NCBI RefSeq assembly: GCF_000015045.1
Contig: NC_008609.1
Coordinates: 3,833,501 to 3,897,500 of the forward strand
Source: Pelobacter propionicus DSM 2379
GTDB taxonomy: Bacteria; Desulfobacterota; Desulfuromonadia; Geobacterales; Pseudopelobacteraceae
Direction: 5' to 3'
DNA: 64,000 nt
Shown piece by piece: positions 1 to 64,000 of the stretch; position 1 is the first letter of the stretch; the number at the start of each line of letters is the position of its first letter. The notes under the pieces were generated by a model that was not told the DNA's origin, did no database searches, and saw only the letters and a program-made list of their open reading frames with translations. The position numbers and the translations under genes were made by a program.

Positions 1-1
1 C

Positions 2-424
2 GACCCCGACTACCTGCTGGGCTATGTCTCCTTCCTGCTAGAAATGGGTGCACAGCCGTACCACATCCTCTGCAGCAAGGGGAGCAAAAAACTGGAAAAG
101 GATATCCAGGCCCTGCTGGACAGCTCGCTCTATGGCAAAGACGCAAAGATCTACATGAACAAGGACCTGTGGCACCTGCGCAGCCTGGTCATGACCGATC
201 CTGTGGACGCCATCATCGGCGATACCCACGGCAAGTTCATCAGCCGCGACGCCAAGATCCCGCTGTTCCGCTTCGGTTTCCCGATCTTCGACCGGGTCAA
301 CCTGCACCGCTCTCCGCTGATCGGTTACCAGGGGGTGATCAACATGGTCACCACCATCTGCAACAAGTTCATCGACATCACCGATGACACCTGCGATGAC
401 CGGCATTTCGAGATGATGAGGTAG
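2..424 (+). CDS. nifK: Nitrogenase MoFe protein beta chain, C-terminal part (5' end outside window)
   Basis: This is the last 140 codons of the beta subunit of the molybdenum-iron nitrogenase component, which with NifD carries the P-cluster and supports N2 reduction in the cytoplasm. The reading frame is open from base 2 and ends at TAG 422-424. The C-terminal stretch (DAIIGDTHGKFISRD, then LIGYQGVINMVTTICNKFID) is the typical NifK ending, with the glycine/tyrosine-rich segment and the terminal helix. The rest of nifK and presumably nifHD lie to the left. A hairpin at 454-479 follows. The cofactor gene nifEN lies about 20 kb away on the other strand, so the nif genes are split here. Confidence 0.95.
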   Translation, partial: DPDYLLGYVSFLLEMGAQPYHILCSKGSKKLEKDIQALLDSSLYGKDAKIYMNKDLWHLRSLVMTDPVDAIIGDTHGKFISRDAKIPLFRFGFPIFDRVNLHRSPLIGYQGVINMVTTICNKFIDITDDTCDDRHFEMMR

Positions 425-453
425 ATGGAGCAAGGGGATACACGAAAATGACA

Positions 454-479
454 AGGGGCGCTCCATCCGGGGCGCCCCT
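454..479. terminator. Hairpin between nifK and the motility operon
   Basis: An 8-bp GC-rich stem (454-461 with 472-479, AGGGGCGC/GCGCCCCT) lies 30 bases after nifK and between two converging genes. T-tracts are weak on both sides, so it may work as a bidirectional terminator, but this is only moderately supported. Confidence 0.55.
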
Positions 480-550
480 CTCTGTTCTCGTTTCCTATAC
501 GGCTTGAATTCCGCGGCTGGAGCCGCACTCGCTTCGCTGCGGGTCATGCA

Positions 551-784
551 TCAGCAGGGAACGTGAAATTTTCTCCGGCTGCAGAGCCGGGCGTCGTCAG
601 GTCCCGCAACGTACATCCTTCCCCAGTGCCTGGCAGTCGTCTGGCCACGCTTCTTCTGCCGCCCGGCACGCTTGCGCGCCATGCAGCAGTGAAGAGCGGT
701 CCAGACTCCCTGCCGGCAGTCCATCCACGAGACATACCCACCATACACGACGACAAGCAGTCCCATCAGCACGATCGGTTCCAC
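551..784 (-). CDS. Small putative membrane protein at the end of the mot operon
   Basis: A 77-codon gene 59 bases downstream of motB on the same strand. It starts with GTG at 784, supported by a good ribosome site (GGAGGGAG about 6 bases upstream). The first about 20 residues are hydrophobic (MEPIVLMGLLVVVYGGYVSW), a likely membrane segment; the rest is basic and has five cysteines. I do not recognise the family. Its position suggests cotranscription with flbD-motA-motB. The tail is low in recognisable structure, so the 3' part may be poorly conserved. The start site and position support a real gene; any function in motility is a guess. Confidence 0.5.
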   Translation of the reverse strand: MEPIVLMGLLVVVYGGYVSWMDCRQGVWTALHCCMARKRAGRQKKRGQTTARHWGRMYVAGPDDARLCSRRKFHVPC

Positions 785-843
785 GGTCTCCCTCCTGTTC
801 CTCTTTTTGGACAGGATAGCACAGGGGTATGACAGAATACGTC

Positions 844-1659
844 CTACTCTGGTTTTGGTTGGTTGGAACTATTTTCCGGTTCGCCCCGTTCCCCTTCGTT
901 GGAGAGCATGACCAGGTCCACGCGACGGTTCTTGGCGCGTCCCTCAGGCGTGGCGTTGTCGGCCATGGGGCGGAACTCGGCATAGCCGGCTACCGATATC
1001 TTGTCCGGATCAACGCCAAAGTTCCTGATCAGATACTTGAGGCCGTTCACGGCACGGGCAGTGGAGAGTTCCCAGTTGGAGGGGAACTGGGATGTGTTGA
1101 TGGGGACGTTGTCGGTATGCCCTTCCAGGCGCAACGGGTTGCTGTACTGGGTCATTACCTCGGCTATGGTGTTGATCAGCTCATAGGCAGTGGGCTTGAT
1201 CTGGGCCTGCCCGGAATCGAAGAAACCGGCTTCCTTCAGGCTGACAATCAGGCCGCGGCGGGTGATGGTCAGGTTGACCTTGCTCTGGGCGCCCTGCTTG
1301 ACCAGATAGGCTTCGATGGATGATTTGATCTGGCGGAAATCCTTCTCCGTGGCGCGGGTCTTGACCATGCCGCGCGCGCCACGACTCCCCGGCATGACCG
1401 AGACTTCCGGCTTGATGCTGGGGGTGATGCTCATCTGGCTGGAGGGGAGGATGTTCATCTTGGGCGATGGCGCCCCAGCCTGGACCATTCCGAATGACTG
1501 CTGGATGGACTGCATGACCTCTTCGGTTTTCTTCTTGTCGCTCTGGGACATGGCGTAGAGGGTGACGAACACCGCGAAGAGGAGCGTGATGAAGTCGGCG
1601 TAGGAGACCAGCCAGCGTTCGTGGTTGACGTGTTTTTCCGGTTCTTTCTTCCGTGCCAT
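844..1659 (-). CDS. motB: Flagellar motor stator protein MotB
   Basis: Stator subunit that anchors the MotA/MotB proton channel to peptidoglycan. Of 271 residues, about 16-37 form the single membrane helix (LVSYADFITLLFAVFVTLYA), with Asp22 as the expected proton-binding residue. A linker follows, then an OmpA/MotB peptidoglycan-binding domain from about 130 onward with the GHTDNVPI motif and a NRRVDLVM ending. The acidic, Asn/Pro-rich tail is short. It starts 6 bases after motA ends, so the two are an operon. The length is normal for the family and all key residues are present. Confidence 0.95.
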   Translation of the reverse strand: MARKKEPEKHVNHERWLVSYADFITLLFAVFVTLYAMSQSDKKKTEEVMQSIQQSFGMVQAGAPSPKMNILPSSQMSITPSIKPEVSVMPGSRGARGMVKTRATEKDFRQIKSSIEAYLVKQGAQSKVNLTITRRGLIVSLKEAGFFDSGQAQIKPTAYELINTIAEVMTQYSNPLRLEGHTDNVPINTSQFPSNWELSTARAVNGLKYLIRNFGVDPDKISVAGYAEFRPMADNATPEGRAKNRRVDLVMLSNEGERGEPENSSNQPKPE

Positions 1660-1665
1660 GGCGGA

Positions 1666-2415
1666 TCAGTGCTCCCCTCCCGCGAAGGCCTTCAGTTTCT
1701 GCTCGATGAAGTGCGGGTTCTCGCCGTTCTGGATGGCGATCAGTCCCTCCAAAATCATGACGCGGCGCAGGACCTCTTCCTTCATACGAATCTTGAGCTT
1801 GGTGCCGATGGGGAGACAGATGATGTTGGCCACCATCAGACCGTAGATGGTGGCAACGAAGGCCACGGCGATGCCGGCACCCAGCTTCGAGGTGTCGGAG
1901 AGGTTGCTCATGACATGAATCAGACCGAGCACGGCGCCGATGATACCGATAGTGGGGGAGAAACCGCCGGCCGCCTCGTAGAACTCCACGCTGTGCTTGC
2001 TGTGATCCTCGAAAGCGGTGATGTCCGCCTCCAGGGTCTCCCGCAGCTTCTGGGGGTCGATGCCGTCAACCACCAGCGATATCCCCTTCTTGACGAAGGG
2101 GTCTTTGGCCGTTTGGGCCTCCTGCTCCAGGGAGATGAGGCCGTTGCGGCGGGCCTTGGTGGCGTAGTTTATGATGTCCTTGACGACCGATTCGTGATCC
2201 ACATTGGCCGGCAGGAAGGCTATCTTGACATCCTTGAAAGCCTTGATGATGGCAGATAGCGGAAAACAGACGAACGTGGCGCCGAAGGTGCCACCAAGTA
2301 CGATCAAGGCCGCGGTCGGCTGAATCAGGGCGGATAAGTGCAGCCCTTCCAGGACCGCGCCGCCGAATACGGCGCCGAAGCCCATTACCAAACCTATGAT
2401 GGTTGCTAAGTCCAT
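1666..2415 (-). CDS. motA: Flagellar motor stator protein MotA
   Basis: The 249-residue MotA/TolQ/ExbB-type stator subunit, which couples proton flow through the channel shared with MotB to torque on the flagellar rotor. It starts MDLATIIGLVMGFGAVFGG, with four predicted membrane helices (about 1-20, 30-50, 150-170 and 180-200) and a long cytoplasmic loop between helices 2 and 3. The segment AAGGFSPTIGIIGAVLGLIHVM is the characteristic proline/glycine-rich part of helix 3. It is translated 3 bases after flbD ends and 6 bases before motB starts. Confidence 0.96.
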   Translation of the reverse strand: MDLATIIGLVMGFGAVFGGAVLEGLHLSALIQPTAALIVLGGTFGATFVCFPLSAIIKAFKDVKIAFLPANVDHESVVKDIINYATKARRNGLISLEQEAQTAKDPFVKKGISLVVDGIDPQKLRETLEADITAFEDHSKHSVEFYEAAGGFSPTIGIIGAVLGLIHVMSNLSDTSKLGAGIAVAFVATIYGLMVANIICLPIGTKLKIRMKEEVLRRVMILEGLIAIQNGENPHFIEQKLKAFAGGEH

Positions 2416-2418
2416 ATG

Positions 2419-2739
2419 TCAGAAATCCCGGGTGTGAGGTTGTGCCGCGGTCTGGAAGGTGCGCTCCACAGGAGTGATGTCGCGGCTCTGGATCGCGCTG
2501 CGAAAGAGACATTGGCGCTTTGCGGCACGACTCCGTTTACCGGTCGTCCCGCCAGAACGCCGGATGATGCGAGAGCGAAAAGCGATGATCTTGTCGATAA
2601 TAACCCTGGCCGGTTCCCTGACGATGAAATGATGGTCATTGAACAGGGTAATGACCGTATCGGGCGTCTCCTCGATGCAGACGATATGGTCAGGATTGAT
2701 GTAGAACATCTGTTTGTCCATTCGGGTCAGGAATATCAT
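2419..2739 (-). CDS. flbD: FlbD/SwrD-family flagellar protein
   Basis: The first about 60 residues match the small FlbD/SwrD family found just upstream of motAB in many bacteria: MIFLTRMDKQMFYINPDH, then IEETPDTVITLFN. In Bacillus the homologue raises flagellar power; the mechanism is not settled. Here the protein is 106 residues, longer than the usual 60-90, with a basic, Arg/Ser/Thr-rich C-terminal extension that looks unstructured. It is the first gene of the operon and ends 3 bases before motA. The ribosome site at the ATG is weak. Confidence 0.82.
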   Translation of the reverse strand: MIFLTRMDKQMFYINPDHIVCIEETPDTVITLFNDHHFIVREPARVIIDKIIAFRSRIIRRSGGTTGKRSRAAKRQCLFRSAIQSRDITPVERTFQTAAQPHTRDF

Positions 2740-2835
2740 GTCGTCACCAGCGAAGCGTAGTCTTTTGTCACGCTATTCTATAAATAGCAAACAGTCCGTG
2801 AGGTCAAGCGTTTTTTGACGCCCGCAACGCCGTTT

Positions 2836-3927
2836 TCAGAGCATGGCATCAATGGCATCGAAGTCAATGTACTGTTCGGCAATCGTGTTGATCAGTTCAA
2901 TCTTCTCCCTGTCGTCCGGGCCAATCTTGGAGACGTACTCCCGCAGGCTGATGAACACCTCGGCCGAGAGGTCCTTGACCCGGAAATAGGGGATATTGCT
3001 GTCCTCCATGATCCGCCTGGTGATGGCGGACATGGGGGCGTACCCACAGACGACCAGGCCGGCCAAGCGTTTCTTGAAATCGGGTATGTGGTGCAGCGAG
3101 GATGCGGTCACGACCAGTTCGTCGCGGGAACTGTTGACGACCAGCAGCGTCGACTCTCCCAAGAGGTCGATGACGCGCTGGCATGAGGCGGAGCCAAGCT
3201 GGATGGTATGGCAGATGCGGCTGTGGTCTTCCTGATCCCCCATCAGCGGCAGCTGCAAAAGGTCCGATACCTGCTGGAGCGTGGGATGAGCAAGAACGGG
3301 AATAAAATCAAAGGCGGTGGTTACGCTCAGCTTTTCACGGGCAAAGGCCTTGCGGATATAGGTGAGGGAACGCTCCTTCTTGTCCGGCTCCATCTTGTTG
3401 AGCATGATGAATTCGACCCTGGCCCGCGCCTCCCGGTACAGGGCCAGGTTGAGCTCCACCTCGTCAATGACCCTGCCGATGCCGCATCCGGTCACCAGCA
3501 GCACCGGAGCACCGATCTGGGCGGCAATGGTGGCGTTGCTCATGCCGAGAACAGAGCCGACACCGGTATGGCCAGCCCCCTCGATGATCAGGAAATCGTG
3601 CCGCTTCTCCAACTCGGCAATGGCCGCCAGGATGGTCCGGCGCGGATAGTCGGCGGGGATGTCGCCATCCAGGTAGCGCCGCGTACTTCCCGAAGAGAGT
3701 GTCATGGGGGACATGAGGCCCAGGTCCTCGTCAAGATGAAAGACGCTGGCGATCAGGGCTGCGTCGATATCCATGCACACCCCGCGGTACTCCACGCATT
3801 TGGGGCCGATGGGCTTAACAAAGCCGACCCTGCGGTATTTCTTCGCCGCCAGATGCATCAGGGAGAGGCTGATGGTTGTTTTTCCGCAGTGCTGGCCGGT
3901 TGCGCCGATGAAGATTTTCTTGCACAT
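2836..3927 (-). CDS. P-loop (BioD/CobB-like) and DRTGG-domain protein
   Basis: A 363-residue soluble protein. The N-terminal part is a dethiobiotin-synthetase/cobyrinic-synthase-like P-loop ATPase (Walker A GATGQHCGKTT at about 8-18, then LIIEGAGHTGVGS). The C-terminal about 120 residues resemble the DRTGG domain seen in phosphotransacetylases (LLVVNSSRDELVVTASSL, VVCGYAPMS). This architecture is that of the N-terminal regulatory half of long Pta enzymes, without the catalytic acyltransferase domain. The substrate is unknown. It stands alone and is divergent from the thiamine operon. I am confident in the domains, not in a function. Confidence 0.75.
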   Translation of the reverse strand: MCKKIFIGATGQHCGKTTISLSLMHLAAKKYRRVGFVKPIGPKCVEYRGVCMDIDAALIASVFHLDEDLGLMSPMTLSSGSTRRYLDGDIPADYPRRTILAAIAELEKRHDFLIIEGAGHTGVGSVLGMSNATIAAQIGAPVLLVTGCGIGRVIDEVELNLALYREARARVEFIMLNKMEPDKKERSLTYIRKAFAREKLSVTTAFDFIPVLAHPTLQQVSDLLQLPLMGDQEDHSRICHTIQLGSASCQRVIDLLGESTLLVVNSSRDELVVTASSLHHIPDFKKRLAGLVVCGYAPMSAITRRIMEDSNIPYFRVKDLSAEVFISLREYVSKIGPDDREKIELINTIAEQYIDFDAIDAML

Positions 3928-4189
3928 AGGGTTGTGTCCTCGCCGGTTGCTGGTTCAGGGGCGGCCGGGGTTCGCCATCAGTTCGCAGTGAAGCCGGTAC
4001 TATTCCCCACCGCTGAGAAAACGCAGGATACGCACCCCCGTGCCGCACTTCTTGGCCACGACTATCTCTTTCGTAAGCCATAACTCTCAAGAAGCAGAGT
4101 AAAATCGGCAGAACTATACCACAAATCCGATCCATGCAGGAGCGATTTTATTCCGGGGAGCCGGCCGCTCCCCGGCACGGATAAATTCA

Positions 4190-4218
4190 TTGACACCGGA
4201 ACGCCAATCATCTAGTTT
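4190..4218 (+). promoter_or_regulatory. Sigma-70-type promoter of the thiamine operon
   Basis: A perfect -35 TTGACA at 4190-4195 is followed after 17 bases by TAGTTT at 4213-4218. Transcription would start near 4225, just ahead of the first paired element of the TPP riboswitch, which supports this assignment. The -10 match is only partial. Confidence 0.55.
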
Positions 4219-4227
4219 ATCTGAAAA

Positions 4228-4312
4228 ACGCTGGGGGAGTTTCGACTGAGAGCAACCGTTTACGGTTGCGACCCTTAGTACCTGATCCGGGTAATGCCGG
4301 CGGAGGGAAGCG
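4228..4312 (+). ncRNA. TPP (THI-box) riboswitch
   Basis: The thiamine pyrophosphate aptamer is recognised from its conserved core in order: GGGGGAG near 4233, CTGAGA at 4246-4251, ACCC near 4271, ACCTGATC near 4280, GGGTAATGCC near 4289, and GCGGAGGGA to about 4308. It sits 58 bases upstream of thiS and is followed by an intrinsic terminator. Binding of TPP is expected to favour that terminator and reduce expression of thiS-thiG-thiE. The context (thiazole synthesis genes directly downstream) confirms the assignment. Confidence 0.96.
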
Positions 4313-4330
4313 CATGTTATCAACACTTAC

Positions 4331-4352
4331 AAGCCGCTTCTGCGGCTTTTTT
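4331..4352 (+). terminator. Riboswitch-controlled terminator before thiS
   Basis: The 7-bp stem AAGCCGC/GCGGCTT with a TTCT loop is followed directly by a T-tract. It lies between the TPP aptamer and the thiS start, so it is the likely expression platform. Confidence 0.88.
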
Positions 4353-4369
4353 CGTTTCTGGAGAAAAAA

Positions 4370-4570
4370 ATGATCATAACCGTTAACGGCAAGGCGACCG
4401 ACGTGAAGGATGGCTGCACCATCGGCCAGTTGCTGGAGCAACTGGAGATCAAGCGGGACCGTGTCGCGGTGGAGGTCAATCTGGACATCGTGCCCAAGGC
4501 TTCCCACGATTCCCATGCCCTGGCTGCAGGGGATGTCATCGAGATCGTTCAATTTGTTGGCGGCGGCTAG
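4370..4570 (+). CDS. thiS: Sulfur carrier protein ThiS
   Basis: A 66-residue ubiquitin-fold sulfur carrier. Its C-terminal Gly-Gly (ending QFVGGG) is adenylated and converted to a thiocarboxylate that donates sulfur for the thiazole ring of thiamine. The protein starts [15 protein letters not shown] and has the normal family length. It is the first gene after the TPP riboswitch, 62 bases ahead of thiG. No thiF (activating enzyme) or thiH/thiO (glycine or tyrosine branch) gene is in this window, so these must be elsewhere. Confidence 0.96.
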
Positions 4571-4632
4571 GACATCCTGCCCGGCTCCCCCCTTTTCTGT
4601 CCATCGATATTGCGAAAAAGGAGAACACGAAC

Positions 4633-5409
4633 ATGGCTGAAGACAAACTTGTGATTGCCGGACGTGAATTCAACTCGCGCCTGATGGTGGGAACCGGCAA
4701 GTATGCCAGTTTCCCGCAGATGGCCCAGGCCCTGGAGGCGTCCGGGGCAGAGATCGTCACCGTCGCCGTACGGAGGGTCAATATCTCCGACCGCAGCCAG
4801 GAATCGCTGCTGGATTACATCGACCCCACGAAGTATACCCTGCTGCCCAACACCGCCGGATGCTACACCGCCGACGATGCGGTGCGCACCTGTCGCCTGG
4901 CCCGCGAGGCCGGCCTCTCCGATTTCGTCAAACTGGAGGTGCTGGGCGACGAGAAGACGCTCTTCCCTGACAACGAGGAACTGCTCAAAGCGGCCGCTAT
5001 CCTGATCAAGGATGGCTTTACCGTGCTCCCCTACTGCAGCGACGACGTGATCCTCTGCCGCAAGCTGGAAGACCTGGGCTGCGCCGCGGTCATGCCGCTG
5101 GGCGCCCCCATCGGCAGCGGCCTGGGGATTCGCAACCCCTACAACATCAGGATCATCATGGAGAACGTCAAGGTTCCGGTCATCGTGGATGCCGGGGTCG
5201 GTTCCGCCTCCGATGCCGCCATTGCCATGGAGCTTGGCTGCGATGGCGTGCTGATGAACACCGCCATTGCCGGCGCCCAGGATCCCATCGCCATGGCCGA
5301 GGCCATGAATCTGGCGGTGAGGGCCGGCCGCCTCTCCTACAAGGCAGGCCGCATCCCGCGCAAGCTCTACGCCAACGCCTCCAGCCCGCTGGATGGGATG
5401 ATCGGCTGA
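4633..5409 (+). CDS. thiG: Thiazole synthase ThiG
   Basis: A 258-residue TIM-barrel enzyme that condenses deoxyxylulose-5-phosphate, dehydroglycine and the ThiS thiocarboxylate into the thiazole phosphate. The sequence is typical throughout: [11 protein letters not shown] near the start, [32 protein letters not shown] and the phosphate-binding [14 protein letters not shown]. The start ATG has an AAGGAG ribosome site. It ends in TGATG, overlapping the thiE start by one base, so translation is probably coupled. Confidence 0.97.
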
Positions 5410-6080
5410 TGTCGACCGTTTCCCGGGGTGAAGGACAATCCCGTTGCGTTGATTTTTCACTGTACCTGATCACCGACCGGCGTCAGACCGCCGGTCGGCC
5501 TCTGCTGGATGTCGTAGCCGCCGCCCTCAGGGGGGGCGTCGGGGCGGTGCAACTCAGGGAGAAGGACCTGCCCGACAACGAACTATTAGAACTGGCCCGT
5601 GACCTGCGGCGCCTGACGCACGAACACCATGCCCGCCTGCTGATCAACCGCAGGGTGGATGTCTGTCAGGCGGTGGGCGCCGACGGCGTTCAGCTGGGAA
5701 TCGAAGGGCTCTCCATAGTCGAGGCGCGGCGGTTACTGGGCGATGGCCCGCTGATCGGCTATTCGGCCCATGCCGTGGAAGAGGCCCGCAGGGCAGAGGC
5801 TTCTGGCGCGGACTTCGTCACCCTCAGCCCGGTATATCACACCCCTTCCAAGGCCCCCTTCGGCGAACCGCTGGGGCCGGACAGACTGGGGGAGGCCTGC
5901 GGGGCCCTGGGCATTCCGGTATTCGCCCTGGGGGGCATCAAAGGAAGCACCATCGCCCGGGTCATGGCAGCCGGAGCCCACGGCGTCGCCCTGATCTCGG
6001 CCATCACGGCAGCCGCCAACCCCGAAACCGAGGCAGCATCCTTACTACAGACGATCGAGCAGCATGAAACCCTTTCCTGA
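5409..6080 (+). CDS. thiE: Thiamine-phosphate synthase ThiE
   Basis: A 223-residue TIM-barrel enzyme that joins the pyrimidine pyrophosphate and thiazole phosphate to give thiamine monophosphate. Typical motifs are LYLITDR near residue 18, VQLREKD, INRRVDVCQAVGADGVQLG, the pyrophosphate-site segment SPVYHTPSK, and FALGGI. The start used is the ATG in the TGATG overlap with thiG; the N-terminal about 14 residues before the conserved core are unremarkable. The 3' end overlaps the following radical SAM gene by 17 bases. Confidence 0.96.
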   Translation: MSTVSRGEGQSRCVDFSLYLITDRRQTAGRPLLDVVAAALRGGVGAVQLREKDLPDNELLELARDLRRLTHEHHARLLINRRVDVCQAVGADGVQLGIEGLSIVEARRLLGDGPLIGYSAHAVEEARRAEASGADFVTLSPVYHTPSKAPFGEPLGPDRLGEACGALGIPVFALGGIKGSTIARVMAAGAHGVALISAITAAANPETEAASLLQTIEQHETLS

Positions 6081-7005
6081 CCATCAGATCCACCCCGACC
6101 TCCGCATCAACTCCTATGGTCACTACCTGCGCCGCCGCTTCGGCTGTCGGGTCAGCAAGGTCAACGTGGATGGCGGCTTCACCTGCCCCAACCGCGACGG
6201 CAGCAAGGGAACCGGCGGCTGCGTCTACTGCAACAACGTCTCCTTCTCCCCCAAGGCCACCCAGCCGGTGATCCCCATCGAGGAGCAGATGGCCCAGGGT
6301 ATGGCTTATCACCGTACCCGACTGGGATCCGAGAAGTTCATCATCTACTTCCAGAAATACACCAACACCTACGCCTCTCTGGATGTGCTGGCAGATTTTT
6401 ACCACCGCGCCCTGGACCACCCGGACGTGCTGGGTATCTCGGTGGGCACCCGGCCCGACGCCCTCTCCGACGAGGCGTTGGAGCTTTTGACCGAGATCGC
6501 ACGCACGCGCTACGTCTGCCTGGAGCTGGGATTGCAGTCCATCAACGACGACATCCTGGCGGACATCAACCGCGGCCATACCCTGGACGAGTACCTGGAG
6601 ACGGTCCAGCGGGCAGCCGGCCGCAACTTCGACATCTGCACCCATCTTATCTACGGATTTCCGGGAGAGACGAGGGAAGGCTTCCTGAAGAGCGCCAACC
6701 TGATCGCCTCACTTCCGGTGGATTCCATCAAGCTGCATCAGCTGCACGCAGTGGAGGGGACCGAGCTGGCCAGGCGCTACTTCCGCGGCGAGTACCGTCC
6801 GCTCAAGATCGAAGAGTACATCGCCACGGCGGCCGACTTCCTGGAGCGCCTCCCCGGCCGGGTCACGATCCAGCGCCTGTACGGCTCGGCGCCGCTGGAT
6901 ATCTGCGTGGCACCCCGCTGGGGGCTGAAGAACAACCAGATGTGGTATGCGGTGGTCAACGAGTTGAAGCGGCGCGGCACCTGGCAGGGGTGTCGGAGAG
7001 CATAA
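6064..7005 (+). CDS. TIGR01212/YhcC-type radical SAM protein
   Basis: A 313-residue radical SAM enzyme of the YhcC type. The cluster motif is unusually spaced: CPNRDGSKGTGGCVYCNN gives C-x9-C-x2-C rather than CxxxCxxC, as is normal for this subfamily. Other segments (KFIIYFQKYTNTYA, GTRPDALSDE, LELGLQSINDDIL, HLIYGFPGET, KLHQLHAVEGT) also fit. The physiological reaction is not established. It overlaps thiE by 17 bases and ends the thiamine operon, though a thiamine role is not implied by the family. Confidence 0.9.
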   Translation: MKPFPDHQIHPDLRINSYGHYLRRRFGCRVSKVNVDGGFTCPNRDGSKGTGGCVYCNNVSFSPKATQPVIPIEEQMAQGMAYHRTRLGSEKFIIYFQKYTNTYASLDVLADFYHRALDHPDVLGISVGTRPDALSDEALELLTEIARTRYVCLELGLQSINDDILADINRGHTLDEYLETVQRAAGRNFDICTHLIYGFPGETREGFLKSANLIASLPVDSIKLHQLHAVEGTELARRYFRGEYRPLKIEEYIATAADFLERLPGRVTIQRLYGSAPLDICVAPRWGLKNNQMWYAVVNELKRRGTWQGCRRA

Positions 7006-7525
7006 TCCGCTGAACTGGCAGCGGGAGAGAGGGCAACGACCGTAATTCCAATCCCAACTCCTGGCCACCCGCCTCATCAATCACTGTTCTCGCTGAAAAT
7101 CGTATCAAACATCCCGGCCTGCAGCCTGAAGGCATTCAGAACCCGAAGATCGAAATGGTCAGGCATGGTTCGGCCATCCCCGTTGCCGATGATGTGGCAG
7201 GCCTCCTGATGAGAGAATGCCTGCTTGTAGATTCGTTTGCAGCGCAGGGCGTCGTACTGATCCACCAACATGACAATTCTGGCTTCCAGCGGGATCTCTT
7301 CGCCCCGCAGGCCATGGGGGTAGCCGCTCCCATCCCACCGTTCATGATGATTACGCGCAATGGAGGCCGCCATCTGCAACATGGGGAAGGAGGAGCCACG
7401 CAGAAACCGCTCCCCGATAATTGTGTGCCGCTTCATTACCTCGAATTCCTCGGCAGTGAGCCCCTCCTGCTTACGAAGGATAGCATCCGGTACACCGATT
7501 TTTCCCACATCGTGCATTGCACTAG

Positions 7526-9202
7526 GAGTCTGTCGGGCTTGACCTCAGGGGCGCCCTCTTTTGTGGCCAAGCCGATTAAAAAAGTTCCGTATGTGTTCGT
7601 CTTCCCACCGGCAACCTGGTTAATTCAGCCCTTTCAGCGATGACTGCGGTTATTACAGGCTGATTTTCGCTATTTCTCATTCTATCCGGCCAAGACATGC
7701 AGCCGTTTGATGTTGTAGGCCATGCAGACGAGGTTCCATTCGCCTTTTACTGCTTCAAAGCCACGAAGAAGAAAGCTTCTGAATCCCATGACCGCCTTGA
7801 TGATGCCGAAGACCGGTTCCGAGGTGACTTTTCGCTGGGCGTAGATCGCCTTGCCGGAAGGTGTCTTCAGGCGATGCTTCATTCTGGCCACGGAATCGGC
7901 ATCTTCGGGTAACGGCGGCGGTTCGGCAAAGCGCTCCATCAGTGGCACGTTGTGACTCTGCCGGTCTACGGCAATGTAGGGAGTTATCCCGTTCTCCTCA
8001 CAGGCAGTTACATTGGTTTCGCTGAAGTAGCCACTGTCAGCTACCAGATCGGTTGCCTTGCCAAGCTTCTCAGGCAGCGCCGCCAGGTTCTCCAGGGTCG
8101 GTGTCAGCTCCTGTTTGTCATTGGGATTCTGGGTAACATGGGCCGAAACGATGAGCTTTGATGCTGTATCCACACCGGCCTGGGCGTTGTAAGTCTGCTC
8201 GAATCCGCCACCGGAGGTCGGCATGATCCGCGACTCTTCATCGGTCAGATTGACCTGATCTTTGGCAGTGGGGCCGGATTTGGGCGGTTTCGGCTCTTTC
8301 CCCTTGGCCTTCTTGCCCGTTGCCTGCTCCTTCTTGGCCCGTTCGGCGACTTTCTTCTCATAAGCGGCCTGTTCACGAGCATGGCGCTCAGCGGCTCGTT
8401 TTTCGATCTCGACCTTGGCTGCGGCAATGGCGGAAAGACGCTTTTCCCGACGTTCCAGTTCTTCGGGGATGTTCATGCCGTCCGGAATATCGGCACGGTC
8501 CGCTGCCTCGGCCTTTTTGAGCAGTTCGCCAACCTCAGCCTTGATCTGCTCTTCAAGCTTGCAGGCATGCTCATAGCTCAGCGCCTTGTGCTTGGAGGCG
8601 TTCGCCTTGATTTTGCTGCCATCCAAACTAACGTTGCCCAGTTTCAGCACCTCCATCTGATGAGCGATCAGCAGAATCTGGGCAAACAGCTTGTTCAGTT
8701 GCGGCAGAAAACGCCGGCGGAAGGTGGCAATGGTATCGTGGTCAGGATGACTGTTTGCCGCTATGAACCGGAATGCCACGGAGTCGTAGGTGCTGCGCTC
8801 AAGCTTCCGGCTGGAGAATACGCCTGTCGCATAACCGTAAAACAACAATGCTACCAGCATCTCAGGGTTATAGGGCTGCGAGCCTCGGCCGGCATAGGTA
8901 GCTTTCAAAGAGCGCAGGTCGAGCTGTTCGACAATTTCGACCACAAACCGGGCCAAGTGCTTTTCTGGTAGCCAATCCTGCAGCGATGGCGGGAGCAGAT
9001 AGGGTGTTTCCCGGTCAACTTCAATAAACTTTGATTTCATAGTCAACCCCGATACCTAACCAGTTGATATTACCGGACAAATATACGGGATACACCAAGA
9101 AAACGCAAGCTAAAGCTGACGACTTATTCAATAAATACAGCAGGTTAACCAATTGAAAACGCCCTGGAGATGACGGCTGAATGCGTTAAGCCCGACAGAC
9201 TC
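7526..9202 (-). mobile_element. IS1182-family insertion sequence, copy 1 (1677 bp)
   Basis: Perfect terminal inverted repeats of at least 15 bp (GAGTCTGTCGGGCTT at the left, its complement at 9188-9202) enclose one transposase gene. Both flanks carry CTAG (7522-7525 and 9203-9206), a 4-bp target duplication. The ends are defined by comparison with the second copy at 40045-41721, which has the same length and identical transposase sequence. The element interrupts an HD-GYP response regulator gene and is in the same orientation as it. Confidence 0.95.
7682..9040 (-). CDS. IS1182-family transposase (copy 1)
   Basis: A 452-residue transposase (DUF772 N-terminal domain followed by a DDE domain) that cuts and joins the element's ends. 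DDE-type segments include VSLDGSKIKANASK and LVADSGYFSE. A long Lys/Glu/Ala-rich linker lies at about 190-260. The ATG at 9040 is preferred because GGGG lies upstream; a TTG two codons earlier is possible. It is intact and identical to the second copy, so it may be active. Confidence 0.95.
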   Translation of the reverse strand: MKSKFIEVDRETPYLLPPSLQDWLPEKHLARFVVEIVEQLDLRSLKATYAGRGSQPYNPEMLVALLFYGYATGVFSSRKLERSTYDSVAFRFIAANSHPDHDTIATFRRRFLPQLNKLFAQILLIAHQMEVLKLGNVSLDGSKIKANASKHKALSYEHACKLEEQIKAEVGELLKKAEAADRADIPDGMNIPEELERREKRLSAIAAAKVEIEKRAAERHAREQAAYEKKVAERAKKEQATGKKAKGKEPKPPKSGPTAKDQVNLTDEESRIMPTSGGGFEQTYNAQAGVDTASKLIVSAHVTQNPNDKQELTPTLENLAALPEKLGKATDLVADSGYFSETNVTACEENGITPYIAVDRQSHNVPLMERFAEPPPLPEDADSVARMKHRLKTPSGKAIYAQRKVTSEPVFGIIKAVMGFRSFLLRGFEAVKGEWNLVCMAYNIKRLHVLAG

Positions 9203-9985
9203 CTAGCAACGCGGATAGTCTCGACAAAATCGCTGTTCATTCCCAATTCACCCGCCAGCAGTTCCGCATAGAGCCCGATACGTGCGATATGTTTCCCCGT
9301 GTCCTCATCCCTCAGTTCCGCCGCTGAGGTCAGGCGGGAAATCGTCTCCATGCTCATGCTCTTCAACTTGCCCAGAGCATCGGCCAGCTCGGCTGAACGC
9401 AGAACAACCGTCCATTCCAGCTCCTGCCGATAGCTCTTCTCGATATTTTTCAGCCGTCGATAATTGATACCCCTCTCGATGGCGTGCAGCAGGTACTCGT
9501 TCTTGAAAGGCTTGACGATGAAGTCATAGGCTCCTTTCTTGATCGCGGAAACCGCCAGATCGAAACCGGGGAAAGCGGTTATCAGAATGACCGGTGCTTC
9601 ACTGTCCCGCCGGCGAATGGCCTCCAACAGTTCCAGGCCGTCCATGCCGGGCATGCACACATCGCTCAGGAAGACGTCAACATGAACCGCATCCATGGCC
9701 TCGAGGGCAGATTCCCCGTTGGAAAAGGGGAGCACACGATACCCGGCCAGGGAGAGAGCCGTATCAAGGTACTGCAACACCAGCGGATCATCATCGATGA
9801 CAGCAATCAGCCCCTTGGCTGCTCTAATCAAACAGGACCTCCTCGGCGTCCGGCGACTGGACGGCTTGTGCCCAGTCGCTCCGGAGAAGCAAAGGATTCA
9901 TTAAATACGATTTGTCGTCATGTGTGAATCAGTGCAAGTCTCTATCACAGGTGGGAAAAGAGGAGAAAAACACGTAGGAGGATTC

Positions 9986-10633
9986 CTACAGGGTAAGCCC
10001 GTTCTGAATGCAGTAGTTGATGATATCGGCCGTGCTCCTCAAGTGAAGCTTCTCAAGAACCCGCGTGCGGTAGGTGCTGACGGTTTTCACGCTCAGGGAG
10101 AGTTCCCTGGCAATCTCGGTCAGCGTCTTGCCGGCCGCCATCATGCAGGCCAGCTGATACTCGCGATCCGAGAGGGCATGGTGCAGCACTGCCGGCTCTG
10201 CCCCGTCGCAGAGGGCATCGGCCAGCAACTCGGCCTGGGAGGGGGTCACGTAGCGCCGACCAGCCAGCACCTTTTCGATCGCCTCCTTCAGCACAACCGC
10301 CGCGTCACCCTTGTTGACATAACCGGAGGCCCCTGCCCGCAAGGCCCTGACGGCATAGTGCTCCTCGGGGTGGGTACTCACCATGATGACGGGCAGCCGG
10401 GGGTGCTTCTGCTGCAATGCCTTGAGCACGTTCAGGCCGTTTTGGTCCGGCAGCGAGATATCGAGCAGCACAAGGTTGTACTCGCACGAGCAGGCCATAT
10501 CCAGGGTCTGTCTCCCGGTGCAGGCCTCATGGAACTCCACGGGCTGTTCCAGGATATCCTGCAGGACCCTGATCACTCCCTGCCTGACGATGGTGTGGTC
10601 ATCAACAATCAAGATTCTCTTCACGACATTCAC
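9986..10633 (-). CDS. NarL/LuxR-family response regulator
   Basis: A 215-residue two-domain regulator. Receiver residues 1-120 include the acidic pocket DD at 11-12, the phosphoacceptor Asp58 (LVLLDISLPDQNG) and the conserved Lys in GYVNKGD. The C-terminal LuxR-type helix-turn-helix (LTEIARELSLSVKTVSTYRTRVLEKL) binds DNA. Its ATG overlaps the end of the upstream histidine kinase gene by 4 bases, so the two form a cognate pair. A 154-base gap with a hairpin (8-bp perfect core GCGACTGG/CCAGTCGC) separates it from the HD-GYP gene. Signal and targets are unknown. Confidence 0.93.
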   Translation of the reverse strand: MNVVKRILIVDDHTIVRQGVIRVLQDILEQPVEFHEACTGRQTLDMACSCEYNLVLLDISLPDQNGLNVLKALQQKHPRLPVIMVSTHPEEHYAVRALRAGASGYVNKGDAAVVLKEAIEKVLAGRRYVTPSQAELLADALCDGAEPAVLHHALSDREYQLACMMAAGKTLTEIARELSLSVKTVSTYRTRVLEKLHLRSTADIINYCIQNGLTL

Positions 10634-12099
10634 TCCCCGCTCTGCAGCGGAACCGTCACGCGCAGCAGCGTACCGCCTCCCTCTGCTCCGCCAACGGTCA
10701 GCTCTCCCCGGCAGATCCGGGCACGCTCCTGCATCCCCATCAGGCCGTAGGCCTGCGGCGATTCGATCTCCTCCGGCCTGATGCCGCGACCATTGTCCCC
10801 AATCTCCAGCACGAGTTGGCCGTCCCGTTTGCAGAGCGAGACGCTGACCTCCGTGGCGCGGGCATGACGGAGAACGTTGGTGAGCCCCTCCTGGACTATG
10901 CGCATAACCGCGGTTGCCAGCTGCGGCTCAAGGGGGTCGACCTCCTCGTTGAGCATGACGAAACACTCGATGCCGCTGCGCCTGCTGAATTCAGCCACAT
11001 GCCAGTCGATGGCGGCGGCGAGCCCCAGGCTGTCCAGCAGCGGCGGGCGCAGATCGGCGGCGATCCGCTGGACCGCCGAGGTCAGCTGCTCGATGTTCCA
11101 GCGCATCTCGTTCACCCGTTCTTGCACGGCGCTCTCTTTCGCCGGCAGCCTGTGCGCAATCCATTCCAGATCCAACTTCAGCACGGTCAGACTCTGTCCG
11201 ATCTCGTCATGGATGTCGCGCGCCATGGCGAGCCGTTCCCGCTCCTGGACCGTCTGCAGATGATCACTCAGGGCACGCAGCTTCTGGTTGAGCTCCACCA
11301 GCTGCTCCTCGGCCCTGACACGCTCGCTGATGTCCCTGAACAGCCCTTGCATGATGCTCATCTCTCCCACCCGGGTGACGGAGTGTTTGATGTGCACCGG
11401 GATCCTTCTGCCGCTCTTGGAGACAACGATCGCCTCGGCGTTGTCAACCTCTCTATGCTGGGCAACGGTCCTCCTGAACTGGGCGGCGAAATGCTCCGCC
11501 ATCTCGGGAGGGTGCAGAACCGTCTGATGCCTGCCGATGATCTCCTCACGCGGCAGCTCCAGCATCGCTTCGGCGGCCCGGTTGCAGTTGATGAGTATGC
11601 CGCTGTCGGCGTCGGCCCAGAAGATGGCGTCCGAGGCCCCCTCGAAGGTCATCCTGAATTTCTCCTCGCTCTGCTGCAGCAGGAGTTGGGACCGCTTACG
11701 TTCGCTGATATCGCGACTGATGCTGACGACCGAACTGATCGTGCCATTGTCGGACAGTTCCGGAATCAGCTGGCACTCGTAATAGATCAGCCTGCTGTCC
11801 GGCGCGGGGTAGGTGAATTCAATCTGCCGCGCCTGTCCGGTATCCCACACCGAATGCAGTGCAGCATCCCACTGCTGCACCAGCTCTTCCGGCATGCCCA
11901 GGTCGCGGTTGGTCCTGCCGATGAAGAATTGCCATGGTTTTCCCGTGACCGCCTCGATGGAGTCGGAGACATAGATATGGCGGAGAGCGCGGTCGAAGCG
12001 CGCCACCACCGTGTCAGGCAGCCTCGATGCCAGGAAATGAAAGGTATCTTCACCCCGTTTGCGTTCACTCTCCATCCTCAGGGTTCGTTCGGACGCCAT
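10630..12099 (-). CDS. PAS-domain sensor histidine kinase (NarX/DegS type)
   Basis: A 489-residue kinase with no membrane segment, so cytoplasmic. Two PAS domains (about 20-135 and 140-262) are each followed by the usual linker (DISERKRS, DISERVRA). A HisKA_3 dimerisation domain carries the phosphorylated His297 (ARDIHDEIGQSLTVLKLDLEW), then an HATPase with EGLTNVLRHARA and DNGRGI. It overlaps the NarL-type regulator by 4 bases and starts 3 bases after the acyl-CoA synthetase gene. Ligand unknown; PAS domains might sense redox state or a small molecule, which is speculation. Confidence 0.93.
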   Translation of the reverse strand: MASERTLRMESERKRGEDTFHFLASRLPDTVVARFDRALRHIYVSDSIEAVTGKPWQFFIGRTNRDLGMPEELVQQWDAALHSVWDTGQARQIEFTYPAPDSRLIYYECQLIPELSDNGTISSVVSISRDISERKRSQLLLQQSEEKFRMTFEGASDAIFWADADSGILINCNRAAEAMLELPREEIIGRHQTVLHPPEMAEHFAAQFRRTVAQHREVDNAEAIVVSKSGRRIPVHIKHSVTRVGEMSIMQGLFRDISERVRAEEQLVELNQKLRALSDHLQTVQERERLAMARDIHDEIGQSLTVLKLDLEWIAHRLPAKESAVQERVNEMRWNIEQLTSAVQRIAADLRPPLLDSLGLAAAIDWHVAEFSRRSGIECFVMLNEEVDPLEPQLATAVMRIVQEGLTNVLRHARATEVSVSLCKRDGQLVLEIGDNGRGIRPEEIESPQAYGLMGMQERARICRGELTVGGAEGGGTLLRVTVPLQSGE

Positions 12100-12102
12100 G
12101 AT

Positions 12103-13965
12103 CTACTCCCCGGTGTCAATATCGGCCCCCACGGCGAAGCGCTTGATCTTGCGGGTGGTTGTCTTGGGGAACTCATCCTCGCGCAGGGTGAATCGCCGCA
12201 CCCGCTTGTAGTCAGCCAGGCCGGCACAGGCGGCCTGAACTTCGCGCCGCACAAGCGCCTCCACATCCTTCACGTCCATGGGGCAATTCCCCATCTTGCG
12301 GCAATGATCCTCCAGCGCCTCCTGATTGGGATAGATCATGGCGTGAACCTCCTCCTCGGCCGGCCCCACACGGTGGCCATAGACCATTACCTCGGCGATG
12401 TAGGGGCTCTTGAGCAGTTCCGCCTCCACCTCCTCGGGATAGACGTTCTTGCCGTTGGGGGTGACGATCAGATTCTTGACCCGGCCGCAGATGGTCAGGA
12501 AACCATCCCCATCGACCCGCGCCAGATCGCCGGTGCGATACCATCCATCCTGCAACACCTCCGCCGTGGCCTGGGGGTTGTTGTAGTACCCCAGCATGAC
12601 GTTGGGCCCCTTGACCACCAGCTCACCCACCCCCTCCTGATTGGGGGTGTCAATGCGGATTGACATGCAGCGCAACGGGAGGCCGACGGTGCCCAGGCGC
12701 TTCTTCCCCGGGTGCTCGGCGCTGATCACCGGCGATGTCTCGGTGATGCCGTACCCCTGGTAGACGTTCAGGCCGACCCTGTCCAGGCCCCTGGCAATGG
12801 CCGGATCCAGGGCCGCTCCGCCGCTGACGTAGATGGTGCCGGCGCCGAAGGTGCGACGGACTTTGGAAGTCACCAGAGTGCGGACCAGGGGAAGGGAGAA
12901 CAGGGTGCGCGAGACCCTTTTCGACTGGATGTTCTTCATGATCCGGTCCAGCAGCATGCGGTACACGGCCGGAACCGCCAGGAAGAAGGTCGGCTTGACC
13001 TCGGCCAGGTTTTCCCCCAGCTTCTTCAGGGACTCGCAGAAGGTTACCCTGCCCCCCAGGGCCAGCGGCAGCAGCACACCGCAGACCTGCTCGAAGACAT
13101 GGTTGATGGGCAAAAACGAGAGGGTGTGGATGCTGCTGTCCAGCCCGAAGTGGTTGGCGGTTTCCAGGATATTGGAGACGATGTTGGCATGGCTGAGCAT
13201 GGCCCCCTTGGAGCGGCCGGTTGTTCCCGAGGTATACAGGATCACCGCCGGGTCCTGGGGGGAGCGCGGCTTCTCAGGGAGGGGGGCGCTGTGGCAGAGG
13301 GCGTCCAAGGTGAGCAGCCTTCCTTCCCGGGTGAGTTGCGTGCGGATCGCCTCGATGGCGGAAAAGGGATCCACGACCTCCTTCTGGTCGCCCCTGGAAG
13401 ATGCCGGGGCGCAGGACAGCTGGTAGAAACGGTTGCCCAGCTCTTCCAGGCGCTGAACCCGCTCCCGCGGTATGGGAATCGAAGCGGCCAGATCGCGCCA
13501 TTCCTCCACAAGCTCCGACAGGCTGCGGGCAAGCTGTGAATCGCTGCGCTCCTCCGCCGCAGGGGACAGCACGACGATCCGCTCCAGTGCGGCTATATGG
13601 TTAACCGTCTGCAAAAGCGCGTCCAGGCAGGGGGGGGAGCTGAACACCACCCGGGCGTGGCAGTTGGTGAGAATATGGCGCAACTCGGCACTCTTCAGCT
13701 CCTTGTCGATGGGCACCACCACCCCACCCGCCTTGAGGATTGCCAGATAAGCGGCCACCCAGTTGGGTGAGGAGGGTGCCAGCAGGGCAGCGTGGTCGCC
13801 TGACCGGAAACCGGATTTGAGCAGGCCGGCCGCGATATGGTCGGAAAGCTCCCACAACGCGCCGTAGCTGATCTCCCGCCAGCTGTTCCCCACCTTGTGG
13901 CGCAGGGCAGGGCGGTCGCCGTTGATGCGGCAGCTCTCCCTGATCAGTGAATCGATGGTGTGCAT
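12103..13965 (-). CDS. Long-chain fatty-acid-CoA ligase (AMP-binding family)
   Basis: A 620-residue ANL-superfamily enzyme that adenylates a carboxylic acid and transfers it to CoA. The ATP motif is YTSGTTGRSKG at 244-254. Further motifs are YQGYGITETSP, DGWYRTGDLARVDGDGFLTICGR and the catalytic-lysine ending KTTTRKIKR. An insertion of about 60 residues before the P-loop is charged and atypical. It is the first gene of the operon with the histidine kinase (3-base gap), an unusual partnership that may point to a lipid-related signal. Substrate chain length cannot be told from sequence. Confidence 0.88.
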   Translation of the reverse strand: MHTIDSLIRESCRINGDRPALRHKVGNSWREISYGALWELSDHIAAGLLKSGFRSGDHAALLAPSSPNWVAAYLAILKAGGVVVPIDKELKSAELRHILTNCHARVVFSSPPCLDALLQTVNHIAALERIVVLSPAAEERSDSQLARSLSELVEEWRDLAASIPIPRERVQRLEELGNRFYQLSCAPASSRGDQKEVVDPFSAIEAIRTQLTREGRLLTLDALCHSAPLPEKPRSPQDPAVILYTSGTTGRSKGAMLSHANIVSNILETANHFGLDSSIHTLSFLPINHVFEQVCGVLLPLALGGRVTFCESLKKLGENLAEVKPTFFLAVPAVYRMLLDRIMKNIQSKRVSRTLFSLPLVRTLVTSKVRRTFGAGTIYVSGGAALDPAIARGLDRVGLNVYQGYGITETSPVISAEHPGKKRLGTVGLPLRCMSIRIDTPNQEGVGELVVKGPNVMLGYYNNPQATAEVLQDGWYRTGDLARVDGDGFLTICGRVKNLIVTPNGKNVYPEEVEAELLKSPYIAEVMVYGHRVGPAEEEVHAMIYPNQEALEDHCRKMGNCPMDVKDVEALVRREVQAACAGLADYKRVRRFTLREDEFPKTTTRKIKRFAVGADIDTGE

Positions 13966-14139
13966 GGCTCGCTCCGGGTGAAGTAATTGGCGAATAGTAT
14001 CACGACAGTTCGGTTGCCTGTCAAAGACAAATACCGTTCCAACATGGAGAAAATGCTTTTTGAGACCACCCGTCGGTGCTATAGTGTTCGGTCGCTAATC
14101 AAAAGCACGCCTGCATGGCACAGAGAGGGAGATACAGTC

Positions 14140-15549
14140 ATGTCCGATATCCGCGTCCGTTTCGCACCCAGCCCCACCGGCTACCTCCACGTGGGAGGAG
14201 CCCGCACGGCCCTGTTCAACTGGCTCTTGGCCAGGAAGCAGGGGGGCACCTTCATCCTGCGCATCGAGGATACCGATGTGGAGCGTTCCACCCAGGAATC
14301 GGTGGATGCCATCCTGCAGGGAATGGAGTGGCTGGGGCTTGACTGGGACGAGGGCCCCTTCTACCAGACCGACAACTTCCCGCTCTACCGGGAGTACATC
14401 CAGAAGCTGCTGGACGAGGGGAAGGCCTACCGCTGCTACTGCACGGCCGAGGAACTGGAGGCAAAGCGCGAACTGGCCATGAAGGAAGGGCGCAAGCCCA
14501 AGTATGACGGCACCTGCCGCGACCTGACGGAACAGCCCGCAGACCGGCCGTTTGTGGTCCGCTTCCGTGCACCCCAGGACGGCGGAGCCACCTCCTTCAA
14601 CGACCTGATCAAGGGGACCATCACCTTCCCCAACGACGAACTGGACGACCTGATCGTCCAGCGCAGCGACGGCACGCCCACCTACAACTTCTGCGTAGTG
14701 ATCGACGACGCCATCATGAAGATCACCACCGTCATCCGCGGTGACGACCATGTCAACAACACTCCGCGCCAGGTCCAGCTCTACCAGGCCCTGGGCTTTC
14801 CCGTACCGCAGTTCGCCCACGTCCCCATGATCCTGGGCAGCGACAAGGCGCGCCTCTCCAAGCGCCACGGCGCCACCAGCGTGATTGCCTACCGCGATAT
14901 GGGCTTCCTGCCCGAGGCGCTGATGAACTACCTGGTACGTCTGGGGTGGAGCCACGGCGACGACGAGATCTTCAGCCGCGACGAGATGGTGGCCAAGTTC
15001 GACATCTCAAACGTGGGGCGCTCGCCCAGCGTCTTCAACCCGGACAAGCTGCTCTGGCTGAACGCCCACTACATAAAGCACGGCGACCCGCAACGTCTGG
15101 CCGACCTGCTGGTGCCGTTCCTGAAAATGCGGGGCGTTGATCCGGCCAACGGCGGGCCCCAGCTGGCGGTAGCCATCAAAACCCTGCAGGAGCGCGCCCG
15201 CACCATGCTGGAGATGGCCGATTCGGCCCTGTTCTACTACCACGCCCCCGAATCCTACGACAGGACCGCCCTGGCCAAGTTCGAGAAGGAGCACCTGCTG
15301 GCGGTGTATGCCACCGTGGCGGAGAAACTCTCCGCTGCCACGGCGGTCACGGCAGCCGAATTCGACGCGCTCTTCAAGGAGATCTGCGCCGAAAAGGGGT
15401 GGAAGATGCCCCAGGTGGGCCAACCGGTGCGCATCGCCCTCTCCGGCGGCACCCATGCCCCGGGCATCGGCGAGATCATCGTCACCCTGGGCAAAGAGGA
15501 GACCATCCAACGCATCCAGCGGGCGCGGGAGTTCGTGGAGAAGCAGTAG
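14140..15549 (+). CDS. gltX: Glutamyl-tRNA synthetase
   Basis: A 469-residue class I synthetase that charges tRNA(Glu), and possibly tRNA(Gln) in organisms using the amidotransferase route. HIGH-type motif: [19 protein letters not shown] near residue 8. KMSKS-type motif: [10 protein letters not shown] near 240. The start at 14140 ([12 protein letters not shown]) is chosen over an in-frame start 51 codons upstream because it has an AGAGGGAG ribosome site and fits the family. A TATAGT -10-like box lies at 14080-14085. It is divergent from the acyl-CoA ligase gene. Confidence 0.97.
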
Positions 15550-15627
15550 CAACGCCGCTCTTGTTCGTTCGCGTACACACGTGGTGCGCCGTTGACGGGC
15601 ACGCCGACGAAAGGGGTAGACAGTGCC

Positions 15628-17733
15628 ATGTCCATCTTCACCCTGAAAACCGACTACACCCCCCGTGGCGACCAGCCGGCGGCCATCGCCGAACTGGTGG
15701 AAGGGATCGAGCGGGGCGACCAGCACCAGGTCCTCCTGGGCGTCACCGGCTCGGGCAAGACCTTCACCGTGGCCAACGTCATCGCCCGGACCGGCAGGCC
15801 GGCCCTGCTGCTGGCCCCCAACAAGACCCTGGCGGCCCAACTCTACGCTGAGATGAAGGAACTCTTCCCGGACAACGCCGTGGAGTTCTTCGTCTCCTAC
15901 TACGACTACTACCAGCCGGAAGCCTACCTCCCCTCCAGCGACACCTTCATCGAGAAGGACTCGGCCATCAACGACGAGATCGACAAGATGCGCCACTCGG
16001 CCACCCGGAGCCTCTTAACCCGGCGGGACGTGATCATCGTGGCCTCGGTCTCCTGCATCTACGGCATCGGCTCGCCCGAGGCCTACGCCAGCCTGCACAT
16101 CTTCTTCCGCCAGGGAGAGGAGTATGGCCGCGACACCCTGCTGCAGAAACTGGTGGCCATCCAGTACGAGCGCAACGACACCGACTTCCACCGCGGCACC
16201 TTCCGGGTGCGGGGGGACGTGGTGGAGGTCTTCCCGGCCTACGACAGCGACAAGGCGCTACGCATCGAGTTCTTCGGCGACGAGGTGGAGAGCATCTCCG
16301 AAATCGACCCCCTGCGGGGGGCGGTGTTGCAGCGTTTGACCAAGTGCACCATCTACCCCGCCTCCCACTACGTCGCCACCCGCGAGACCCTGGAGCGGGC
16401 CGTGGAGCAGATCCGGGTGGACCTGGGAGAGCGCATCCGTTACTTCAGGGAGAACAACATGCTGCTGGAGGCCCAGCGCATCGAGCAGCGCACCTTCTTC
16501 GACATCGAGATGATGGAGGAAATGGGCTTCTGCCAGGGGATCGAGAACTATTCGCGCTACTTCGACGGCCGCGAGACGGGTGAACCTCCCTACACCCTGA
16601 TCGACTACTTCCCGGACGACTTCGTGCTCTACGTGGACGAGTCCCACATCAGCATCCCCCAGGTGGGGGGGATGTACCGCGGCGACCGCAGCCGCAAGGA
16701 GACCCTGGTCAACTACGGCTTCCGCCTCCCGGCGGCCCTGGACAACCGGCCGCTCAACTTCAGGGAGTTCGAGGCCCGCGTGCACCAGGCGGTGTACGTC
16801 TCGGCCACCCCGGCCGACTACGAGCTGGAGAAGAGCAACGGCGTGTTTGTGGAGCAGGTCATCCGCCCCACCGGGCTTCTGGACCCGGTGATCCAGGTGC
16901 GGCCGGTGACAGCGGGCCGGCAAATCCCCCCAAGTCCCCCTTTGAAAAAGGGGGACTTACCGTCTGGTGACGATGAGTATCCCCCCTTTGAAAAAGGGGG
17001 GGCGGGGGGGATGTACGGCCAGGTGGACGACCTGCTGCACGAGGTGCGTCAGACCGTGGCCAAGGGGGAGCGGGTGCTGGTGACCACCCTGACCAAGCGC
17101 ATGGCCGAGGAGCTGACCAGCTATTACGGGGAGTTGGGGGTGCGGATCAGGTACCTGCACTCTGATATCGTGACCATCGAGCGGATGCAGATCCTGCGCG
17201 ATCTGAGGATGGGGGAGTTCGACGTGCTGGTGGGGATCAACCTGCTGCGGGAGGGGCTGGATCTGCCGGAAGTGTCGCTCGTGGCCATCCTGGACGCGGA
17301 CAAGGAGGGGTTCCTCAGGTCGGAGCGTTCCCTGATCCAGACCTGCGGCCGGGCTGCCCGCAACGCTAATGGCCGGGTGCTGATGTACGCCGACTCAATT
17401 ACCCGCTCCATGCAGGCCTGCATCGACGAGACCCAGCGCCGGCGGGAGAAGCAGTTGGCCTGGAACCAGGAGCACGGTATCACCCCGGAGACGGTCAGGA
17501 AGAGCATGCAGACCATCCTGGGCTCCATCGAGGAAAAGGACTATTACACGCCGAAGGTCAGCGCCGCCGAGACGCCCGAGGAGTACGGGGTGGCGCCCAA
17601 GGATATTCCCAAGCTGGTCAAGAAGCTGCGCAAGGAGATGCTCGGGGCGGCCAAGCAGCTGGACTTCGAGAAGGCGGCCGAGCTGCGCGACCGGGTCAGG
17701 ACGCTGGAGGAGATGGAGTTGGCCCTGCGCTGA
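15628..17733 (+). CDS. uvrB: Excinuclease ABC subunit B, with repeat-derived insertion
   Basis: The damage-verifying helicase-like subunit of UvrABC nucleotide excision repair. Walker A GVTGSGKT is at 38-45, the DNA-clamping beta-hairpin ([21 protein letters not shown]) near 92, and the UvrC/UvrA-interacting UVR domain at the C-terminus ([21 protein letters not shown]). It is 701 residues against a usual 660-670. The excess is an in-frame block at about 428-464 (Pro/Lys/Gly-rich) between VIQVRPV and GQVDDLLHE, encoded by a palindromic repeat. The start [10 protein letters not shown] is preferred to an earlier in-frame ATG. It ends in TGATG with the next gene. Confidence 0.96.
16924..17012. 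repeat. Palindromic repeat element inserted in frame in uvrB
   Basis: Two tandem hairpins: an 11-bp perfect stem AGTCCCCCTTT/AAAGGGGGACT (16933-16957, GAA loop) and a 9-bp stem CCCCCCTTT/AAAGGGGGG (16981-17001, GAA loop), bordered by C-runs and G-runs. It translates to [10 protein letters not shown] and [10 protein letters not shown], peptide signatures I recall from such repeats in other bacteria. It preserves the uvrB frame. A related element lies between genes at 29484-29560. Confidence 0.88.
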
Positions 17734-18632
17734 TGCTTTCACCCCAACGATTGACAGAACAGTACCATGCCGCGGGAGAGCTGGACGCGGCCACCGTGAC
17801 AGCCTTCCGCCGGGCGATCTATCGCCACTTCCACGCCAACCCGCGCCCCATGCCGTGGCGCGAGACCAGCGACCCGTACCATATCCTGGTATCGGAGGTC
17901 ATGCTCCAGCAGACCCAGGTGGAGCGGGTCAAAGCCAAATACGCTCAGTTCCTGGAGACCTTCCCCACCGTCAGGCACCTGGCAACCGCGCCACTGGAGG
18001 AGCTGCTGCGACTCTGGCAGGGGTTGGGGTACAACCGCCGCGCCATCGCCCTCAAACGCTGCGCCGAACAGATCCATATCCTTCACGAGGGTAATTTCCC
18101 CACCACAATCCACGAGCTGCAGAACCTCCCCGGCATCGGTCCCTACACCGCCCGAGCCGTTGCCGCTTTTGCCTTCGGTCTGCCTGAACCCTTCATCGAG
18201 ACCAACATCCGCACCGTCTTCATCCACTTCTTCTTCCACAAACAAGAGGGGATCAGCGACCGCCAGCTCATGCCGCTGGTAGGGGCCACCCTGGACCATT
18301 CCGATCCCCGCCACTGGTACTATGCCCTGATGGACTACGGCGTACGGCTCAAGCAGCTGTACCCCAACCCGGGACGACGCAGCAGCCACCATGTGCGCCA
18401 ATCCCCCTTCAAGGGCTCCAACCGTGAGCTGCGCAGCCGCATGCTGCGGGCGGTCATGGAATGTCCCGGCATCCTGCCGGACGAGCTGGCAAAGGTGCTG
18501 GAGGCGGAAAGAGGTGCGGTGGAGAAGAACCTGCAGGCGCTGGCGCGGGAGGGGTTCGTGGAACAGCGGGGGGACGGATTCGGGATCAGAACGTGCACAT
18601 CACCCGGCGCACCCGATACTCCCCGCCGATGA
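17733..18632 (+). CDS. Divergent MutY/HhH-GPD DNA glycosylase without the FeS motif
   Basis: A 299-residue HhH-GPD protein. PWRETSDPYHILVSEVMLQQTQVERV (41-66) is MutY-like, and the helix-hairpin-helix is LPGIGPYTAR (132-141). Two features differ from classical MutY: the catalytic-Asp segment reads FIETNIRTVFI, with Glu156 where Asp is expected, and there is no four-cysteine [4Fe-4S] motif (Cys only at 110, 244 and 288). Instead, residues about 230-285 look like a winged helix. It is translationally coupled to uvrB (TGATG), suggesting a repair role. The last 47 bases overlap draT on the opposite strand. Base specificity is uncertain. Confidence 0.82.
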   Translation: MLSPQRLTEQYHAAGELDAATVTAFRRAIYRHFHANPRPMPWRETSDPYHILVSEVMLQQTQVERVKAKYAQFLETFPTVRHLATAPLEELLRLWQGLGYNRRAIALKRCAEQIHILHEGNFPTTIHELQNLPGIGPYTARAVAAFAFGLPEPFIETNIRTVFIHFFFHKQEGISDRQLMPLVGATLDHSDPRHWYYALMDYGVRLKQLYPNPGRRSSHHVRQSPFKGSNRELRSRMLRAVMECPGILPDELAKVLEAERGAVEKNLQALAREGFVEQRGDGFGIRTCTSPGAPDTPRR

Positions 18633-19383
18633 CCAGGTATTCCCCCTCCCCCTTCATGATGCTCCCCGGCAACAGATCGTTGTAGAAGAAGACCTTGCAC
18701 AACGGCACCCCCACCTCCCACACCGTGGAACCGAATTCCCAGGCCCGCTCCTCATCGGAGGTGAAGGAGACCAGGTTGTTCAGGCGCACGATCTGATCCC
18801 GCTTTCCGAGCTGTTCCAGAACGCTGTGCTCGCTGGCGTCATGGGTGCCGCGGAAGAGTCGAATGATCTGGGTGTGGGGAAATTTTCGGGGCAGCTCGAA
18901 CTGGCAGTACTCGTACAGCAGGTCCAGCTGGGAGTGGATGGCATTGGTGCGGGAGCTCCCCTTCATAACGTCAACGGAGAAGTCGAAGTAGGCCTCACCG
19001 TGGATGTCGGAGATAGGGGCGCGGTGAAAGGTGGGGGCAATGCCAATGCGGCTCTCCACCCAGCGTTTGAGCACCGCCCCCTCGATGGAGTTGGAGTCCA
19101 TCATCCAGCCGCGCAGGAAGCGCAGGTAGCTGTTCTTGATGCTCTTGCGGGCTGTGGGGGTGGACTGGTCCTGCCAGTGGTGCAGCTGGAACTTCACCGA
19201 CATGAAGTCGTTGAACACCAGGGCCCGCTCTTCCTGGGACGGGATTGTAACCAGCCTGTCGAACAGGAAGCGGTTCCCCTCCCTGACACCCTGGATCGAC
19301 AAGGGCTGCGGGTTTTCGTTGAAATGATGCGAGGCGATCACCCAGGGTGGAACAGAGCAGAAATTGAAGGAACCGTGGATCAT
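18586..19383 (-). CDS. draT: NAD+-dinitrogen-reductase ADP-ribosyltransferase DraT
   Basis: A 265-residue enzyme of the DraT family, which inactivates nitrogenase reductase (NifH) by ADP-ribosylating one arginine when ammonium or darkness/energy signals are received. The conserved body includes SIQGVREGNRFLFDRL, FMSVKFQLHHWQ, SIKNSYLRFLRGW and MDSNSIEGAVLKRWVESR-like segments. It is the last gene of the nifEN cluster (51 bases after the nifX-like gene), which supports the assignment. No draG (the reactivating hydrolase) is seen in this window. Its 3' end overlaps the MutY-like gene tail to tail. Confidence 0.93.
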   Translation of the reverse strand: MIHGSFNFCSVPPWVIASHHFNENPQPLSIQGVREGNRFLFDRLVTIPSQEERALVFNDFMSVKFQLHHWQDQSTPTARKSIKNSYLRFLRGWMMDSNSIEGAVLKRWVESRIGIAPTFHRAPISDIHGEAYFDFSVDVMKGSSRTNAIHSQLDLLYEYCQFELPRKFPHTQIIRLFRGTHDASEHSVLEQLGKRDQIVRLNNLVSFTSDEERAWEFGSTVWEVGVPLCKVFFYNDLLPGSIMKGEGEYLVIGGEYRVRRVMCTF

Positions 19384-19433
19384 GGATAATCACCTCGTCG
19401 TGAAAGGGGTAGTTCCCTGTTCTGCCTCGCCGG

Positions 19434-19763
19434 TCAGAGTATCCGGGCCAGATCCTGCAGTGTCGCCTTGATCGGTCCGGTTATGACGTAGGGTTCGATC
19501 CCCAGATGCTCCAGCTCCTGGCGGGGATGCTCACCCATCTGGGCGGTTACCACGGCCCGGCATCCGTCCAGCGCCTCGGCGATTCCCCTGAGCACATGGC
19601 TGCGCAGCGGGTTCTGGGGATCGAAGCTGCAGTAACGTTCGACCCTCTTCTCGTCAACCAGCGTGACGCCTTCCCCTTCGACCTCGTAAATCAGGAACCG
19701 TTCGGCATGGCCGAAGTGCTGATTGATCTCCTTGCCATCCTTGGATGCAACCGCGATTAGCAT
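19434..19763 (-). CDS. NifX/NifB-C-terminal-like cofactor-binding protein
   Basis: A 109-residue single-domain protein of the dinitrogenase iron-molybdenum cofactor biosynthesis family (NifX, NafY and the C-terminal part of NifB). It shows MLIAVASKDGKEINQHFGHAERFLIYEV, with the conserved HFGHA near residue 16, then CRAVVTAQMGEHPRQELEHLGI. Such proteins bind FeMo-co or its precursor NifB-co. It lies between the nif ferredoxin and draT genes. It is distinct from the second family member at 20191-20589. Confidence 0.88.
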   Translation of the reverse strand: MLIAVASKDGKEINQHFGHAERFLIYEVEGEGVTLVDEKRVERYCSFDPQNPLRSHVLRGIAEALDGCRAVVTAQMGEHPRQELEHLGIEPYVITGPIKATLQDLARIL

Positions 19764-19781
19764 GACGCGCCTCCTTAACAG

Positions 19782-19875
19782 CGGGGACCGGGGACGAGGG
19801 ACCGGGAACCGGAAAAATCAGACAACAAGCAACCCTCTTTTCCCGGTCCCCGATCTCCGATCCCCGATCCCCGAT
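19782..19875. repeat. GC-rich inverted and heptamer repeat inside the nif operon
   Basis: GGGACCGGGAA at 19798-19808 pairs with TTCCCGGTCCC at 19840-19850. The right arm runs into four tandem heptamers (CCCCGAT, CTCCGAT, CCCCGAT, CCCCGAT; 19848-19875), the last of which abuts the stop codon of the ferredoxin gene. A further GGGACC block lies to the left. It could form a long hairpin in the nif mRNA between the ferredoxin and nifX-like genes. Confidence 0.75.
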
Positions 19876-20138
19876 TACGCTTCCACCGGTGCGAAACTGA
19901 AACACTTCTTCGGACAGGTCCGGCCACAGGCCTGGCACCCGACGCAGTTACCGGAGTTTGCCACGGTCATGAAGGCCTTGGCCGAATCGTCTTCATCCAC
20001 CTCCTCGTAGGTAAGCACATCCATGGCGCAGACCTTGAAGCAGCGGCCGCAGCCGATGCAGAGTTCATCGTCGATCCCCATGACGAACTGGGGGGTCCAT
20101 TCCTGCCTGTCTCGTGTCAATCCGGTTATAAATGCCAT
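19875..20138 (-). CDS. fdxB: Nif-associated 2[4Fe-4S] ferredoxin
   Basis: An 87-residue ferredoxin of the nif-specific ferredoxin III type, a probable electron donor in nitrogenase function or cofactor assembly. Cluster ligands are CIGCGRCFKVC and, after an insert of about 28 residues, CVGCQACGRTCPKKC. The N-terminal ITGLTRDRQEWTPQFV is typical for this family rather than for ordinary clostridial ferredoxins. It lies between nifX and the nifX-like gene in the same orientation. Confidence 0.92.
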   Translation of the reverse strand: MAFITGLTRDRQEWTPQFVMGIDDELCIGCGRCFKVCAMDVLTYEEVDEDDSAKAFMTVANSGNCVGCQACGRTCPKKCFSFAPVEA

Positions 20139-20190
20139 TGCCTTTCATCTCCTTTTTTTGTGGGGTGACAAATCAGTGATCAGTGGGCAG

Positions 20191-20589
20191 TTATGAGTCG
20201 CTAACATCATCCAGAAACGACGGCGCCTGGTCCTTGTTCATGGCCTTTCTCAGCCAGGGAGGGGGATTGCCCCGCAGCACCTGCTGAAGCCGCTCCACCG
20301 TCTCCAGCAGACTGACTTCCCTGCCGCTCTTCATGGGATGGATCTTCTGCGCCACCAACTTGGCGGCGGCCGGACCGCCGATCTGCATGGTGTAGACGAT
20401 GGCGCACTCCGCCAGCAGCCGTGCCCGGGCAGCGATGCGATCCTCCTCATCACCACCATGCTCCCCCACGCCTATGGTCTCAAGGAAGTGGGCATCGTCC
20501 GGCCCCACCTCCCAGATGTGGAAGGCATCTGCCTGACCGAAGTGCAGGTCGATCATGTCGCCGGTTTTCGTCGTAAATGCAATTTTCAT
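20191..20589 (-). CDS. nifX: Nitrogen fixation protein NifX
   Basis: A 132-residue member of the NifX family, a carrier that binds NifB-co and the VK-cluster during FeMo-cofactor synthesis on NifEN. The N-terminal MKIAFTTKTGDMIDLHFGQADAFHIWEV contains the conserved HFG segment, and the body ends with LLETVERLQQVLRGNPPPWLRKAM, typical of NifX. It starts 21 bases after nifEN ends, matching the usual nifE-nifN-nifX order. Confidence 0.93.
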   Translation of the reverse strand: MKIAFTTKTGDMIDLHFGQADAFHIWEVGPDDAHFLETIGVGEHGGDEEDRIAARARLLAECAIVYTMQIGGPAAAKLVAQKIHPMKSGREVSLLETVERLQQVLRGNPPPWLRKAMNKDQAPSFLDDVSDS

Positions 20590-20610
20590 GGGATGCTCCT
20601 TTTCAAACCT

Positions 20611-23370
20611 TCAATTATGCGCCAGCTTCTGCGCCTCCTTGGCATTGGCCTGGAACAGGTTGGCCACCTCGAACAGCAGGTTCATGCTTCCCCGGTAGCC
20701 GACCCACATCTTCTGGTGGGCGCCCAGGCGGTCGAACACCGGCAGACCTGCCCGCAGGTGGGCGCCGATCTTCAGCCGTGCCGCAGCCTGGCGGCCGTTG
20801 CTGTTGGCCACCAGCAGGTCCACCCCCTGGGCGGCGGTCTCCAGATCCTCCAGGTCCCCCACAAAAACGTTGTCGCAGGGAAGGCTGTCCAGGCCACGGG
20901 TGCGGGTGGCGCTCAGTGCTGCCTGGATCTGGCAGCCCATGCCGGCCAGGAAGGTGGTCAGGCTCTTCAGGTTGTCCGACTCCAGGGCCAGGGCAACCCT
21001 CTTGGCGCCGAACTGGTAGTGACTGTCCACCATGGCGTCCATGAGGCGGCTGCGCCAGCGCTGCTGCTTCTCCGGGATGGGGCGACCGGAGAGTGCGCTC
21101 ATGGTCTCCATGAACAGGTCGGTCTCTCCCAGCCCGGAGAGAGAGGTAAAACCATAGGCCGGGATTGCGAATTTCTCCTTCATTTTCAGGGCAGCCCTGG
21201 CCAGGGAATCCCCCACGTAGATGGTGGCAACGCTGCGACCGGCCCGCCGGATGGCCTCCACCGCAATCCCGCCGGTGGAGAGGGGCGATACCTGCTCGTC
21301 GATGTGGCCGTCCATGGCGCAGGATATGTCCGGGATGGTCAGCACCGTCAGACCGAATTCCTCCATCAGCTCCCTGATCTGCTCCACGTCCGCCGGGGTC
21401 AGGTGGCTGCCGGGGAGCAGGTTGACCTGGCCGGGAACGGCCGTGCCCCCCTCGGGCAGGGTGGACAGGATCGCCTCAACCGCCGCGGCGTACCCCTCCT
21501 GCAGCGAGCCGCAGTAATCGGGGGTGGAGGCGTGGATGACCGGTGTGTCGGCCAGTTCCGGGTTTTCCCGGCGGAAGTGGACGATGGCGCTCTGCACGTC
21601 GTCCCCCATGGTTTCGGTCAGGCCCGAGGTCATCACCCCCACCACACCGGGGTGGAACTTCTCCATCACCCGCTTGATCCCCTGCTTCAGGTTCTCCCAG
21701 CCGCCGAAGATGGCCGACTCCTCGCTCATGGCGGTGGCATTCAGGGCGATGGACTCCTTGAAGTGGCGGGAGAGCTGCAACCTGATGAAGGTGGAGCACC
21801 CCTGGGCGCCGTGGAGGAGCCCCAGCATGTTGTCGATCCCCAGGTAGGCCAGGGTCGCCCCCAGGGCCGGCGAGTTCTTCTGGGGGTTGACCACCGCACT
21901 CTTGGTGCTGACCCTGACTCTTGAGGCGGAGAGATCCTCGGCCAGGAAGCGCTCGCCATGGCCGGCCACCTCCACCAGGTCTTCGGCCAGCTGGTCGGGG
22001 CTCTTCTCCCAGGGGGCCGGGGCGTTCAGGAGCGGCCAGATCGGGTTGTTCACCGTCAGGTCCAGCTGTTTGGCAAAGGTGACCATCCCTTCGTAGCCGG
22101 CGTAGGGGTGGCTGCGGCCATGATTGATGTCCAGGAAGGGGGTCTTGGTCTTCAGCGCCAGGAACTTGGTCTTGCCGCCGGCCACGATCAGGTCGGGCAT
22201 CTTCTCCCGCATCACGGCCAAAAGCCCCGCGGTGCTGGTATCCTCGATGATCCCGGCATCGGCGTGCATCAGCGCCTTCATGCGGTAGAAGTCCTCCAGG
22301 GTCGAGTTCTGGGTGCCGGCGGCCAGGATCTCCACCCCCAGCTCCCGCAGGGCGTTGACCATGGACCAGGTCTTGACCCCGCCGGTGAACAGCACCGCCC
22401 GTTTCCCCTCCAGCCTGGCCCGGTAGGGGGCGATGCGTTTGCGGCATTTTTCCTCTTCCTCTGCCAGGAGCTTCTCCACCCGGTCCTGCATGACCCGCTT
22501 CTCCAGGCCGTTGACCGTGTTGTCCAGCTCCCGGGCGATGTCGCGCAGCGCCTTGGCCGTGTCGGTCATGCCGTAGAATGATTCCTCCAGATAGGGCATA
22601 CCGTAGGTTTTCTGCATCTTCTTGGCCAGGTTGGTCAGGCTCTTGGAGCAGATGATCACGTTCAGCTTGGCCCGGTGGGCGTAGCGCAACTCCTCGAATT
22701 TCGCGTCTCCGCTGAAGCAGGAGAGGATCTGGATCCCCAACCGCTGGAACAGCGGCAGCATGCCCCACAGGTCGCCGGCAATGTTGTACTCGCCGATCAG
22801 GTTGATGGGGTACTCCCCCAGTTCAGGCGGCTCTGCCGTTCCGATGACATGCTTGAACATGATCTCCCCGGCCAGGCGGTTGCCGATGTTCTTGTCGCCG
22901 ATGAAGCCGGGGGCGTTGATCGGTATGACCGGCATACCCGCCTTGGGCTGGGCAGCCTTGCAGACCGCCTCCACGTCGTCGCCGGTCATGGCGGTGACGC
23001 AGGTGGCGTAGACGAAGATGGCCTTGGCCTGGTCGCGGTAGCGCTCGGCCAGGTCAAGTATGGCCTTGTACAGCTTCTTCTCGCCGCCGAAGACCACGTC
23101 GTTCTCCAGCATCTCGGTGGTGAAGCCGCGCCGGTAGAGCTGGGAGCCGGAGGAGCGGGCCCCGCGGTTGTCCCAGGAGTTGCCGGCGCAGGCGATGGGG
23201 CCGTGTACCAGGTGGATCACGTCGGTGATCGGCATCAGCACCACCCGGGCGCCGTCGTAGGCGCAGCTCCGCTCGGTCCCCTCGCCCGGCTCGGATTTCT
23301 TGCAGAACTTGGGGGCGCCCTTGTCGTGGGTGTCGCAATCGGTTACATCGTAGTAGTCAGGTTTTGCCAT
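20611..23370 (-). CDS. nifEN: Fused FeMo-cofactor scaffold protein NifE-NifN
   Basis: A 919-residue fusion of the two scaffold subunits on which the FeMo-cofactor precursor matures before insertion into NifDK. Residues 1 to about 480 are NifE, with cluster-binding cysteines at Cys36 (SCAYDGA), Cys61 (GPIACAG) and Cys124 (YATCVTAMTGDD). From about 488 the sequence is NifN (KSAVVNPQKNSPALGATLAYLG, then HGAQGCSTF). The ATG at 23370 has GGAG upstream and fits NifE N-termini; an in-frame extension 97 codons upstream runs through the leader hairpin and is rejected. Fused nifEN is known in Geobacter relatives. It heads an operon with nifX, ferredoxin, nifX-like and draT. Confidence 0.96.
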   Translation of the reverse strand: MAKPDYYDVTDCDTHDKGAPKFCKKSEPGEGTERSCAYDGARVVLMPITDVIHLVHGPIACAGNSWDNRGARSSGSQLYRRGFTTEMLENDVVFGGEKKLYKAILDLAERYRDQAKAIFVYATCVTAMTGDDVEAVCKAAQPKAGMPVIPINAPGFIGDKNIGNRLAGEIMFKHVIGTAEPPELGEYPINLIGEYNIAGDLWGMLPLFQRLGIQILSCFSGDAKFEELRYAHRAKLNVIICSKSLTNLAKKMQKTYGMPYLEESFYGMTDTAKALRDIARELDNTVNGLEKRVMQDRVEKLLAEEEEKCRKRIAPYRARLEGKRAVLFTGGVKTWSMVNALRELGVEILAAGTQNSTLEDFYRMKALMHADAGIIEDTSTAGLLAVMREKMPDLIVAGGKTKFLALKTKTPFLDINHGRSHPYAGYEGMVTFAKQLDLTVNNPIWPLLNAPAPWEKSPDQLAEDLVEVAGHGERFLAEDLSASRVRVSTKSAVVNPQKNSPALGATLAYLGIDNMLGLLHGAQGCSTFIRLQLSRHFKESIALNATAMSEESAIFGGWENLKQGIKRVMEKFHPGVVGVMTSGLTETMGDDVQSAIVHFRRENPELADTPVIHASTPDYCGSLQEGYAAAVEAILSTLPEGGTAVPGQVNLLPGSHLTPADVEQIRELMEEFGLTVLTIPDISCAMDGHIDEQVSPLSTGGIAVEAIRRAGRSVATIYVGDSLARAALKMKEKFAIPAYGFTSLSGLGETDLFMETMSALSGRPIPEKQQRWRSRLMDAMVDSHYQFGAKRVALALESDNLKSLTTFLAGMGCQIQAALSATRTRGLDSLPCDNVFVGDLEDLETAAQGVDLLVANSNGRQAAARLKIGAHLRAGLPVFDRLGAHQKMWVGYRGSMNLLFEVANLFQANAKEAQKLAHN

Positions 23371-23397
23371 GGGAGTTCTCCTGCCCGTCAACCGCTC

Positions 23398-23444
23398 AAA
23401 AAAAAAGGCGCCCGCACTCTTCCGCATCGAAGGTGCCTGGCGCC
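23398..23444 (-). terminator. Terminator/attenuator-like hairpin in the nifEN leader
   Basis: On the minus strand GGCGCC pairs with GGCGCC, and inside it GCACCTTC pairs with GAAGAGTGC (one bulged A) around a 6-base loop GATGCG; nine T's follow. This is a complete intrinsic-terminator form, placed between the predicted sigma-54 start (near 23483) and the nifEN start codon, where it would block expression unless relieved. Confidence 0.8.
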
Positions 23445-23490
23445 GTTGCCATTGATCGTTCGGTACTGTTTGTACTGCCTGTGCATTCCT

Positions 23491-23510
23491 TTTAGCACGT
23501 GCCGTGCCAA
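23491..23510 (-). promoter_or_regulatory. Sigma-54-type promoter of nifEN
   Basis: Read on the minus strand, TTGGCACGGCACGTGCTAAA has the -24 TGGCAC and a -12 GTGCT with exactly ten bases between the GG and GC pairs, as sigma-54 requires. The -12 box has G in place of the usual first T. Transcription would start near 23483, giving a leader of about 113 bases. I saw no clear TGT-N10-ACA activator site upstream. The rest of 23511-23831 holds nothing I recognise. Confidence 0.8.
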
Positions 23511-23831
23511 CGCAGCCCAAAAAGCATAACATGCCGAAAACAAATGAGTTTACCAGGATGAATCGCCCCCGCCCCCCTGGCAATGCCTGTTTTTTTTGCA
23601 CCCACTGCTGTTCCACCCCCACAGAGCAGATGCCATGGCCAGCCCGAAATAACAGCACCACTTGCGCTGCACGACGAATAACGTATTATTTCACGAGCGT
23701 TTACAGCGTTGGCAGAGAAAACGGGACGATCTGGCGCCCACAACGGGAATCCAGAGACAACTGTCTCTACAGCTGCCCACCAGTGCCGAAAAGAGCGGCG
23801 CTTTTGCGGCCAGTGAAGCACCGGCTTACCC

Positions 23832-25256
23832 ATGAAACAGGTTGACCTCGCACTGCAGCGGCTATCCCTCCTCACGGCCTGGAGTATTTCCCTGCTGATC
23901 GCCATGGGAGCGCCAGCGGCATATTATCTGGTGTCGTACCATAACCTGCGGAGTACGCTTGAATTACAGGCATTGCTGGCCATAAAAAGCATTGACGCTA
24001 TCATTGTTGCCAATCCGAAAATGTGGTATTTCGAAGAGGCGCGACTGTCCGAACTGCTTGAGCATCGTGCCTACGACGCTGTTTTAGAGAGAAAACGTAT
24101 CCTTGACGCCAGCGGTGCCGTCATCGCCAGCAACAACGTAACCATACCGCCGCCAGGTGTGTCGTACACTCGTGAGCTTTTCGATGCCGGCACCGCGATT
24201 GCCCGCATTGAGGTGTCCCGTTCTCTGCGTCCGTTGCTGTATATGGCGTTCCTGGTCGCCATCTGTTCAAGTATGTTTGCCGCACTGCTGTTTTTCGTAT
24301 TCCGCTTGCTGCCGATCCGAGTCATTCACCGGGCATTTCAGGCGCTGGCACGAAGTGAAAAGAAATACCGTTCACTCTACGAGACCATGAAAGAGGGGAT
24401 GGCGCTGCACCGGATGGATTGTGACGACAGGGGCAACCTGCACTCCCTGTCCGTGATCGATGTCAATCCCAGTTGCGCAGCCATGTTTGACCGTGATCCG
24501 GGCAGGATTGTCGGCGGCAACAGCATCACCCTGTTTGGCGATGGATTCAGCACGGTGCTCTCGCAACAGCAGCAACTTGAACAGGGAGATTCCATTTCGT
24601 TCGAACTGCAGCTGCCCGATACAGACAACCATTACATTGTGCGGGCTTTTTCTCCTGACCAGGGGGTGATTGCAACTCTTTTTGAAGATGTTACCGAGCG
24701 CAGAAAATCGGAACAGCAGATTCGACATATGGCGTATTTCGACCCGCTGACAGATCTTCCAAACCGCACGCTTTTCTTTGACCGCCTCAATCAGGCCATT
24801 GCCGCAGCAAACCGTGAACAGGCCAAGCTTGCAGTACTCTTTCTGGACCTCGATCACTTCAAGAGCATCAATGACACCCAGGGGCATGACATCGGAGATC
24901 AGGTGTTGATCGAGGTTTCCCGGCGTCTTCACCGACAGATCCGCAGCTGTGACACCCTGGCCCGCATGGGAGGAGACGAATTCGTCCTTGTCATCACCGG
25001 AATCGGAGAAACGCTGGATGCCAGTTGCGTTGCCCGGAAACTGATTGACTCGATCCACTCCCCCCTCAGTATCAGGGGCAATGAACTGCACATTTCCATG
25101 AGTATGGGGATTGCACTCTTTGCGGACAGTGGCGCCGATGCGGAAACACTCATCAAAAACGCCGACCTTGCGATGTATCATGCAAAAAAATCGGGCCGGA
25201 ATACGTACAGATTCTACTCACCGACCATGGGCTCCTCCTCTGCCCATGGAGGCTGA
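23832..25256 (+). CDS. Membrane PAS-GGDEF diguanylate cyclase
   Basis: A 474-residue cyclic-di-GMP synthase. Membrane helices at about 13-35 and 136-158 enclose a periplasmic domain of about 100 residues, resembling CHASE8-type sensor regions such as that of YfiN. A PAS-like domain (about 175-290, ending DVTERRKSEQQ) leads into a GGDEF domain. The active-site GGDEF is intact at 380-384, with the inhibitory RxxD site (RSCD, 371-374) five residues before it. There is no EAL domain. It is paralogous to the GGDEF-EAL protein at 26198-28387, with a periplasmic binding protein gene between them. Start MKQVDLALQR is the first in-frame ATG. Confidence 0.9.
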   Translation: MKQVDLALQRLSLLTAWSISLLIAMGAPAAYYLVSYHNLRSTLELQALLAIKSIDAIIVANPKMWYFEEARLSELLEHRAYDAVLERKRILDASGAVIASNNVTIPPPGVSYTRELFDAGTAIARIEVSRSLRPLLYMAFLVAICSSMFAALLFFVFRLLPIRVIHRAFQALARSEKKYRSLYETMKEGMALHRMDCDDRGNLHSLSVIDVNPSCAAMFDRDPGRIVGGNSITLFGDGFSTVLSQQQQLEQGDSISFELQLPDTDNHYIVRAFSPDQGVIATLFEDVTERRKSEQQIRHMAYFDPLTDLPNRTLFFDRLNQAIAAANREQAKLAVLFLDLDHFKSINDTQGHDIGDQVLIEVSRRLHRQIRSCDTLARMGGDEFVLVITGIGETLDASCVARKLIDSIHSPLSIRGNELHISMSMGIALFADSGADAETLIKNADLAMYHAKKSGRNTYRFYSPTMGSSSAHGG

Positions 25257-25346
25257 CAGGGGCTGAGACGACACCCAGGAGCGCTGAGATCCGTACTGCT
25301 CCAGGGCAATCCACTGCAGGTACGCGGGGAGAACGGAGGTGCTTGA

Positions 25347-26192
25347 ATGATGAAAATAACAACGTCCCCATGGGGCGCTTGGTGTGCGGCACTGCTTTTT
25401 CTGGTGCTTCCCACGGTATGCACGGCAGCCGATACGATCCGCATTAACGGCTCCGGCAACGCGCTCGACATGATGAGGCCGATGGTGGCGGCATATGAAA
25501 AGACCAACCGAGACGCACGCATCACCATGGAAAAACCGTTGGGTAGTTCCGGCGCAATCAAGGCGCTGCTGGCCGGCGCCCTGGACCTGGCGGTAACCAG
25601 CAGGACCATCAAGGCGGAAGAGGCGGCGAAGGGTGCCCGGGCCAGAACATACGGCACGACACCTCTGGTCATCGTCACGGGACATAACGTGGGCCTGGCG
25701 GACATCAGCACGAAACAGCTGGAGGACGTCTATGCAGGGAGGGTGAGAAAGTGGCCGAACGGGGAGCAGATCAGGCTTGTCCTGCGCCCCCGGGAAGATA
25801 CGGACACCAGGGTGCTGAGCAGACTCTCTCCCGGCATGGACAGGGCCATCTCCGCATCCCACGCTCGGCCGGGAATGATCGTCGCCATTACCGACCCGGA
25901 ATCATATCTGACCATAGCGAAAACGCCGGGAGGCATCGGGACGGCCAGCCTGAACAGCATCCTCACCCAAAAACCGCGTGTTACGGTTCTTTCGCTCAAC
26001 GGCGTCAAACCATCTCCTACGGCTCTGGCCAGCGGAACCTATCCCCTGGTCAAGGAGATCCATTTCATATTCACTGCCGTGACCCCGCCATCAACCCAGA
26101 GATTGATCGACTTCATCTTCTCACCCCAGGGGCGTGCCATAGCACAGAAAAACGGTGTGCTCGTCCTCCCCAGACCCGTGCCGAACAACTAA
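25347..26192 (+). CDS. Secreted PstS-like phosphate-type binding protein
   Basis: A 281-residue protein with a clear signal peptide (about 1-28, ending TVCTAA) followed by a phosphate-type periplasmic binding domain. IRINGSGNALDMMRPMVAAYEK near the N-terminus resembles the phosphate-loop segment of PstS, and LGSSGAIKALLAGALDLAVTSR follows. It has a good ribosome site (GGAGGT 6 bases upstream). No pstCAB permease genes accompany it; instead it lies between two related GGDEF genes, suggesting it is a sensor component of their signalling. Ligand unknown. Confidence 0.85.
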   Translation: MMKITTSPWGAWCAALLFLVLPTVCTAADTIRINGSGNALDMMRPMVAAYEKTNRDARITMEKPLGSSGAIKALLAGALDLAVTSRTIKAEEAAKGARARTYGTTPLVIVTGHNVGLADISTKQLEDVYAGRVRKWPNGEQIRLVLRPREDTDTRVLSRLSPGMDRAISASHARPGMIVAITDPESYLTIAKTPGGIGTASLNSILTQKPRVTVLSLNGVKPSPTALASGTYPLVKEIHFIFTAVTPPSTQRLIDFIFSPQGRAIAQKNGVLVLPRPVPNN

Positions 26193-26197
26193 CACCA

Positions 26198-28387
26198 TTG
26201 AATACCGGCCACATTTCCATACAGCAGTTTACCCAGGCCATGGCCTGGACTCTCTCGGCGATGATCACACTCCTGGCGCCGGCCACCTTTTTCCTGGTCT
26301 CCTGCGAGCACCTGCGAAGCGAACTCCACGTCCAGACCGAATTGAGCGCTAACGACCTGAGTGCTATGATCAGCTCCAATACGCAGTTGTGGAGGTATGA
26401 GGAGCTCAGGCTTTCGGAACTGCTACGGCGGCGGTCGAACAGTGTTGTTGCCGAGAGCAGAATCCTCTACGACATCGGCGGCGAAGTCATCGCCAGAAAT
26501 CGGCAACAGGTGTCCATTCCCCGTATCACGGACGTGCATGACATCTTTGATGCCGGAACTGCTGTTGCCCGCATCGAGGCTTCCCGTTCCCTAACCCCCC
26601 TGCTGCTCAGAACGTTCGCCGTGGCGCTCTGTTCGGCGATAATCGCCGCAGTAGTGTTTTACATGCTGCGTACGCTTCCCCTGCGCGCCACATCCAGGGC
26701 CTATCAGGCCTTGGACGAAAGTGAGAGCAAATACCGTCTGCTGTACGAAAGCATGCGGGAGGGGATGGCGCTGCACCACATGGATTTCGACGAAAACGGT
26801 GATTTTGCTGCCATCTCGGTTATCGACGCGAATCCGAGCTGCGCGGCCATGTTCGGCTGTGATCCGCAGACGCTCATCGGCAGCGACAGTATCGCGCTGT
26901 TTGGGGAAACCTTCCGGGAGTACCTCTCGGAGTTGCTGCGACTGCTGGAACAGGGCACCAGCATCCAGTTCGAGCTGACCCTGCCGCGCACGGACAACCT
27001 TTACAGCGTACACGCCTTTTCTCCCGACCACGGCTTGGTCGCCACACTGTTCGAGGATATTACCGAGCGCAGGAAATCCGAGCAGCAGATCCAGCACATG
27101 GCCTACTTCGACAGCCTCACCGATCTTCCCAACCGGGTCCTGTTTCTTGACCGCCTCCGGCAGGCCATAGCCCATGCACTTCGGGATGAGAATTCCCTGG
27201 CGGTGCTGTTCCTCGACCTGGACCGGTTCAAGGATATCAACGACACCCTGGGACATTCGGCAGGGGACCAGCTGCTGATCCAGGTCACCCGGCGCCTGGG
27301 GCGGCAGATCCGTTCCTGTGACACCCTGGCCCGCCTGGGAGGGGACGAGTTCGTGGTCATCGTCACCGATCTGGGTAAAAAAATGAACGCCACCCGGGTT
27401 GCCCAGGACCTTATCAATGCGATCCAGCCCCCCTTCCTGATCGCCGGACGCGAGCTGCACGTGACCACCAGCATCGGTATCGCGCTCTTCCCCGACGATG
27501 GCAATAACGCGGAAACGCTCGTCAAGCACGCCGATCTGGCAATGTATTCATCCAAGGAGTCGGGGCGCAACAGGTACAACTTCTACTCCGCCTCCATGAA
27601 CCAGAAGGCGCTCATGCGCATGGAGACCGAGGCCGGCCTGCGCAACGCGCTGGAACGGAGAGAATTTTATGTGGAATTTCAGCCCATCATGAATGCAGCT
27701 GACTCTACCGTTGTGGCTGCCGAAGCACTCGTGCGCTGGAACCACCCCACCCGCGGCAGGATTCCGCCAGACCAGTTCATCGACCTGGCCGAAGAAACCG
27801 GTCTGGTCGTTCCCCTGGGGGAATGGGTGCTGCGCACCGTCTGCTCGAGGATAAAAACGTGGAGCGATGCCGGACTCCCGCTGATCAGGTTTTCGGTCAA
27901 TGTCTCCAGCAGGCAGATCGAGCGGCAGGACTTCGCGGAAATCGTCAGGAACGCGCTGCGCGAATCGGGCGCCAACAGCGCCCAACTGGAGATCGAACTT
28001 ACCGAGAGCTGCCTGATCCGACACTCGGACACGAACATCAGCGATCTCTTCGGACTGAAGGAGTGGGGCGTTTCCTTCGCCATCGACGACTTCGGCACCG
28101 GCTATTCATCCCTGGGATATATCAAGACCCTGCCCATCGACCATATCAAAATCGACCGGTCGTTTGTCAGGGACATCAGCACGGACTTCCACGACCAGGC
28201 CATTGTGGAGGCGATCATCGCCATGTCGCAAAGGCTGGGCATCCGCAATATCGCCGAGGGGGTGGAGACCATCGAACAGGTCCGTTTCCTTCAGGAGCGT
28301 GGCTGCGAAGAGATCCAGGGGTACTACTTCCACCGCCCCCTGTCGGCTGAGGCGCTGGAGGAACTGCTCAGAGCCCAAGAAAACTAG
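26198..28387 (+). CDS. Membrane PAS-GGDEF-EAL protein
   Basis: A cyclic-di-GMP enzyme of about 729 residues with the same N-terminal layout as the protein at 23832 (two membrane helices around a periplasmic domain, then PAS) plus both catalytic domains. GGDEF is intact (LARLGGDEFVVIV), with an RSCD inhibitory site before it. The EAL domain also looks catalytic (AAEALVRWNHP, DDFGTGYSSLGY, IKIDRSFV). The start is uncertain: no ATG lies early in frame, so TTG at 26198, 5 bases after the binding-protein stop, is used; ATG at 26240 would remove part of the first helix. Translation is probably coupled to the preceding gene. Confidence 0.88.
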   Translation: MNTGHISIQQFTQAMAWTLSAMITLLAPATFFLVSCEHLRSELHVQTELSANDLSAMISSNTQLWRYEELRLSELLRRRSNSVVAESRILYDIGGEVIARNRQQVSIPRITDVHDIFDAGTAVARIEASRSLTPLLLRTFAVALCSAIIAAVVFYMLRTLPLRATSRAYQALDESESKYRLLYESMREGMALHHMDFDENGDFAAISVIDANPSCAAMFGCDPQTLIGSDSIALFGETFREYLSELLRLLEQGTSIQFELTLPRTDNLYSVHAFSPDHGLVATLFEDITERRKSEQQIQHMAYFDSLTDLPNRVLFLDRLRQAIAHALRDENSLAVLFLDLDRFKDINDTLGHSAGDQLLIQVTRRLGRQIRSCDTLARLGGDEFVVIVTDLGKKMNATRVAQDLINAIQPPFLIAGRELHVTTSIGIALFPDDGNNAETLVKHADLAMYSSKESGRNRYNFYSASMNQKALMRMETEAGLRNALERREFYVEFQPIMNAADSTVVAAEALVRWNHPTRGRIPPDQFIDLAEETGLVVPLGEWVLRTVCSRIKTWSDAGLPLIRFSVNVSSRQIERQDFAEIVRNALRESGANSAQLEIELTESCLIRHSDTNISDLFGLKEWGVSFAIDDFGTGYSSLGYIKTLPIDHIKIDRSFVRDISTDFHDQAIVEAIIAMSQRLGIRNIAEGVETIEQVRFLQERGCEEIQGYYFHRPLSAEALEELLRAQEN

Positions 28388-28472
28388 GCATAGGCGCCGG
28401 GCATTGGGGCTTCCGGTGCCTCGCTACGGGCTGGTTGATTTCCACATCTGGTCACCGGTTACATGGTACGGA

Positions 28473-29414
28473 ATGGAGCGTATGGAAGGAGAACGACAAG
28501 CGACGGAGCAGGAGCAGTGGCTCCCGCTTCCGGTCGAGACAACAGGGCAACCGAGCAGGCGGCAGGCGGAAGTCTGGGCGCTGGTGCTGGATTCACGCTC
28601 CATACCCTGGCGTCTGGAGCAGACGGGAGCCGGCCGGCAGTTGCTGGTACAGCGCCGCCACCTGGAGAGCGCCCGGGCGGAACTGCGTCTGTACGAGGAA
28701 CAGAACCGGAACTGGCCTCCGCCGCCACCGGCGATGCGCTCGCTGGTGGGAAACACCCTGGCCACCCTTTCGGTACTGATCCTGCTGGCCACCTTCCACA
28801 ATCTGACCCTGCTGGAGATCTCCCTGCCGGGACAGGGAGTCGTGGACCTGCGCGATCTGGGGGCGCTGCATGGCGCGGCCGTCCAGGAGGGGCAGTGGTG
28901 GCGGCTGGTCACCTCCCTGACCCTGCACGCAGACCTCCCGCACCTGCTGGGAAACCTGTGCATCGGCGGGGCGATCATCGTCCTGCTCTGCCGTGAGCTG
29001 GGGTCGGGGCTGGCCTGGAGCCTGCTCCTTGGCTCGGGGATGCTGGGCAACCTGATCAACGCCTGGATGCAGGCGCCGGACCATCGTTCCCTGGGGGCAT
29101 CCACCGCCCTGTTCGGCGCGGTGGGGATCTTCGCGGCCATGGGCACGGTGCGCTACCGCCACCATCCCCTGCGCCGCTGGCTCGTACCGTTGGCCGCCGG
29201 ACTGGCTCTGCTGGCCATGATGGGAAGCGAGGGGGAACGGACCGACCTGGGGGCCCATCTGTTCGGCTTTGGTGCCGGTCTCGGCCTCGGGCTGATAGCG
29301 GAACCGCTCGTGGAGCGCCAGGGCCGACCGGGCCGCCTGGTCAACACCCTGCTGGCCCTGGCCGCCGCCCTGCTGGTCATACTGGCCTGGTGGGCGGCCC
29401 TGACACTCTCCTGA
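28473..29414 (+). CDS. Rhomboid-family intramembrane serine protease
   Basis: A 313-residue membrane protein. About 90 residues of cytoplasmic N-terminus precede six or seven membrane helices. The catalytic pair is Ser210 in GASTALFG and His262 in DLGAHLFGFGAGLG; the loop motif HADLPHLLGN (152-161) supplies the conserved His and Asn. Rhomboids cleave membrane-embedded substrates; the substrate here is unknown. The start is uncertain between ATG 28473 and ATG 28482, both with weak ribosome sites. It follows the GGDEF-EAL gene by 85 bases. Confidence 0.9.
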   Translation: MERMEGERQATEQEQWLPLPVETTGQPSRRQAEVWALVLDSRSIPWRLEQTGAGRQLLVQRRHLESARAELRLYEEQNRNWPPPPPAMRSLVGNTLATLSVLILLATFHNLTLLEISLPGQGVVDLRDLGALHGAAVQEGQWWRLVTSLTLHADLPHLLGNLCIGGAIIVLLCRELGSGLAWSLLLGSGMLGNLINAWMQAPDHRSLGASTALFGAVGIFAAMGTVRYRHHPLRRWLVPLAAGLALLAMMGSEGERTDLGAHLFGFGAGLGLGLIAEPLVERQGRPGRLVNTLLALAAALLVILAWWAALTLS

Positions 29415-29483
29415 AACCGGCTTGTGCTCCCTCTGTTTTGTGATATTTCCCTACTACCCCGTAACGCTTGGGTTTTCGTACCA

Positions 29484-29560
29484 AACCCCTTTAAGCCTCC
29501 CCTTGTCAGGGGAGGCTTAAAGGCTTCCCCCCTGACAAGGGGGGACTGAGGGGGGTTGGT
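29484..29560. repeat. Intergenic palindromic repeat related to the uvrB insert
   Basis: A 13-bp perfect stem TTTAAGCCTCCCC/GGGGAGGCTTAAA (29490-29521, TTGTCA loop) is followed by CCCCCC-TGACAA-GGGGGG (29527-29544) and a G-rich tail. The overall plan of two C-run/G-run hairpins matches the element inside uvrB, although the loop sequences differ. It lies between the rhomboid and rubredoxin-oxidoreductase genes. Confidence 0.8.
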
Positions 29561-29628
29561 TTTAGATGTTACGCAGTACTACTGTCCCGTCGAATATTGA
29601 GATTCTTACCCCAATAAAGGAGCACGCC

Positions 29629-31128
29629 ATGACCAACGAAAAGCGATGGATCTGCACCCTCTGCGGCTATGTCCATCAGGGAAGCACGCCCCCCGACACA
29701 TGCCCGATCTGCGGAGCCACCCCCGATCTGTTCGAACTTCAGACGACAACGGAAGCACCGCGCCAGGAAAGCGCTAGTGACCAGTGGGTCTGCCTGACCT
29801 GCGACTACATCCACCAGGGAACCTCCCCTCCGGCAACTTGCCCGATTTGCGGCCAGGGCGCGGAGCAGTTCGAACCGCACAGGGCTGACCAGCAGGGCGC
29901 GGGCGCGGCAGAAGCTGTTTCCGTCGTCATCGTCGGCGCCGGCATCGCCGGGGTCTCCGCAGCCGAGTCGATCCGTCGCGCATCTCCCGCGGCGCGAATC
30001 ACCCTGCTGGGCAAGGAACCGGACCTCCCCTACTACCGCATCAACCTGACCCGCTACCTGGCCGGAGAAATCTCCCGCGACGACCTGACCATGCACCCGG
30101 AGCAGTGGTACACCGACAACGACATCATTCTCCGCCTCTCCACCGAGATGCGCGGCTTCGACCCCGCGAGCGGGCATCTGACCCTGCACACCCACGAGCA
30201 GCTCGCCTTCGACCGCCTGATCCTGGCCATGGGGGCCCACCCCTTCGTCCCCCCCATCCCCGGAGCCACCCGCAAAAACGTGACGGTCCTGCGCACCCTG
30301 GGGGACGCCGACTTCATCCTCGGCCAGCTGCGCCCCGGCCTGAACTGCACCATCATCGGCGGCGGCGTCCTGGGGCTGGAGGCGGCCGGTGCCCTGGTCA
30401 AGCGCGGCGCATCTGTTACCCAGCTGGAAGGGTTCCCCTGGCTGATGCCCCAGCAACTCAACCGTACCGCCGGCGGGCTGCTGGCCAGACATGCCGAAAA
30501 ACTAGGCATCACAATCCGCACCGACGCGCGCATCAAACAGATCGACGGCGACGAACGGGTGCACGGCGTCCTGCTGGAGAGCGGAGAGAGCATCGCTTCG
30601 GACCTGGTGGTCATCACTGCCGGAGTACGCTGCAACAGCTATCTGCCGCGCCAGGCACAGCTTACGGTCAACCAGGGGGTAGTTGTCGACGACCATCTCA
30701 AGAGCAGCGCAGGGAACATCCTTGCCGTGGGGGATCTTGCCGAGCACCGCGGCGTTTGCTACGGCACCTGGGTTCCGGCCCAGTTCCAGGGAAGCATCGC
30801 CGGGCTGAACGCCGTGGGAGGAAAGGTGGAGTTCGCCGGTATCCCCCGCTCCAACACCCTCAAGGTGCTCAACTTCGACCTGTTCAGCATCGGACAGGTT
30901 CACCCCGACGACGGCAGCTACCAGAGCTTTGAACAGATGGGCAACGATTGCTATCACTATGTCGTTTTCCGGGACAGCCGGCTGGTGGGCGCAATCCTGA
31001 TGGGAGACATGGGACCGGCAGCAGCCATCAAGCACCTGATCGAAGCCAGGACGTCCTGCAGCGATCTGCTGCACAGAAATCCCGACATAGATGGGATCCT
31101 TGCCTTCATCGCGGCCGGTTCCCGCTAG
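29629..31128 (+). CDS. Double-rubredoxin / FAD-dependent NAD(P)H oxidoreductase fusion
   Basis: A 499-residue protein. Two rubredoxin-like domains come first (WICTLCGYVHQG...CPICG, about 6-30; WVCLTCDYIHQG...CPICG, about 52-76). An FAD/NAD(P)-disulfide-oxidoreductase-type domain follows (VVIVGAGIAGVSAAES; TIIGGGVLGLEAAG; ILAVGDLAEHRG). It resembles NAD(P)H:rubredoxin reductase with its electron carriers attached, probably delivering electrons to rubrerythrin or a similar oxygen- or peroxide-reducing enzyme. The start at 29629 has an AAAGGAG ribosome site and skips a repeat-rich 5' extension. A rubrerythrin gene lies at 41.7 kb. Confidence 0.9.
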   Translation: MTNEKRWICTLCGYVHQGSTPPDTCPICGATPDLFELQTTTEAPRQESASDQWVCLTCDYIHQGTSPPATCPICGQGAEQFEPHRADQQGAGAAEAVSVVIVGAGIAGVSAAESIRRASPAARITLLGKEPDLPYYRINLTRYLAGEISRDDLTMHPEQWYTDNDIILRLSTEMRGFDPASGHLTLHTHEQLAFDRLILAMGAHPFVPPIPGATRKNVTVLRTLGDADFILGQLRPGLNCTIIGGGVLGLEAAGALVKRGASVTQLEGFPWLMPQQLNRTAGGLLARHAEKLGITIRTDARIKQIDGDERVHGVLLESGESIASDLVVITAGVRCNSYLPRQAQLTVNQGVVVDDHLKSSAGNILAVGDLAEHRGVCYGTWVPAQFQGSIAGLNAVGGKVEFAGIPRSNTLKVLNFDLFSIGQVHPDDGSYQSFEQMGNDCYHYVVFRDSRLVGAILMGDMGPAAAIKHLIEARTSCSDLLHRNPDIDGILAFIAAGSR

Positions 31129-32955
<1,827 letters not shown>

Positions 32956-32980
32956 CCTTTGCGCAGCATTCAGTTCCTGC

Positions 32981-33017
32981 CACAAAAAAACCCCGCTCTC
33001 TGCGGGGTTTTTTTGTG
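32981..33017. terminator. Strong terminator after gdhA
   Basis: A 16-bp perfect stem (CACAAAAAAACCCCGC/GCGGGGTTTTTTTGTG) with a TCTCT loop; the A/T flanks make it active in either direction. It lies 26 bases after the gdhA stop. Confidence 0.93.
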
Positions 33018-33163
33018 GGCGCCGCGACCGCAGGCCGGGATCAGGTCTACGGGTTGCCCGAGCTCGTCAGGCCTCCCGTCGTTCACGGCGCTTGATGTTC
33101 GGACAAAACCGGATACAGTTTGTGACAGAGGTTCAGCTATTCCCGTGCGAAAGGAGTCAGGCC

Positions 33164-34339
33164 ATGAAAGCAGCCATACGCAGCACGCTCCTGTTTTCCC
33201 TGTCCCTGACCTGCATGCCCCTTGTGCTGCAGGCGGCAGATAACGGAAAGGAATTTGTCGGCTCTGAAAAATGCCGGAGCTGCCATATCCAGGAGTACAA
33301 CAGCTGGAAGGAGAGCTACCATGCCAAGATAGTGCGTCCCCGGAAGGCGGGAATGCTGAAGGAGGCCTTTGAAAAGTGGACATCCGACGGAACCGGTCCA
33401 GGGCCCACCAAGGGCAACATCACCGGAAAGGCCCACACGCTCGATGACGTACAGTATGTGGTTGGCTCCAGGTGGAAGCAACGCTACCTGGTGAAAAACG
33501 AGCAGACAGGCAATCTGCAGTTCATGGACAAGCAGTTCAACCGCCTGTCGGGCATGTGGGAGAACTACGGCCAGAAGAACGACTGGGACACCCAGTGCGC
33601 CACCTGCCACACCACCGGCTACCGCATCACCAGCTATGACGAAAAAGCGAAGAGAACCACCGGCAGCACGTTCTCCGAGCGCGGCATCGGCTGTGAGGCC
33701 TGCCATGGGCCGGGGGCAAAGCATGTGAAGGCGAAAGGGATACAGCGGAAGAGAACCATCTTCAATCCCGCCAACGTAGACAGTCAGGCCCAGTCAAAGG
33801 TCTGCGGTTACTGCCATGTCAGGGTTGAAAACGAGACATGGCACACCGCCCAGGGCAACCCCCGCGAAGACATGCCGGCGCCCAAACGGGGAGACAGTTA
33901 CCGGGCGGGTGAAGACTGGACAACCTGGACCGGCATCATCATGCCGGGGCTGCAGGCCGAAAACCCCTTCACCAAGGAGTATACCGGCGACCTGAAAGGT
34001 CTCTTCAAGACCGACGAACATGCCAGGGCCAACGGTATCTATGAGGAGGCCAAGCATCACCAGCAGTACCAGGGGTTCATCCAGTCGCAGCATTTCAAGA
34101 GCGGGAGCCTTTCCTGCATCACCTGCCACTCTCCCCATGCGGGGAAAGGCAAGCTGAAGAAGGTGGCCAGGAACAGCTGCGGAACATGCCATGCCCCGTC
34201 CTACACCGTGGAGAAGTACATGCCAAACACCGGCCAGACAGCGGGCGGCCTGTTCGTCCGTTCCCACACCTTTGGCAAGAACCCGCGCACCGGGGGAGCT
34301 GGCGCTGCGGATCTGAAGGAGCCCAATTACTACGAATAG
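33164..34339 (+). CDS. Secreted hexaheme c-type cytochrome (cytochrome c554-like)
   Basis: A 391-residue protein with a signal peptide (about 1-24, ending VLQAA). Six CxxCH heme sites follow in order: CRSCH, CATCH, CEACH, CGYCH, CITCH and CGTCH. The N-terminal EFVGSEKCRSCH and the spacing resemble the cytochrome c554 family of multiheme proteins. It is probably periplasmic or outer-membrane associated and involved in electron transfer; the partner is unknown. The ATG has an AAGGAG ribosome site and is preferred over a long upstream extension. Monocistronic, bounded by terminators on both sides. Confidence 0.9.
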   Translation: MKAAIRSTLLFSLSLTCMPLVLQAADNGKEFVGSEKCRSCHIQEYNSWKESYHAKIVRPRKAGMLKEAFEKWTSDGTGPGPTKGNITGKAHTLDDVQYVVGSRWKQRYLVKNEQTGNLQFMDKQFNRLSGMWENYGQKNDWDTQCATCHTTGYRITSYDEKAKRTTGSTFSERGIGCEACHGPGAKHVKAKGIQRKRTIFNPANVDSQAQSKVCGYCHVRVENETWHTAQGNPREDMPAPKRGDSYRAGEDWTTWTGIIMPGLQAENPFTKEYTGDLKGLFKTDEHARANGIYEEAKHHQQYQGFIQSQHFKSGSLSCITCHSPHAGKGKLKKVARNSCGTCHAPSYTVEKYMPNTGQTAGGLFVRSHTFGKNPRTGGAGAADLKEPNYYE

Positions 34340-34355
34340 ACGGCAGTTCGGGAAT

Positions 34356-34402
34356 GCGGTTACACAAAAAGCGCCTGTTTCAGGCGCTTTTTGTGTAACC
34401 GC
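34356..34402. terminator. Bidirectional terminator, 22-bp stem
   Basis: A perfect 22-bp inverted repeat (34356-34377 with 34381-34402) around a TTT loop, A-rich on one side and T-rich on the other. It lies between the converging hexaheme cytochrome and ttcA genes and can serve both. Confidence 0.93.
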
Positions 34403-34423
34403 TCCCTGTTTACCTTAAGGAGA

Positions 34424-35200
34424 TCAGAGACCCTGGAGCTGCTGGTCCAGCAGATGCCGGGGATGGACGTTGGAGAGCGCCTTGAGCATGCTGCTCCTGA
34501 TATGGGGGATCTCCTGCTCCAGTTCTTTGAGCAGTTCCTTCATACGCCTGCGCTTGAGGTCGGTGGAATCGCTCACCGGGCAGTTGCAGCTGACCACCGG
34601 CAGCCCGACCTGGCCCATGAAATCGACGATCTCCTCCTCGGACGCGTACACCAGCGGCCTGATGACGGTGGTGCGGCCGTTGTCGGCCAGCATGTTGGCC
34701 GACATGGCCTTGAGCGAACCGACGAAGAACTGGTTCAGCAGCAGCGTCTCGATGAAGTCGTCGCCATGGTGCCCCAGGGCCAGCTTGTTACACCCCAGGC
34801 TGTCGGCCAGTCCGTACAGTGCCCCCCGCTTCAGGCGGGCGCAGATGGAGCAGTAGGAGGAGCCGGGGCGGCGCTTCTCGGTGATGATCTCGTAGTGGGT
34901 GGTTGTTTCCAGATGGCAGGGGATGCCCAGGGAGGTCACATAGTCACGGACAATATCGCCCCGGTAACCGGGATAGCCGGAGTCGATGATCACGGCCACC
35001 AGCTGGAAGTCGATGGGCGCCCGCCGTCGCAGTTCCTCCAGCAGCAGCAAGAGGGTGTAGGAGTCCTTACCCCCCGAAACCCCCACCGCGATACGGTCCC
35101 CCTCACGGATCATGGCGAAATCAGCCACCGCTTTTCCCACGGCATGGCGCAGCCGCCTGAACAGCGGCAACTCACGCATCTCCTGCTGCGTCAAGGTCAT
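34424..35200 (-). CDS. ttcA: tRNA-cytidine(32) 2-sulfurtransferase TtcA
   Basis: A 258-residue PP-loop ATPase of the TtcA group, which thiolates cytidine 32 of certain tRNAs with an oxygen-sensitive [4Fe-4S] cluster. The PP-loop is SGGKDS (42-47), and the cluster/catalytic cysteines are CSIC (117-120) and the later CNC in VVSCNCPVSDS. The start MTLTQQEMRE at 35200 is 5 bases after metX ends; an in-frame start at 35233 inside metX is possible. Its position behind metX puts it under the SAM riboswitch. Confidence 0.92.
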   Translation of the reverse strand: MTLTQQEMRELPLFRRLRHAVGKAVADFAMIREGDRIAVGVSGGKDSYTLLLLLEELRRRAPIDFQLVAVIIDSGYPGYRGDIVRDYVTSLGIPCHLETTTHYEIITEKRRPGSSYCSICARLKRGALYGLADSLGCNKLALGHHGDDFIETLLLNQFFVGSLKAMSANMLADNGRTTVIRPLVYASEEEIVDFMGQVGLPVVSCNCPVSDSTDLKRRRMKELLKELEQEIPHIRSSMLKALSNVHPRHLLDQQLQGL

Positions 35201-35204
35201 AGGG

Positions 35205-36320
35205 TCACTGGCCGCCTTTGGCGTACGCAGCATCCAGGAACCGCTTCACCAGGGGGGAGAACGCCTCGTGTTCCAGCAGGAAGGCGTCGTGGCCGTAGGA
35301 GGAACTGATCAGGTGGTACTCCACCTCCTTGCCCAGTTTCCGCAGACAGCTGACCATCTCCTCGGTCTGGCCGGGAGGATAGAGCCAGTCGGAGGAAAAG
35401 GCGAAGAACTGCAGCGGAGCGCTGACCCTGGCAAAGGCCTCGGCCATGGATTCGTAGCCCCAGGAGACATCGTACAGGTCCAGTGCCTTGGCCAGGTAGA
35501 GGAAGGAGTTGGCGTCGAAACGGCTGACAAAGCTGTAGCCGTTGTAGTCCAGATAGCGCTCCACCTCGAACTGGCCGAAGAAGTCGAACTGGCCGTCACG
35601 GGCAGAGAATTTGCGGCCGAACTTGGCCTGCATGGATTCGTCGGACAGGAAGGTGATGTGCCCGATGGCGCGGGCCAGCGCCAGACCGTCCTTGGGGTTG
35701 TTCTTGTACTCCCCCTTGCGCCAGGTGGGGTCGTTGAAGATGGACCAGCGGGCGATGGCGTTCATGGAGATGGCCAAAGGCGAGGGGCGGGGGGTGGTGG
35801 CCAGCAGGACGGCCGAAGCGATGGCGTCCGGATACTGGGTGATCCACTCCAGAGTCTGCATGCCGCCCATGCTCCCCCCCATGACGGAGAGCAGTCGCCG
35901 GATGCCCAGCATCTCGATCAGCAGCTTCTGGGCGCGCACCATGTCCCGGATGGTGATCACCGGAAAGGTCAGGTTGTATCGTTTTCCGGTCTTGGGGTTG
36001 ATGGAGGCGGGGCCGGTGGAGCCGAAACAAGAACCGATCACGTTGGAGCAGATCACGAAGTAGCGGTCGGTGTCCAGCAGTCGGCCGGGACCTACGATGG
36101 CATCCCACCACCCCGGCTTGGTATCGTTCTCGCTCTGTTTTCCGGCCAGGTGGGCGCTGCCGGTCCAGGCGTGTTCCACCAGGATGGCATTGGATGCGTC
36201 GGTGTTGAGGGTTCCGTAGGTCTCGTAGGCAATGGTGATGGGGGCCAGGATTCGTCCGCTATCCAGCCTGATGCCGTCACTGATGGTTATGGACTGTTCC
36301 CTTACGATGCTGACGGACAT
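35205..36320 (-). CDS. metX: Homoserine O-acetyltransferase
   Basis: A 371-residue alpha/beta-hydrolase that acetylates homoserine with acetyl-CoA, the first committed step of direct-sulfhydrylation methionine synthesis. The nucleophile is Ser150 (GGSMGG). The catalytic Asp lies in FSSDWLYPP and the His in [11 protein letters not shown]. The oxyanion-hole segment HAWTGSAH and the segment [17 protein letters not shown] are also typical. Ribosome site AAGGGG is 7 bases before the ATG and is itself inside the riboswitch terminator hairpin. Followed by ttcA. Confidence 0.95.
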
Positions 36321-36323
36321 GAG

Positions 36324-36351
36324 AAAACCCCTTCACGGAAATGAAAAGGGG
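36324..36351 (-). terminator. SAM-riboswitch terminator overlapping the metX ribosome site
   Basis: On the minus strand a CCCC.../...GGGG hairpin (with inner TTCA/TGAA pairs) is followed by TTTT. Its 3' arm AAGGGG is also the metX Shine-Dalgarno sequence, 7 bases before the start codon, so folding could stop transcription and hide the ribosome site. Confidence 0.8.
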
Positions 36352-36378
36352 CTGTTACGACACGATCACAGCACACCC

Positions 36379-36480
36379 TCTCATCTTTGCCTGACGGCAG
36401 GAATTAGCACCTGGCGCCATGACGGCCGGTTGCTGTGGTTTCACAGGGCCTTTCCCTCCACCACTCTTGATAAGCAAGGT
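36379..36480 (-). ncRNA. SAM-I (S-box) riboswitch
   Basis: Read on the minus strand, the core elements appear in order: CTTATCAAGAG, GGTGGAGGGA, GGCCCTGTGAAACC, CAGCAACC, GGTGCTAATTCC, then GATGAGAG. CTTATC and GATGAG form the closing P1 helix (one G-U pair). It lies upstream of metX and is followed by a terminator hairpin. High S-adenosylmethionine would be expected to reduce metX and ttcA expression. Confidence 0.96.
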
Positions 36481-36492
36481 TTATGGAGCATA

Positions 36493-36521
36493 ACAATACG
36501 GAAGAAGAGGATTATTGTCAA
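36493..36521 (-). promoter_or_regulatory. Sigma-70-type promoter of metX
   Basis: TTGACA (36521-36516) and TATTGT (36498-36493) are separated by 17 bases on the minus strand. The start would fall near 36486, just upstream of the SAM-I aptamer. Confidence 0.72.
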
Positions 36522-36643
36522 CGAAATATGCCGGCCACCCCACGCGAGACAGCCTGAAAAGCTCTGGAAAACAGGGGGGCCATCTGCTATAGTCCGCAGC
36601 TGTAATCACCCATGGAATCAAGCTGTTTACGAGGAGGTTCTTC

Positions 36644-37672
36644 ATGAAAAAACCGCTGATGCTGCTGACCCTGCTGATCCTGACGTTCTCCTACGGTTGC
36701 GCCCAGAATCATTTCAATGTGCCCGAGGAGAATTACGCCAGCAGGGTGCGGATACTGGGAGTGGCCCCCATTATCATCGATGAGGAATCTGACATACGGC
36801 ACCCCCAGAAGGAGCAGCTGATATCCCTGCTGGCCCAGTTCAACCGAGCAAGTGAGCGGCAGATGGTCGCCCGCTTGAAGGAAACCGGCAACTACTACAG
36901 CGTAGCCCTGCTGGAGGGGGACCCCAGCTCCATGCTGCCGAACATGCTCTTCCGCCGCGAGAGGCGCGACGATGCATCCATCCAGTACAACAAGTATTTC
37001 TGGAAGAGCGAAGAACTACGCCGTTATATCCGCGAAAATAAGCTGGATGCAGTCATGCTGATGGTTGTCAGCGGACTGGCCAAAAACGACAAGGTCTACT
37101 CCAACACCAGGCTCTCGTCATTGGCCGGCGACTACAACTACCTGATCATGTCCGCGCAGATCCTGGACGCCAACGGTACGGTACTCTGGGAGTACCCCAA
37201 CTTCCGCGGCCGCACCATCTCCCATGAGCCGATGATCGCCCTGCAGTACCCCGATTTCAGCGAAGCAGAGGCCAATGGCCTCGAAAAAGCCAACATCAAA
37301 TTCAAGACCATCGAGGGGATCAGGCGCAGGTTCAATGAAAAGCGGAAGGATTTCCTGCGCCGCGAAACCAGAGAGGGCGAGGTCTACGCCCGGCAGTTCG
37401 ATGACATGATTTCACTCCTCAAGTATGACCTGCCCAGAGACGAAAAAGGCGCGCCCTTGCCGGAAAAAGCCAAGCCGGCCGTGACGCCCCAGGCGCTACC
37501 GGCCACGACTCCGGCCGTTCCCGCGGCGAAGCCGGTGACGGTCCCTGCCCCAACAGCGGCAACGCCGGTTGCCCCTGCCCCGCGGACAACCGAACCCAAC
37601 GTCCCGTCGACAGCGGTGGACGATGCCGCCGCTCTGGAGGAGATCGTGCCGGCACCAGAGGAGAGCAAGTAG
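36644..37672 (+). CDS. Hypothetical lipoprotein with Pro/Ala-rich tail
   Basis: A 342-residue protein. A 19-residue lipoprotein signal (hydrophobic core then SYGC, acylated Cys19) is followed by a globular domain to about 255 (VRILGVAPIIIDEESDI; WKSEELRRYIRENKLDAVMLMVVSGL). A low-complexity Pro/Ala/Thr/Val-rich region runs from about 275 to 330, and the end is acidic. I do not recognise the family. GAGGAGG precedes the ATG. A TATAGT box at 36588-36593, with TGGAAA 17 bases upstream, may be its promoter. Monocistronic. The lipid anchor suggests an envelope function. Confidence 0.85.
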   Translation: MKKPLMLLTLLILTFSYGCAQNHFNVPEENYASRVRILGVAPIIIDEESDIRHPQKEQLISLLAQFNRASERQMVARLKETGNYYSVALLEGDPSSMLPNMLFRRERRDDASIQYNKYFWKSEELRRYIRENKLDAVMLMVVSGLAKNDKVYSNTRLSSLAGDYNYLIMSAQILDANGTVLWEYPNFRGRTISHEPMIALQYPDFSEAEANGLEKANIKFKTIEGIRRRFNEKRKDFLRRETREGEVYARQFDDMISLLKYDLPRDEKGAPLPEKAKPAVTPQALPATTPAVPAAKPVTVPAPTAATPVAPAPRTTEPNVPSTAVDDAAALEEIVPAPEESK

Positions 37673-37699
37673 AAGAGCGCCCTGCGGACAAGAACGAAA

Positions 37700-37739
37700 C
37701 ACAACGCCCCTCCGGATGAAACACCGGAGGGGCGTTGTG
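37700..37739. terminator. Bidirectional terminator between lipoprotein and cbiL
   Basis: A 16-bp perfect stem (CACAACGCCCCTCCGG and its complement) with an ATGAAACA loop, between two converging genes. T-tracts are weak, but the stem is very stable. Confidence 0.8.
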
Positions 37740-37760
37740 CGTTGCGGTTCTGGTGAAAAG

Positions 37761-38465
37761 CTACGGTTTCCTGATGATCATCAGCGACAGGTAGTCGGGG
37801 GTATGGGTGGCCATGGCATCGATGCCGGTCAGAATTTTCTGGCGGGCGCTGCCGACCCGTTCCACGAACAGCGCACTCTCCGAGCGTCCGGTCTCCTTCA
37901 GCAGCTTCAGAATATCGGCGTAGAGCGGCTTGACCTTCAGCAACACCACTGTTTCGAACTCCTGCAGCGCACTAGCTATCGCCTCGATACCGGCCGTGGC
38001 CGGAATGACCACGATCTTCTCCTCTGCCTCGGCCAGGGGCACTCCCGCCACGGCAGCGGCGGTATTGATGCTGGATATGCCCGGAACGATCTCCACCGGG
38101 AGTGCGGGGTAGCTCTCGCGGAAGATGCGCAGCAGGTAGATGAAGGTGGAGTAGAGCAGGGGGTCGCCGATGGTTATGAAGGCCACGTCCTTGCCCGCCT
38201 GAATCCGCTCGGCCATGAGTGCCGCAGCCTCCTGCCAGGCCGGGATCAGCCGCGATTTGTCCGACGTCATGGGGAACTGATGGATGATCAGTTCCTGGCG
38301 GGTCTCATCCACGAATTCCCGCACCGTTTCATGGGCCACGCTGGCGTCGCCGGGGTGCGATACCGGTGCCAGGATCACATCGGCCTGGCGCAGGATGCGC
38401 TCTGCCTTTCTCGTCAGGAGTTCCGGATCACCCGGACCGACTCCAACTGCAAAGAGTGTTGCCAT
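37761..38465 (-). CDS. cbiL: Precorrin-2 / cobalt-factor II C20-methyltransferase
   Basis: A 234-residue SAM-dependent tetrapyrrole methylase that methylates C20 in cobalamin synthesis. The N-terminal GVGPGDPELLTRKAERIL and the SAM-site segment ITIGDPLLYSTFIYLLR are typical, as is VEIVPGISSINTAAA. It begins in the TGATG overlap with the cbiE-cbiT fusion gene and is the last gene of this two-gene cluster. Other corrin-ring genes are not in the window. Confidence 0.93.
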   Translation of the reverse strand: MATLFAVGVGPGDPELLTRKAERILRQADVILAPVSHPGDASVAHETVREFVDETRQELIIHQFPMTSDKSRLIPAWQEAAALMAERIQAGKDVAFITIGDPLLYSTFIYLLRIFRESYPALPVEIVPGISSINTAAAVAGVPLAEAEEKIVVIPATAGIEAIASALQEFETVVLLKVKPLYADILKLLKETGRSESALFVERVGSARQKILTGIDAMATHTPDYLSLMIIRKP

Positions 38466-39685
38466 CAGTGTGTGCTCCCCTTGTGGGCTGTGATGATGTA
38501 GACCGGGTTCTGGGCTTCGAACAGCTTGAACTCGGTCAGCTTACGGGTTCTGGAGATGTTGACGCAACTGGCCGCCACGTCGTAGCCATGGTCCTCCAGG
38601 TATTCCACCGACTTGGCCAGGGTATCCAGGGTGACCGCGTTCAGCACGATCAATCCTTCCGGCTTGAGGCGCCTGTCCACCGCATCGATGATATCCTCAA
38701 GCTGCCCGCCTGCTCCGCCGATGAACACCCGGTCCGGATCGGGCAGTTCGTCCAGCCCTTCCGGGGCATAGGCCTCGATCAGCTTGACATTGCGGGCGCA
38801 GAATTTCTTCAGGTTCTCCTGGATATAGCCGACGCAGGCCGGGTTGCGCTCCAGGGCGAAGATACGGCCGTTGGGCATCAGGTTGGAGGCCTCGATGGAC
38901 ACGGAGCCGCTCCCCGCGCCGATGTCCCACATCACCAGGTCGTCCTGGATCTGCAGTTTGGCCAGGGTGACCGCCCGCACCTCCTGCTTGGTGATCAGCT
39001 TCTTGACGGTCTGGAACTCGTCGTCGGCGATGCCGATCAGCGGATACTGCACCAGGTTCGGTTCATAGGTCTTGATCAGGATCAGGATATTCAGGTCGGA
39101 GGCTTTAAGCTCCAGCAGGCCGCGCACGTCGGTGCGGGTGAATTTTTCACTGTCCAGCCCCAGGTCTTCGCACAGCCAAGCCTCATACCCTTCGGCGCCC
39201 CGCTCGATCATCTCCCGCGCGATGGCGGCGGGGGTGTTGACCTTGTCGGTCAGGACGCAGGCCTTCTCGGAAGCCACGATCTTGTCCACCGCCGCATGCA
39301 GCCCCCTGCCATGTGCCGATACGAAGATGGCGTCGTCCCAGGGCTCCTTGATGCGCGAAAAGGCATACTGCATGCTGGTGACGTTAGCGAAGATGGCAAT
39401 GCGCTCCTTGGGCAGGTTACGCAGCAGGAAGCGGGAGATACCGAAGAAGTTCGGGTCGCCGGAGGCCAGTATGACCACCCGTTTCTCCGTTTCCCTCAGG
39501 AACTCCAGCAGCTCGGAGAGCGGTCCCAAAACCATCTTGCTGCCGCCATAGGCGGGAAAGATGTCCAGGTGCCGCTGATGGCCGATCATGACCTCGGTCT
39601 TGTCGATAACCGCCAGTGCGGTGGAGCTGAACCCCTCCCACCCCTCGATGCCGGCGCCGACCAGATATATCTTGTGCTGTGCCAT
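38465..39685 (-). CDS. cbiET: Precorrin-6Y methyltransferase fusion (CbiE-CbiT, CobL-type)
   Basis: A 406-residue fusion. Residues 1 to about 205 are the CbiE C5-methyltransferase (IYLVGAGIEGWEG; ILASGDPNFFGISRFLLR). Residues about 215-400 are CbiT, the C15-methyltransferase and C12 decarboxylase (LVMWDIGAGSGSVSIEA; VFIGGAGGQLEDII). It is equivalent to CobL. It shares one base with cbiL (TGATG). The upstream region 39686-40040 shows no clear promoter. Confidence 0.94.
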   Translation of the reverse strand: MAQHKIYLVGAGIEGWEGFSSTALAVIDKTEVMIGHQRHLDIFPAYGGSKMVLGPLSELLEFLRETEKRVVILASGDPNFFGISRFLLRNLPKERIAIFANVTSMQYAFSRIKEPWDDAIFVSAHGRGLHAAVDKIVASEKACVLTDKVNTPAAIAREMIERGAEGYEAWLCEDLGLDSEKFTRTDVRGLLELKASDLNILILIKTYEPNLVQYPLIGIADDEFQTVKKLITKQEVRAVTLAKLQIQDDLVMWDIGAGSGSVSIEASNLMPNGRIFALERNPACVGYIQENLKKFCARNVKLIEAYAPEGLDELPDPDRVFIGGAGGQLEDIIDAVDRRLKPEGLIVLNAVTLDTLAKSVEYLEDHGYDVAASCVNISRTRKLTEFKLFEAQNPVYIITAHKGSTH

Positions 39686-40040
39686 GTAGTAGCCCCAGAT
39701 GGGTTAGTGAGTCAAACGCGGACACTATAGCATCTCACGGGGGAAAAATCACCGCAAGAATGGGCGGGCGTTTGGAAGTGTTGCTTTTTCAAAAGGTGTG
39801 CAGGGGGCACCAGAAGAGAATGCGACGTAAAATATTCACGGTCTGACCAGGCCCCTTGCCTTTTGTCCCGGGTCCTGGGGGTGGGGCCAGATAGTGAGCG
39901 TGAGATTCTTCAAGAGGAGATTAAGATGGCATGTGAGAATTGCGGAAGAGATCAGGGAGTCAGCGCATGGACTGGCAAAGTTATACGGCCCCCCGTACAA
40001 GACGGGGGGCCGTTACGATCACCACAAGATGTGAGCGTTT
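39686..40040. other. Intergenic remnant between cbiET and the second IS copy
   Basis: These 355 bases hold the upstream region of cbiET and, at the right, sequence that originally followed the rubrerythrin gene before IS insertion, including its terminator-like hairpin at 39985-40013. I see no convincing gene; a short frame beginning at 39926 is discussed under rejected items. Confidence 0.5.
39985..40013 (-). terminator. Former rubrerythrin terminator, now separated by the IS
   Basis: A 12-bp perfect stem ACGGCCCCCCGT/ACGGGGGGCCGT with a 5-base loop. Before insertion it would have been about 30 bases after the rubrerythrin stop codon; it is now about 1.7 kb away. The flanking T-tract is weak. 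Confidence 0.65.
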
Positions 40041-40044
40041 CTAG

Positions 40045-41721
40045 GAGTCTGTCGGGCTTGACCTCAGGGGCGCCCTCTTTTGTGGCCAAGCCGATTAAAA
40101 AAGTTCCGTATGTGTTCGTCTTCCCACCGGCAACCTGGTTAATTCAGCCCTTTCAGCGATGACTGCGGTTATTACAGGCTGATTTTCGCTATTTCTCATT
40201 CTATCCGGCCAAGACATGCAGCCGTTTGATGTTGTAGGCCATGCAGACGAGGTTCCATTCGCCTTTTACTGCTTCAAAGCCACGAAGAAGAAAGCTTCTG
40301 AATCCCATGACCGCCTTGATGATGCCGAAGACCGGTTCCGAGGTGACTTTTCGCTGGGCGTAGATCGCCTTGCCGGAAGGTGTCTTCAGGCGATGCTTCA
40401 TTCTGGCCACGGAATCGGCATCTTCGGGTAACGGCGGCGGTTCGGCAAAGCGCTCCATCAGTGGCACGTTGTGACTCTGCCGGTCTACGGCAATGTAGGG
40501 AGTTATCCCGTTCTCCTCACAGGCAGTTACATTGGTTTCGCTGAAGTAGCCACTGTCAGCTACCAGATCGGTTGCCTTGCCAAGCTTCTCAGGCAGCGCC
40601 GCCAGGTTCTCCAGGGTCGGTGTCAGCTCCTGTTTGTCATTGGGATTCTGGGTAACATGGGCCGAAACGATGAGCTTTGATGCTGTATCCACACCGGCCT
40701 GGGCGTTGTAAGTCTGCTCGAATCCGCCACCGGAGGTCGGCATGATCCGCGACTCTTCATCGGTCAGATTGACCTGATCTTTGGCAGTGGGGCCGGATTT
40801 GGGCGGTTTCGGCTCTTTCCCCTTGGCCTTCTTGCCCGTTGCCTGCTCCTTCTTGGCCCGTTCGGCGACTTTCTTCTCATAAGCGGCCTGTTCACGAGCA
40901 TGGCGCTCAGCGGCTCGTTTTTCGATCTCGACCTTGGCTGCGGCAATGGCGGAAAGACGCTTTTCCCGACGTTCCAGTTCTTCGGGGATGTTCATGCCGT
41001 CCGGAATATCGGCACGGTCCGCTGCCTCGGCCTTTTTGAGCAGTTCGCCAACCTCAGCCTTGATCTGCTCTTCAAGCTTGCAGGCATGCTCATAGCTCAG
41101 CGCCTTGTGCTTGGAGGCGTTCGCCTTGATTTTGCTGCCATCCAAACTAACGTTGCCCAGTTTCAGCACCTCCATCTGATGAGCGATCAGCAGAATCTGG
41201 GCAAACAGCTTGTTCAGTTGCGGCAGAAAACGCCGGCGGAAGGTGGCAATGGTATCGTGGTCAGGATGACTGTTTGCCGCTATGAACCGGAATGCCACGG
41301 AGTCGTAGGTGCTGCGCTCAAGCTTCCGGCTGGAGAATACGCCTGTCGCATAACCGTAAAACAACAATGCTACCAGCATCTCAGGGTTATAGGGCTGCGA
41401 GCCTCGGCCGGCATAGGTAGCTTTCAAAGAGCGCAGGTCGAGCTGTTCGACAATTTCGACCACAAACCGGGCCAAGTGCTTTTCTGGTAGCCAATCCTGC
41501 AGCGATGGCGGGAGCAGATAGGGTGTTTCCCGGTCAACTTCAATAAACTTTGATTTCATAGTCAACCCCGATACCTAACCAGTTGATATTACCGGACAAA
41601 TATACGGGATACACCAAGAAAACGCAAGCTAAAGCTGACGACTTATTCAATAAATACAGCAGGTTAACCAATTGAAAACGCCCTGGAGATGACGGCTGAA
41701 TGCGTTAAGCCCGACAGACTC
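40045..41721 (-). mobile_element. IS1182-family insertion sequence, copy 2 (1677 bp)
   Basis: The same length, inverted repeats (GAGTCTGTCGGGCTT and complement) and orientation as the copy at 7526-9202. It is flanked by CTAG at 40041-40044 and 41722-41725, a 4-bp target duplication. The right CTAG contains the stop codon of the rubrerythrin gene, which is therefore unaltered. The transposase genes of the two copies encode identical proteins. Confidence 0.95.
40201..41559 (-). CDS. IS1182-family transposase (copy 2)
   Basis: Identical in protein sequence to the transposase at 7682-9040: 452 residues from the ATG, with the DUF772 N-terminal domain, Lys/Glu/Ala-rich linker and DDE domain (VSLDGSKIKANASK, LVADSGYFSE). 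It lies downstream of rubrerythrin on the same strand, so readthrough from the rubrerythrin promoter could raise transposase expression, given that the original terminator has been displaced. Confidence 0.95.
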   Translation of the reverse strand: MKSKFIEVDRETPYLLPPSLQDWLPEKHLARFVVEIVEQLDLRSLKATYAGRGSQPYNPEMLVALLFYGYATGVFSSRKLERSTYDSVAFRFIAANSHPDHDTIATFRRRFLPQLNKLFAQILLIAHQMEVLKLGNVSLDGSKIKANASKHKALSYEHACKLEEQIKAEVGELLKKAEAADRADIPDGMNIPEELERREKRLSAIAAAKVEIEKRAAERHAREQAAYEKKVAERAKKEQATGKKAKGKEPKPPKSGPTAKDQVNLTDEESRIMPTSGGGFEQTYNAQAGVDTASKLIVSAHVTQNPNDKQELTPTLENLAALPEKLGKATDLVADSGYFSETNVTACEENGITPYIAVDRQSHNVPLMERFAEPPPLPEDADSVARMKHRLKTPSGKAIYAQRKVTSEPVFGIIKAVMGFRSFLLRGFEAVKGEWNLVCMAYNIKRLHVLAG

Positions 41722-42264
41722 CTAGAAATAGCGCTTGAGCAGGCCAGCGAAAACCTGTCCGTGACGGGCTTCGTCCTTGCACATTTCGTGGACGGTGTCG
41801 TGGATGGCGTCGTAGTTGAGTTGTTTTGCCCTGGTGGCCATGTCCTTCTTCCCCTTGCAGGCACCGTTTTCCGCCTCGACGCGCGCGGCAAGGTTGGCCT
41901 TCGTATCGGCCTTGACCACCTCACCCAGAAGTTCGCCAAACTTGGCGGCATGCTCAGCCTCTTCGAAGGCGATGCGCTTGTAGGCTTCAGCCACTTCAGG
42001 GTACCCTTCGCGATCAGCCTGACGGCTCATGGCCAGGTACATGCCGACTTCCGTGCATTCTCCCATGAAATGGGCCTTCAATCCTTCAACAAGCTCCGCA
42101 TCGATCCCCTGGGCCACGCCGATTCTATGCTCATCGGCCCAGCTTAAGGTTCCTGTTTCCCTCGCGGAAAACTTGTCGGCAGTAGCCTTACACTGGGGAC
42201 ATTCAGCGGGGGGAGCAGTGCCTTCAAAAACATAACCACATACAGTGCACACAAATTTCTTCAT
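41722..42264 (-). CDS. rbr: Rubrerythrin (N-terminal rubredoxin form)
   Basis: A 180-residue non-heme iron peroxidase. The N-terminal rubredoxin domain ([12 protein letters not shown]...CPQCKA, about 3-25) precedes a ferritin-like four-helix di-iron domain with the Glu/His ligands ([41 protein letters not shown]). It reduces hydrogen peroxide in anaerobes; the double-rubredoxin oxidoreductase at 29.6 kb is a possible electron donor. The start at 42264 has AAAGGAGG. An IS copy is inserted precisely at its stop codon without changing the protein. Confidence 0.95.
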
Positions 42265-42328
42265 GAATTCCTCCTTTGGGGGTGTTGTTTTATTTGCATC
42301 AGTGTTCGGGTTCGTTATCCGGCTCAAC

Positions 42329-42383
42329 AAAAGACAAAATCAATATTTTATGTCTTTTTACGCCCGTTTTTTCACCATGTCAA
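42329..42383 (-). promoter_or_regulatory. Rubrerythrin promoter with overlapping dyad operator
   Basis: On the minus strand TTGACA (42383-42378), a 17-base spacer and TAAAAA (42360-42355) form a good sigma-70 promoter. An imperfect dyad, AAAAGACAAAAT/ATTTTATGTCTTTT (42329-42358, two extra bases in one arm), covers the -10 to about +20, a position typical of a repressor site. It is unlike the PerR or Fur consensus as I know them. Confidence 0.65.
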
Positions 42384-42499
42384 CAGATAAATCGCCACCT
42401 GCCCAGCTCTCTTTCGGATGAGCATCCCCACAACAGCCTGCTGTGTCAGCTTCCACGGGCTGACGGGCCGGGAAACAAACTGTGAAACGCCAAAAAACG

Positions 42500-42542
42500 A
42501 AAACGCCATGAACCCTTGCTTGGCAAGGCTCCACGGCGTTTT
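42500..42542 (-). terminator. Terminator after typA
   Basis: AAAACGCC/GGCGTTTT outer stem with an inner CCTTGC/GCAAGG pairing, T-rich on the minus strand, 88 bases past the typA stop. The rest of 42384-42629 shows nothing else I recognise. Confidence 0.75.
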
Positions 42543-42629
42543 GTGCATCAGTTTCAAAATTCTTTATGGCGATCAGCGGAGAGGCCGGGGGAGGCGAAAC
42601 AGGCGGTCACCCCCCTCACCCCTCACCAT

Positions 42630-44435
42630 CTAACCCTTGGTGGCGCGCTTACGCTTGGTGGGGTCCAACTCCTTCTTGCGCAGGCGAATGGAGAGCGGCG
42701 TCACCTCCACCAGCTCGTCGTCGTCGATGAACTCCAGTGCCTGCTCCAGGGTCAGGAGGCGCGGCGGAGTCAGCTTGATGGCGTCGTCGGTTCCCGAGGC
42801 GCGCACGTTGGTCAGCTTCTTACCCTTGCAAGGGTTGACGTCCAGGTCGTTGTCCTTGCTGTGCTGGCCGATGATCATGCCGCCATAGACTTCTGTGGCG
42901 GCACCGATGAACAGGATGCCACGCGGTTGCAGGGCATCCAGGGAGTAGGCGGTGGTCTCGCCATGCTCCATGGCGATCAGAACGCCGTTCTTCCTGCCCG
43001 GGATGTCACCCTTGTAGGGAGCATACTCGTGGAAGGTGTGGGTCATGACCGCCGTGCCGCGGGTGTCGGTCAGAACTTCGCCGCGCAGCCCGATCAGGCC
43101 GCGGGCCGGGATGATGAACTCCATGCGCACCATCTCTCCCATGGGGGACATGGCGGCCAGCTCCCCCTTGCGCGGTCCCATCTTTTCGATGATGGCGCCC
43201 TGGAATTCGGAGGCCACATCCACCACCAGGTATTCCATAGGCTCGGTCTTGACGCCATCCTTGATGCGGGTAATAACCTCCGGCTTAGAGACCGCCAGCT
43301 CGAACCCCTCGCGCCGCATGTTCTCGATCAGGATGGAGAGGTGCAGTTCGCCGCGGCCGGAGACCTTGAAGGTGTCCGGGCTGTCGGTGTCCTCGACCCT
43401 GAGGGAGACGTTGGTGCGCAACTCCTTGGTAAGGCGCTCGCGGATGTTACGCGAGGTAACCCATTTCCCCTCGCGACCGGCAAAGGGGGAGGTGTTGACG
43501 ATGAAGTTCATGGCCAGTGTCGGCTCGTCGATGGAGACGTAGGGGACCGCGATGGGAGTTTCAGCCGAGGCCAGGGTCTCACCGATGCTGATCTCCTCGA
43601 AACCGGCCACAGTAACGATATCGCCGGTACCAGCCTCCTCGATCTCCACCTGCTTGAGCCCCTGGTAACCAAGAAGCTTGGTAATGCGGCCTTTCGTAAT
43701 CGAACCGTCGCGCTTGATCATGGCCACGGTCTCGCCGGATTTGACCTTGCCGTTGAAGATGCGGCCGGTGGCCATGCGGCCGATGTAGTCGTTGTAATCG
43801 ATGTTGGCGATCAGCATCTGGAAGGGTGCCGTTGCATCCCCCTTGGGGGGGCGTACGTTTGACTCGACAACGGCGAAGAGCGGCTCCATGCTGGTGGATT
43901 CGCTGGCCATGTCCAGCTTGGCATAGCCCACCTTGGCGCTGGTGTAGACCACCGGGAAGTCAAGCTGTTCGTCGGAGGCGTTCAGCTCGCAGAACAGGTC
44001 GAAGACCATGTTGAGCACCTCGTCAGGACGGGAACCGGGGCGGTCGATCTTGTTGATGACAACGATCGGCTTGAGCCCCAGGTCCAGCGATTTCTTCAGC
44101 ACGAAGCGGGTCTGGGGCATGGGACCGTCCAGGGCGTCCACCAGCAGCAGAACCGAATCCACCATCTTCAGCACGCGCTCCACCTCGCCGCCGAAATCGG
44201 CATGGCCGGGGGTGTCGACGATATTGATCTTGTAGCGGCCGTGGTGGATGGAGAGGCTCTTGGCCAGGATGGTGATGCCGCGCTCCTTCTCCAGGTCGTT
44301 GGAGTCCATGACCCGCTCGGTGATGGCCTCGTTTTCGCGGAAAACGCCGGCGTGACGCAGCATTGCATCCACCAGGGTAGTCTTGCCATGGTCGACGTGG
44401 GCGATGATGGCGATGTTTCTGATTCGTTCCTGCAT
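42630..44435 (-). CDS. typA: Ribosome-associated GTPase TypA/BipA
   Basis: A 601-residue translational GTPase related to EF-G, needed for ribosome assembly and stress growth. The G1 motif is HVDHGKTT near residue 13. The switch [10 protein letters not shown] and the NKID and SAK motifs follow. C-terminal EF-G-like domains include [20 protein letters not shown]. The ATG at 44435 is preceded by GAGGAG; an in-frame start eight codons upstream is less likely. Monocistronic. Confidence 0.97.
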
Positions 44436-44465
44436 GGGTAAAACTCCTCGATCAGTCAAAATAAA

Positions 44466-44489
44466 ACGACGGGCATTACTGCCCGTCGT
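44466..44489 (-). terminator. Terminator after the CoA-binding protein gene
   Basis: A 10-bp perfect stem ACGACGGGCA/TGCCCGTCGT; on the minus strand it is followed by TTTTATTTT. It separates the proA operon from typA. Confidence 0.88.
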
Positions 44490-44572
44490 ACGGTATGCAA
44501 TATGTCAGCTTTTTCCAGATCTGGCAAGCGTTTATGCGCTACAAACCAAAAGCGTCCCCTTTTCCCGGAGAT

Positions 44573-44977
44573 TCAGTGCTCATGGTACCCCAGCACCACC
44601 AGCAGGCAGCTGCCGTCGGCGATGATATTGACACCCTTTTCCCGGCAGAGGGCCACGGCGGCGGGGTGTTCAGCCCCCGGCTGCATCCAGATGCTGGTGA
44701 TCCCTTTCTCGATGGCCAAAGGCACCAGCTTGGCCGTGACCGCGGGAGGGGTGATCATGGAGAGGCTCGTCACCTCTGGCGGCAGTTCGGCGATGGTGGC
44801 GACGCAGGCAACTCCCTCGATCTCATGCTCGTGAGGGTTGACGGGAATGGCCTTCCGGTCGTTCTGCTGGTAGCAGCGCAACACCTTGTTGCCGTACTTC
44901 TCGCGCCTGACAGAGGCGCCGGCAACCCCGAATGCGGGAGAGGCCAGGAAACGTTCGATCTGCTGGTCGATGGTCAT
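44573..44977 (-). CDS. CoA-binding (YccU-like) Rossmann protein
   Basis: A 134-residue single-domain protein of the CoA_binding_2 family. The Rossmann fold is seen from FGVAGASVRREKYGNKVLRCY, IPVNPHEHEIEG and IWMQPGAEHPAAVALCREKGVNIIADGSC. It is like the N-terminal domain of succinyl-CoA synthetase alpha chains; the exact role is unknown. It follows proA by 45 bases in the same direction. Confidence 0.87.
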   Translation of the reverse strand: MTIDQQIERFLASPAFGVAGASVRREKYGNKVLRCYQQNDRKAIPVNPHEHEIEGVACVATIAELPPEVTSLSMITPPAVTAKLVPLAIEKGITSIWMQPGAEHPAAVALCREKGVNIIADGSCLLVVLGYHEH

Positions 44978-45022
44978 GTAGTGCTCCTGAAAAGAGGTAT
45001 GCCGGATGCGCGAACCGGGAGG

Positions 45023-46279
45023 TCACTCCCTGACCTGGCCGTCGCCGTAGACGATGAACTTGGTGGTGGTCAGGTCCTCCAGCCCCATGGGGCCGAAGGA
45101 GTGCAGCTTGGTTGTTGATATGCCGATCTCCGCACCTAAGCCTAACTGGTTGCCGTCGGCAAAGCGGGTGGAGGCGTTGACCACCACGCAGCTGGAATTG
45201 ACCTCGCGGATGAAGCGCTGGGCCCGGCCGTAGTCGCTGGTGATGATGGATTCGGTGTGCAGCGAGCCGTAGCGGTTGATGTGGTCGATGGCCTGGTCCA
45301 GGTCGTCCACCACCCGGCAGGCCAGGATCAGCTCCAGGTATTCGGCGTACCAGTCCTCTTCGCTGGCCGGCTTGGCCTGGGGGGCCAGGGCGCGGAAACG
45401 TTCGTCTCCGCGCAGTTCAACCTGCATGCCGCCCAGGATGGATGCGATGCGGGGAATGAAGGCGGCCGCAACCGATTCGTGGATCAGCAAGGTCTCCAGG
45501 GCGTTGCACACACCGGGGCGCTGGGTCTTGGCGTTGATGATGATCCGTTCGGCCATGTCGAAGTCGGCACTCTCGTCCACGAAGATGTGGCAGACCCCCT
45601 TGTAATGCTTGATCACCGGGATACGCGAGTTTTCGGTCACGAAACGGATCAGCCCCTCGCCGCCGCGGGGGATGATCAGGTCGATGCACTCCTCCTGCTT
45701 GAGCATCTCCAGCACCCCCTGGCGGTCGGTGAAGGGGATCAGGGCCAGGGCTCCGGCCGGAACCCCCTTGGAAACCATGGCTTCGCGCAGGATGGCGGCG
45801 ATGGCCCGATTGGAGTTGATCGCCTCCTTGCCGCCGCGCAGGATCACGGCGTTGCCCGCCTTGAGGCAGAGCGCCGCGGCATCGGCGGTCACGTTGGGCC
45901 GCGCCTCGAAGATAATGCCGATCACCCCCAGGGGGATGCGCATCTTGCCCACCATCAGGTTGTTGGGGCGCTTCCACATTTTGGTGACTTCGCCCACCGG
46001 GTCGGGGAGAGCGGCTACTTCGCGCAGGGCGTCGGCCATGGCGGATATGCGCTTGGCGTCCAGCATCAGCCGGTCGAGCATGGCGCTGGAGAGCCCCTTC
46101 TGTTTCCCCTCCTCCAGATCCTTGGCGTTTTCGGCTATCAGGTGGGGGGCCTGCTGTTCCAGAGCCTCAGCCATGGCCAGCAACAGCTCGTTCTTGACCC
46201 TGGTGCTGAGTCGCGAAAGTACGAACGAGGCCTGGCGCGCCTCATGGGCAATCTGTGCAACCTGTTCGGCGATAGTCAT
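45023..46279 (-). CDS. proA: Gamma-glutamyl phosphate reductase
   Basis: A 418-residue NADPH-dependent reductase making glutamate-5-semialdehyde in proline synthesis. Typical segments are [24 protein letters not shown] (two parts), the catalytic-cysteine region [13 protein letters not shown], and [20 protein letters not shown]. The start [10 protein letters not shown] at 46279 has an AAGGGG ribosome site and is chosen over an in-frame start 20 codons upstream. No proB is in the window. Confidence 0.96.
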
Positions 46280-46365
46280 GAAATTATTCCCCTTGCGTGC
46301 AATAGTCGGGGTTGTATTGTAGGGCAATTCAGCGGTCACTTCAAGCGGAATGAAGGCGGAACAGA

Positions 46366-46395
46366 CACGGGGGAGTCCTGGCAGGCTCCCCCGTG
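46366..46395 (-). terminator. Terminator after the PpcA-like cytochrome gene
   Basis: A 10-bp perfect stem CACGGGGGAG/CTCCCCCGTG 28 bases after the cytochrome stop codon. The following bases are only moderately T-rich. Confidence 0.65.
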
Positions 46396-46422
46396 GTTAT
46401 GGGCAACGGTATACGTGACGGG

Positions 46423-46698
46423 CTACTTCTTATGGCACTCTTTGCAGCTCACCGGCCCCTTCTTCATCTCGACATGGCACCCCTTACAGGTTTTGTGGGC
46501 CCAGTCCTTGTCGAATCCGGCTATCGTACCGCCCGCCGGACTTGCGTGGCATTTCTGGCAATCCTTCAGCAATTCCTGGTGAGCCTTGTGGGTAAAGGTC
46601 ACTTTGCCGATGGATGAGGGGAACTCGATCACATCGGAGGCAAAGGCTGACGCGGCGAACACTGAGAGGGCAAGCATGGCAATAACGGCTCTTTTCAT
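46423..46698 (-). CDS. Periplasmic triheme cytochrome c7 (PpcA-like)
   Basis: A 91-residue precursor. After a signal peptide (about 1-21, ending SAFA), the mature about 70 residues bind three hemes (CQKCH, CKGCH, CKECH). Axial histidines are supplied by VTFTHKAHQELLKDC near its start. Size, heme spacing and the ending VEMKKGPVSCKECHKK closely follow the PpcA family, which carries electrons across the periplasm in Geobacter relatives. Monocistronic with its own hairpin downstream. Confidence 0.94.
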   Translation of the reverse strand: MKRAVIAMLALSVFAASAFASDVIEFPSSIGKVTFTHKAHQELLKDCQKCHASPAGGTIAGFDKDWAHKTCKGCHVEMKKGPVSCKECHKK

Positions 46699-47248
46699 CT
46701 GTTCATCTCCTTTGGGATGTGTGATAGTTATACGCTCTGATTTTCGGGTTGCTGCTTAAAACGACACTACTGAACAATGAATAAAATGTACCCGTGGTGG
46801 AAAAATCACAAGTTTTTTTCTTGGATGGCAGCTCTTTTTCCATGGCCCGGAATGGCGGCAGGAGAGCCGTTTTCACCTCCCCTATCAAGACCGACACAGC
46901 ATAACATATTAAAATAATATGTATTAATTGCCTGGCACGGCAGACGAGCCCTTTTTCTGGCCGCAATCAGGGTTTCGTGGAGCGCATGTGAGGCGGCATG
47001 CGACGAATCTTAAAAATCTTGCCATGCTCCTCAGTATATGTAAAATCCTACAGTTGCTCTCGAACGGAAACATCGGGGACGTCAGGGAGCACGAACAAAG
47101 AAAGAGGGTCCGGTCTCCGTACAATATCACCGGAAACAGGTCTGTACCGGCTTGACAGCCGAGTTTGATTGAAATACAAGGTTTTAGTCTAAATAAAAAT
47201 GGCTGAAAAACGCTTCTATTCAAACACTGGTGAGGAGGATTTACCGCA
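46699..47248. other. Intergenic region with ppdK promoter
   Basis: These 550 bases separate divergent cytochrome and ppdK genes and hold no credible gene. AT-rich stretches lie near 46740-46820 and 46900-46935. A probable ppdK promoter is TTGACA (47152-47157) with TACAAG (47175-47180) after 17 bases. Confidence 0.5.
47152..47180 (+). promoter_or_regulatory. Sigma-70-type promoter of ppdK
   Basis: A perfect -35 TTGACA is followed after 17 bases by TACAAG, a partial -10. The start would be near 47187, leaving a leader of about 62 bases before the ATG. Confidence 0.5.
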
Positions 47249-49906
47249 ATGGCGCAGCAATACGTGTATTTCTTTGGTGGCGGCAAGGCTGACGGCCGGG
47301 CCGACATGAAAAACCTGCTGGGGGGCAAGGGTGCCAATCTGGCTGAAATGACCAGCATTGGTCTGCCGGTTCCCCCGGGATTCACGATCTCCACCGAAGT
47401 ATGTACCGAATTTTATAAGAACGACCGCACCCATCCTGCGTCCTTGGCTGCCGAAGTGTCCGCCAATCTGAGGAAAATCGAGGAATTGATGGGCAAGAAG
47501 TTTGGGGATTCCGGAAATCCGCTGCTCCTCTCGGTCCGCTCCGGCGCCCGCGCCTCCATGCCGGGCATGATGGATACGGTCCTCAACCTTGGCCTCAACG
47601 ACACCACCGTCCAGGGGATCATCGCCCAGAGCGGGGACGAGCGTTTCGCCTACGACGCCTACCGCCGCTTCGTCCAGATGTATGCCGATGTGGTGCTGGG
47701 GATGGAAAAGGACATCCTCGACCACCTGCTGGACCAGAAGAAGGAGGAGCGCGGGGTCTATCTGGACACCGATCTCACCGCCGCCGACTGGAAGGACCTG
47801 GTGCTCCAGTACAAGGGAGCCATCAAGGCCGAGCTTGGCATCGACTTTCCCGAAGATCCGGAAGAGCAGTTGTGGGGAGCGGTGAACGCGGTGTTCGGCT
47901 CCTGGATGAACCAGCGCGCCATCACCTACCGCAAGCTCAACAACATCCCGGCCGAATGGGGCACGGCGGTCAACGTCCAGGCCATGGTCTTCGGCAACAT
48001 GGGCCAGGACTGCGCCACCGGCGTGGCCTTCACCCGCGACCCCTCCACTGGCGAGAACTACTTTTACGGCGAATTCCTGGTTAATGCCCAGGGAGAGGAC
48101 GTGGTGGCCGGCATCCGCACCCCCCAGCCGATCAACCGCGCCAAGAACAAGGATGGCGAGCTTCCCTCCATGGAAGAGGTCATGCCGGAATGCTACCAGC
48201 AGCTGGTACGCATCCGCGAAACCCTTGAAAAGCATTACCGGGACATGCAGGATATCGAGTTCACCATCGAGAAGGGCGTTCTGTACATGCTGCAGACCAG
48301 AAACGGCAAGCGCACCGCGCCGGCCGCCATCAAGATCGCCGTGGACATGGTGAACGAGGGGCTGATCGACAAGAAGACCGCCGTGCTGCGTGTGGAGCCC
48401 AGCCAGCTGGATCAGTTGCTGCACCCCACCCTTGATCCGAAGGCGGAGAGAACCATCATCGCCAAGGGACTGCCGGCCTCACCCGGAGCGGTTTCCGGTG
48501 AAGTGGTCTTCTCGGCCGACGAGGCCGAGGCCGAGGCCAAGACCGGCCGCAAGGTCATCCTGGTGCGCATCGAAACCTCGCCCGAAGATATCCACGGCAT
48601 GCACGCCGCCCAGGGAATCCTCACCGCACGCGGAGGCATGACCTCCCACGCTGCTGTCGTTGCCCGCGGCATGGGCAAATGCTGCGTGGCCGGCTGCGGC
48701 GACATCAAGGTCGACTACGCGGACGAGAGCTTTATCGCACCCAATGGCGTGGAAGTGAAGAAGGGCGACCTGATCACCCTGGACGGCGCCACGGGAGAGG
48801 TCATGCTGGGTGTGGTGCCCACCGTGTCGGTTCAGCTGACCGGAGATTTCGCCACACTGATGGGCTGGGTGGACCAGTTCAGAACACTGAAGGTGCGCGC
48901 CAACGCCGACACCCCCCATGACGCCCGGGTGGCCCGGGAATTCGGCGCTCAAGGGATCGGACTCTGCCGCACCGAGCATATGTTCTTCGACGCCGAACGC
49001 ATCGCAGCCGTGCGCGAGATGATCCTCTCCGACGACCTGGAGGGCCGCCAGAAAGCACTGGCCAAGATCCTGCCCATGCAGACCAGCGATTTCAAGGGGA
49101 TCTTCCGCGAGATGAAGGGGCTGCCGGTTACTATCCGCCTGCTGGACCCGCCGCTGCACGAGTTCCTCCCCCAGACCGAGAAGGATATCGATGAACTGGC
49201 CGCAACCATGCGGGTGCCCGCCAGCACGCTCAGGCACAAGGTAGAGTACCTTCACGAGTTCAACCCCATGCTGGGGCACCGCGGTTGCCGTCTCGGTATT
49301 ACCTACCCCGAGATTTACGACATGCAGGTGCGCGCCATCATGGTGGCTGCCTGCGAACTGATCAAGAACAACGGCTTCTCCATCGTACCCGAAATCATGA
49401 TTCCCCTGGTGGCAACGGTCAGGGAGTTGGCACTGCTCAAGCGGAACGCCGTAGCGATCTGCGAGGAGGTCATCGCCGACTACGGCGTCACGATGGAGTA
49501 CCTGATCGGCACCATGATCGAGCTCCCCCGCGCCGCCCTGACCGCCGACGAGATCGCCAGTGAGGCCGAATTCTTCTCCTTCGGCACCAACGACCTGACC
49601 CAGACCACCTTCGGCCTCTCCCGCGACGATGCGGGCAAATTCCTTCCGTTCTACATGGATAACGGCATCATCGAGCAGGACCCCTTCGTCTCCCTGGATC
49701 AGACAGGCGTCGGCCAGCTGGTCAGGATCGCCAGCGAGAAGGGGCGCGCCACCCGGCCGGACATCAAGCTCGGCATCTGCGGCGAGCATGGCGGGGACCC
49801 TGCATCGGTCTGCTTCTGCCACACAAGCGGGCTGGACTACGTCTCCTGCTCACCCTTCCGGGTGCCCATCGCCCGCCTGGCAGCAGCCCACGCCGCACTC
49901 TCCTGA
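47249..49906 (+). CDS. ppdK: Pyruvate, phosphate dikinase
   Basis: An 885-residue enzyme interconverting pyruvate, ATP and phosphate with phosphoenolpyruvate, AMP and pyrophosphate. The N-terminal nucleotide-binding domain has [21 protein letters not shown]. The swivelling domain carries the phosphorylated His ([13 protein letters not shown], about residue 467). The C-terminal PEP/pyruvate barrel has [10 protein letters not shown], the catalytic Cys region near [13 protein letters not shown] and a [12 protein letters not shown] segment. GAGGAGG precedes the ATG. Monocistronic with a strong terminator. In an anaerobe it can feed gluconeogenesis from acetate or pyruvate. Confidence 0.97.
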
Positions 49907-49928
49907 GCATCGGGAACAGGGTTGACAC

Positions 49929-49966
49929 AAAAAAAGGATGGACCGGAAACGGTTCATCCTTTTTTT
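49929..49966. terminator. Terminator after ppdK
   Basis: A 17-bp stem with one G-T pair (A7-GGATGGACCG with CGGTTCATCC-T7) around GAAA, between the converging ppdK and AMMECR1 genes; A- and T-tracts make it bidirectional. Confidence 0.95.
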
Positions 49967-49989
49967 ATGCGCCAGGCAAGGGGGAGCGG

Positions 49990-50538
49990 CTATCCCTCCC
50001 CGAACACCAGCGCCGTGAAGGTATATATCTCACACTCGTTCTGCCAGGCATCCTCAGGCAAGCCCGCCTTGACGCAGGTGTGGCGCAGGAAGGTCTCCCG
50101 GTCCCAGCCGTACTCCGTGGCCACCTGGGGGAGCAGCACGCCACGGTGGTGGTTCTTGATGATGTAGAGCCCGTGCTTGCCCACCACGATGCTCTCCACC
50201 GAGCCGATCAGTTTGAGCGGCGAAAGCACCGAGATTTCCAGATGGAAGTCGTCAAGGTCGGCCGGTTTCATGGGATAGAAGCGGGGGTCGCGGGTGGAGG
50301 CGGAAACGGCCATCTCCTGCACCAGCTGGTACAGCGGCACCTCGGAGACAAAATTGCCGATGCATCCCCTGAGCTGCCCCTGCTGTTTGATGGTCACGAA
50401 GCAGCCGTGCTTGTGTTTCAACCCCCGGGTGGGGTGGGCGACAACAGGGATAGTGCTGCCGGTGACGTGGGCGACAATGGTCTCGCGGGCTATCCTGAGC
50501 AGTACCGTCTGCTCGTCGGGTGTCAGCAGTTCAGGCAT
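49990..50538 (-). CDS. AMMECR1-domain protein
   Basis: A 182-residue protein made of one AMMECR1 domain, with the signature LRGCIGNF and the flanking RDPRFYPM and VVGKHGLYIIKNHHRGVLLPQVATEYGW segments. The family often sits with Memo-like and radical SAM genes (the AmmeMemoRadiSam set), but those partners are not seen here. The function is unknown. It is the last gene of a tight operon after def (9-base gap) and the ACT-domain gene. Confidence 0.9.
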   Translation of the reverse strand: MPELLTPDEQTVLLRIARETIVAHVTGSTIPVVAHPTRGLKHKHGCFVTIKQQGQLRGCIGNFVSEVPLYQLVQEMAVSASTRDPRFYPMKPADLDDFHLEISVLSPLKLIGSVESIVVGKHGLYIIKNHHRGVLLPQVATEYGWDRETFLRHTCVKAGLPEDAWQNECEIYTFTALVFGEG

Positions 50539-50547
50539 GGCGATCTC

Positions 50548-51054
50548 CTATGCGTAGGTTTTCCTCCGGAACAGACCGGTCTTGACGCTGACGATCCGGT
50601 CCAGAAACAGTATGCCGTCCAGGTGATCCATCTCGTGCTGCAGGGCGACCGCCTCGAAGCCACTGGCGGTTATCTCGCGCAGCTCCCCCTCCGGCTCCAG
50701 GAAGCTTACCCTCAGCTCGGTGGAGCGCTCCACATCGCCGGTGTAGTCCGGCACGCTCATGCACCCCTCGCGCATGACCGCAGAACCCGAGCGGGCGATG
50801 ATGCGCGGGTTGATCATACGCAGCAGGCCGTGATTGTTCTCCCTTCCGTTACGGCTGTTCGAGACGTCAACGACGCAGGCCCGCAGGGTGACGCCGATCT
50901 GGGGAGCCGCCACCCCCACCGATCCGGGACCGGCCCGCATGGTGTCCAGCAGATCCTGAATCAGGGCATGGATCTCCCGGTCGATCCCGGTAACCTCGTG
51001 GCAGATTTTTTTCAGCAGCGGATGGGGATACCGCAGAATGGGATGAATGGCCAT
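50548..51054 (-). CDS. def: Peptide deformylase
   Basis: A 168-residue metallohydrolase that removes the formyl group from nascent proteins. All three motifs are present: GVAAPQIG (motif 1), EGCMS (metal-ligand Cys) and HEMDHLDG (metal-ligand His pair with catalytic Glu). It starts 3 bases after the ACT-domain protein gene and precedes the AMMECR1 gene by 9 bases. Confidence 0.97.
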   Translation of the reverse strand: MAIHPILRYPHPLLKKICHEVTGIDREIHALIQDLLDTMRAGPGSVGVAAPQIGVTLRACVVDVSNSRNGRENNHGLLRMINPRIIARSGSAVMREGCMSVPDYTGDVERSTELRVSFLEPEGELREITASGFEAVALQHEMDHLDGILFLDRIVSVKTGLFRRKTYA

Positions 51055-51057
51055 GGA

Positions 51058-51618
51058 TCAGAGGGAAACCGGGGTGACGATACGCACACCGATCTCCACA
51101 TCAAGCTCCTTCTTCAGGTTTTCCAGCAGCTTTTCCAGCTGATGCGGGGTCTGGCCGTCGGGGAGGGCGGCTTCCAGCATCATGACGTACACCGGCTGCT
51201 CTTTTGTCCCGATCAGCTTGGTGGTCAGATCGGTGATATTGATCCCCTGGCAGGCCAGCTCGCGTGTGACCCGGAAGACGATCCCCGGCTGGTCCGCTCC
51301 GTAGACCGACACCAGGCAGATCTCCTGTTCGTTCTCCCGGGTCGGCACATCGGCCATGGTCAGGGGGCTCACGGCCAGGAACATGCCCAGTCGGTCGCAG
51401 GCCGGCTTCAGTTCCTCGCAGAGACGGCTCTTGCTGAAGGGGCGGGGGTGGGACACGATCAGGATCATGGCGAATTCGCCGGCCAGCATGGTGCAACTGG
51501 AATCGGCGATGTTGCACCCCAGGTGGTAGAGCCCCTCGGCGATGGCGGCCACAATGCCTGGCCGGTCCTTGCCCACTACCGAAACGGCGTAATGCAGGGT
51601 TTCAGGCTGCTGCGTCAT
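51058..51618 (-). CDS. Double-ACT-domain protein (GcvR-like)
   Basis: A 186-residue protein with two ACT domains (about 8-85, beginning HYAVSVVGKDRPGIVAAIAE, and about 97-175, with VYGADQPGIVFRVTRELA). The arrangement matches the glycine cleavage system regulator GcvR and related amino-acid sensing proteins. No DNA-binding domain is present. The start at 51618 has a GGGGAG ribosome site. It is first in the operon with def and the AMMECR1 gene. The amino acid sensed is not known. Confidence 0.85.
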   Translation of the reverse strand: MTQQPETLHYAVSVVGKDRPGIVAAIAEGLYHLGCNIADSSCTMLAGEFAMILIVSHPRPFSKSRLCEELKPACDRLGMFLAVSPLTMADVPTRENEQEICLVSVYGADQPGIVFRVTRELACQGINITDLTTKLIGTKEQPVYVMMLEAALPDGQTPHQLEKLLENLKKELDVEIGVRIVTPVSL

Positions 51619-51887
51619 GAAAACTCCCCAAGAAATAATGTACAGAACGGTTACCACCATTCCCCGTGATCTGCAAATGTTTTTTATAACGGGATTTGGC
51701 CTGGAGCCATCTCTCGTCCAGGCTCGCACGACAGGGATTGAGGCTTGCCTTTCCACTGCAACGGGAACTATGATCAACATTCACCCGAAGCAGTCAGCGG
51801 GGCGATAACGTGAGCACCGCTCCCCGCACCACGATAAACCGGTTCACCCCCTTGAGACCCCTACGGAATGAGGAAAACCAAAAAGCC

Positions 51888-54752
<2,865 letters not shown>

Positions 54753-54788
54753 GGTGCCTGAGCCGACCTGTCGCAACGACTCTTTCCG

Positions 54789-56255
54789 TCATCGTTTCAC
54801 TATCGCCTGGAATTTGCACGCGTCGATGCAGGCGCCGCACTTGATGCAGGCTGCCTGATCGATGACATGCACACCTTTGACCGTACCGGAGATGCAGTTG
54901 ACCGGGCAGACACGGCTGCAGAGGGTGCAGCCGACACAGCTTTCGGCCAGGATGACAATTTCCAGCAGGCTGACACAGACCCCGGCCGGGCACTTCTTGT
55001 CAACTACATGGGCACGGTATTCATCCATGAAGGTCCTGATGGTGGAGAGCACCGGGTTGGGCATGGTCTGGCCGAAGCCGCACAGCGCCGTGTCCTTGAT
55101 GGTTGCGCCGAGACATTGCAGGTTTTCCATATCCTCCAGTGTGCCCTCGCCCTGGGTGATCCGGCAGAGGATCTCATGGAGCCGTTTTGAACCGATGCGG
55201 CAGGGGGTGCATTTGCCGCAAGTCTCATCCATGGTGAAGTCGAGGAAGAACTTGGCCACGTCGACCATGCAGTTGTCCTCATCCATGACGATCATGCCGC
55301 CGGAGCCCATCATGGAGCCTCTGGCGATCAGATTGTCATAGTCGATGGGGACATCGATATCCCTGGAGGTCAGCGCGCCGCCGGAGGGGCCGCCGGTCTG
55401 CACCGCCTTGAACTGTTTGCCATTCGGGCAGCCGCCGCCGATCTCGAAGATGATCTCACCCAGGGTTATGCCCATGGGAACCTCGATCAGGCCGACGTTC
55501 GTGATCTTGCCGGCCAGGGCGAAGACCTTGGTCCCCTTGGAATTCTCCGTACCGATGGAGGAGAACCAGTCAGCCCCCTTGACGAGGATAGGGGGGATAT
55601 TGGCAAGGGTCTCCACGTTGTTGACGATGGTAGGTTTGCCCCAGTACCCGGCGCTGGCCGGAAAGGGGGGCTTGGTGTACGGTTCGCCGCGGCTCCCTTC
55701 CATGGACCTGATCAGGGCGGTCTCCTCGCCGCAGACAAAGGCGCCGGCGCCATACTTCAGTTCTATGTCGAAATTGAAGCCGGTACCGAGAATGTTCCTG
55801 CCCAGGAGGCCGTAGTCACGGGCATCCTCGATGGACTTGATCAGCCGTTTGATTGCTAGGGGGTATTCGGCCCGGATGTAGACGACGCCGATGGATGCGC
55901 CGATGGCGTAGCCGCAGATGGCCATGGCCTCCACTATGGAATGGGGATCCCCCTCCAGCAGGGCCCGATCCATGAAGGCGCCAGGGTCCCCCTCGTCCGC
56001 ATTGCAGACGACGTATTTCTGGTCAGCCTGATTCGCGGCGGCAAATGCCCACTTGACGCCAGTGGGGAAACCGCCGCCACCCCGCCCCCTCAAGCCCGAT
56101 TTTTTCATCTGCTCGATCACTCCGGCAGGCGTGCCGTTGGTAATGGCGCTGGCCAGCGCCTCGTAGCCGCGCACCCCGATGTAATCCTCGATATTTTCCG
56201 GATCGATGAAACCGCAGTTCCTGGTCGCTATCCGCAGCTGCTTTTTGGGTTCCAT
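54789..56255 (-). CDS. NADH-binding flavoprotein subunit (NuoF/HndC-like) with C-terminal ferredoxin
   Basis: A 488-residue flavoprotein that exchanges electrons between NAD(H) and iron-sulfur clusters. The FMN/NAD region is SGLRGRGGGGFPTGVKW, then CNADEGDPGAFMDR and YGAGAFVCGEETALIRSMEG. The [4Fe-4S] ligands are CGKCTPCRIGSKR and a later Cys. The C-terminal 70 residues add a 2[4Fe-4S] ferredoxin (CVGCTLCSRVCPVNC; CIKCGACIDAC). It lacks the N-terminal thioredoxin-like domain of longer HndC/HydB, which is encoded by the separate gene just upstream. Last gene of the fdhA operon. Confidence 0.92.
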   Translation of the reverse strand: MEPKKQLRIATRNCGFIDPENIEDYIGVRGYEALASAITNGTPAGVIEQMKKSGLRGRGGGGFPTGVKWAFAAANQADQKYVVCNADEGDPGAFMDRALLEGDPHSIVEAMAICGYAIGASIGVVYIRAEYPLAIKRLIKSIEDARDYGLLGRNILGTGFNFDIELKYGAGAFVCGEETALIRSMEGSRGEPYTKPPFPASAGYWGKPTIVNNVETLANIPPILVKGADWFSSIGTENSKGTKVFALAGKITNVGLIEVPMGITLGEIIFEIGGGCPNGKQFKAVQTGGPSGGALTSRDIDVPIDYDNLIARGSMMGSGGMIVMDEDNCMVDVAKFFLDFTMDETCGKCTPCRIGSKRLHEILCRITQGEGTLEDMENLQCLGATIKDTALCGFGQTMPNPVLSTIRTFMDEYRAHVVDKKCPAGVCVSLLEIVILAESCVGCTLCSRVCPVNCISGTVKGVHVIDQAACIKCGACIDACKFQAIVKR

Positions 56256-56275
56256 GCTCTATCTGCTCCCCGACA

Positions 56276-56659
56276 TCATAGTTCTACCCTGGTGTAGTTC
56301 ACCGGAATCACCGTGCCGGTAAGCTCGCCTTTTTTCAGATATTTCTGGACAAGTTGGCGTGCCCCGTTCTCATCCAGCTTGCCGAACACGAGCGGCTCCC
56401 GTCCGGGCAGGCTGACCTCCACGGTCGGTTCGGAATGGCAGTAGGTCATGCAGCCGACCCTGATGAATTCCACGTTGTCGATTCCCTGCCTAGCCACCTC
56501 ATCCTTCATGGCCTCCATCACCATGTTTCCGCCCGAGGCGATGCCGCAGGTTGCCAGGGATACACTGACGATGATTTTCTCCCGGGAACGCGCCTCTTTT
56601 AGTGACCTGTACTCTTGCTGAAACTTCTTCAGATCGGCTATGGATGTAATCTTTGCCAT
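56276..56659 (-). CDS. Thioredoxin-like [2Fe-2S] ferredoxin (HndB-like)
   Basis: A 127-residue thioredoxin-fold [2Fe-2S] protein. The ligand cysteines fit SLATCGIASGG and, about 40 residues on, VGCMTYCHSEPTV. It resembles the detached N-terminal domain of NuoF/HndC-type subunits and HndB of NADP-reducing hydrogenase. It sits between the NuoE-like and NuoF-like genes and probably passes electrons between them. Confidence 0.87.
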   Translation of the reverse strand: MAKITSIADLKKFQQEYRSLKEARSREKIIVSVSLATCGIASGGNMVMEAMKDEVARQGIDNVEFIRVGCMTYCHSEPTVEVSLPGREPLVFGKLDENGARQLVQKYLKKGELTGTVIPVNYTRVEL

Positions 56660-56682
56660 GGTGAACTCCCTGGGGATAAGGG

Positions 56683-57201
56683 TCAGTACTCAGCGATAAT
56701 TTCCTTGACCTGGTCCGGGGTGACGTGGGCGTAGACCTTCTCGCCCACCGTCAGGATCGGGGCAAGGGCGCAGGCGCCCACGCAGCGCAGGACGTCGATG
56801 GAGAATTTGCCGTCCCCGGTAACCTCTCCGATTTCAACGCCAAGGATATCCTTGAACGCGTCCACAATCTTGTGGGCCTGCTTGACGTAGCAGGCAGTCC
56901 CCATACAGATGGAGATCGGGTATTTCCCCTTGGGAACCATGCTGAAGAAGGTGTAGAAACTTGCCACGCCATAGACCTTGGCCAGCGATACACCCATCAG
57001 GTCGGCAACGTACTGCTGCACCTCCCGGGGGAGGTAACCGAACAGCTGCTGGGCCTTGTGCAGCACCGTTACCAGATGCCCTTCCCTGGTGGGGAGGTCG
57101 GCGACAAAGTCGTCCAACTCCTGACACAGCGTAGCCGGTAACGTTGAACGGCCCGGGGTTGTGCATCCACCGGTAAACTGGCACGTTGAACCTGTTTGCA
57201 T
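56683..57201 (-). CDS. NuoE/HndA-like [2Fe-2S] subunit
   Basis: A 172-residue subunit with a helical N-terminal part (VTVLHKAQQLFGYLPREVQQYVA) and a thioredoxin-like [2Fe-2S] domain with ligands CMGTAC and, 36 residues on, CVGAC. It matches the 24-kDa subunit of complex I and HndA. The first about 25 residues (MQTGSTCQFTGG...) are extra. Together with the next two genes it would form the NAD(H)-reacting module of the formate dehydrogenase. Confidence 0.92.
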   Translation of the reverse strand: MQTGSTCQFTGGCTTPGRSTLPATLCQELDDFVADLPTREGHLVTVLHKAQQLFGYLPREVQQYVADLMGVSLAKVYGVASFYTFFSMVPKGKYPISICMGTACYVKQAHKIVDAFKDILGVEIGEVTGDGKFSIDVLRCVGACALAPILTVGEKVYAHVTPDQVKEIIAEY

Positions 57202-57234
57202 ATCTGTACATCCCTTTTCTGGTGGTTTCGTATG

Positions 57235-57924
57235 TTATGACCTGTTCCTGCACATCAGCGGATCAGCATTCAGCACTTCCTGCCTGATGCGGAAGTATTC
57301 CTCGGGAGTGTTGATGTTGCGGAAAGAGAGAAAGGTCGGATCAATAGCGGCGATGTCCTGGTGGGAAACAACATCTACCTTGAGCTGGTCGAAACAGGCA
57401 ACAATCTTACTTCTTCCTGAAGAGAGGGCATCATTCATAACCCCCAGGCAACCCCTGCCGTAGGCGGCATGGAGCGGCTCGAGGCCGCTGTCGCTCTCCG
57501 GAATGACCACATCTACACCATCAGCCCTGGAGACCAGATAACGGACAAGCTGCTCGTCCAGGTCAGGCATGTCACAGGCAACCACAAAAATGTACGGCGT
57601 CGAACTCTGCGTCAGCCCGGCCTGGATGCCTGCCAGAGCCCCCATCCCGGGGTACAGGTCCGCTACGATGCGGCAGGGGAGAAATCGGTACAGCTCCGGA
57701 CTGTTCGTGACCAGGATGACTTCCGGGAAGACCTCGGATAACTTGCGGAAAATCCTCTCAATGAAGCGCTCGCCACGGTAGGGGAGCAGCGCCTTGTTGC
57801 TCTTCATGCGGGAGGACATGCCTCCTGCCAGGATCACGGCGGTTACCCTGGCAGTCATGGCGCCTTCTGCCGCCAGTGTCCCACCTCCGGTAAGGACAAG
57901 GAGTTCGTGAGGATTCTCAGTCAT
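57235..57924 (-). CDS. mobA: Molybdenum cofactor guanylyltransferase (MobA)
   Basis: A 229-residue nucleotidyltransferase that attaches GMP to molybdopterin to make the bis-MGD cofactor needed by FdhA. The signature LAGGMSSRMKSNKALLPYRG is near residue 32, with VACDMPDLD and GLEPLHAAYG further on. The start overlaps the end of fdhA by 8 bases and has GGGGGAG upstream; the first about 22 residues precede the conserved core, and ATG 22 codons in is an alternative. Its place inside the operon fits a dedicated cofactor supply. Confidence 0.9.
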   Translation of the reverse strand: MTENPHELLVLTGGGTLAAEGAMTARVTAVILAGGMSSRMKSNKALLPYRGERFIERIFRKLSEVFPEVILVTNSPELYRFLPCRIVADLYPGMGALAGIQAGLTQSSTPYIFVVACDMPDLDEQLVRYLVSRADGVDVVIPESDSGLEPLHAAYGRGCLGVMNDALSSGRSKIVACFDQLKVDVVSHQDIAAIDPTFLSFRNINTPEEYFRIRQEVLNADPLMCRNRS

Positions 57925-60631
57925 GTTCTCCCCCCGCGTTCCCGTTGCCCAACCTGGCTATATTCACCGCACAGACCTTCAATTCCGGAATATTGGCCAG
58001 CGGGTCAAGGGCGCTGTTGGTCAACAGGTTGGCCGCACCGTCGGCGAAGTGGAACGGCATGAAGACGATATTTCCCTCGATTCTGTCGGTTACCCTGGCC
58101 GTGGAGGTGAGTTCGCCCCTCCGGGAGGTTACGGTGACCCTGTCTCCATCCCTGATGGCAAGCCGTTGTGCCGTCAGCGGACTCATTTCGATAAACGAAC
58201 GGGGGTGGAGGTTCATCAGCCCCTCCTCCCTGCCGGTCATGGTATTGGTGTGGTAGTGGTAGAGGATCCGGCCGGTTGTCAGCAGGTAGGGATAATCACC
58301 ATCGGGCAGCTCCGCGCTGGCCTGATATTCCACCGGCTTGAACAACCCTTTTCCCCTGGTAAAGGTATCCTTGTGCAGATACCGGGTGCCCGGGTGATCG
58401 ATGCTGGGACAGGGCCACTGCAGGGTCTCCTTTTCCAGCCTGTCAAAGCTGATTCCGCCGTACTGGGGAGTGACGTCCGCAATCTCTTCCATTATGGAAG
58501 CGGCGTCCCGGTAGGTTTTTCCATGCCCCAGCCTGTTCATGATCTCCATCAGGATCACCCAGTCTGCCCTGGCCTCTCCTGGAGGATCGACGGCCTTCCT
58601 GACCCTCTGCACCCGCCGTTCGGTGTTGGTGAAGGTACCGTCCTTCTCGGCAAAGGAAGCGGCCGGCAGAACCACGTCCGCCAGGTGCGCCGTTTCGGTC
58701 AGGAAGATGTCCTGGACAACCAGGAACTCGGTGTGTTTCAGAGCCTCTTCCACATGGTTGAGGTCCGGATCGGAGATCATCGGGTTCTCACCCATGATAT
58801 GGAGGAATTTGATCTCCCCCTTGCCCGCCCTGTCGATGATTTCTGTTACCGTCAGCCCGGGTTTGTCCGGCAGCTTCACCCCCCAGGCCGTTTGGAATTT
58901 CTCCATGACTCGCGGATCGGAAACCTTCTGATAGCCGGGCAGGTCGCCGGGTAGGCAGCCCACATCGCAGGCGCCCTGGACGTTGTTCTGGCCGCGCAGC
59001 GGATTGACCCCGGCCGATTCCTTGCCCAGATTTCCACAGAGCAGGGCTAGGTTCGATAGAGCCATGACGCCAGCAGTGCCGGTGCTGTGCTGGGTCACGC
59101 CCATGGCATAGAAGATCGCGGCCCTGTCGGCCCCTGCGTACAGCCGCGCCGCTCTCCTCAGATTTTCCGCGTCAACGCCGCAGATCAGCGCTGCCTCTTC
59201 CGGCCGGCATTTCATTACCACTTCACGCAGCTCAGCAACCCCCTCGGTCCGCCCGGCGATGAACTCCCGGTCCTCAAGGCCTTCTTCCAGGATGACGTTC
59301 ATCATGGCGTTAAACAGGGCCACGTTCGTACCGGGGGTGATCTGCAGGAAAACGTCCGCAGTTGCTGCCAGGTCAATCCTGCGCGGCTCAGCCACTATCA
59401 GTTTTGCCCCGTTCAGTCTGGCCTGGCGTATCTTTGCGCCGATGACCGGGTGGGTCTCGGTCGTGTTGGAACCGGTCACGAAGATCACATCGCTCCGCAG
59501 CAGCTCATCGATGCTGTTGGTCATGGCGCCGCTTCCCAGTGTTGTGGCCAGACCCGCGACCGTGGAGGCGTGGCAGAGCCGAGCGCAGTGATCCACATTG
59601 TTGGTGCCGAAAACGACCCGCACCATTTTCTGGAACAGATAGTTCTCTTCGTTGGTCACCCGTGCCGAGGCAAGGCCGGCAAAGGCCTCAGGGCCATAGG
59701 CCGCTTTTGTCGCCTCGAATTTTACGGCTATCAACCCGTAAGCCTCGTCCCAGCCGGCCTCCACCAGCCTGCCGTTCTTCCGGATCAGGGGTGTTTTCAA
59801 CCGGTCAGGATGATTGATGAAATTGTAGCTAAACCTCCCCTTGACGCAGAGCAGGCCGCTATTGGCAGGACCGTTGGAGGGCTCGACCCCCACGACCCGG
59901 TTGTCCTTGACCAGAAGGTCCATCTCGCAGCCAACCCCGCAGTAGGAGCAGGTGGTCCTGGTTCTAGTAACCTCCCAGGTCCGGAATTTTTCCCTCGATT
60001 TGGCCTGCAAGGCTCCCACCGGGCAGACCGACACACAGTTGCCGCAGGAGACGCAGGAGGAATTCCTGATCTGGTCATCGAAGGGGGCCGCAACCCGCAC
60101 GCCGAAACCCCGTCCCGCAAAGTCGATGGCTTCGCTGCACTGGTAGGCGGAACAGGTCGTGACGCAACGCCTGCACTTCACGCATTTGTTCATGTTTCTG
60201 CTGTAAAACTCGTTTGATTCATCCAGGGGGAAACTGTTCATCATCCCCCTGTAGCGCGACTCTTTTATGTCGTACTCGAAGCAGAGGTCCTGCAGCGTGC
60301 AGTTCCCCGCCTTTCCGCAGATCAGGCAGTCCTGCTCATGATCCGACAACAGCAGTTCGATCATCGTCTTTCTGGCAGCGATAACCCTTTCACTGGCTGT
60401 AATGATATCCATGCCGTCCGTAACCGGTGTAGAGCAGGCCGCGGCAAGGTTTTTCCTGCCGGCCACCTCCACGACGCAGACCCGGCATGAGGAATTCAGA
60501 CCGCTCATTTTTTTATGCAGCTCAAGGAAGCACAGGGTGGGAATCTTGGCCCCTGCTTTCTTCGTTGCATCGATGACGGCAGATCCCTTCGGAATTTCCA
60601 CAACCCTGCCATCAACCGTCACATGAACCAT
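57917..60631 (-). CDS. fdhA: Formate dehydrogenase catalytic subunit, Cys form (NAD-linked type)
   Basis: A 904-residue molybdopterin enzyme that oxidises formate to CO2 (or the reverse). The N-terminal complex-I-like part holds a [2Fe-2S] site (Cys34, 49, 52, 66), a His-Cys cluster (DHEQDCLICGKAGNC), and two [4Fe-4S] sites (150-160 and 193-203). The catalytic part begins with CSYCGVGC (228-235). The metal ligand is Cys353 in DHCARLCHAS, where some homologues have selenocysteine. It heads the operon with mobA and NuoE/NuoF-like genes. The ATG at 60631 gives the normal N-terminus. W or Mo cannot be told from sequence. Confidence 0.94.
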   Translation of the reverse strand: MVHVTVDGRVVEIPKGSAVIDATKKAGAKIPTLCFLELHKKMSGLNSSCRVCVVEVAGRKNLAAACSTPVTDGMDIITASERVIAARKTMIELLLSDHEQDCLICGKAGNCTLQDLCFEYDIKESRYRGMMNSFPLDESNEFYSRNMNKCVKCRRCVTTCSAYQCSEAIDFAGRGFGVRVAAPFDDQIRNSSCVSCGNCVSVCPVGALQAKSREKFRTWEVTRTRTTCSYCGVGCEMDLLVKDNRVVGVEPSNGPANSGLLCVKGRFSYNFINHPDRLKTPLIRKNGRLVEAGWDEAYGLIAVKFEATKAAYGPEAFAGLASARVTNEENYLFQKMVRVVFGTNNVDHCARLCHASTVAGLATTLGSGAMTNSIDELLRSDVIFVTGSNTTETHPVIGAKIRQARLNGAKLIVAEPRRIDLAATADVFLQITPGTNVALFNAMMNVILEEGLEDREFIAGRTEGVAELREVVMKCRPEEAALICGVDAENLRRAARLYAGADRAAIFYAMGVTQHSTGTAGVMALSNLALLCGNLGKESAGVNPLRGQNNVQGACDVGCLPGDLPGYQKVSDPRVMEKFQTAWGVKLPDKPGLTVTEIIDRAGKGEIKFLHIMGENPMISDPDLNHVEEALKHTEFLVVQDIFLTETAHLADVVLPAASFAEKDGTFTNTERRVQRVRKAVDPPGEARADWVILMEIMNRLGHGKTYRDAASIMEEIADVTPQYGGISFDRLEKETLQWPCPSIDHPGTRYLHKDTFTRGKGLFKPVEYQASAELPDGDYPYLLTTGRILYHYHTNTMTGREEGLMNLHPRSFIEMSPLTAQRLAIRDGDRVTVTSRRGELTSTARVTDRIEGNIVFMPFHFADGAANLLTNSALDPLANIPELKVCAVNIARLGNGNAGGEHD

Positions 60632-60908
60632 AAAAACATCTCCATTTTTTTGGGGTAAGCGTTGGTTTCAAGAGTGAAACAGAGCGTGAAACATGGGCTG
60701 TATGCTCACAGGGTAATCCATCGGGACGGGTCACGCTGAGTAACGAGCTCTGGTGTGGAAGGGCATACAGGGTGGCGCAGGCATTGTCCGGCTTGTGGGG
60801 ATAGTTCTCTGCAAGGATATCGATATGGGTACGGATTGGAGTGGTGCAGCAGCATCAAGGACAAATAAATACACTCAACTAACCAAATTATCAACAAAAA
60901 TAAGTTAC

Positions 60909-61478
60909 TCAGCCTTGTCCGTGCGACAGCGTTTCCCCATCAAAGGTTGCTGATTCCAACACGGGTTTCCGAGGCGTTGCACGGTCGCACTCACCCATAA
61001 CAGTATGCAAAAGGCGCATCAGGCGTCTGACGCCCTTCCTGACTTCCGGGGTGGGACTATTCCCAAAATCCAGGTTAGCGGGCTGGATTCCTATCACCGA
61101 TACAATGGCTCCGGTCACCCTTCCAAGGTAGTCAACGATTATTTTCAGCGGAAGCGTGTGGGTGGAAAAGCAGGTGTCGGGAATCTCATGGGGGAGGATC
61201 TCGCGGAACTCTCCCACCGCCGCACCGATCTCGGCCGCATCCACGAGCACGATATGGGTCGGCTTGAAGGCGGCGATGAAACCAGTGGCGTTCTCCGGGG
61301 CGTTGCCCCCCTCGAACCCCTCGAATGCAATGGAGTTGAACGGCTGACGGCAGATCAGGGAACGCAGGCTGCGCACGAGCAGGATGCCGGCCCCGTCGTC
61401 GGCGCAGAGTTCCGAACCGATTCCCAGCAACGCCAGCCGTTCGCACCCCTCAAGACGGCTCTTCAGGCTTGTCTTCAC
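60909..61478 (-). CDS. Hydrogenase maturation protease (HycI/HyaD family)
   Basis: A 189-residue endopeptidase that removes the C-terminal tail of a [NiFe]-hydrogenase large subunit after nickel insertion. The signature GIGSELCADDGAG carries the metal-binding acidic residue; further segments are FEGFEGGNAPENATG, IVLVDAAEIG and FSTHTLPLKIIVDYLG. The GTG start at 61478 has GGAGGG 6-8 bases upstream; an in-frame TTG seven codons earlier is less likely. It overlaps the ferredoxin gene by 29 bases. 277 bases separate it from fdhA; no clear terminator was seen in that gap. Confidence 0.88.
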   Translation of the reverse strand: MKTSLKSRLEGCERLALLGIGSELCADDGAGILLVRSLRSLICRQPFNSIAFEGFEGGNAPENATGFIAAFKPTHIVLVDAAEIGAAVGEFREILPHEIPDTCFSTHTLPLKIIVDYLGRVTGAIVSVIGIQPANLDFGNSPTPEVRKGVRRLMRLLHTVMGECDRATPRKPVLESATFDGETLSHGQG

Positions 61479-61836
61479 CCTCTTCCCTCCTGCATACAAC
61501 CCTCAGCTTCTCCTTGTCGATCTGGGCCAGTTCAAAGTCAGGGGTCAGCTCCAGGGCATCCTTGGGGCATGAATCCACACACTGGCCGCAGTAGATGCAG
61601 CGGTCCAGATAGAACTTGGCCTCGAAGACCTTGTCAGCCACCTTGAAGATCTCGATGGCCCTGGCGGGACAGTCGCGGACGCAGAACTTGCAGCCAATGC
61701 ACTTCTCGGCCTTGTAGCGAATCCTTCCCCGGAAATGCTCCGGCATCTTCTGCTTCTCAGCCGGATAGTTGCAGGTGGCCGGTTTCATTACCGAGTGCCG
61801 CAGCACCTCGTGTGCCATCTTCCCCGGTATCTTCAT
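61450..61836 (-). CDS. 2[4Fe-4S] ferredoxin subunit (NuoI/HycF-like)
   Basis: A 128-residue electron-transfer subunit of a membrane hydrogenase. Cluster ligands are CIGCKFCVRDCPARAIEI and CIYCGQCVDSCPKDALEL, as in NuoI and HycF. The N-terminal 35 residues include a possible membrane-surface helix, and the C-terminus is charged (REEGEDKPEEPS). It overlaps the NuoH-like gene by 4 bases (ATGA) and the protease gene by 29 bases. Confidence 0.92.
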   Translation of the reverse strand: MKIPGKMAHEVLRHSVMKPATCNYPAEKQKMPEHFRGRIRYKAEKCIGCKFCVRDCPARAIEIFKVADKVFEAKFYLDRCIYCGQCVDSCPKDALELTPDFELAQIDKEKLRVVCRREEGEDKPEEPS

Positions 61837-62774
61837 TGCGGCAACACCCCCTTGGCAATGATGACGATCACAAGCTGGAGCATGGCAGCCGAAGCCACGT
61901 AACGCCAGCAGAAATCCACCATCTGGTCGATTCGGAAGCGAGCGAAGATGGTCCGCAAAAAGCTGGTCATGGCGATGATCAGGGCTATCTTCAGCAGGTA
62001 GAGCAGGAAACCGGCCAGGGGTCCCAGACCAAGCCCAAAGGGAAGGAATACCGCCGCCAGCAGGGAGGCCAGAACTATCATTTCAATGCTGATGGCCATC
62101 CGAAACAGGGCCAGCAGACGGCCGCTGTACTCGGTGAAGGCACCGGCAACGATCTCGGTTTCAGCCTCGGGGGTGTCGAAGGGGACCTTCTCCAGTTTAC
62201 CCAGCATCACCACCAGCCCTACGCCAAAACCGATCAGGTTCAACAGCCAGCGCCAGGGGTGGGCGCCATAGTAGGCGGCCATACCGGCCAGGGACCAGCT
62301 GTCGGCCAGACAGGCCGGCGCCAGCAGCGCCAGGTAGAGCGGCACCTCGTATGCCAAAAGCTGGGTCAGGGAGCGGACCGCGCCGATCATGGAGTAGAGC
62401 GAGGCCGAATACCACCCGGCCAGGAAGAAGGTCATGGTGGGGATGGTCAGCAGGTAGACTACGATCACCAGATCCCCCTCGAAGGAGAGCAGCGCCCCCC
62501 TTCCCCAGATGGGGATGTAGAGGATGGCGCATACCGAGGCGGCCAGCGCCACCAGTGGCATCAGCCTGAACATGAACGGGTCGGCCTCCTCCGGTATGAT
62601 GTCCTCCTTGGAGGAGAGCTTGATGAAGTCGGCAAAGGGCTGGAACCAGGGAGGCCCCTGCCTGTTCTGCATGCGGGCGTACAACTTCCTGTCGCAGAAT
62701 TCCGCCACCATCCCGGCCAGGCTGAGGAAGAGAAAACCGGGGAATATCAGAAGATTGAAGAGTGCCTGTGTCAT
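61833..62774 (-). CDS. NuoH/HycD-like membrane subunit of a group 4 hydrogenase
   Basis: A 313-residue integral membrane protein with about eight helices, homologous to complex I NuoH and hydrogenase subunits HycD/EchB. Conserved segments include RKLYARMQNRQGP and the acidic loop KVPFDTPEAETEIVAG. It anchors the hydrogenase and takes part in ion translocation in relatives. The start MTQALFNLL overlaps the large-subunit gene by 4 bases; the stop overlaps the ferredoxin gene by 4 bases, so translation is coupled. Confidence 0.93.
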   Translation of the reverse strand: MTQALFNLLIFPGFLFLSLAGMVAEFCDRKLYARMQNRQGPPWFQPFADFIKLSSKEDIIPEEADPFMFRLMPLVALAASVCAILYIPIWGRGALLSFEGDLVIVVYLLTIPTMTFFLAGWYSASLYSMIGAVRSLTQLLAYEVPLYLALLAPACLADSWSLAGMAAYYGAHPWRWLLNLIGFGVGLVVMLGKLEKVPFDTPEAETEIVAGAFTEYSGRLLALFRMAISIEMIVLASLLAAVFLPFGLGLGPLAGFLLYLLKIALIIAMTSFLRTIFARFRIDQMVDFCWRYVASAAMLQLVIVIIAKGVLPQ

Positions 62775-64000
62775 GGCCGTCTGTCTCCACGCAGCATCTG
62801 CAGCCTGCGGCTCGGGCCGCTGAAATCGATCCCCCGGTTGCGGCGGTACCATTCCACGCCCCGACGGCGCAGCTCGCTCCATTCCATCAGCTGCCTCCCC
62901 TCACCCAACAGTTCCAGACAGCGATCGGCACAGGAGAAGCAGGGGTCGATGGCGGCAACGATGATCGGCACGTCCGCCAGGTTGTTGTTTTCCATCATCT
63001 TGGCCACCGCCTGGATGTTGGCGAAGGTGGAGGCACGCACCTTGACCCGCTCCGGTTTATCCGTGCCGTTGGCCCTGATGTAGTGGAAACATTCTCCCCG
63101 CGGGGCTTCGTAGCGGGAGCAGGCCTCGCCGGCCGGTATCTTGCGCGGCGCCTTGACCGACACCTCTCCCTCCGGCAGTTCGTTCAGTATCTGGCGGATC
63201 ATCCTGAAGGACTCCATTAGCTCCCCGACTCTGACCAGGGTCCGTCCGTACACGTCGCAGTGGTCGTCGGTGATCACCCTGAAGTCCAGGCTCCCGTAGG
63301 CGGCGTAGGGGTCGTCCCTGCGGATGTCGCGGTCCACGTTGGATGCCCGCAGGGTTGGTCCAACCGCCGAGAGCAGCAGGGCATCCTCGTGGGACAGGTA
63401 GCCCACTCCGGCGAGACGAGCCGCCAGGGTCGGTTCTTCCGTTGCCACCTCGATGTAGTACTTTGTCCGCTCCTCCAGGGTGTTCACGGAATTACGAATC
63501 ATCTCGATCTGTTCCGGCGTGATGTCGCGCCGCACCCCTCCCAGGGTGTTGATGCCGTAGTTGACCCGGTTGCCCCCCAGTTCCGCCAGTATGTCCATGA
63601 CCAGTTCGCGGTCGCGCCAGCTGTACATCAACAGGGTGTCGAAACCGATCTCGTGCCCGGCCACCCCCAGCCAGAGCAGGTGACTGTGGATCCGCTCCAG
63701 CTCTCCCACCAGTGAGCGGATGTAGTTCGCCCGTGGCGGAATGGTCAGGCCGGCGATCTCCTCAACCGCCTGGATGTAGGCCGTGGAGTGGGTGTGGGAG
63801 CAGATTCCGCAGATCCGCTCCAGCAGATAGAGGCACTGCAGGTACGAGCGTTCTTCGCACGCCTTCTCGATCCCCCGGTGGTTGTAGCCGAGACGCATGC
63901 TGGTGGTGACAATCTTCTCGCCGGTAACGGTAATGGAGAAGTTGGCCGGCTCCTTCAGCGCGGGATGCTGCGGGCCGATGGGGATGGTGACCGGTGACAT
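62771..64000 (-). CDS. Group 4 membrane [NiFe]-hydrogenase large subunit
   Basis: A 409-residue large subunit with both nickel-binding motifs: RICGICSHTH at 62-71 (Cys64, Cys67) and DPCFSCADR at 352-360 (Cys354, Cys357). The start MSPVTIPIGPQHPALKEP, exactly at the window edge, is the usual N-terminus. A 49-residue tail follows Arg360 and is presumably cut by the HycI-like protease encoded three genes downstream, although some group 4 enzymes keep their tail. Small subunit, NuoC-like and NuoL/M-like genes should lie beyond the right edge. Its upstream ribosome site is not visible. Confidence 0.94.
   Translation of the reverse strand: MSPVTIPIGPQHPALKEPANFSITVTGEKIVTTSMRLGYNHRGIEKACEERSYLQCLYLLERICGICSHTHSTAYIQAVEEIAGLTIPPRANYIRSLVGELERIHSHLLWLGVAGHEIGFDTLLMYSWRDRELVMDILAELGGNRVNYGINTLGGVRRDITPEQIEMIRNSVNTLEERTKYYIEVATEEPTLAARLAGVGYLSHEDALLLSAVGPTLRASNVDRDIRRDDPYAAYGSLDFRVITDDHCDVYGRTLVRVGELMESFRMIRQILNELPEGEVSVKAPRKIPAGEACSRYEAPRGECFHYIRANGTDKPERVKVRASTFANIQAVAKMMENNNLADVPIIVAAIDPCFSCADRCLELLGEGRQLMEWSELRRRGVEWYRRNRGIDFSGPSRRLQMLRGDRRP

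Follow-up and report, generated by a model that had tools for sequence, protein, structure and literature searches.

A PstS-fold binding protein encoded with a membrane GGDEF-EAL receptor beside nifEN in Pelobacter propionicus

Judged from gene neighbourhoods, the conserved unit is a pair, a PstS-fold periplasmic binding protein followed by a membrane receptor, and not the trio of genes A, B and C found in the window, the whole 64,000-nucleotide stretch of Pelobacter propionicus DSM 2379 DNA that was analysed (Table 1). In our explanation, which we regard as likely when taken as a whole, the binding protein B and the GGDEF-EAL receptor C form one such pair, and the diguanylate cyclase A comes from a second pair, the binding protein of which is missing. 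The coupling of B to C is well supported by the comparative genomics. B-type proteins are best read as signalling components, given their inherited receptor neighbour and the absence of PstA/PstC-like genes from the neighbourhoods fetched.

Table 1. Coordinates of the genes and sequence features of the module
Feature	Position	Strand	Description
nifEN (fused)	20611-23370	-	919 aa from ATG at 23370; divergent neighbour of the A-B-C module
Control region nifEN/module	23371-23781	.	First 164 bases 74% identical to the same region of the congener L049
Block TWGCAN7TGCCAA	23493-23510		In 10/10 nifEN-linked loci; GG-N10-GC on the nifEN strand; recognised by eye, then counted
Putative remnant of a lost binding-protein gene (3' end)	23782-23835	+	17 codons plus TGA; TGA overlaps the ATG of A
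A	23832-25256	+	474 aa membrane diguanylate cyclase; TM, periplasmic receptor domain (~residues 36-133), TM, PAS, GGDEF with RxxD; GGDEF 171.8 bits
B	25347-26192	+	281 aa PstS-fold periplasmic binding protein; PBP_like_2 109.6 bits
Asp151-Thr152-Asp153 of B	25797-25805	+	Occupies the place of PstS Ser-Gly-Thr
C	26198-28387	+	Membrane GGDEF-EAL protein, putative TTG start; TM, periplasmic receptor domain (~residues 36-132), TM, PAS, GGDEF, EAL; GGDEF 174.9 bits, EAL 247.3 bits

Architecture of the locus and its receptors

The initial annotation described a tandem of a GGDEF protein, a PstS-like protein and a GGDEF-EAL protein, the first and last of which have a receptor domain in common, and this order is borne out. 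A domain scan of the genes around the module agrees that B lies between the receptors without permease genes; the module is flanked by nifEN, the product of which has two Oxidored_nitro stretches when scanned from a longer start, and by a rhomboid gene, and permeases are absent from these flanks. The signal peptide claimed for B corresponds to a hydrophobic N-terminus of signal-peptide type, as judged by eye. The most likely start codon of C is a TTG, since the N-terminus then reaches the first shared Trp over the same 17 residues as that of A, and since this codon lies only five bases past the stop of B. Between positions 23200 and 28800, sigma-70-like sites (3 versus 2.3) and terminator-like sites (3 versus 4.4) occur at chance level, and neither kind falls inside the A-B gap.

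The periplasmic stretch reported as common to the two receptors (FDAGTAIARIEVSRSL / FDAGTAVARIEASRSL) is present in A and C, as are TERRKSEQQI, GGDEF and an RSCD five residues ahead of GGDEF. That A has only GGDEF and C adds an intact EAL is in keeping with the domain scores and with the signature stretches EALVRW, NVSS, ELTES, DDFGTG, KIDRSF, AEGVE and QG, which we take to be those of catalytic EAL domains and every one of which is found in C. Identity between A and C is 43% across the TM-periplasm-TM region and 53% across the N-terminal 303 residues, both far beyond chance. In the receptor tree, A groups with locus L049 (99/98) and C with L050, L051 and L055 (99/97), and these two separate, supported subclades rule out a recent duplication as the source of A and C. 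The outputs attached to the same receptor N-terminus vary between GGDEF, GGDEF-EAL and histidine kinase.

In the predicted model of residues 1-180 of C (mean pLDDT 85.1), two membrane helices enclose a long helix that leads into an antiparallel sheet. On this model, the periplasmic receptor domain is Cache/PAS-like in fold, with matches to WalK (4ywz, Z 10.2 over 112 residues) and to a LapD ortholog (4u64, Z 9.9 over 117 residues); Foldseek E-values are weak, with one below 0.001. None of the 33 members scanned matched a named Pfam sensor family in this domain.

Pairing and ligand of the binding protein

Across the 76 genomes that represent the GTDB family, a receptor gene sits next to 39 of 41 strong B homologs and to 0 of 25 weaker matches; it lies directly downstream in 38 of these pairs and upstream in one. 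The strong homologs without an adjoining receptor are that of G013 and G019:C322, which sits at a contig end. In a phylum sample of 395 genomes, for which two scans scored the best 8 and the best 6 candidates per genome, paired loci account for all 22 matches of at least 175 bits, and 16 of these pairs fall outside the family. On genome contigs, those of Holophagaceae and Nitrospirota among them, the next gene scores as a receptor in 32 of 33 loci; these loci partly overlap the family loci (for example, L088 is L050 and L117 is L049), and the two counts are not additive. Neighbourhoods were examined to at most ~7 kb per side, less on short contigs; those fetched from relatives contain no PstA/PstC-like genes, only PstB-like ATPases, and in no other fetched locus do two receptors stand beside one binding protein. 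Conserved adjacency, the check suggested in the initial annotation, is thereby upheld for B and a receptor and fails for the trio.

Distances among binding proteins and among receptors are correlated across 45 hand-picked pairs (r = 0.77; 0 of 2000 permutations as high), a result that co-inheritance alone can yield. Of 45 family receptors, three (G047:C5, G022 and G003:C1) stand without a B-like neighbour; the 45 were chosen by hand as rows covering the receptor domain, and rows covering only the PAS/linker (query ~133 onward) were dropped. Receptors of G292, G423 and G348:C151 in the phylum sample likewise have no adjacent B-like gene, and those of G145 and G253 have a binding protein of a different type. 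A conserved Trp/Arg-Leu motif, considered as a docking signature, is retained in several receptors without an adjacent partner and is not discriminating.

The predicted model of B (mean pLDDT 91.5) matches 4q8r with a Z of 29.2 and an rmsd of 2.5 over 236 residues, as befits a PstS fold. Pfam matches of B are PBP_like_2 and, weakly, SBP_bac_11; a scan to E 0.1 found no YfiR-type or PhnD-type family in B and no PotD-type family among its Pfam matches. Phosphate, a ligand raised in the initial annotation, is doubtful because the canonical contact residues are replaced: in PstS, the Ser-Gly-Thr after a conserved Arg is the phosphate-contacting motif, B carries Asp-Thr-Asp in its place, and at the position of Escherichia coli PstS Ser139 an acidic residue is found in 68 of the 69 receptor-linked proteins. 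Ser-Gly-Thr is kept in E. coli PstS and in the genome's own other PstS, both of which belong to the 14 non-linked comparison proteins, hand-picked and otherwise mostly the best-scoring non-linked matches. The PstS fold, together with a resemblance to PstS models that is at subfamily level with scores under their cut-offs, would suit an ordinary high-affinity phosphate scavenger placed incidentally between c-di-GMP enzymes. We find this very improbable in view of the acidic Ser139 position, the absent permease genes, the receptor pairing (39/41 family loci versus 0/25 weaker matches) and the genome's other PstS, which has Ser-Gly-Thr and adjoins permease-like genes.

The place of B in the binding-protein tree is unsettled: it falls with partners of A-type receptors (87/93) on a long end branch (0.58-0.59), and a tree that groups it with C-type partners instead is not significantly worse (p-AU 0.28). 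B is tied to C by neighbour order and not by phylogeny. A chimera of both partner types was considered and dropped; 14 diagnostic columns divide into nine C-type, three A-type and two of neither type, with no clean switch point. Plasmid records gave four tblastn matches to B at 22.7-23.8% identity, and the two inspected are an annotated pst operon of Ilyobacter and a stretch of Vibrio campbellii without annotation.

Origin of the trio and the nifEN linkage

The 51 bases upstream of A agree at 34 of 51 positions with the ends of the partner genes in L049 and L052, and among 127,898 51-mers of the window only this stretch reaches 34 against the L049 end. It is in frame, and its stop/start overlap with A is the same as in intact pairs. 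Matches to A-type partner ends are higher (25-34 of 51 bases) and unshifted, which points to an A-type origin, whereas C-type partner ends match at 23 to 25 of 51 bases after a 9-base shift. A thus probably once had a binding-protein partner of its own, and A-B-C is probably what remains of two tandem pairs, with C neighbouring B and A orphaned; loss of the binding-protein gene of the second pair, leaving the remnant, would explain the odd trio.

Alternatively, B may govern both A (synthesis) and C (synthesis/breakdown), as the initial annotation proposed, with joint control retained when the partner of A was lost; to this possibility we give the lesser weight. The genome has no second strong homolog of B (next match E 7.5e-9), A is intact with GGDEF and RxxD present, and the long branch of B between A-type and C-type partners is what a shared partner might show, although long branches have other causes. 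Against such sharing, A and C belong to different receptor subclades, A is preceded by the remnant of its own partner, and one binding protein with two receptors occurs at no other fetched locus.

In 10 of 41 family loci the module and nifEN stand head to head. A conserved control region separates the two, and the module therefore probably has an input or an output connected with nitrogen fixation. A conserved TGCCT...TGCAC stretch lies towards the module in the nifEN-linked intergenic regions. A sigma-54-type promoter was rejected as a candidate, as scanning the intergenic regions of the ten nifEN-linked loci with a strict pattern returned a single site (L052, + strand); the GG-N10-GC block of Table 1, found in all ten, is a weaker match. 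The pair might instead be a general nutrient sensor that has simply been inherited next to nifEN, with no functional significance: the ten linked loci share a common descent, the module is not head to head with nifEN in 31 of 41 family rows, and the 16 phylum loci examined outside the family have no nif neighbours. We lean away from mere synteny, as the arrangement persists where identity of the binding protein to B falls to 32% (L078), c-di-GMP outputs occur at every one of the ten linked loci, and draT/nifX lie within 6 kb of two other loci of different subclades. In the openly licensed literature we recognised no description of c-di-GMP enzymes at a nif locus or of a PstS-like protein paired with this receptor, which is no proof of absence.

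Proposed mechanism and known systems

In the model that we propose, a small solute would be bound by B in the periplasm, and the ligand-dependent conformation of B would dock onto the Cache/PAS-like domain of a dimeric C. The signal would be relayed via the second TM helix of C and its PAS domain in the cytoplasm, and C would thereby move between synthesis and breakdown of c-di-GMP. A, the partner gene of which appears to be lost except for its last 17 codons, would now act as a diguanylate cyclase on its own, responding either to B or to no binding protein at all. Docking, the C dimer, the direction of the switch, the ligand class and the role in nitrogen fixation are parts of this model that we infer. 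A bolder version, which we think unlikely, makes the module a nitrogen-fixation c-di-GMP receptor of Geobacterales: the PstS fold, its Ser-Gly-Thr rebuilt to Arg plus Asp-x-Asp, would sense an extracellular nitrogenous, possibly zwitterionic solute, and one sensor would here face two receptors with different outputs after partner loss.

Many diguanylate cyclases have an unknown input, and more than 50 linked pairs are described here (39 in the family and 16 in the phylum outside it). In these pairs a single type of receptor domain serves cyclases, cyclase/phosphodiesterases and histidine kinases, so that a soluble protein alone would suffice for a ligand search. The histidine-kinase versions of the receptor and the head-to-head nifEN linkage go beyond the initial annotation, and the latter offers a direct way to test whether nitrogen fixation and c-di-GMP are connected. 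The remnant upstream of A points to gene loss as a route to an odd gene trio.

In YfiBNR, the comparison drawn in the initial annotation, a membrane diguanylate cyclase is under the control of a periplasmic protein, and here too a periplasmic protein is encoded beside such a cyclase. It is not the closest model, as B is not YfiR-type, no gene for the OmpA-like YfiB adjoins the module, and the receptor domain is without a Pfam match. PstSCAB has the PstS fold in common with B, whereas the module has no pstC/pstA in its vicinity and B carries other residues in place of the Ser-Gly-Thr contact motif. By description alone, the module also resembles ScrABC of Vibrio parahaemolyticus, in which the predicted periplasmic binding protein ScrB works with the GGDEF-EAL receptor ScrC.

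In the XSR systems AioX, ArxX and ArrX, as described in PMC5908839, a binding protein of oxyanion-binding kin is the first signalling component and acts with a membrane sensor kinase. The proteins there are PhnD-like, the partners kinases and the ligands arsenic compounds, whereas here a PBP_like_2 protein stands beside a GGDEF-EAL receptor.

The module is most like NspS-MbaA of Vibrio, which we take as the closest working model. NspS binds polyamines and is of the PotD-like binding-protein family, whereas B is a PstS-fold PBP_like_2 protein and the receptor N-terminus here also drives histidine kinases; we know of no polyamine link for B-type pairs. According to PMC8967002 and PMC9993111, in Vibrio cholerae the periplasmic NspS sets the balance of synthesis and breakdown of the membrane GGDEF-EAL receptor MbaA, and the system is also described in Sinorhizobium meliloti. 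In P. propionicus, B is likewise encoded beside a membrane GGDEF-EAL receptor, and the pair is conserved in relatives.

Conserved pairing of a binding protein with a receptor

In the initial annotation, the membrane GGDEF protein A, the PstS-fold periplasmic binding protein B and the membrane GGDEF-EAL protein C were viewed as a trio that might form a ligand-sensing c-di-GMP switch. The three genes do lie in tandem, and the sequence stretches quoted as common to A and C are correct, the two proteins being 43% identical across the TM-periplasm-TM region of these receptors. The conserved unit, however, is the pair of binding protein and receptor, with 39 of 41 strong B homologs encoded beside a receptor.

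With the N-terminal part of A and with B as queries, 76 genomes of the GTDB family yielded these 41 strong homologs (E <= 1e-25) and 25 weaker rows. The receptor gene lies directly downstream on the same strand in 38 strong cases and directly upstream in one; the exceptions are G019:C322, at a contig end, and genome G013, which lacks a receptor. None of the 25 weaker matches is paired. The sole reversed family locus, L068 (G006:C22), encodes a receptor with a kinase-like motif followed by the binding protein. An adjacent partner is present for 39 of the 45 family rows covering the receptor domain, the remainder being A itself, three receptors without a partner and two near contig starts. Across 395 phylum genomes, all 22 B-profile matches of at least 175 bits adjoin a receptor (six fall inside the family already counted); as judged from coordinates, no lower match, the next being at 155 bits, lies beside a listed receptor. 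A scan of genome_contigs identified 33 loci, by record title from Geobacteraceae, other Desulfuromonadales, Syntrophus, Desulfobacteraceae, Holophagaceae and Nitrospirota, with the next gene scoring as a receptor in 32. At many loci, L050 to L055 among them, the two genes of a pair share exactly 4 bases. No PstC or PstA homolog was found in the neighbourhoods of the pair loci, only PstB-like ATPases elsewhere (six ORFs of five loci, plus one of a sixth).

Features of the module and of related loci (window coordinates unless a locus is named)
Feature	Position	Strand	Description
A	23832-25256	+	474 aa; GGDEF
B	25347-26192	+	281 aa; PBP_like_2
C	26198-28387	+	729 residues from inferred TTG start; GGDEF and EAL
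DRAT	18586-19383	-	dinitrogenase reductase ADP-ribosyltransferase; close to module; also in several relatives
nifEN leader hairpin	23397-23444	-	G+C-rich, then nine U
GG-N10-GC block	23493-23510	-	on nifEN strand
L184 site	1259-2434		diverged receptor preceded by Peripla_BP_6 binding protein
L185 site	2228-3379		diverged receptor preceded by binding protein like that of L184
L069 sensor kinase	7559-11359		large, 4HB_MCP; after short receptor
L077 (G060) receptor gene	2194-5792		split in two, after binding protein
L077 inserted ORF	4057-5274		between receptor parts; resembles transposase by reading
L079 (G017) fragment	9133-9426		short, binding-protein-like; at receptor gene end

Predicted folds and the ligand site

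The B model (mean pLDDT 91.5) predicts a PstS fold, matching 4q8r with Z 29.2 and rmsd 2.5 over 236 residues. For alignment we used E. coli PstS, whose contact residues include Arg135, Ser139 and Thr141. Every one of the 69 receptor-linked proteins, and each of the 14 others aligned, keeps Arg135; at the Ser139 position 68 of the 69 carry Asp or Glu, and at the Thr141 position 56 carry Asp. The genome's own PstS, which adjoins two genes that read as permease-like, retains Ser-Gly-Thr. Phosphate, one of the ligands initially proposed for B, is thus doubtful. An Arg and Asp-x-Asp site would suit a zwitterion, though the acidic residues may equally do no more than pair with the Arg. Asp also occupies the Ser139 position in three of the 14 non-linked proteins; two of these (L168 and L171) are PstS-fold proteins without Ser-Gly-Thr whose genes immediately precede other membrane-sensor-like ORFs, a hint that signalling PstS-like proteins may form a broader class.

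In the model of residues 1-180 of C (mean pLDDT 85.1), a long helix is followed by a short helix, an antiparallel sheet and a second long helix. Its best structural matches include WalK (4ywz; Z 10.2, 112 residues), the LapD ortholog CdgS9 (4u64; Z 9.9, 117 residues) and CitA/Cache-type domains; an integrative WalK-YycH model ranks first at Z 12.6, and Foldseek itself returned a single match below E 0.001. No Pfam sensor family was detected in the receptor domain across 33 members scanned, and no PDB sequence matched the receptor profile up to E 1.

Exchangeable outputs and linkage to nifEN

Several kinds of output lie behind the same receptor N-terminus. Pfam assigns GGDEF alone to A and GGDEF-EAL to C, and motifs give the former for L049 and L050 and the latter for many more. 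L056 carries HisKA-HATPase and L109 kinase-receivers-Hpt, while L058, L065, L102 and others are hybrid kinases that include receiver domains. PAS is the sole Pfam domain found in the L072 and L106 receptors. Short receptors of 239-281 aa are paired with a binding protein in L067, L069, L070 and L071, and no Pfam domains were found in those of L067 (256 aa) and L069 (239 aa). Diverged receptors in L141/L184 and L142/L185 (50 and 46 bits) are preceded by an overlapping gene for a different, LivK-like rather than PstS-fold, binding protein. Given these exchangeable outputs and this other partner type, the receptor domain resembles a module on which binding proteins dock.

Upstream of A and divergent from it lies a fused nifEN (two Oxidored_nitro stretches by Pfam), beyond which the same strand encodes two Nitro_FeMo-Co proteins and DRAT. 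When neighbouring genes at 55 loci were clustered, nifEN emerged as a recurrent neighbour, at eight loci under the cut-offs used; by coordinates, the module stands head to head with nifEN in 10 of the 41 B-homolog loci (G000, G058, G015, G025, G033, G047, G027, G062, G032 and G018), the match ends lying 315 to 462 bases apart. All ten carry GGDEF or GGDEF-EAL outputs, including G062 (L078), whose binding protein is only 32% identical to B. Because the loci are related by descent, no significance is claimed for this linkage. draT/nifX homologs occur within 6 kb at two further loci, L069 and L082; none of the 16 phylum loci that lie beyond the family shows homologs of the window's nif neighbours. 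Leader termination control operates on Geobacter nif genes, and the nifEN-leader hairpin and GG-N10-GC block, the latter present in all ten nifEN-linked loci, recall such an arrangement.

Origin of the trio and comparison with known systems

In the receptor tree, A groups with L049, the locus of congener G058 (99/98), and C with L050/L051/L055 (99/97), making them members of two older subclades, A-type and C-type. The 51 bases directly before A translate as SAEKSGAFAASEAPAYP followed by a TGA stop that shares bases with A's ATG, the same junction as in intact pairs. This stretch matches the partner ends of L049 and L052 at 34 of 51 bases, a score against the L049 end reached by no other of the 127,898 window 51-mers (both strands). 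Other A-type partner ends match at 25 to 30 bases, the more distant L063, L064, L101 and L110 at 23 to 25 and L058 at 20. C-type ends agree at 13 or 14 bases when aligned in register and at 23 to 25 if shifted by 9 bases. From these counts, the stretch very probably represents a binding-protein gene's end and most resembles those of A-type partners. In the congener, nifEN is followed by the binding protein, the A-type receptor, rhomboid and FAD oxidoreductase; in the window it is followed by the remnant, A, B, C, rhomboid and rubredoxin-like/FAD oxidoreductase. The simplest history would be two tandem pairs, the first binding protein having then been lost. The placement of B itself is unsettled: its tree groups it with A-type partners (87/93), and a clade with C-type partners is not rejected (p-AU 0.28). 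The L079 fragment, which shares 47% identity with residues 3-47 of B, is perhaps another decayed tandem pair.

Activation of receptors, cyclases and phosphodiesterases included, by solute-binding proteins is an established principle (PMC9602780 and PMC11113362), and on this principle the pair may be read as a signalling unit. Within the literature examined, the closest worked-out case is NspS-MbaA, where NspS occupancy decides between c-di-GMP synthesis and degradation by MbaA (PMC8967002; also PMC11575326). A review of c-di-GMP inputs names SBP_bac_3, in the sense of domains in enzymes, as the only member of the PBP clan studied in c-di-GMP networks (PMC8846402). The present family differs from these cases in its PstS fold with an altered site, a receptor domain without a Pfam name, exchangeable outputs and linkage to nifEN.
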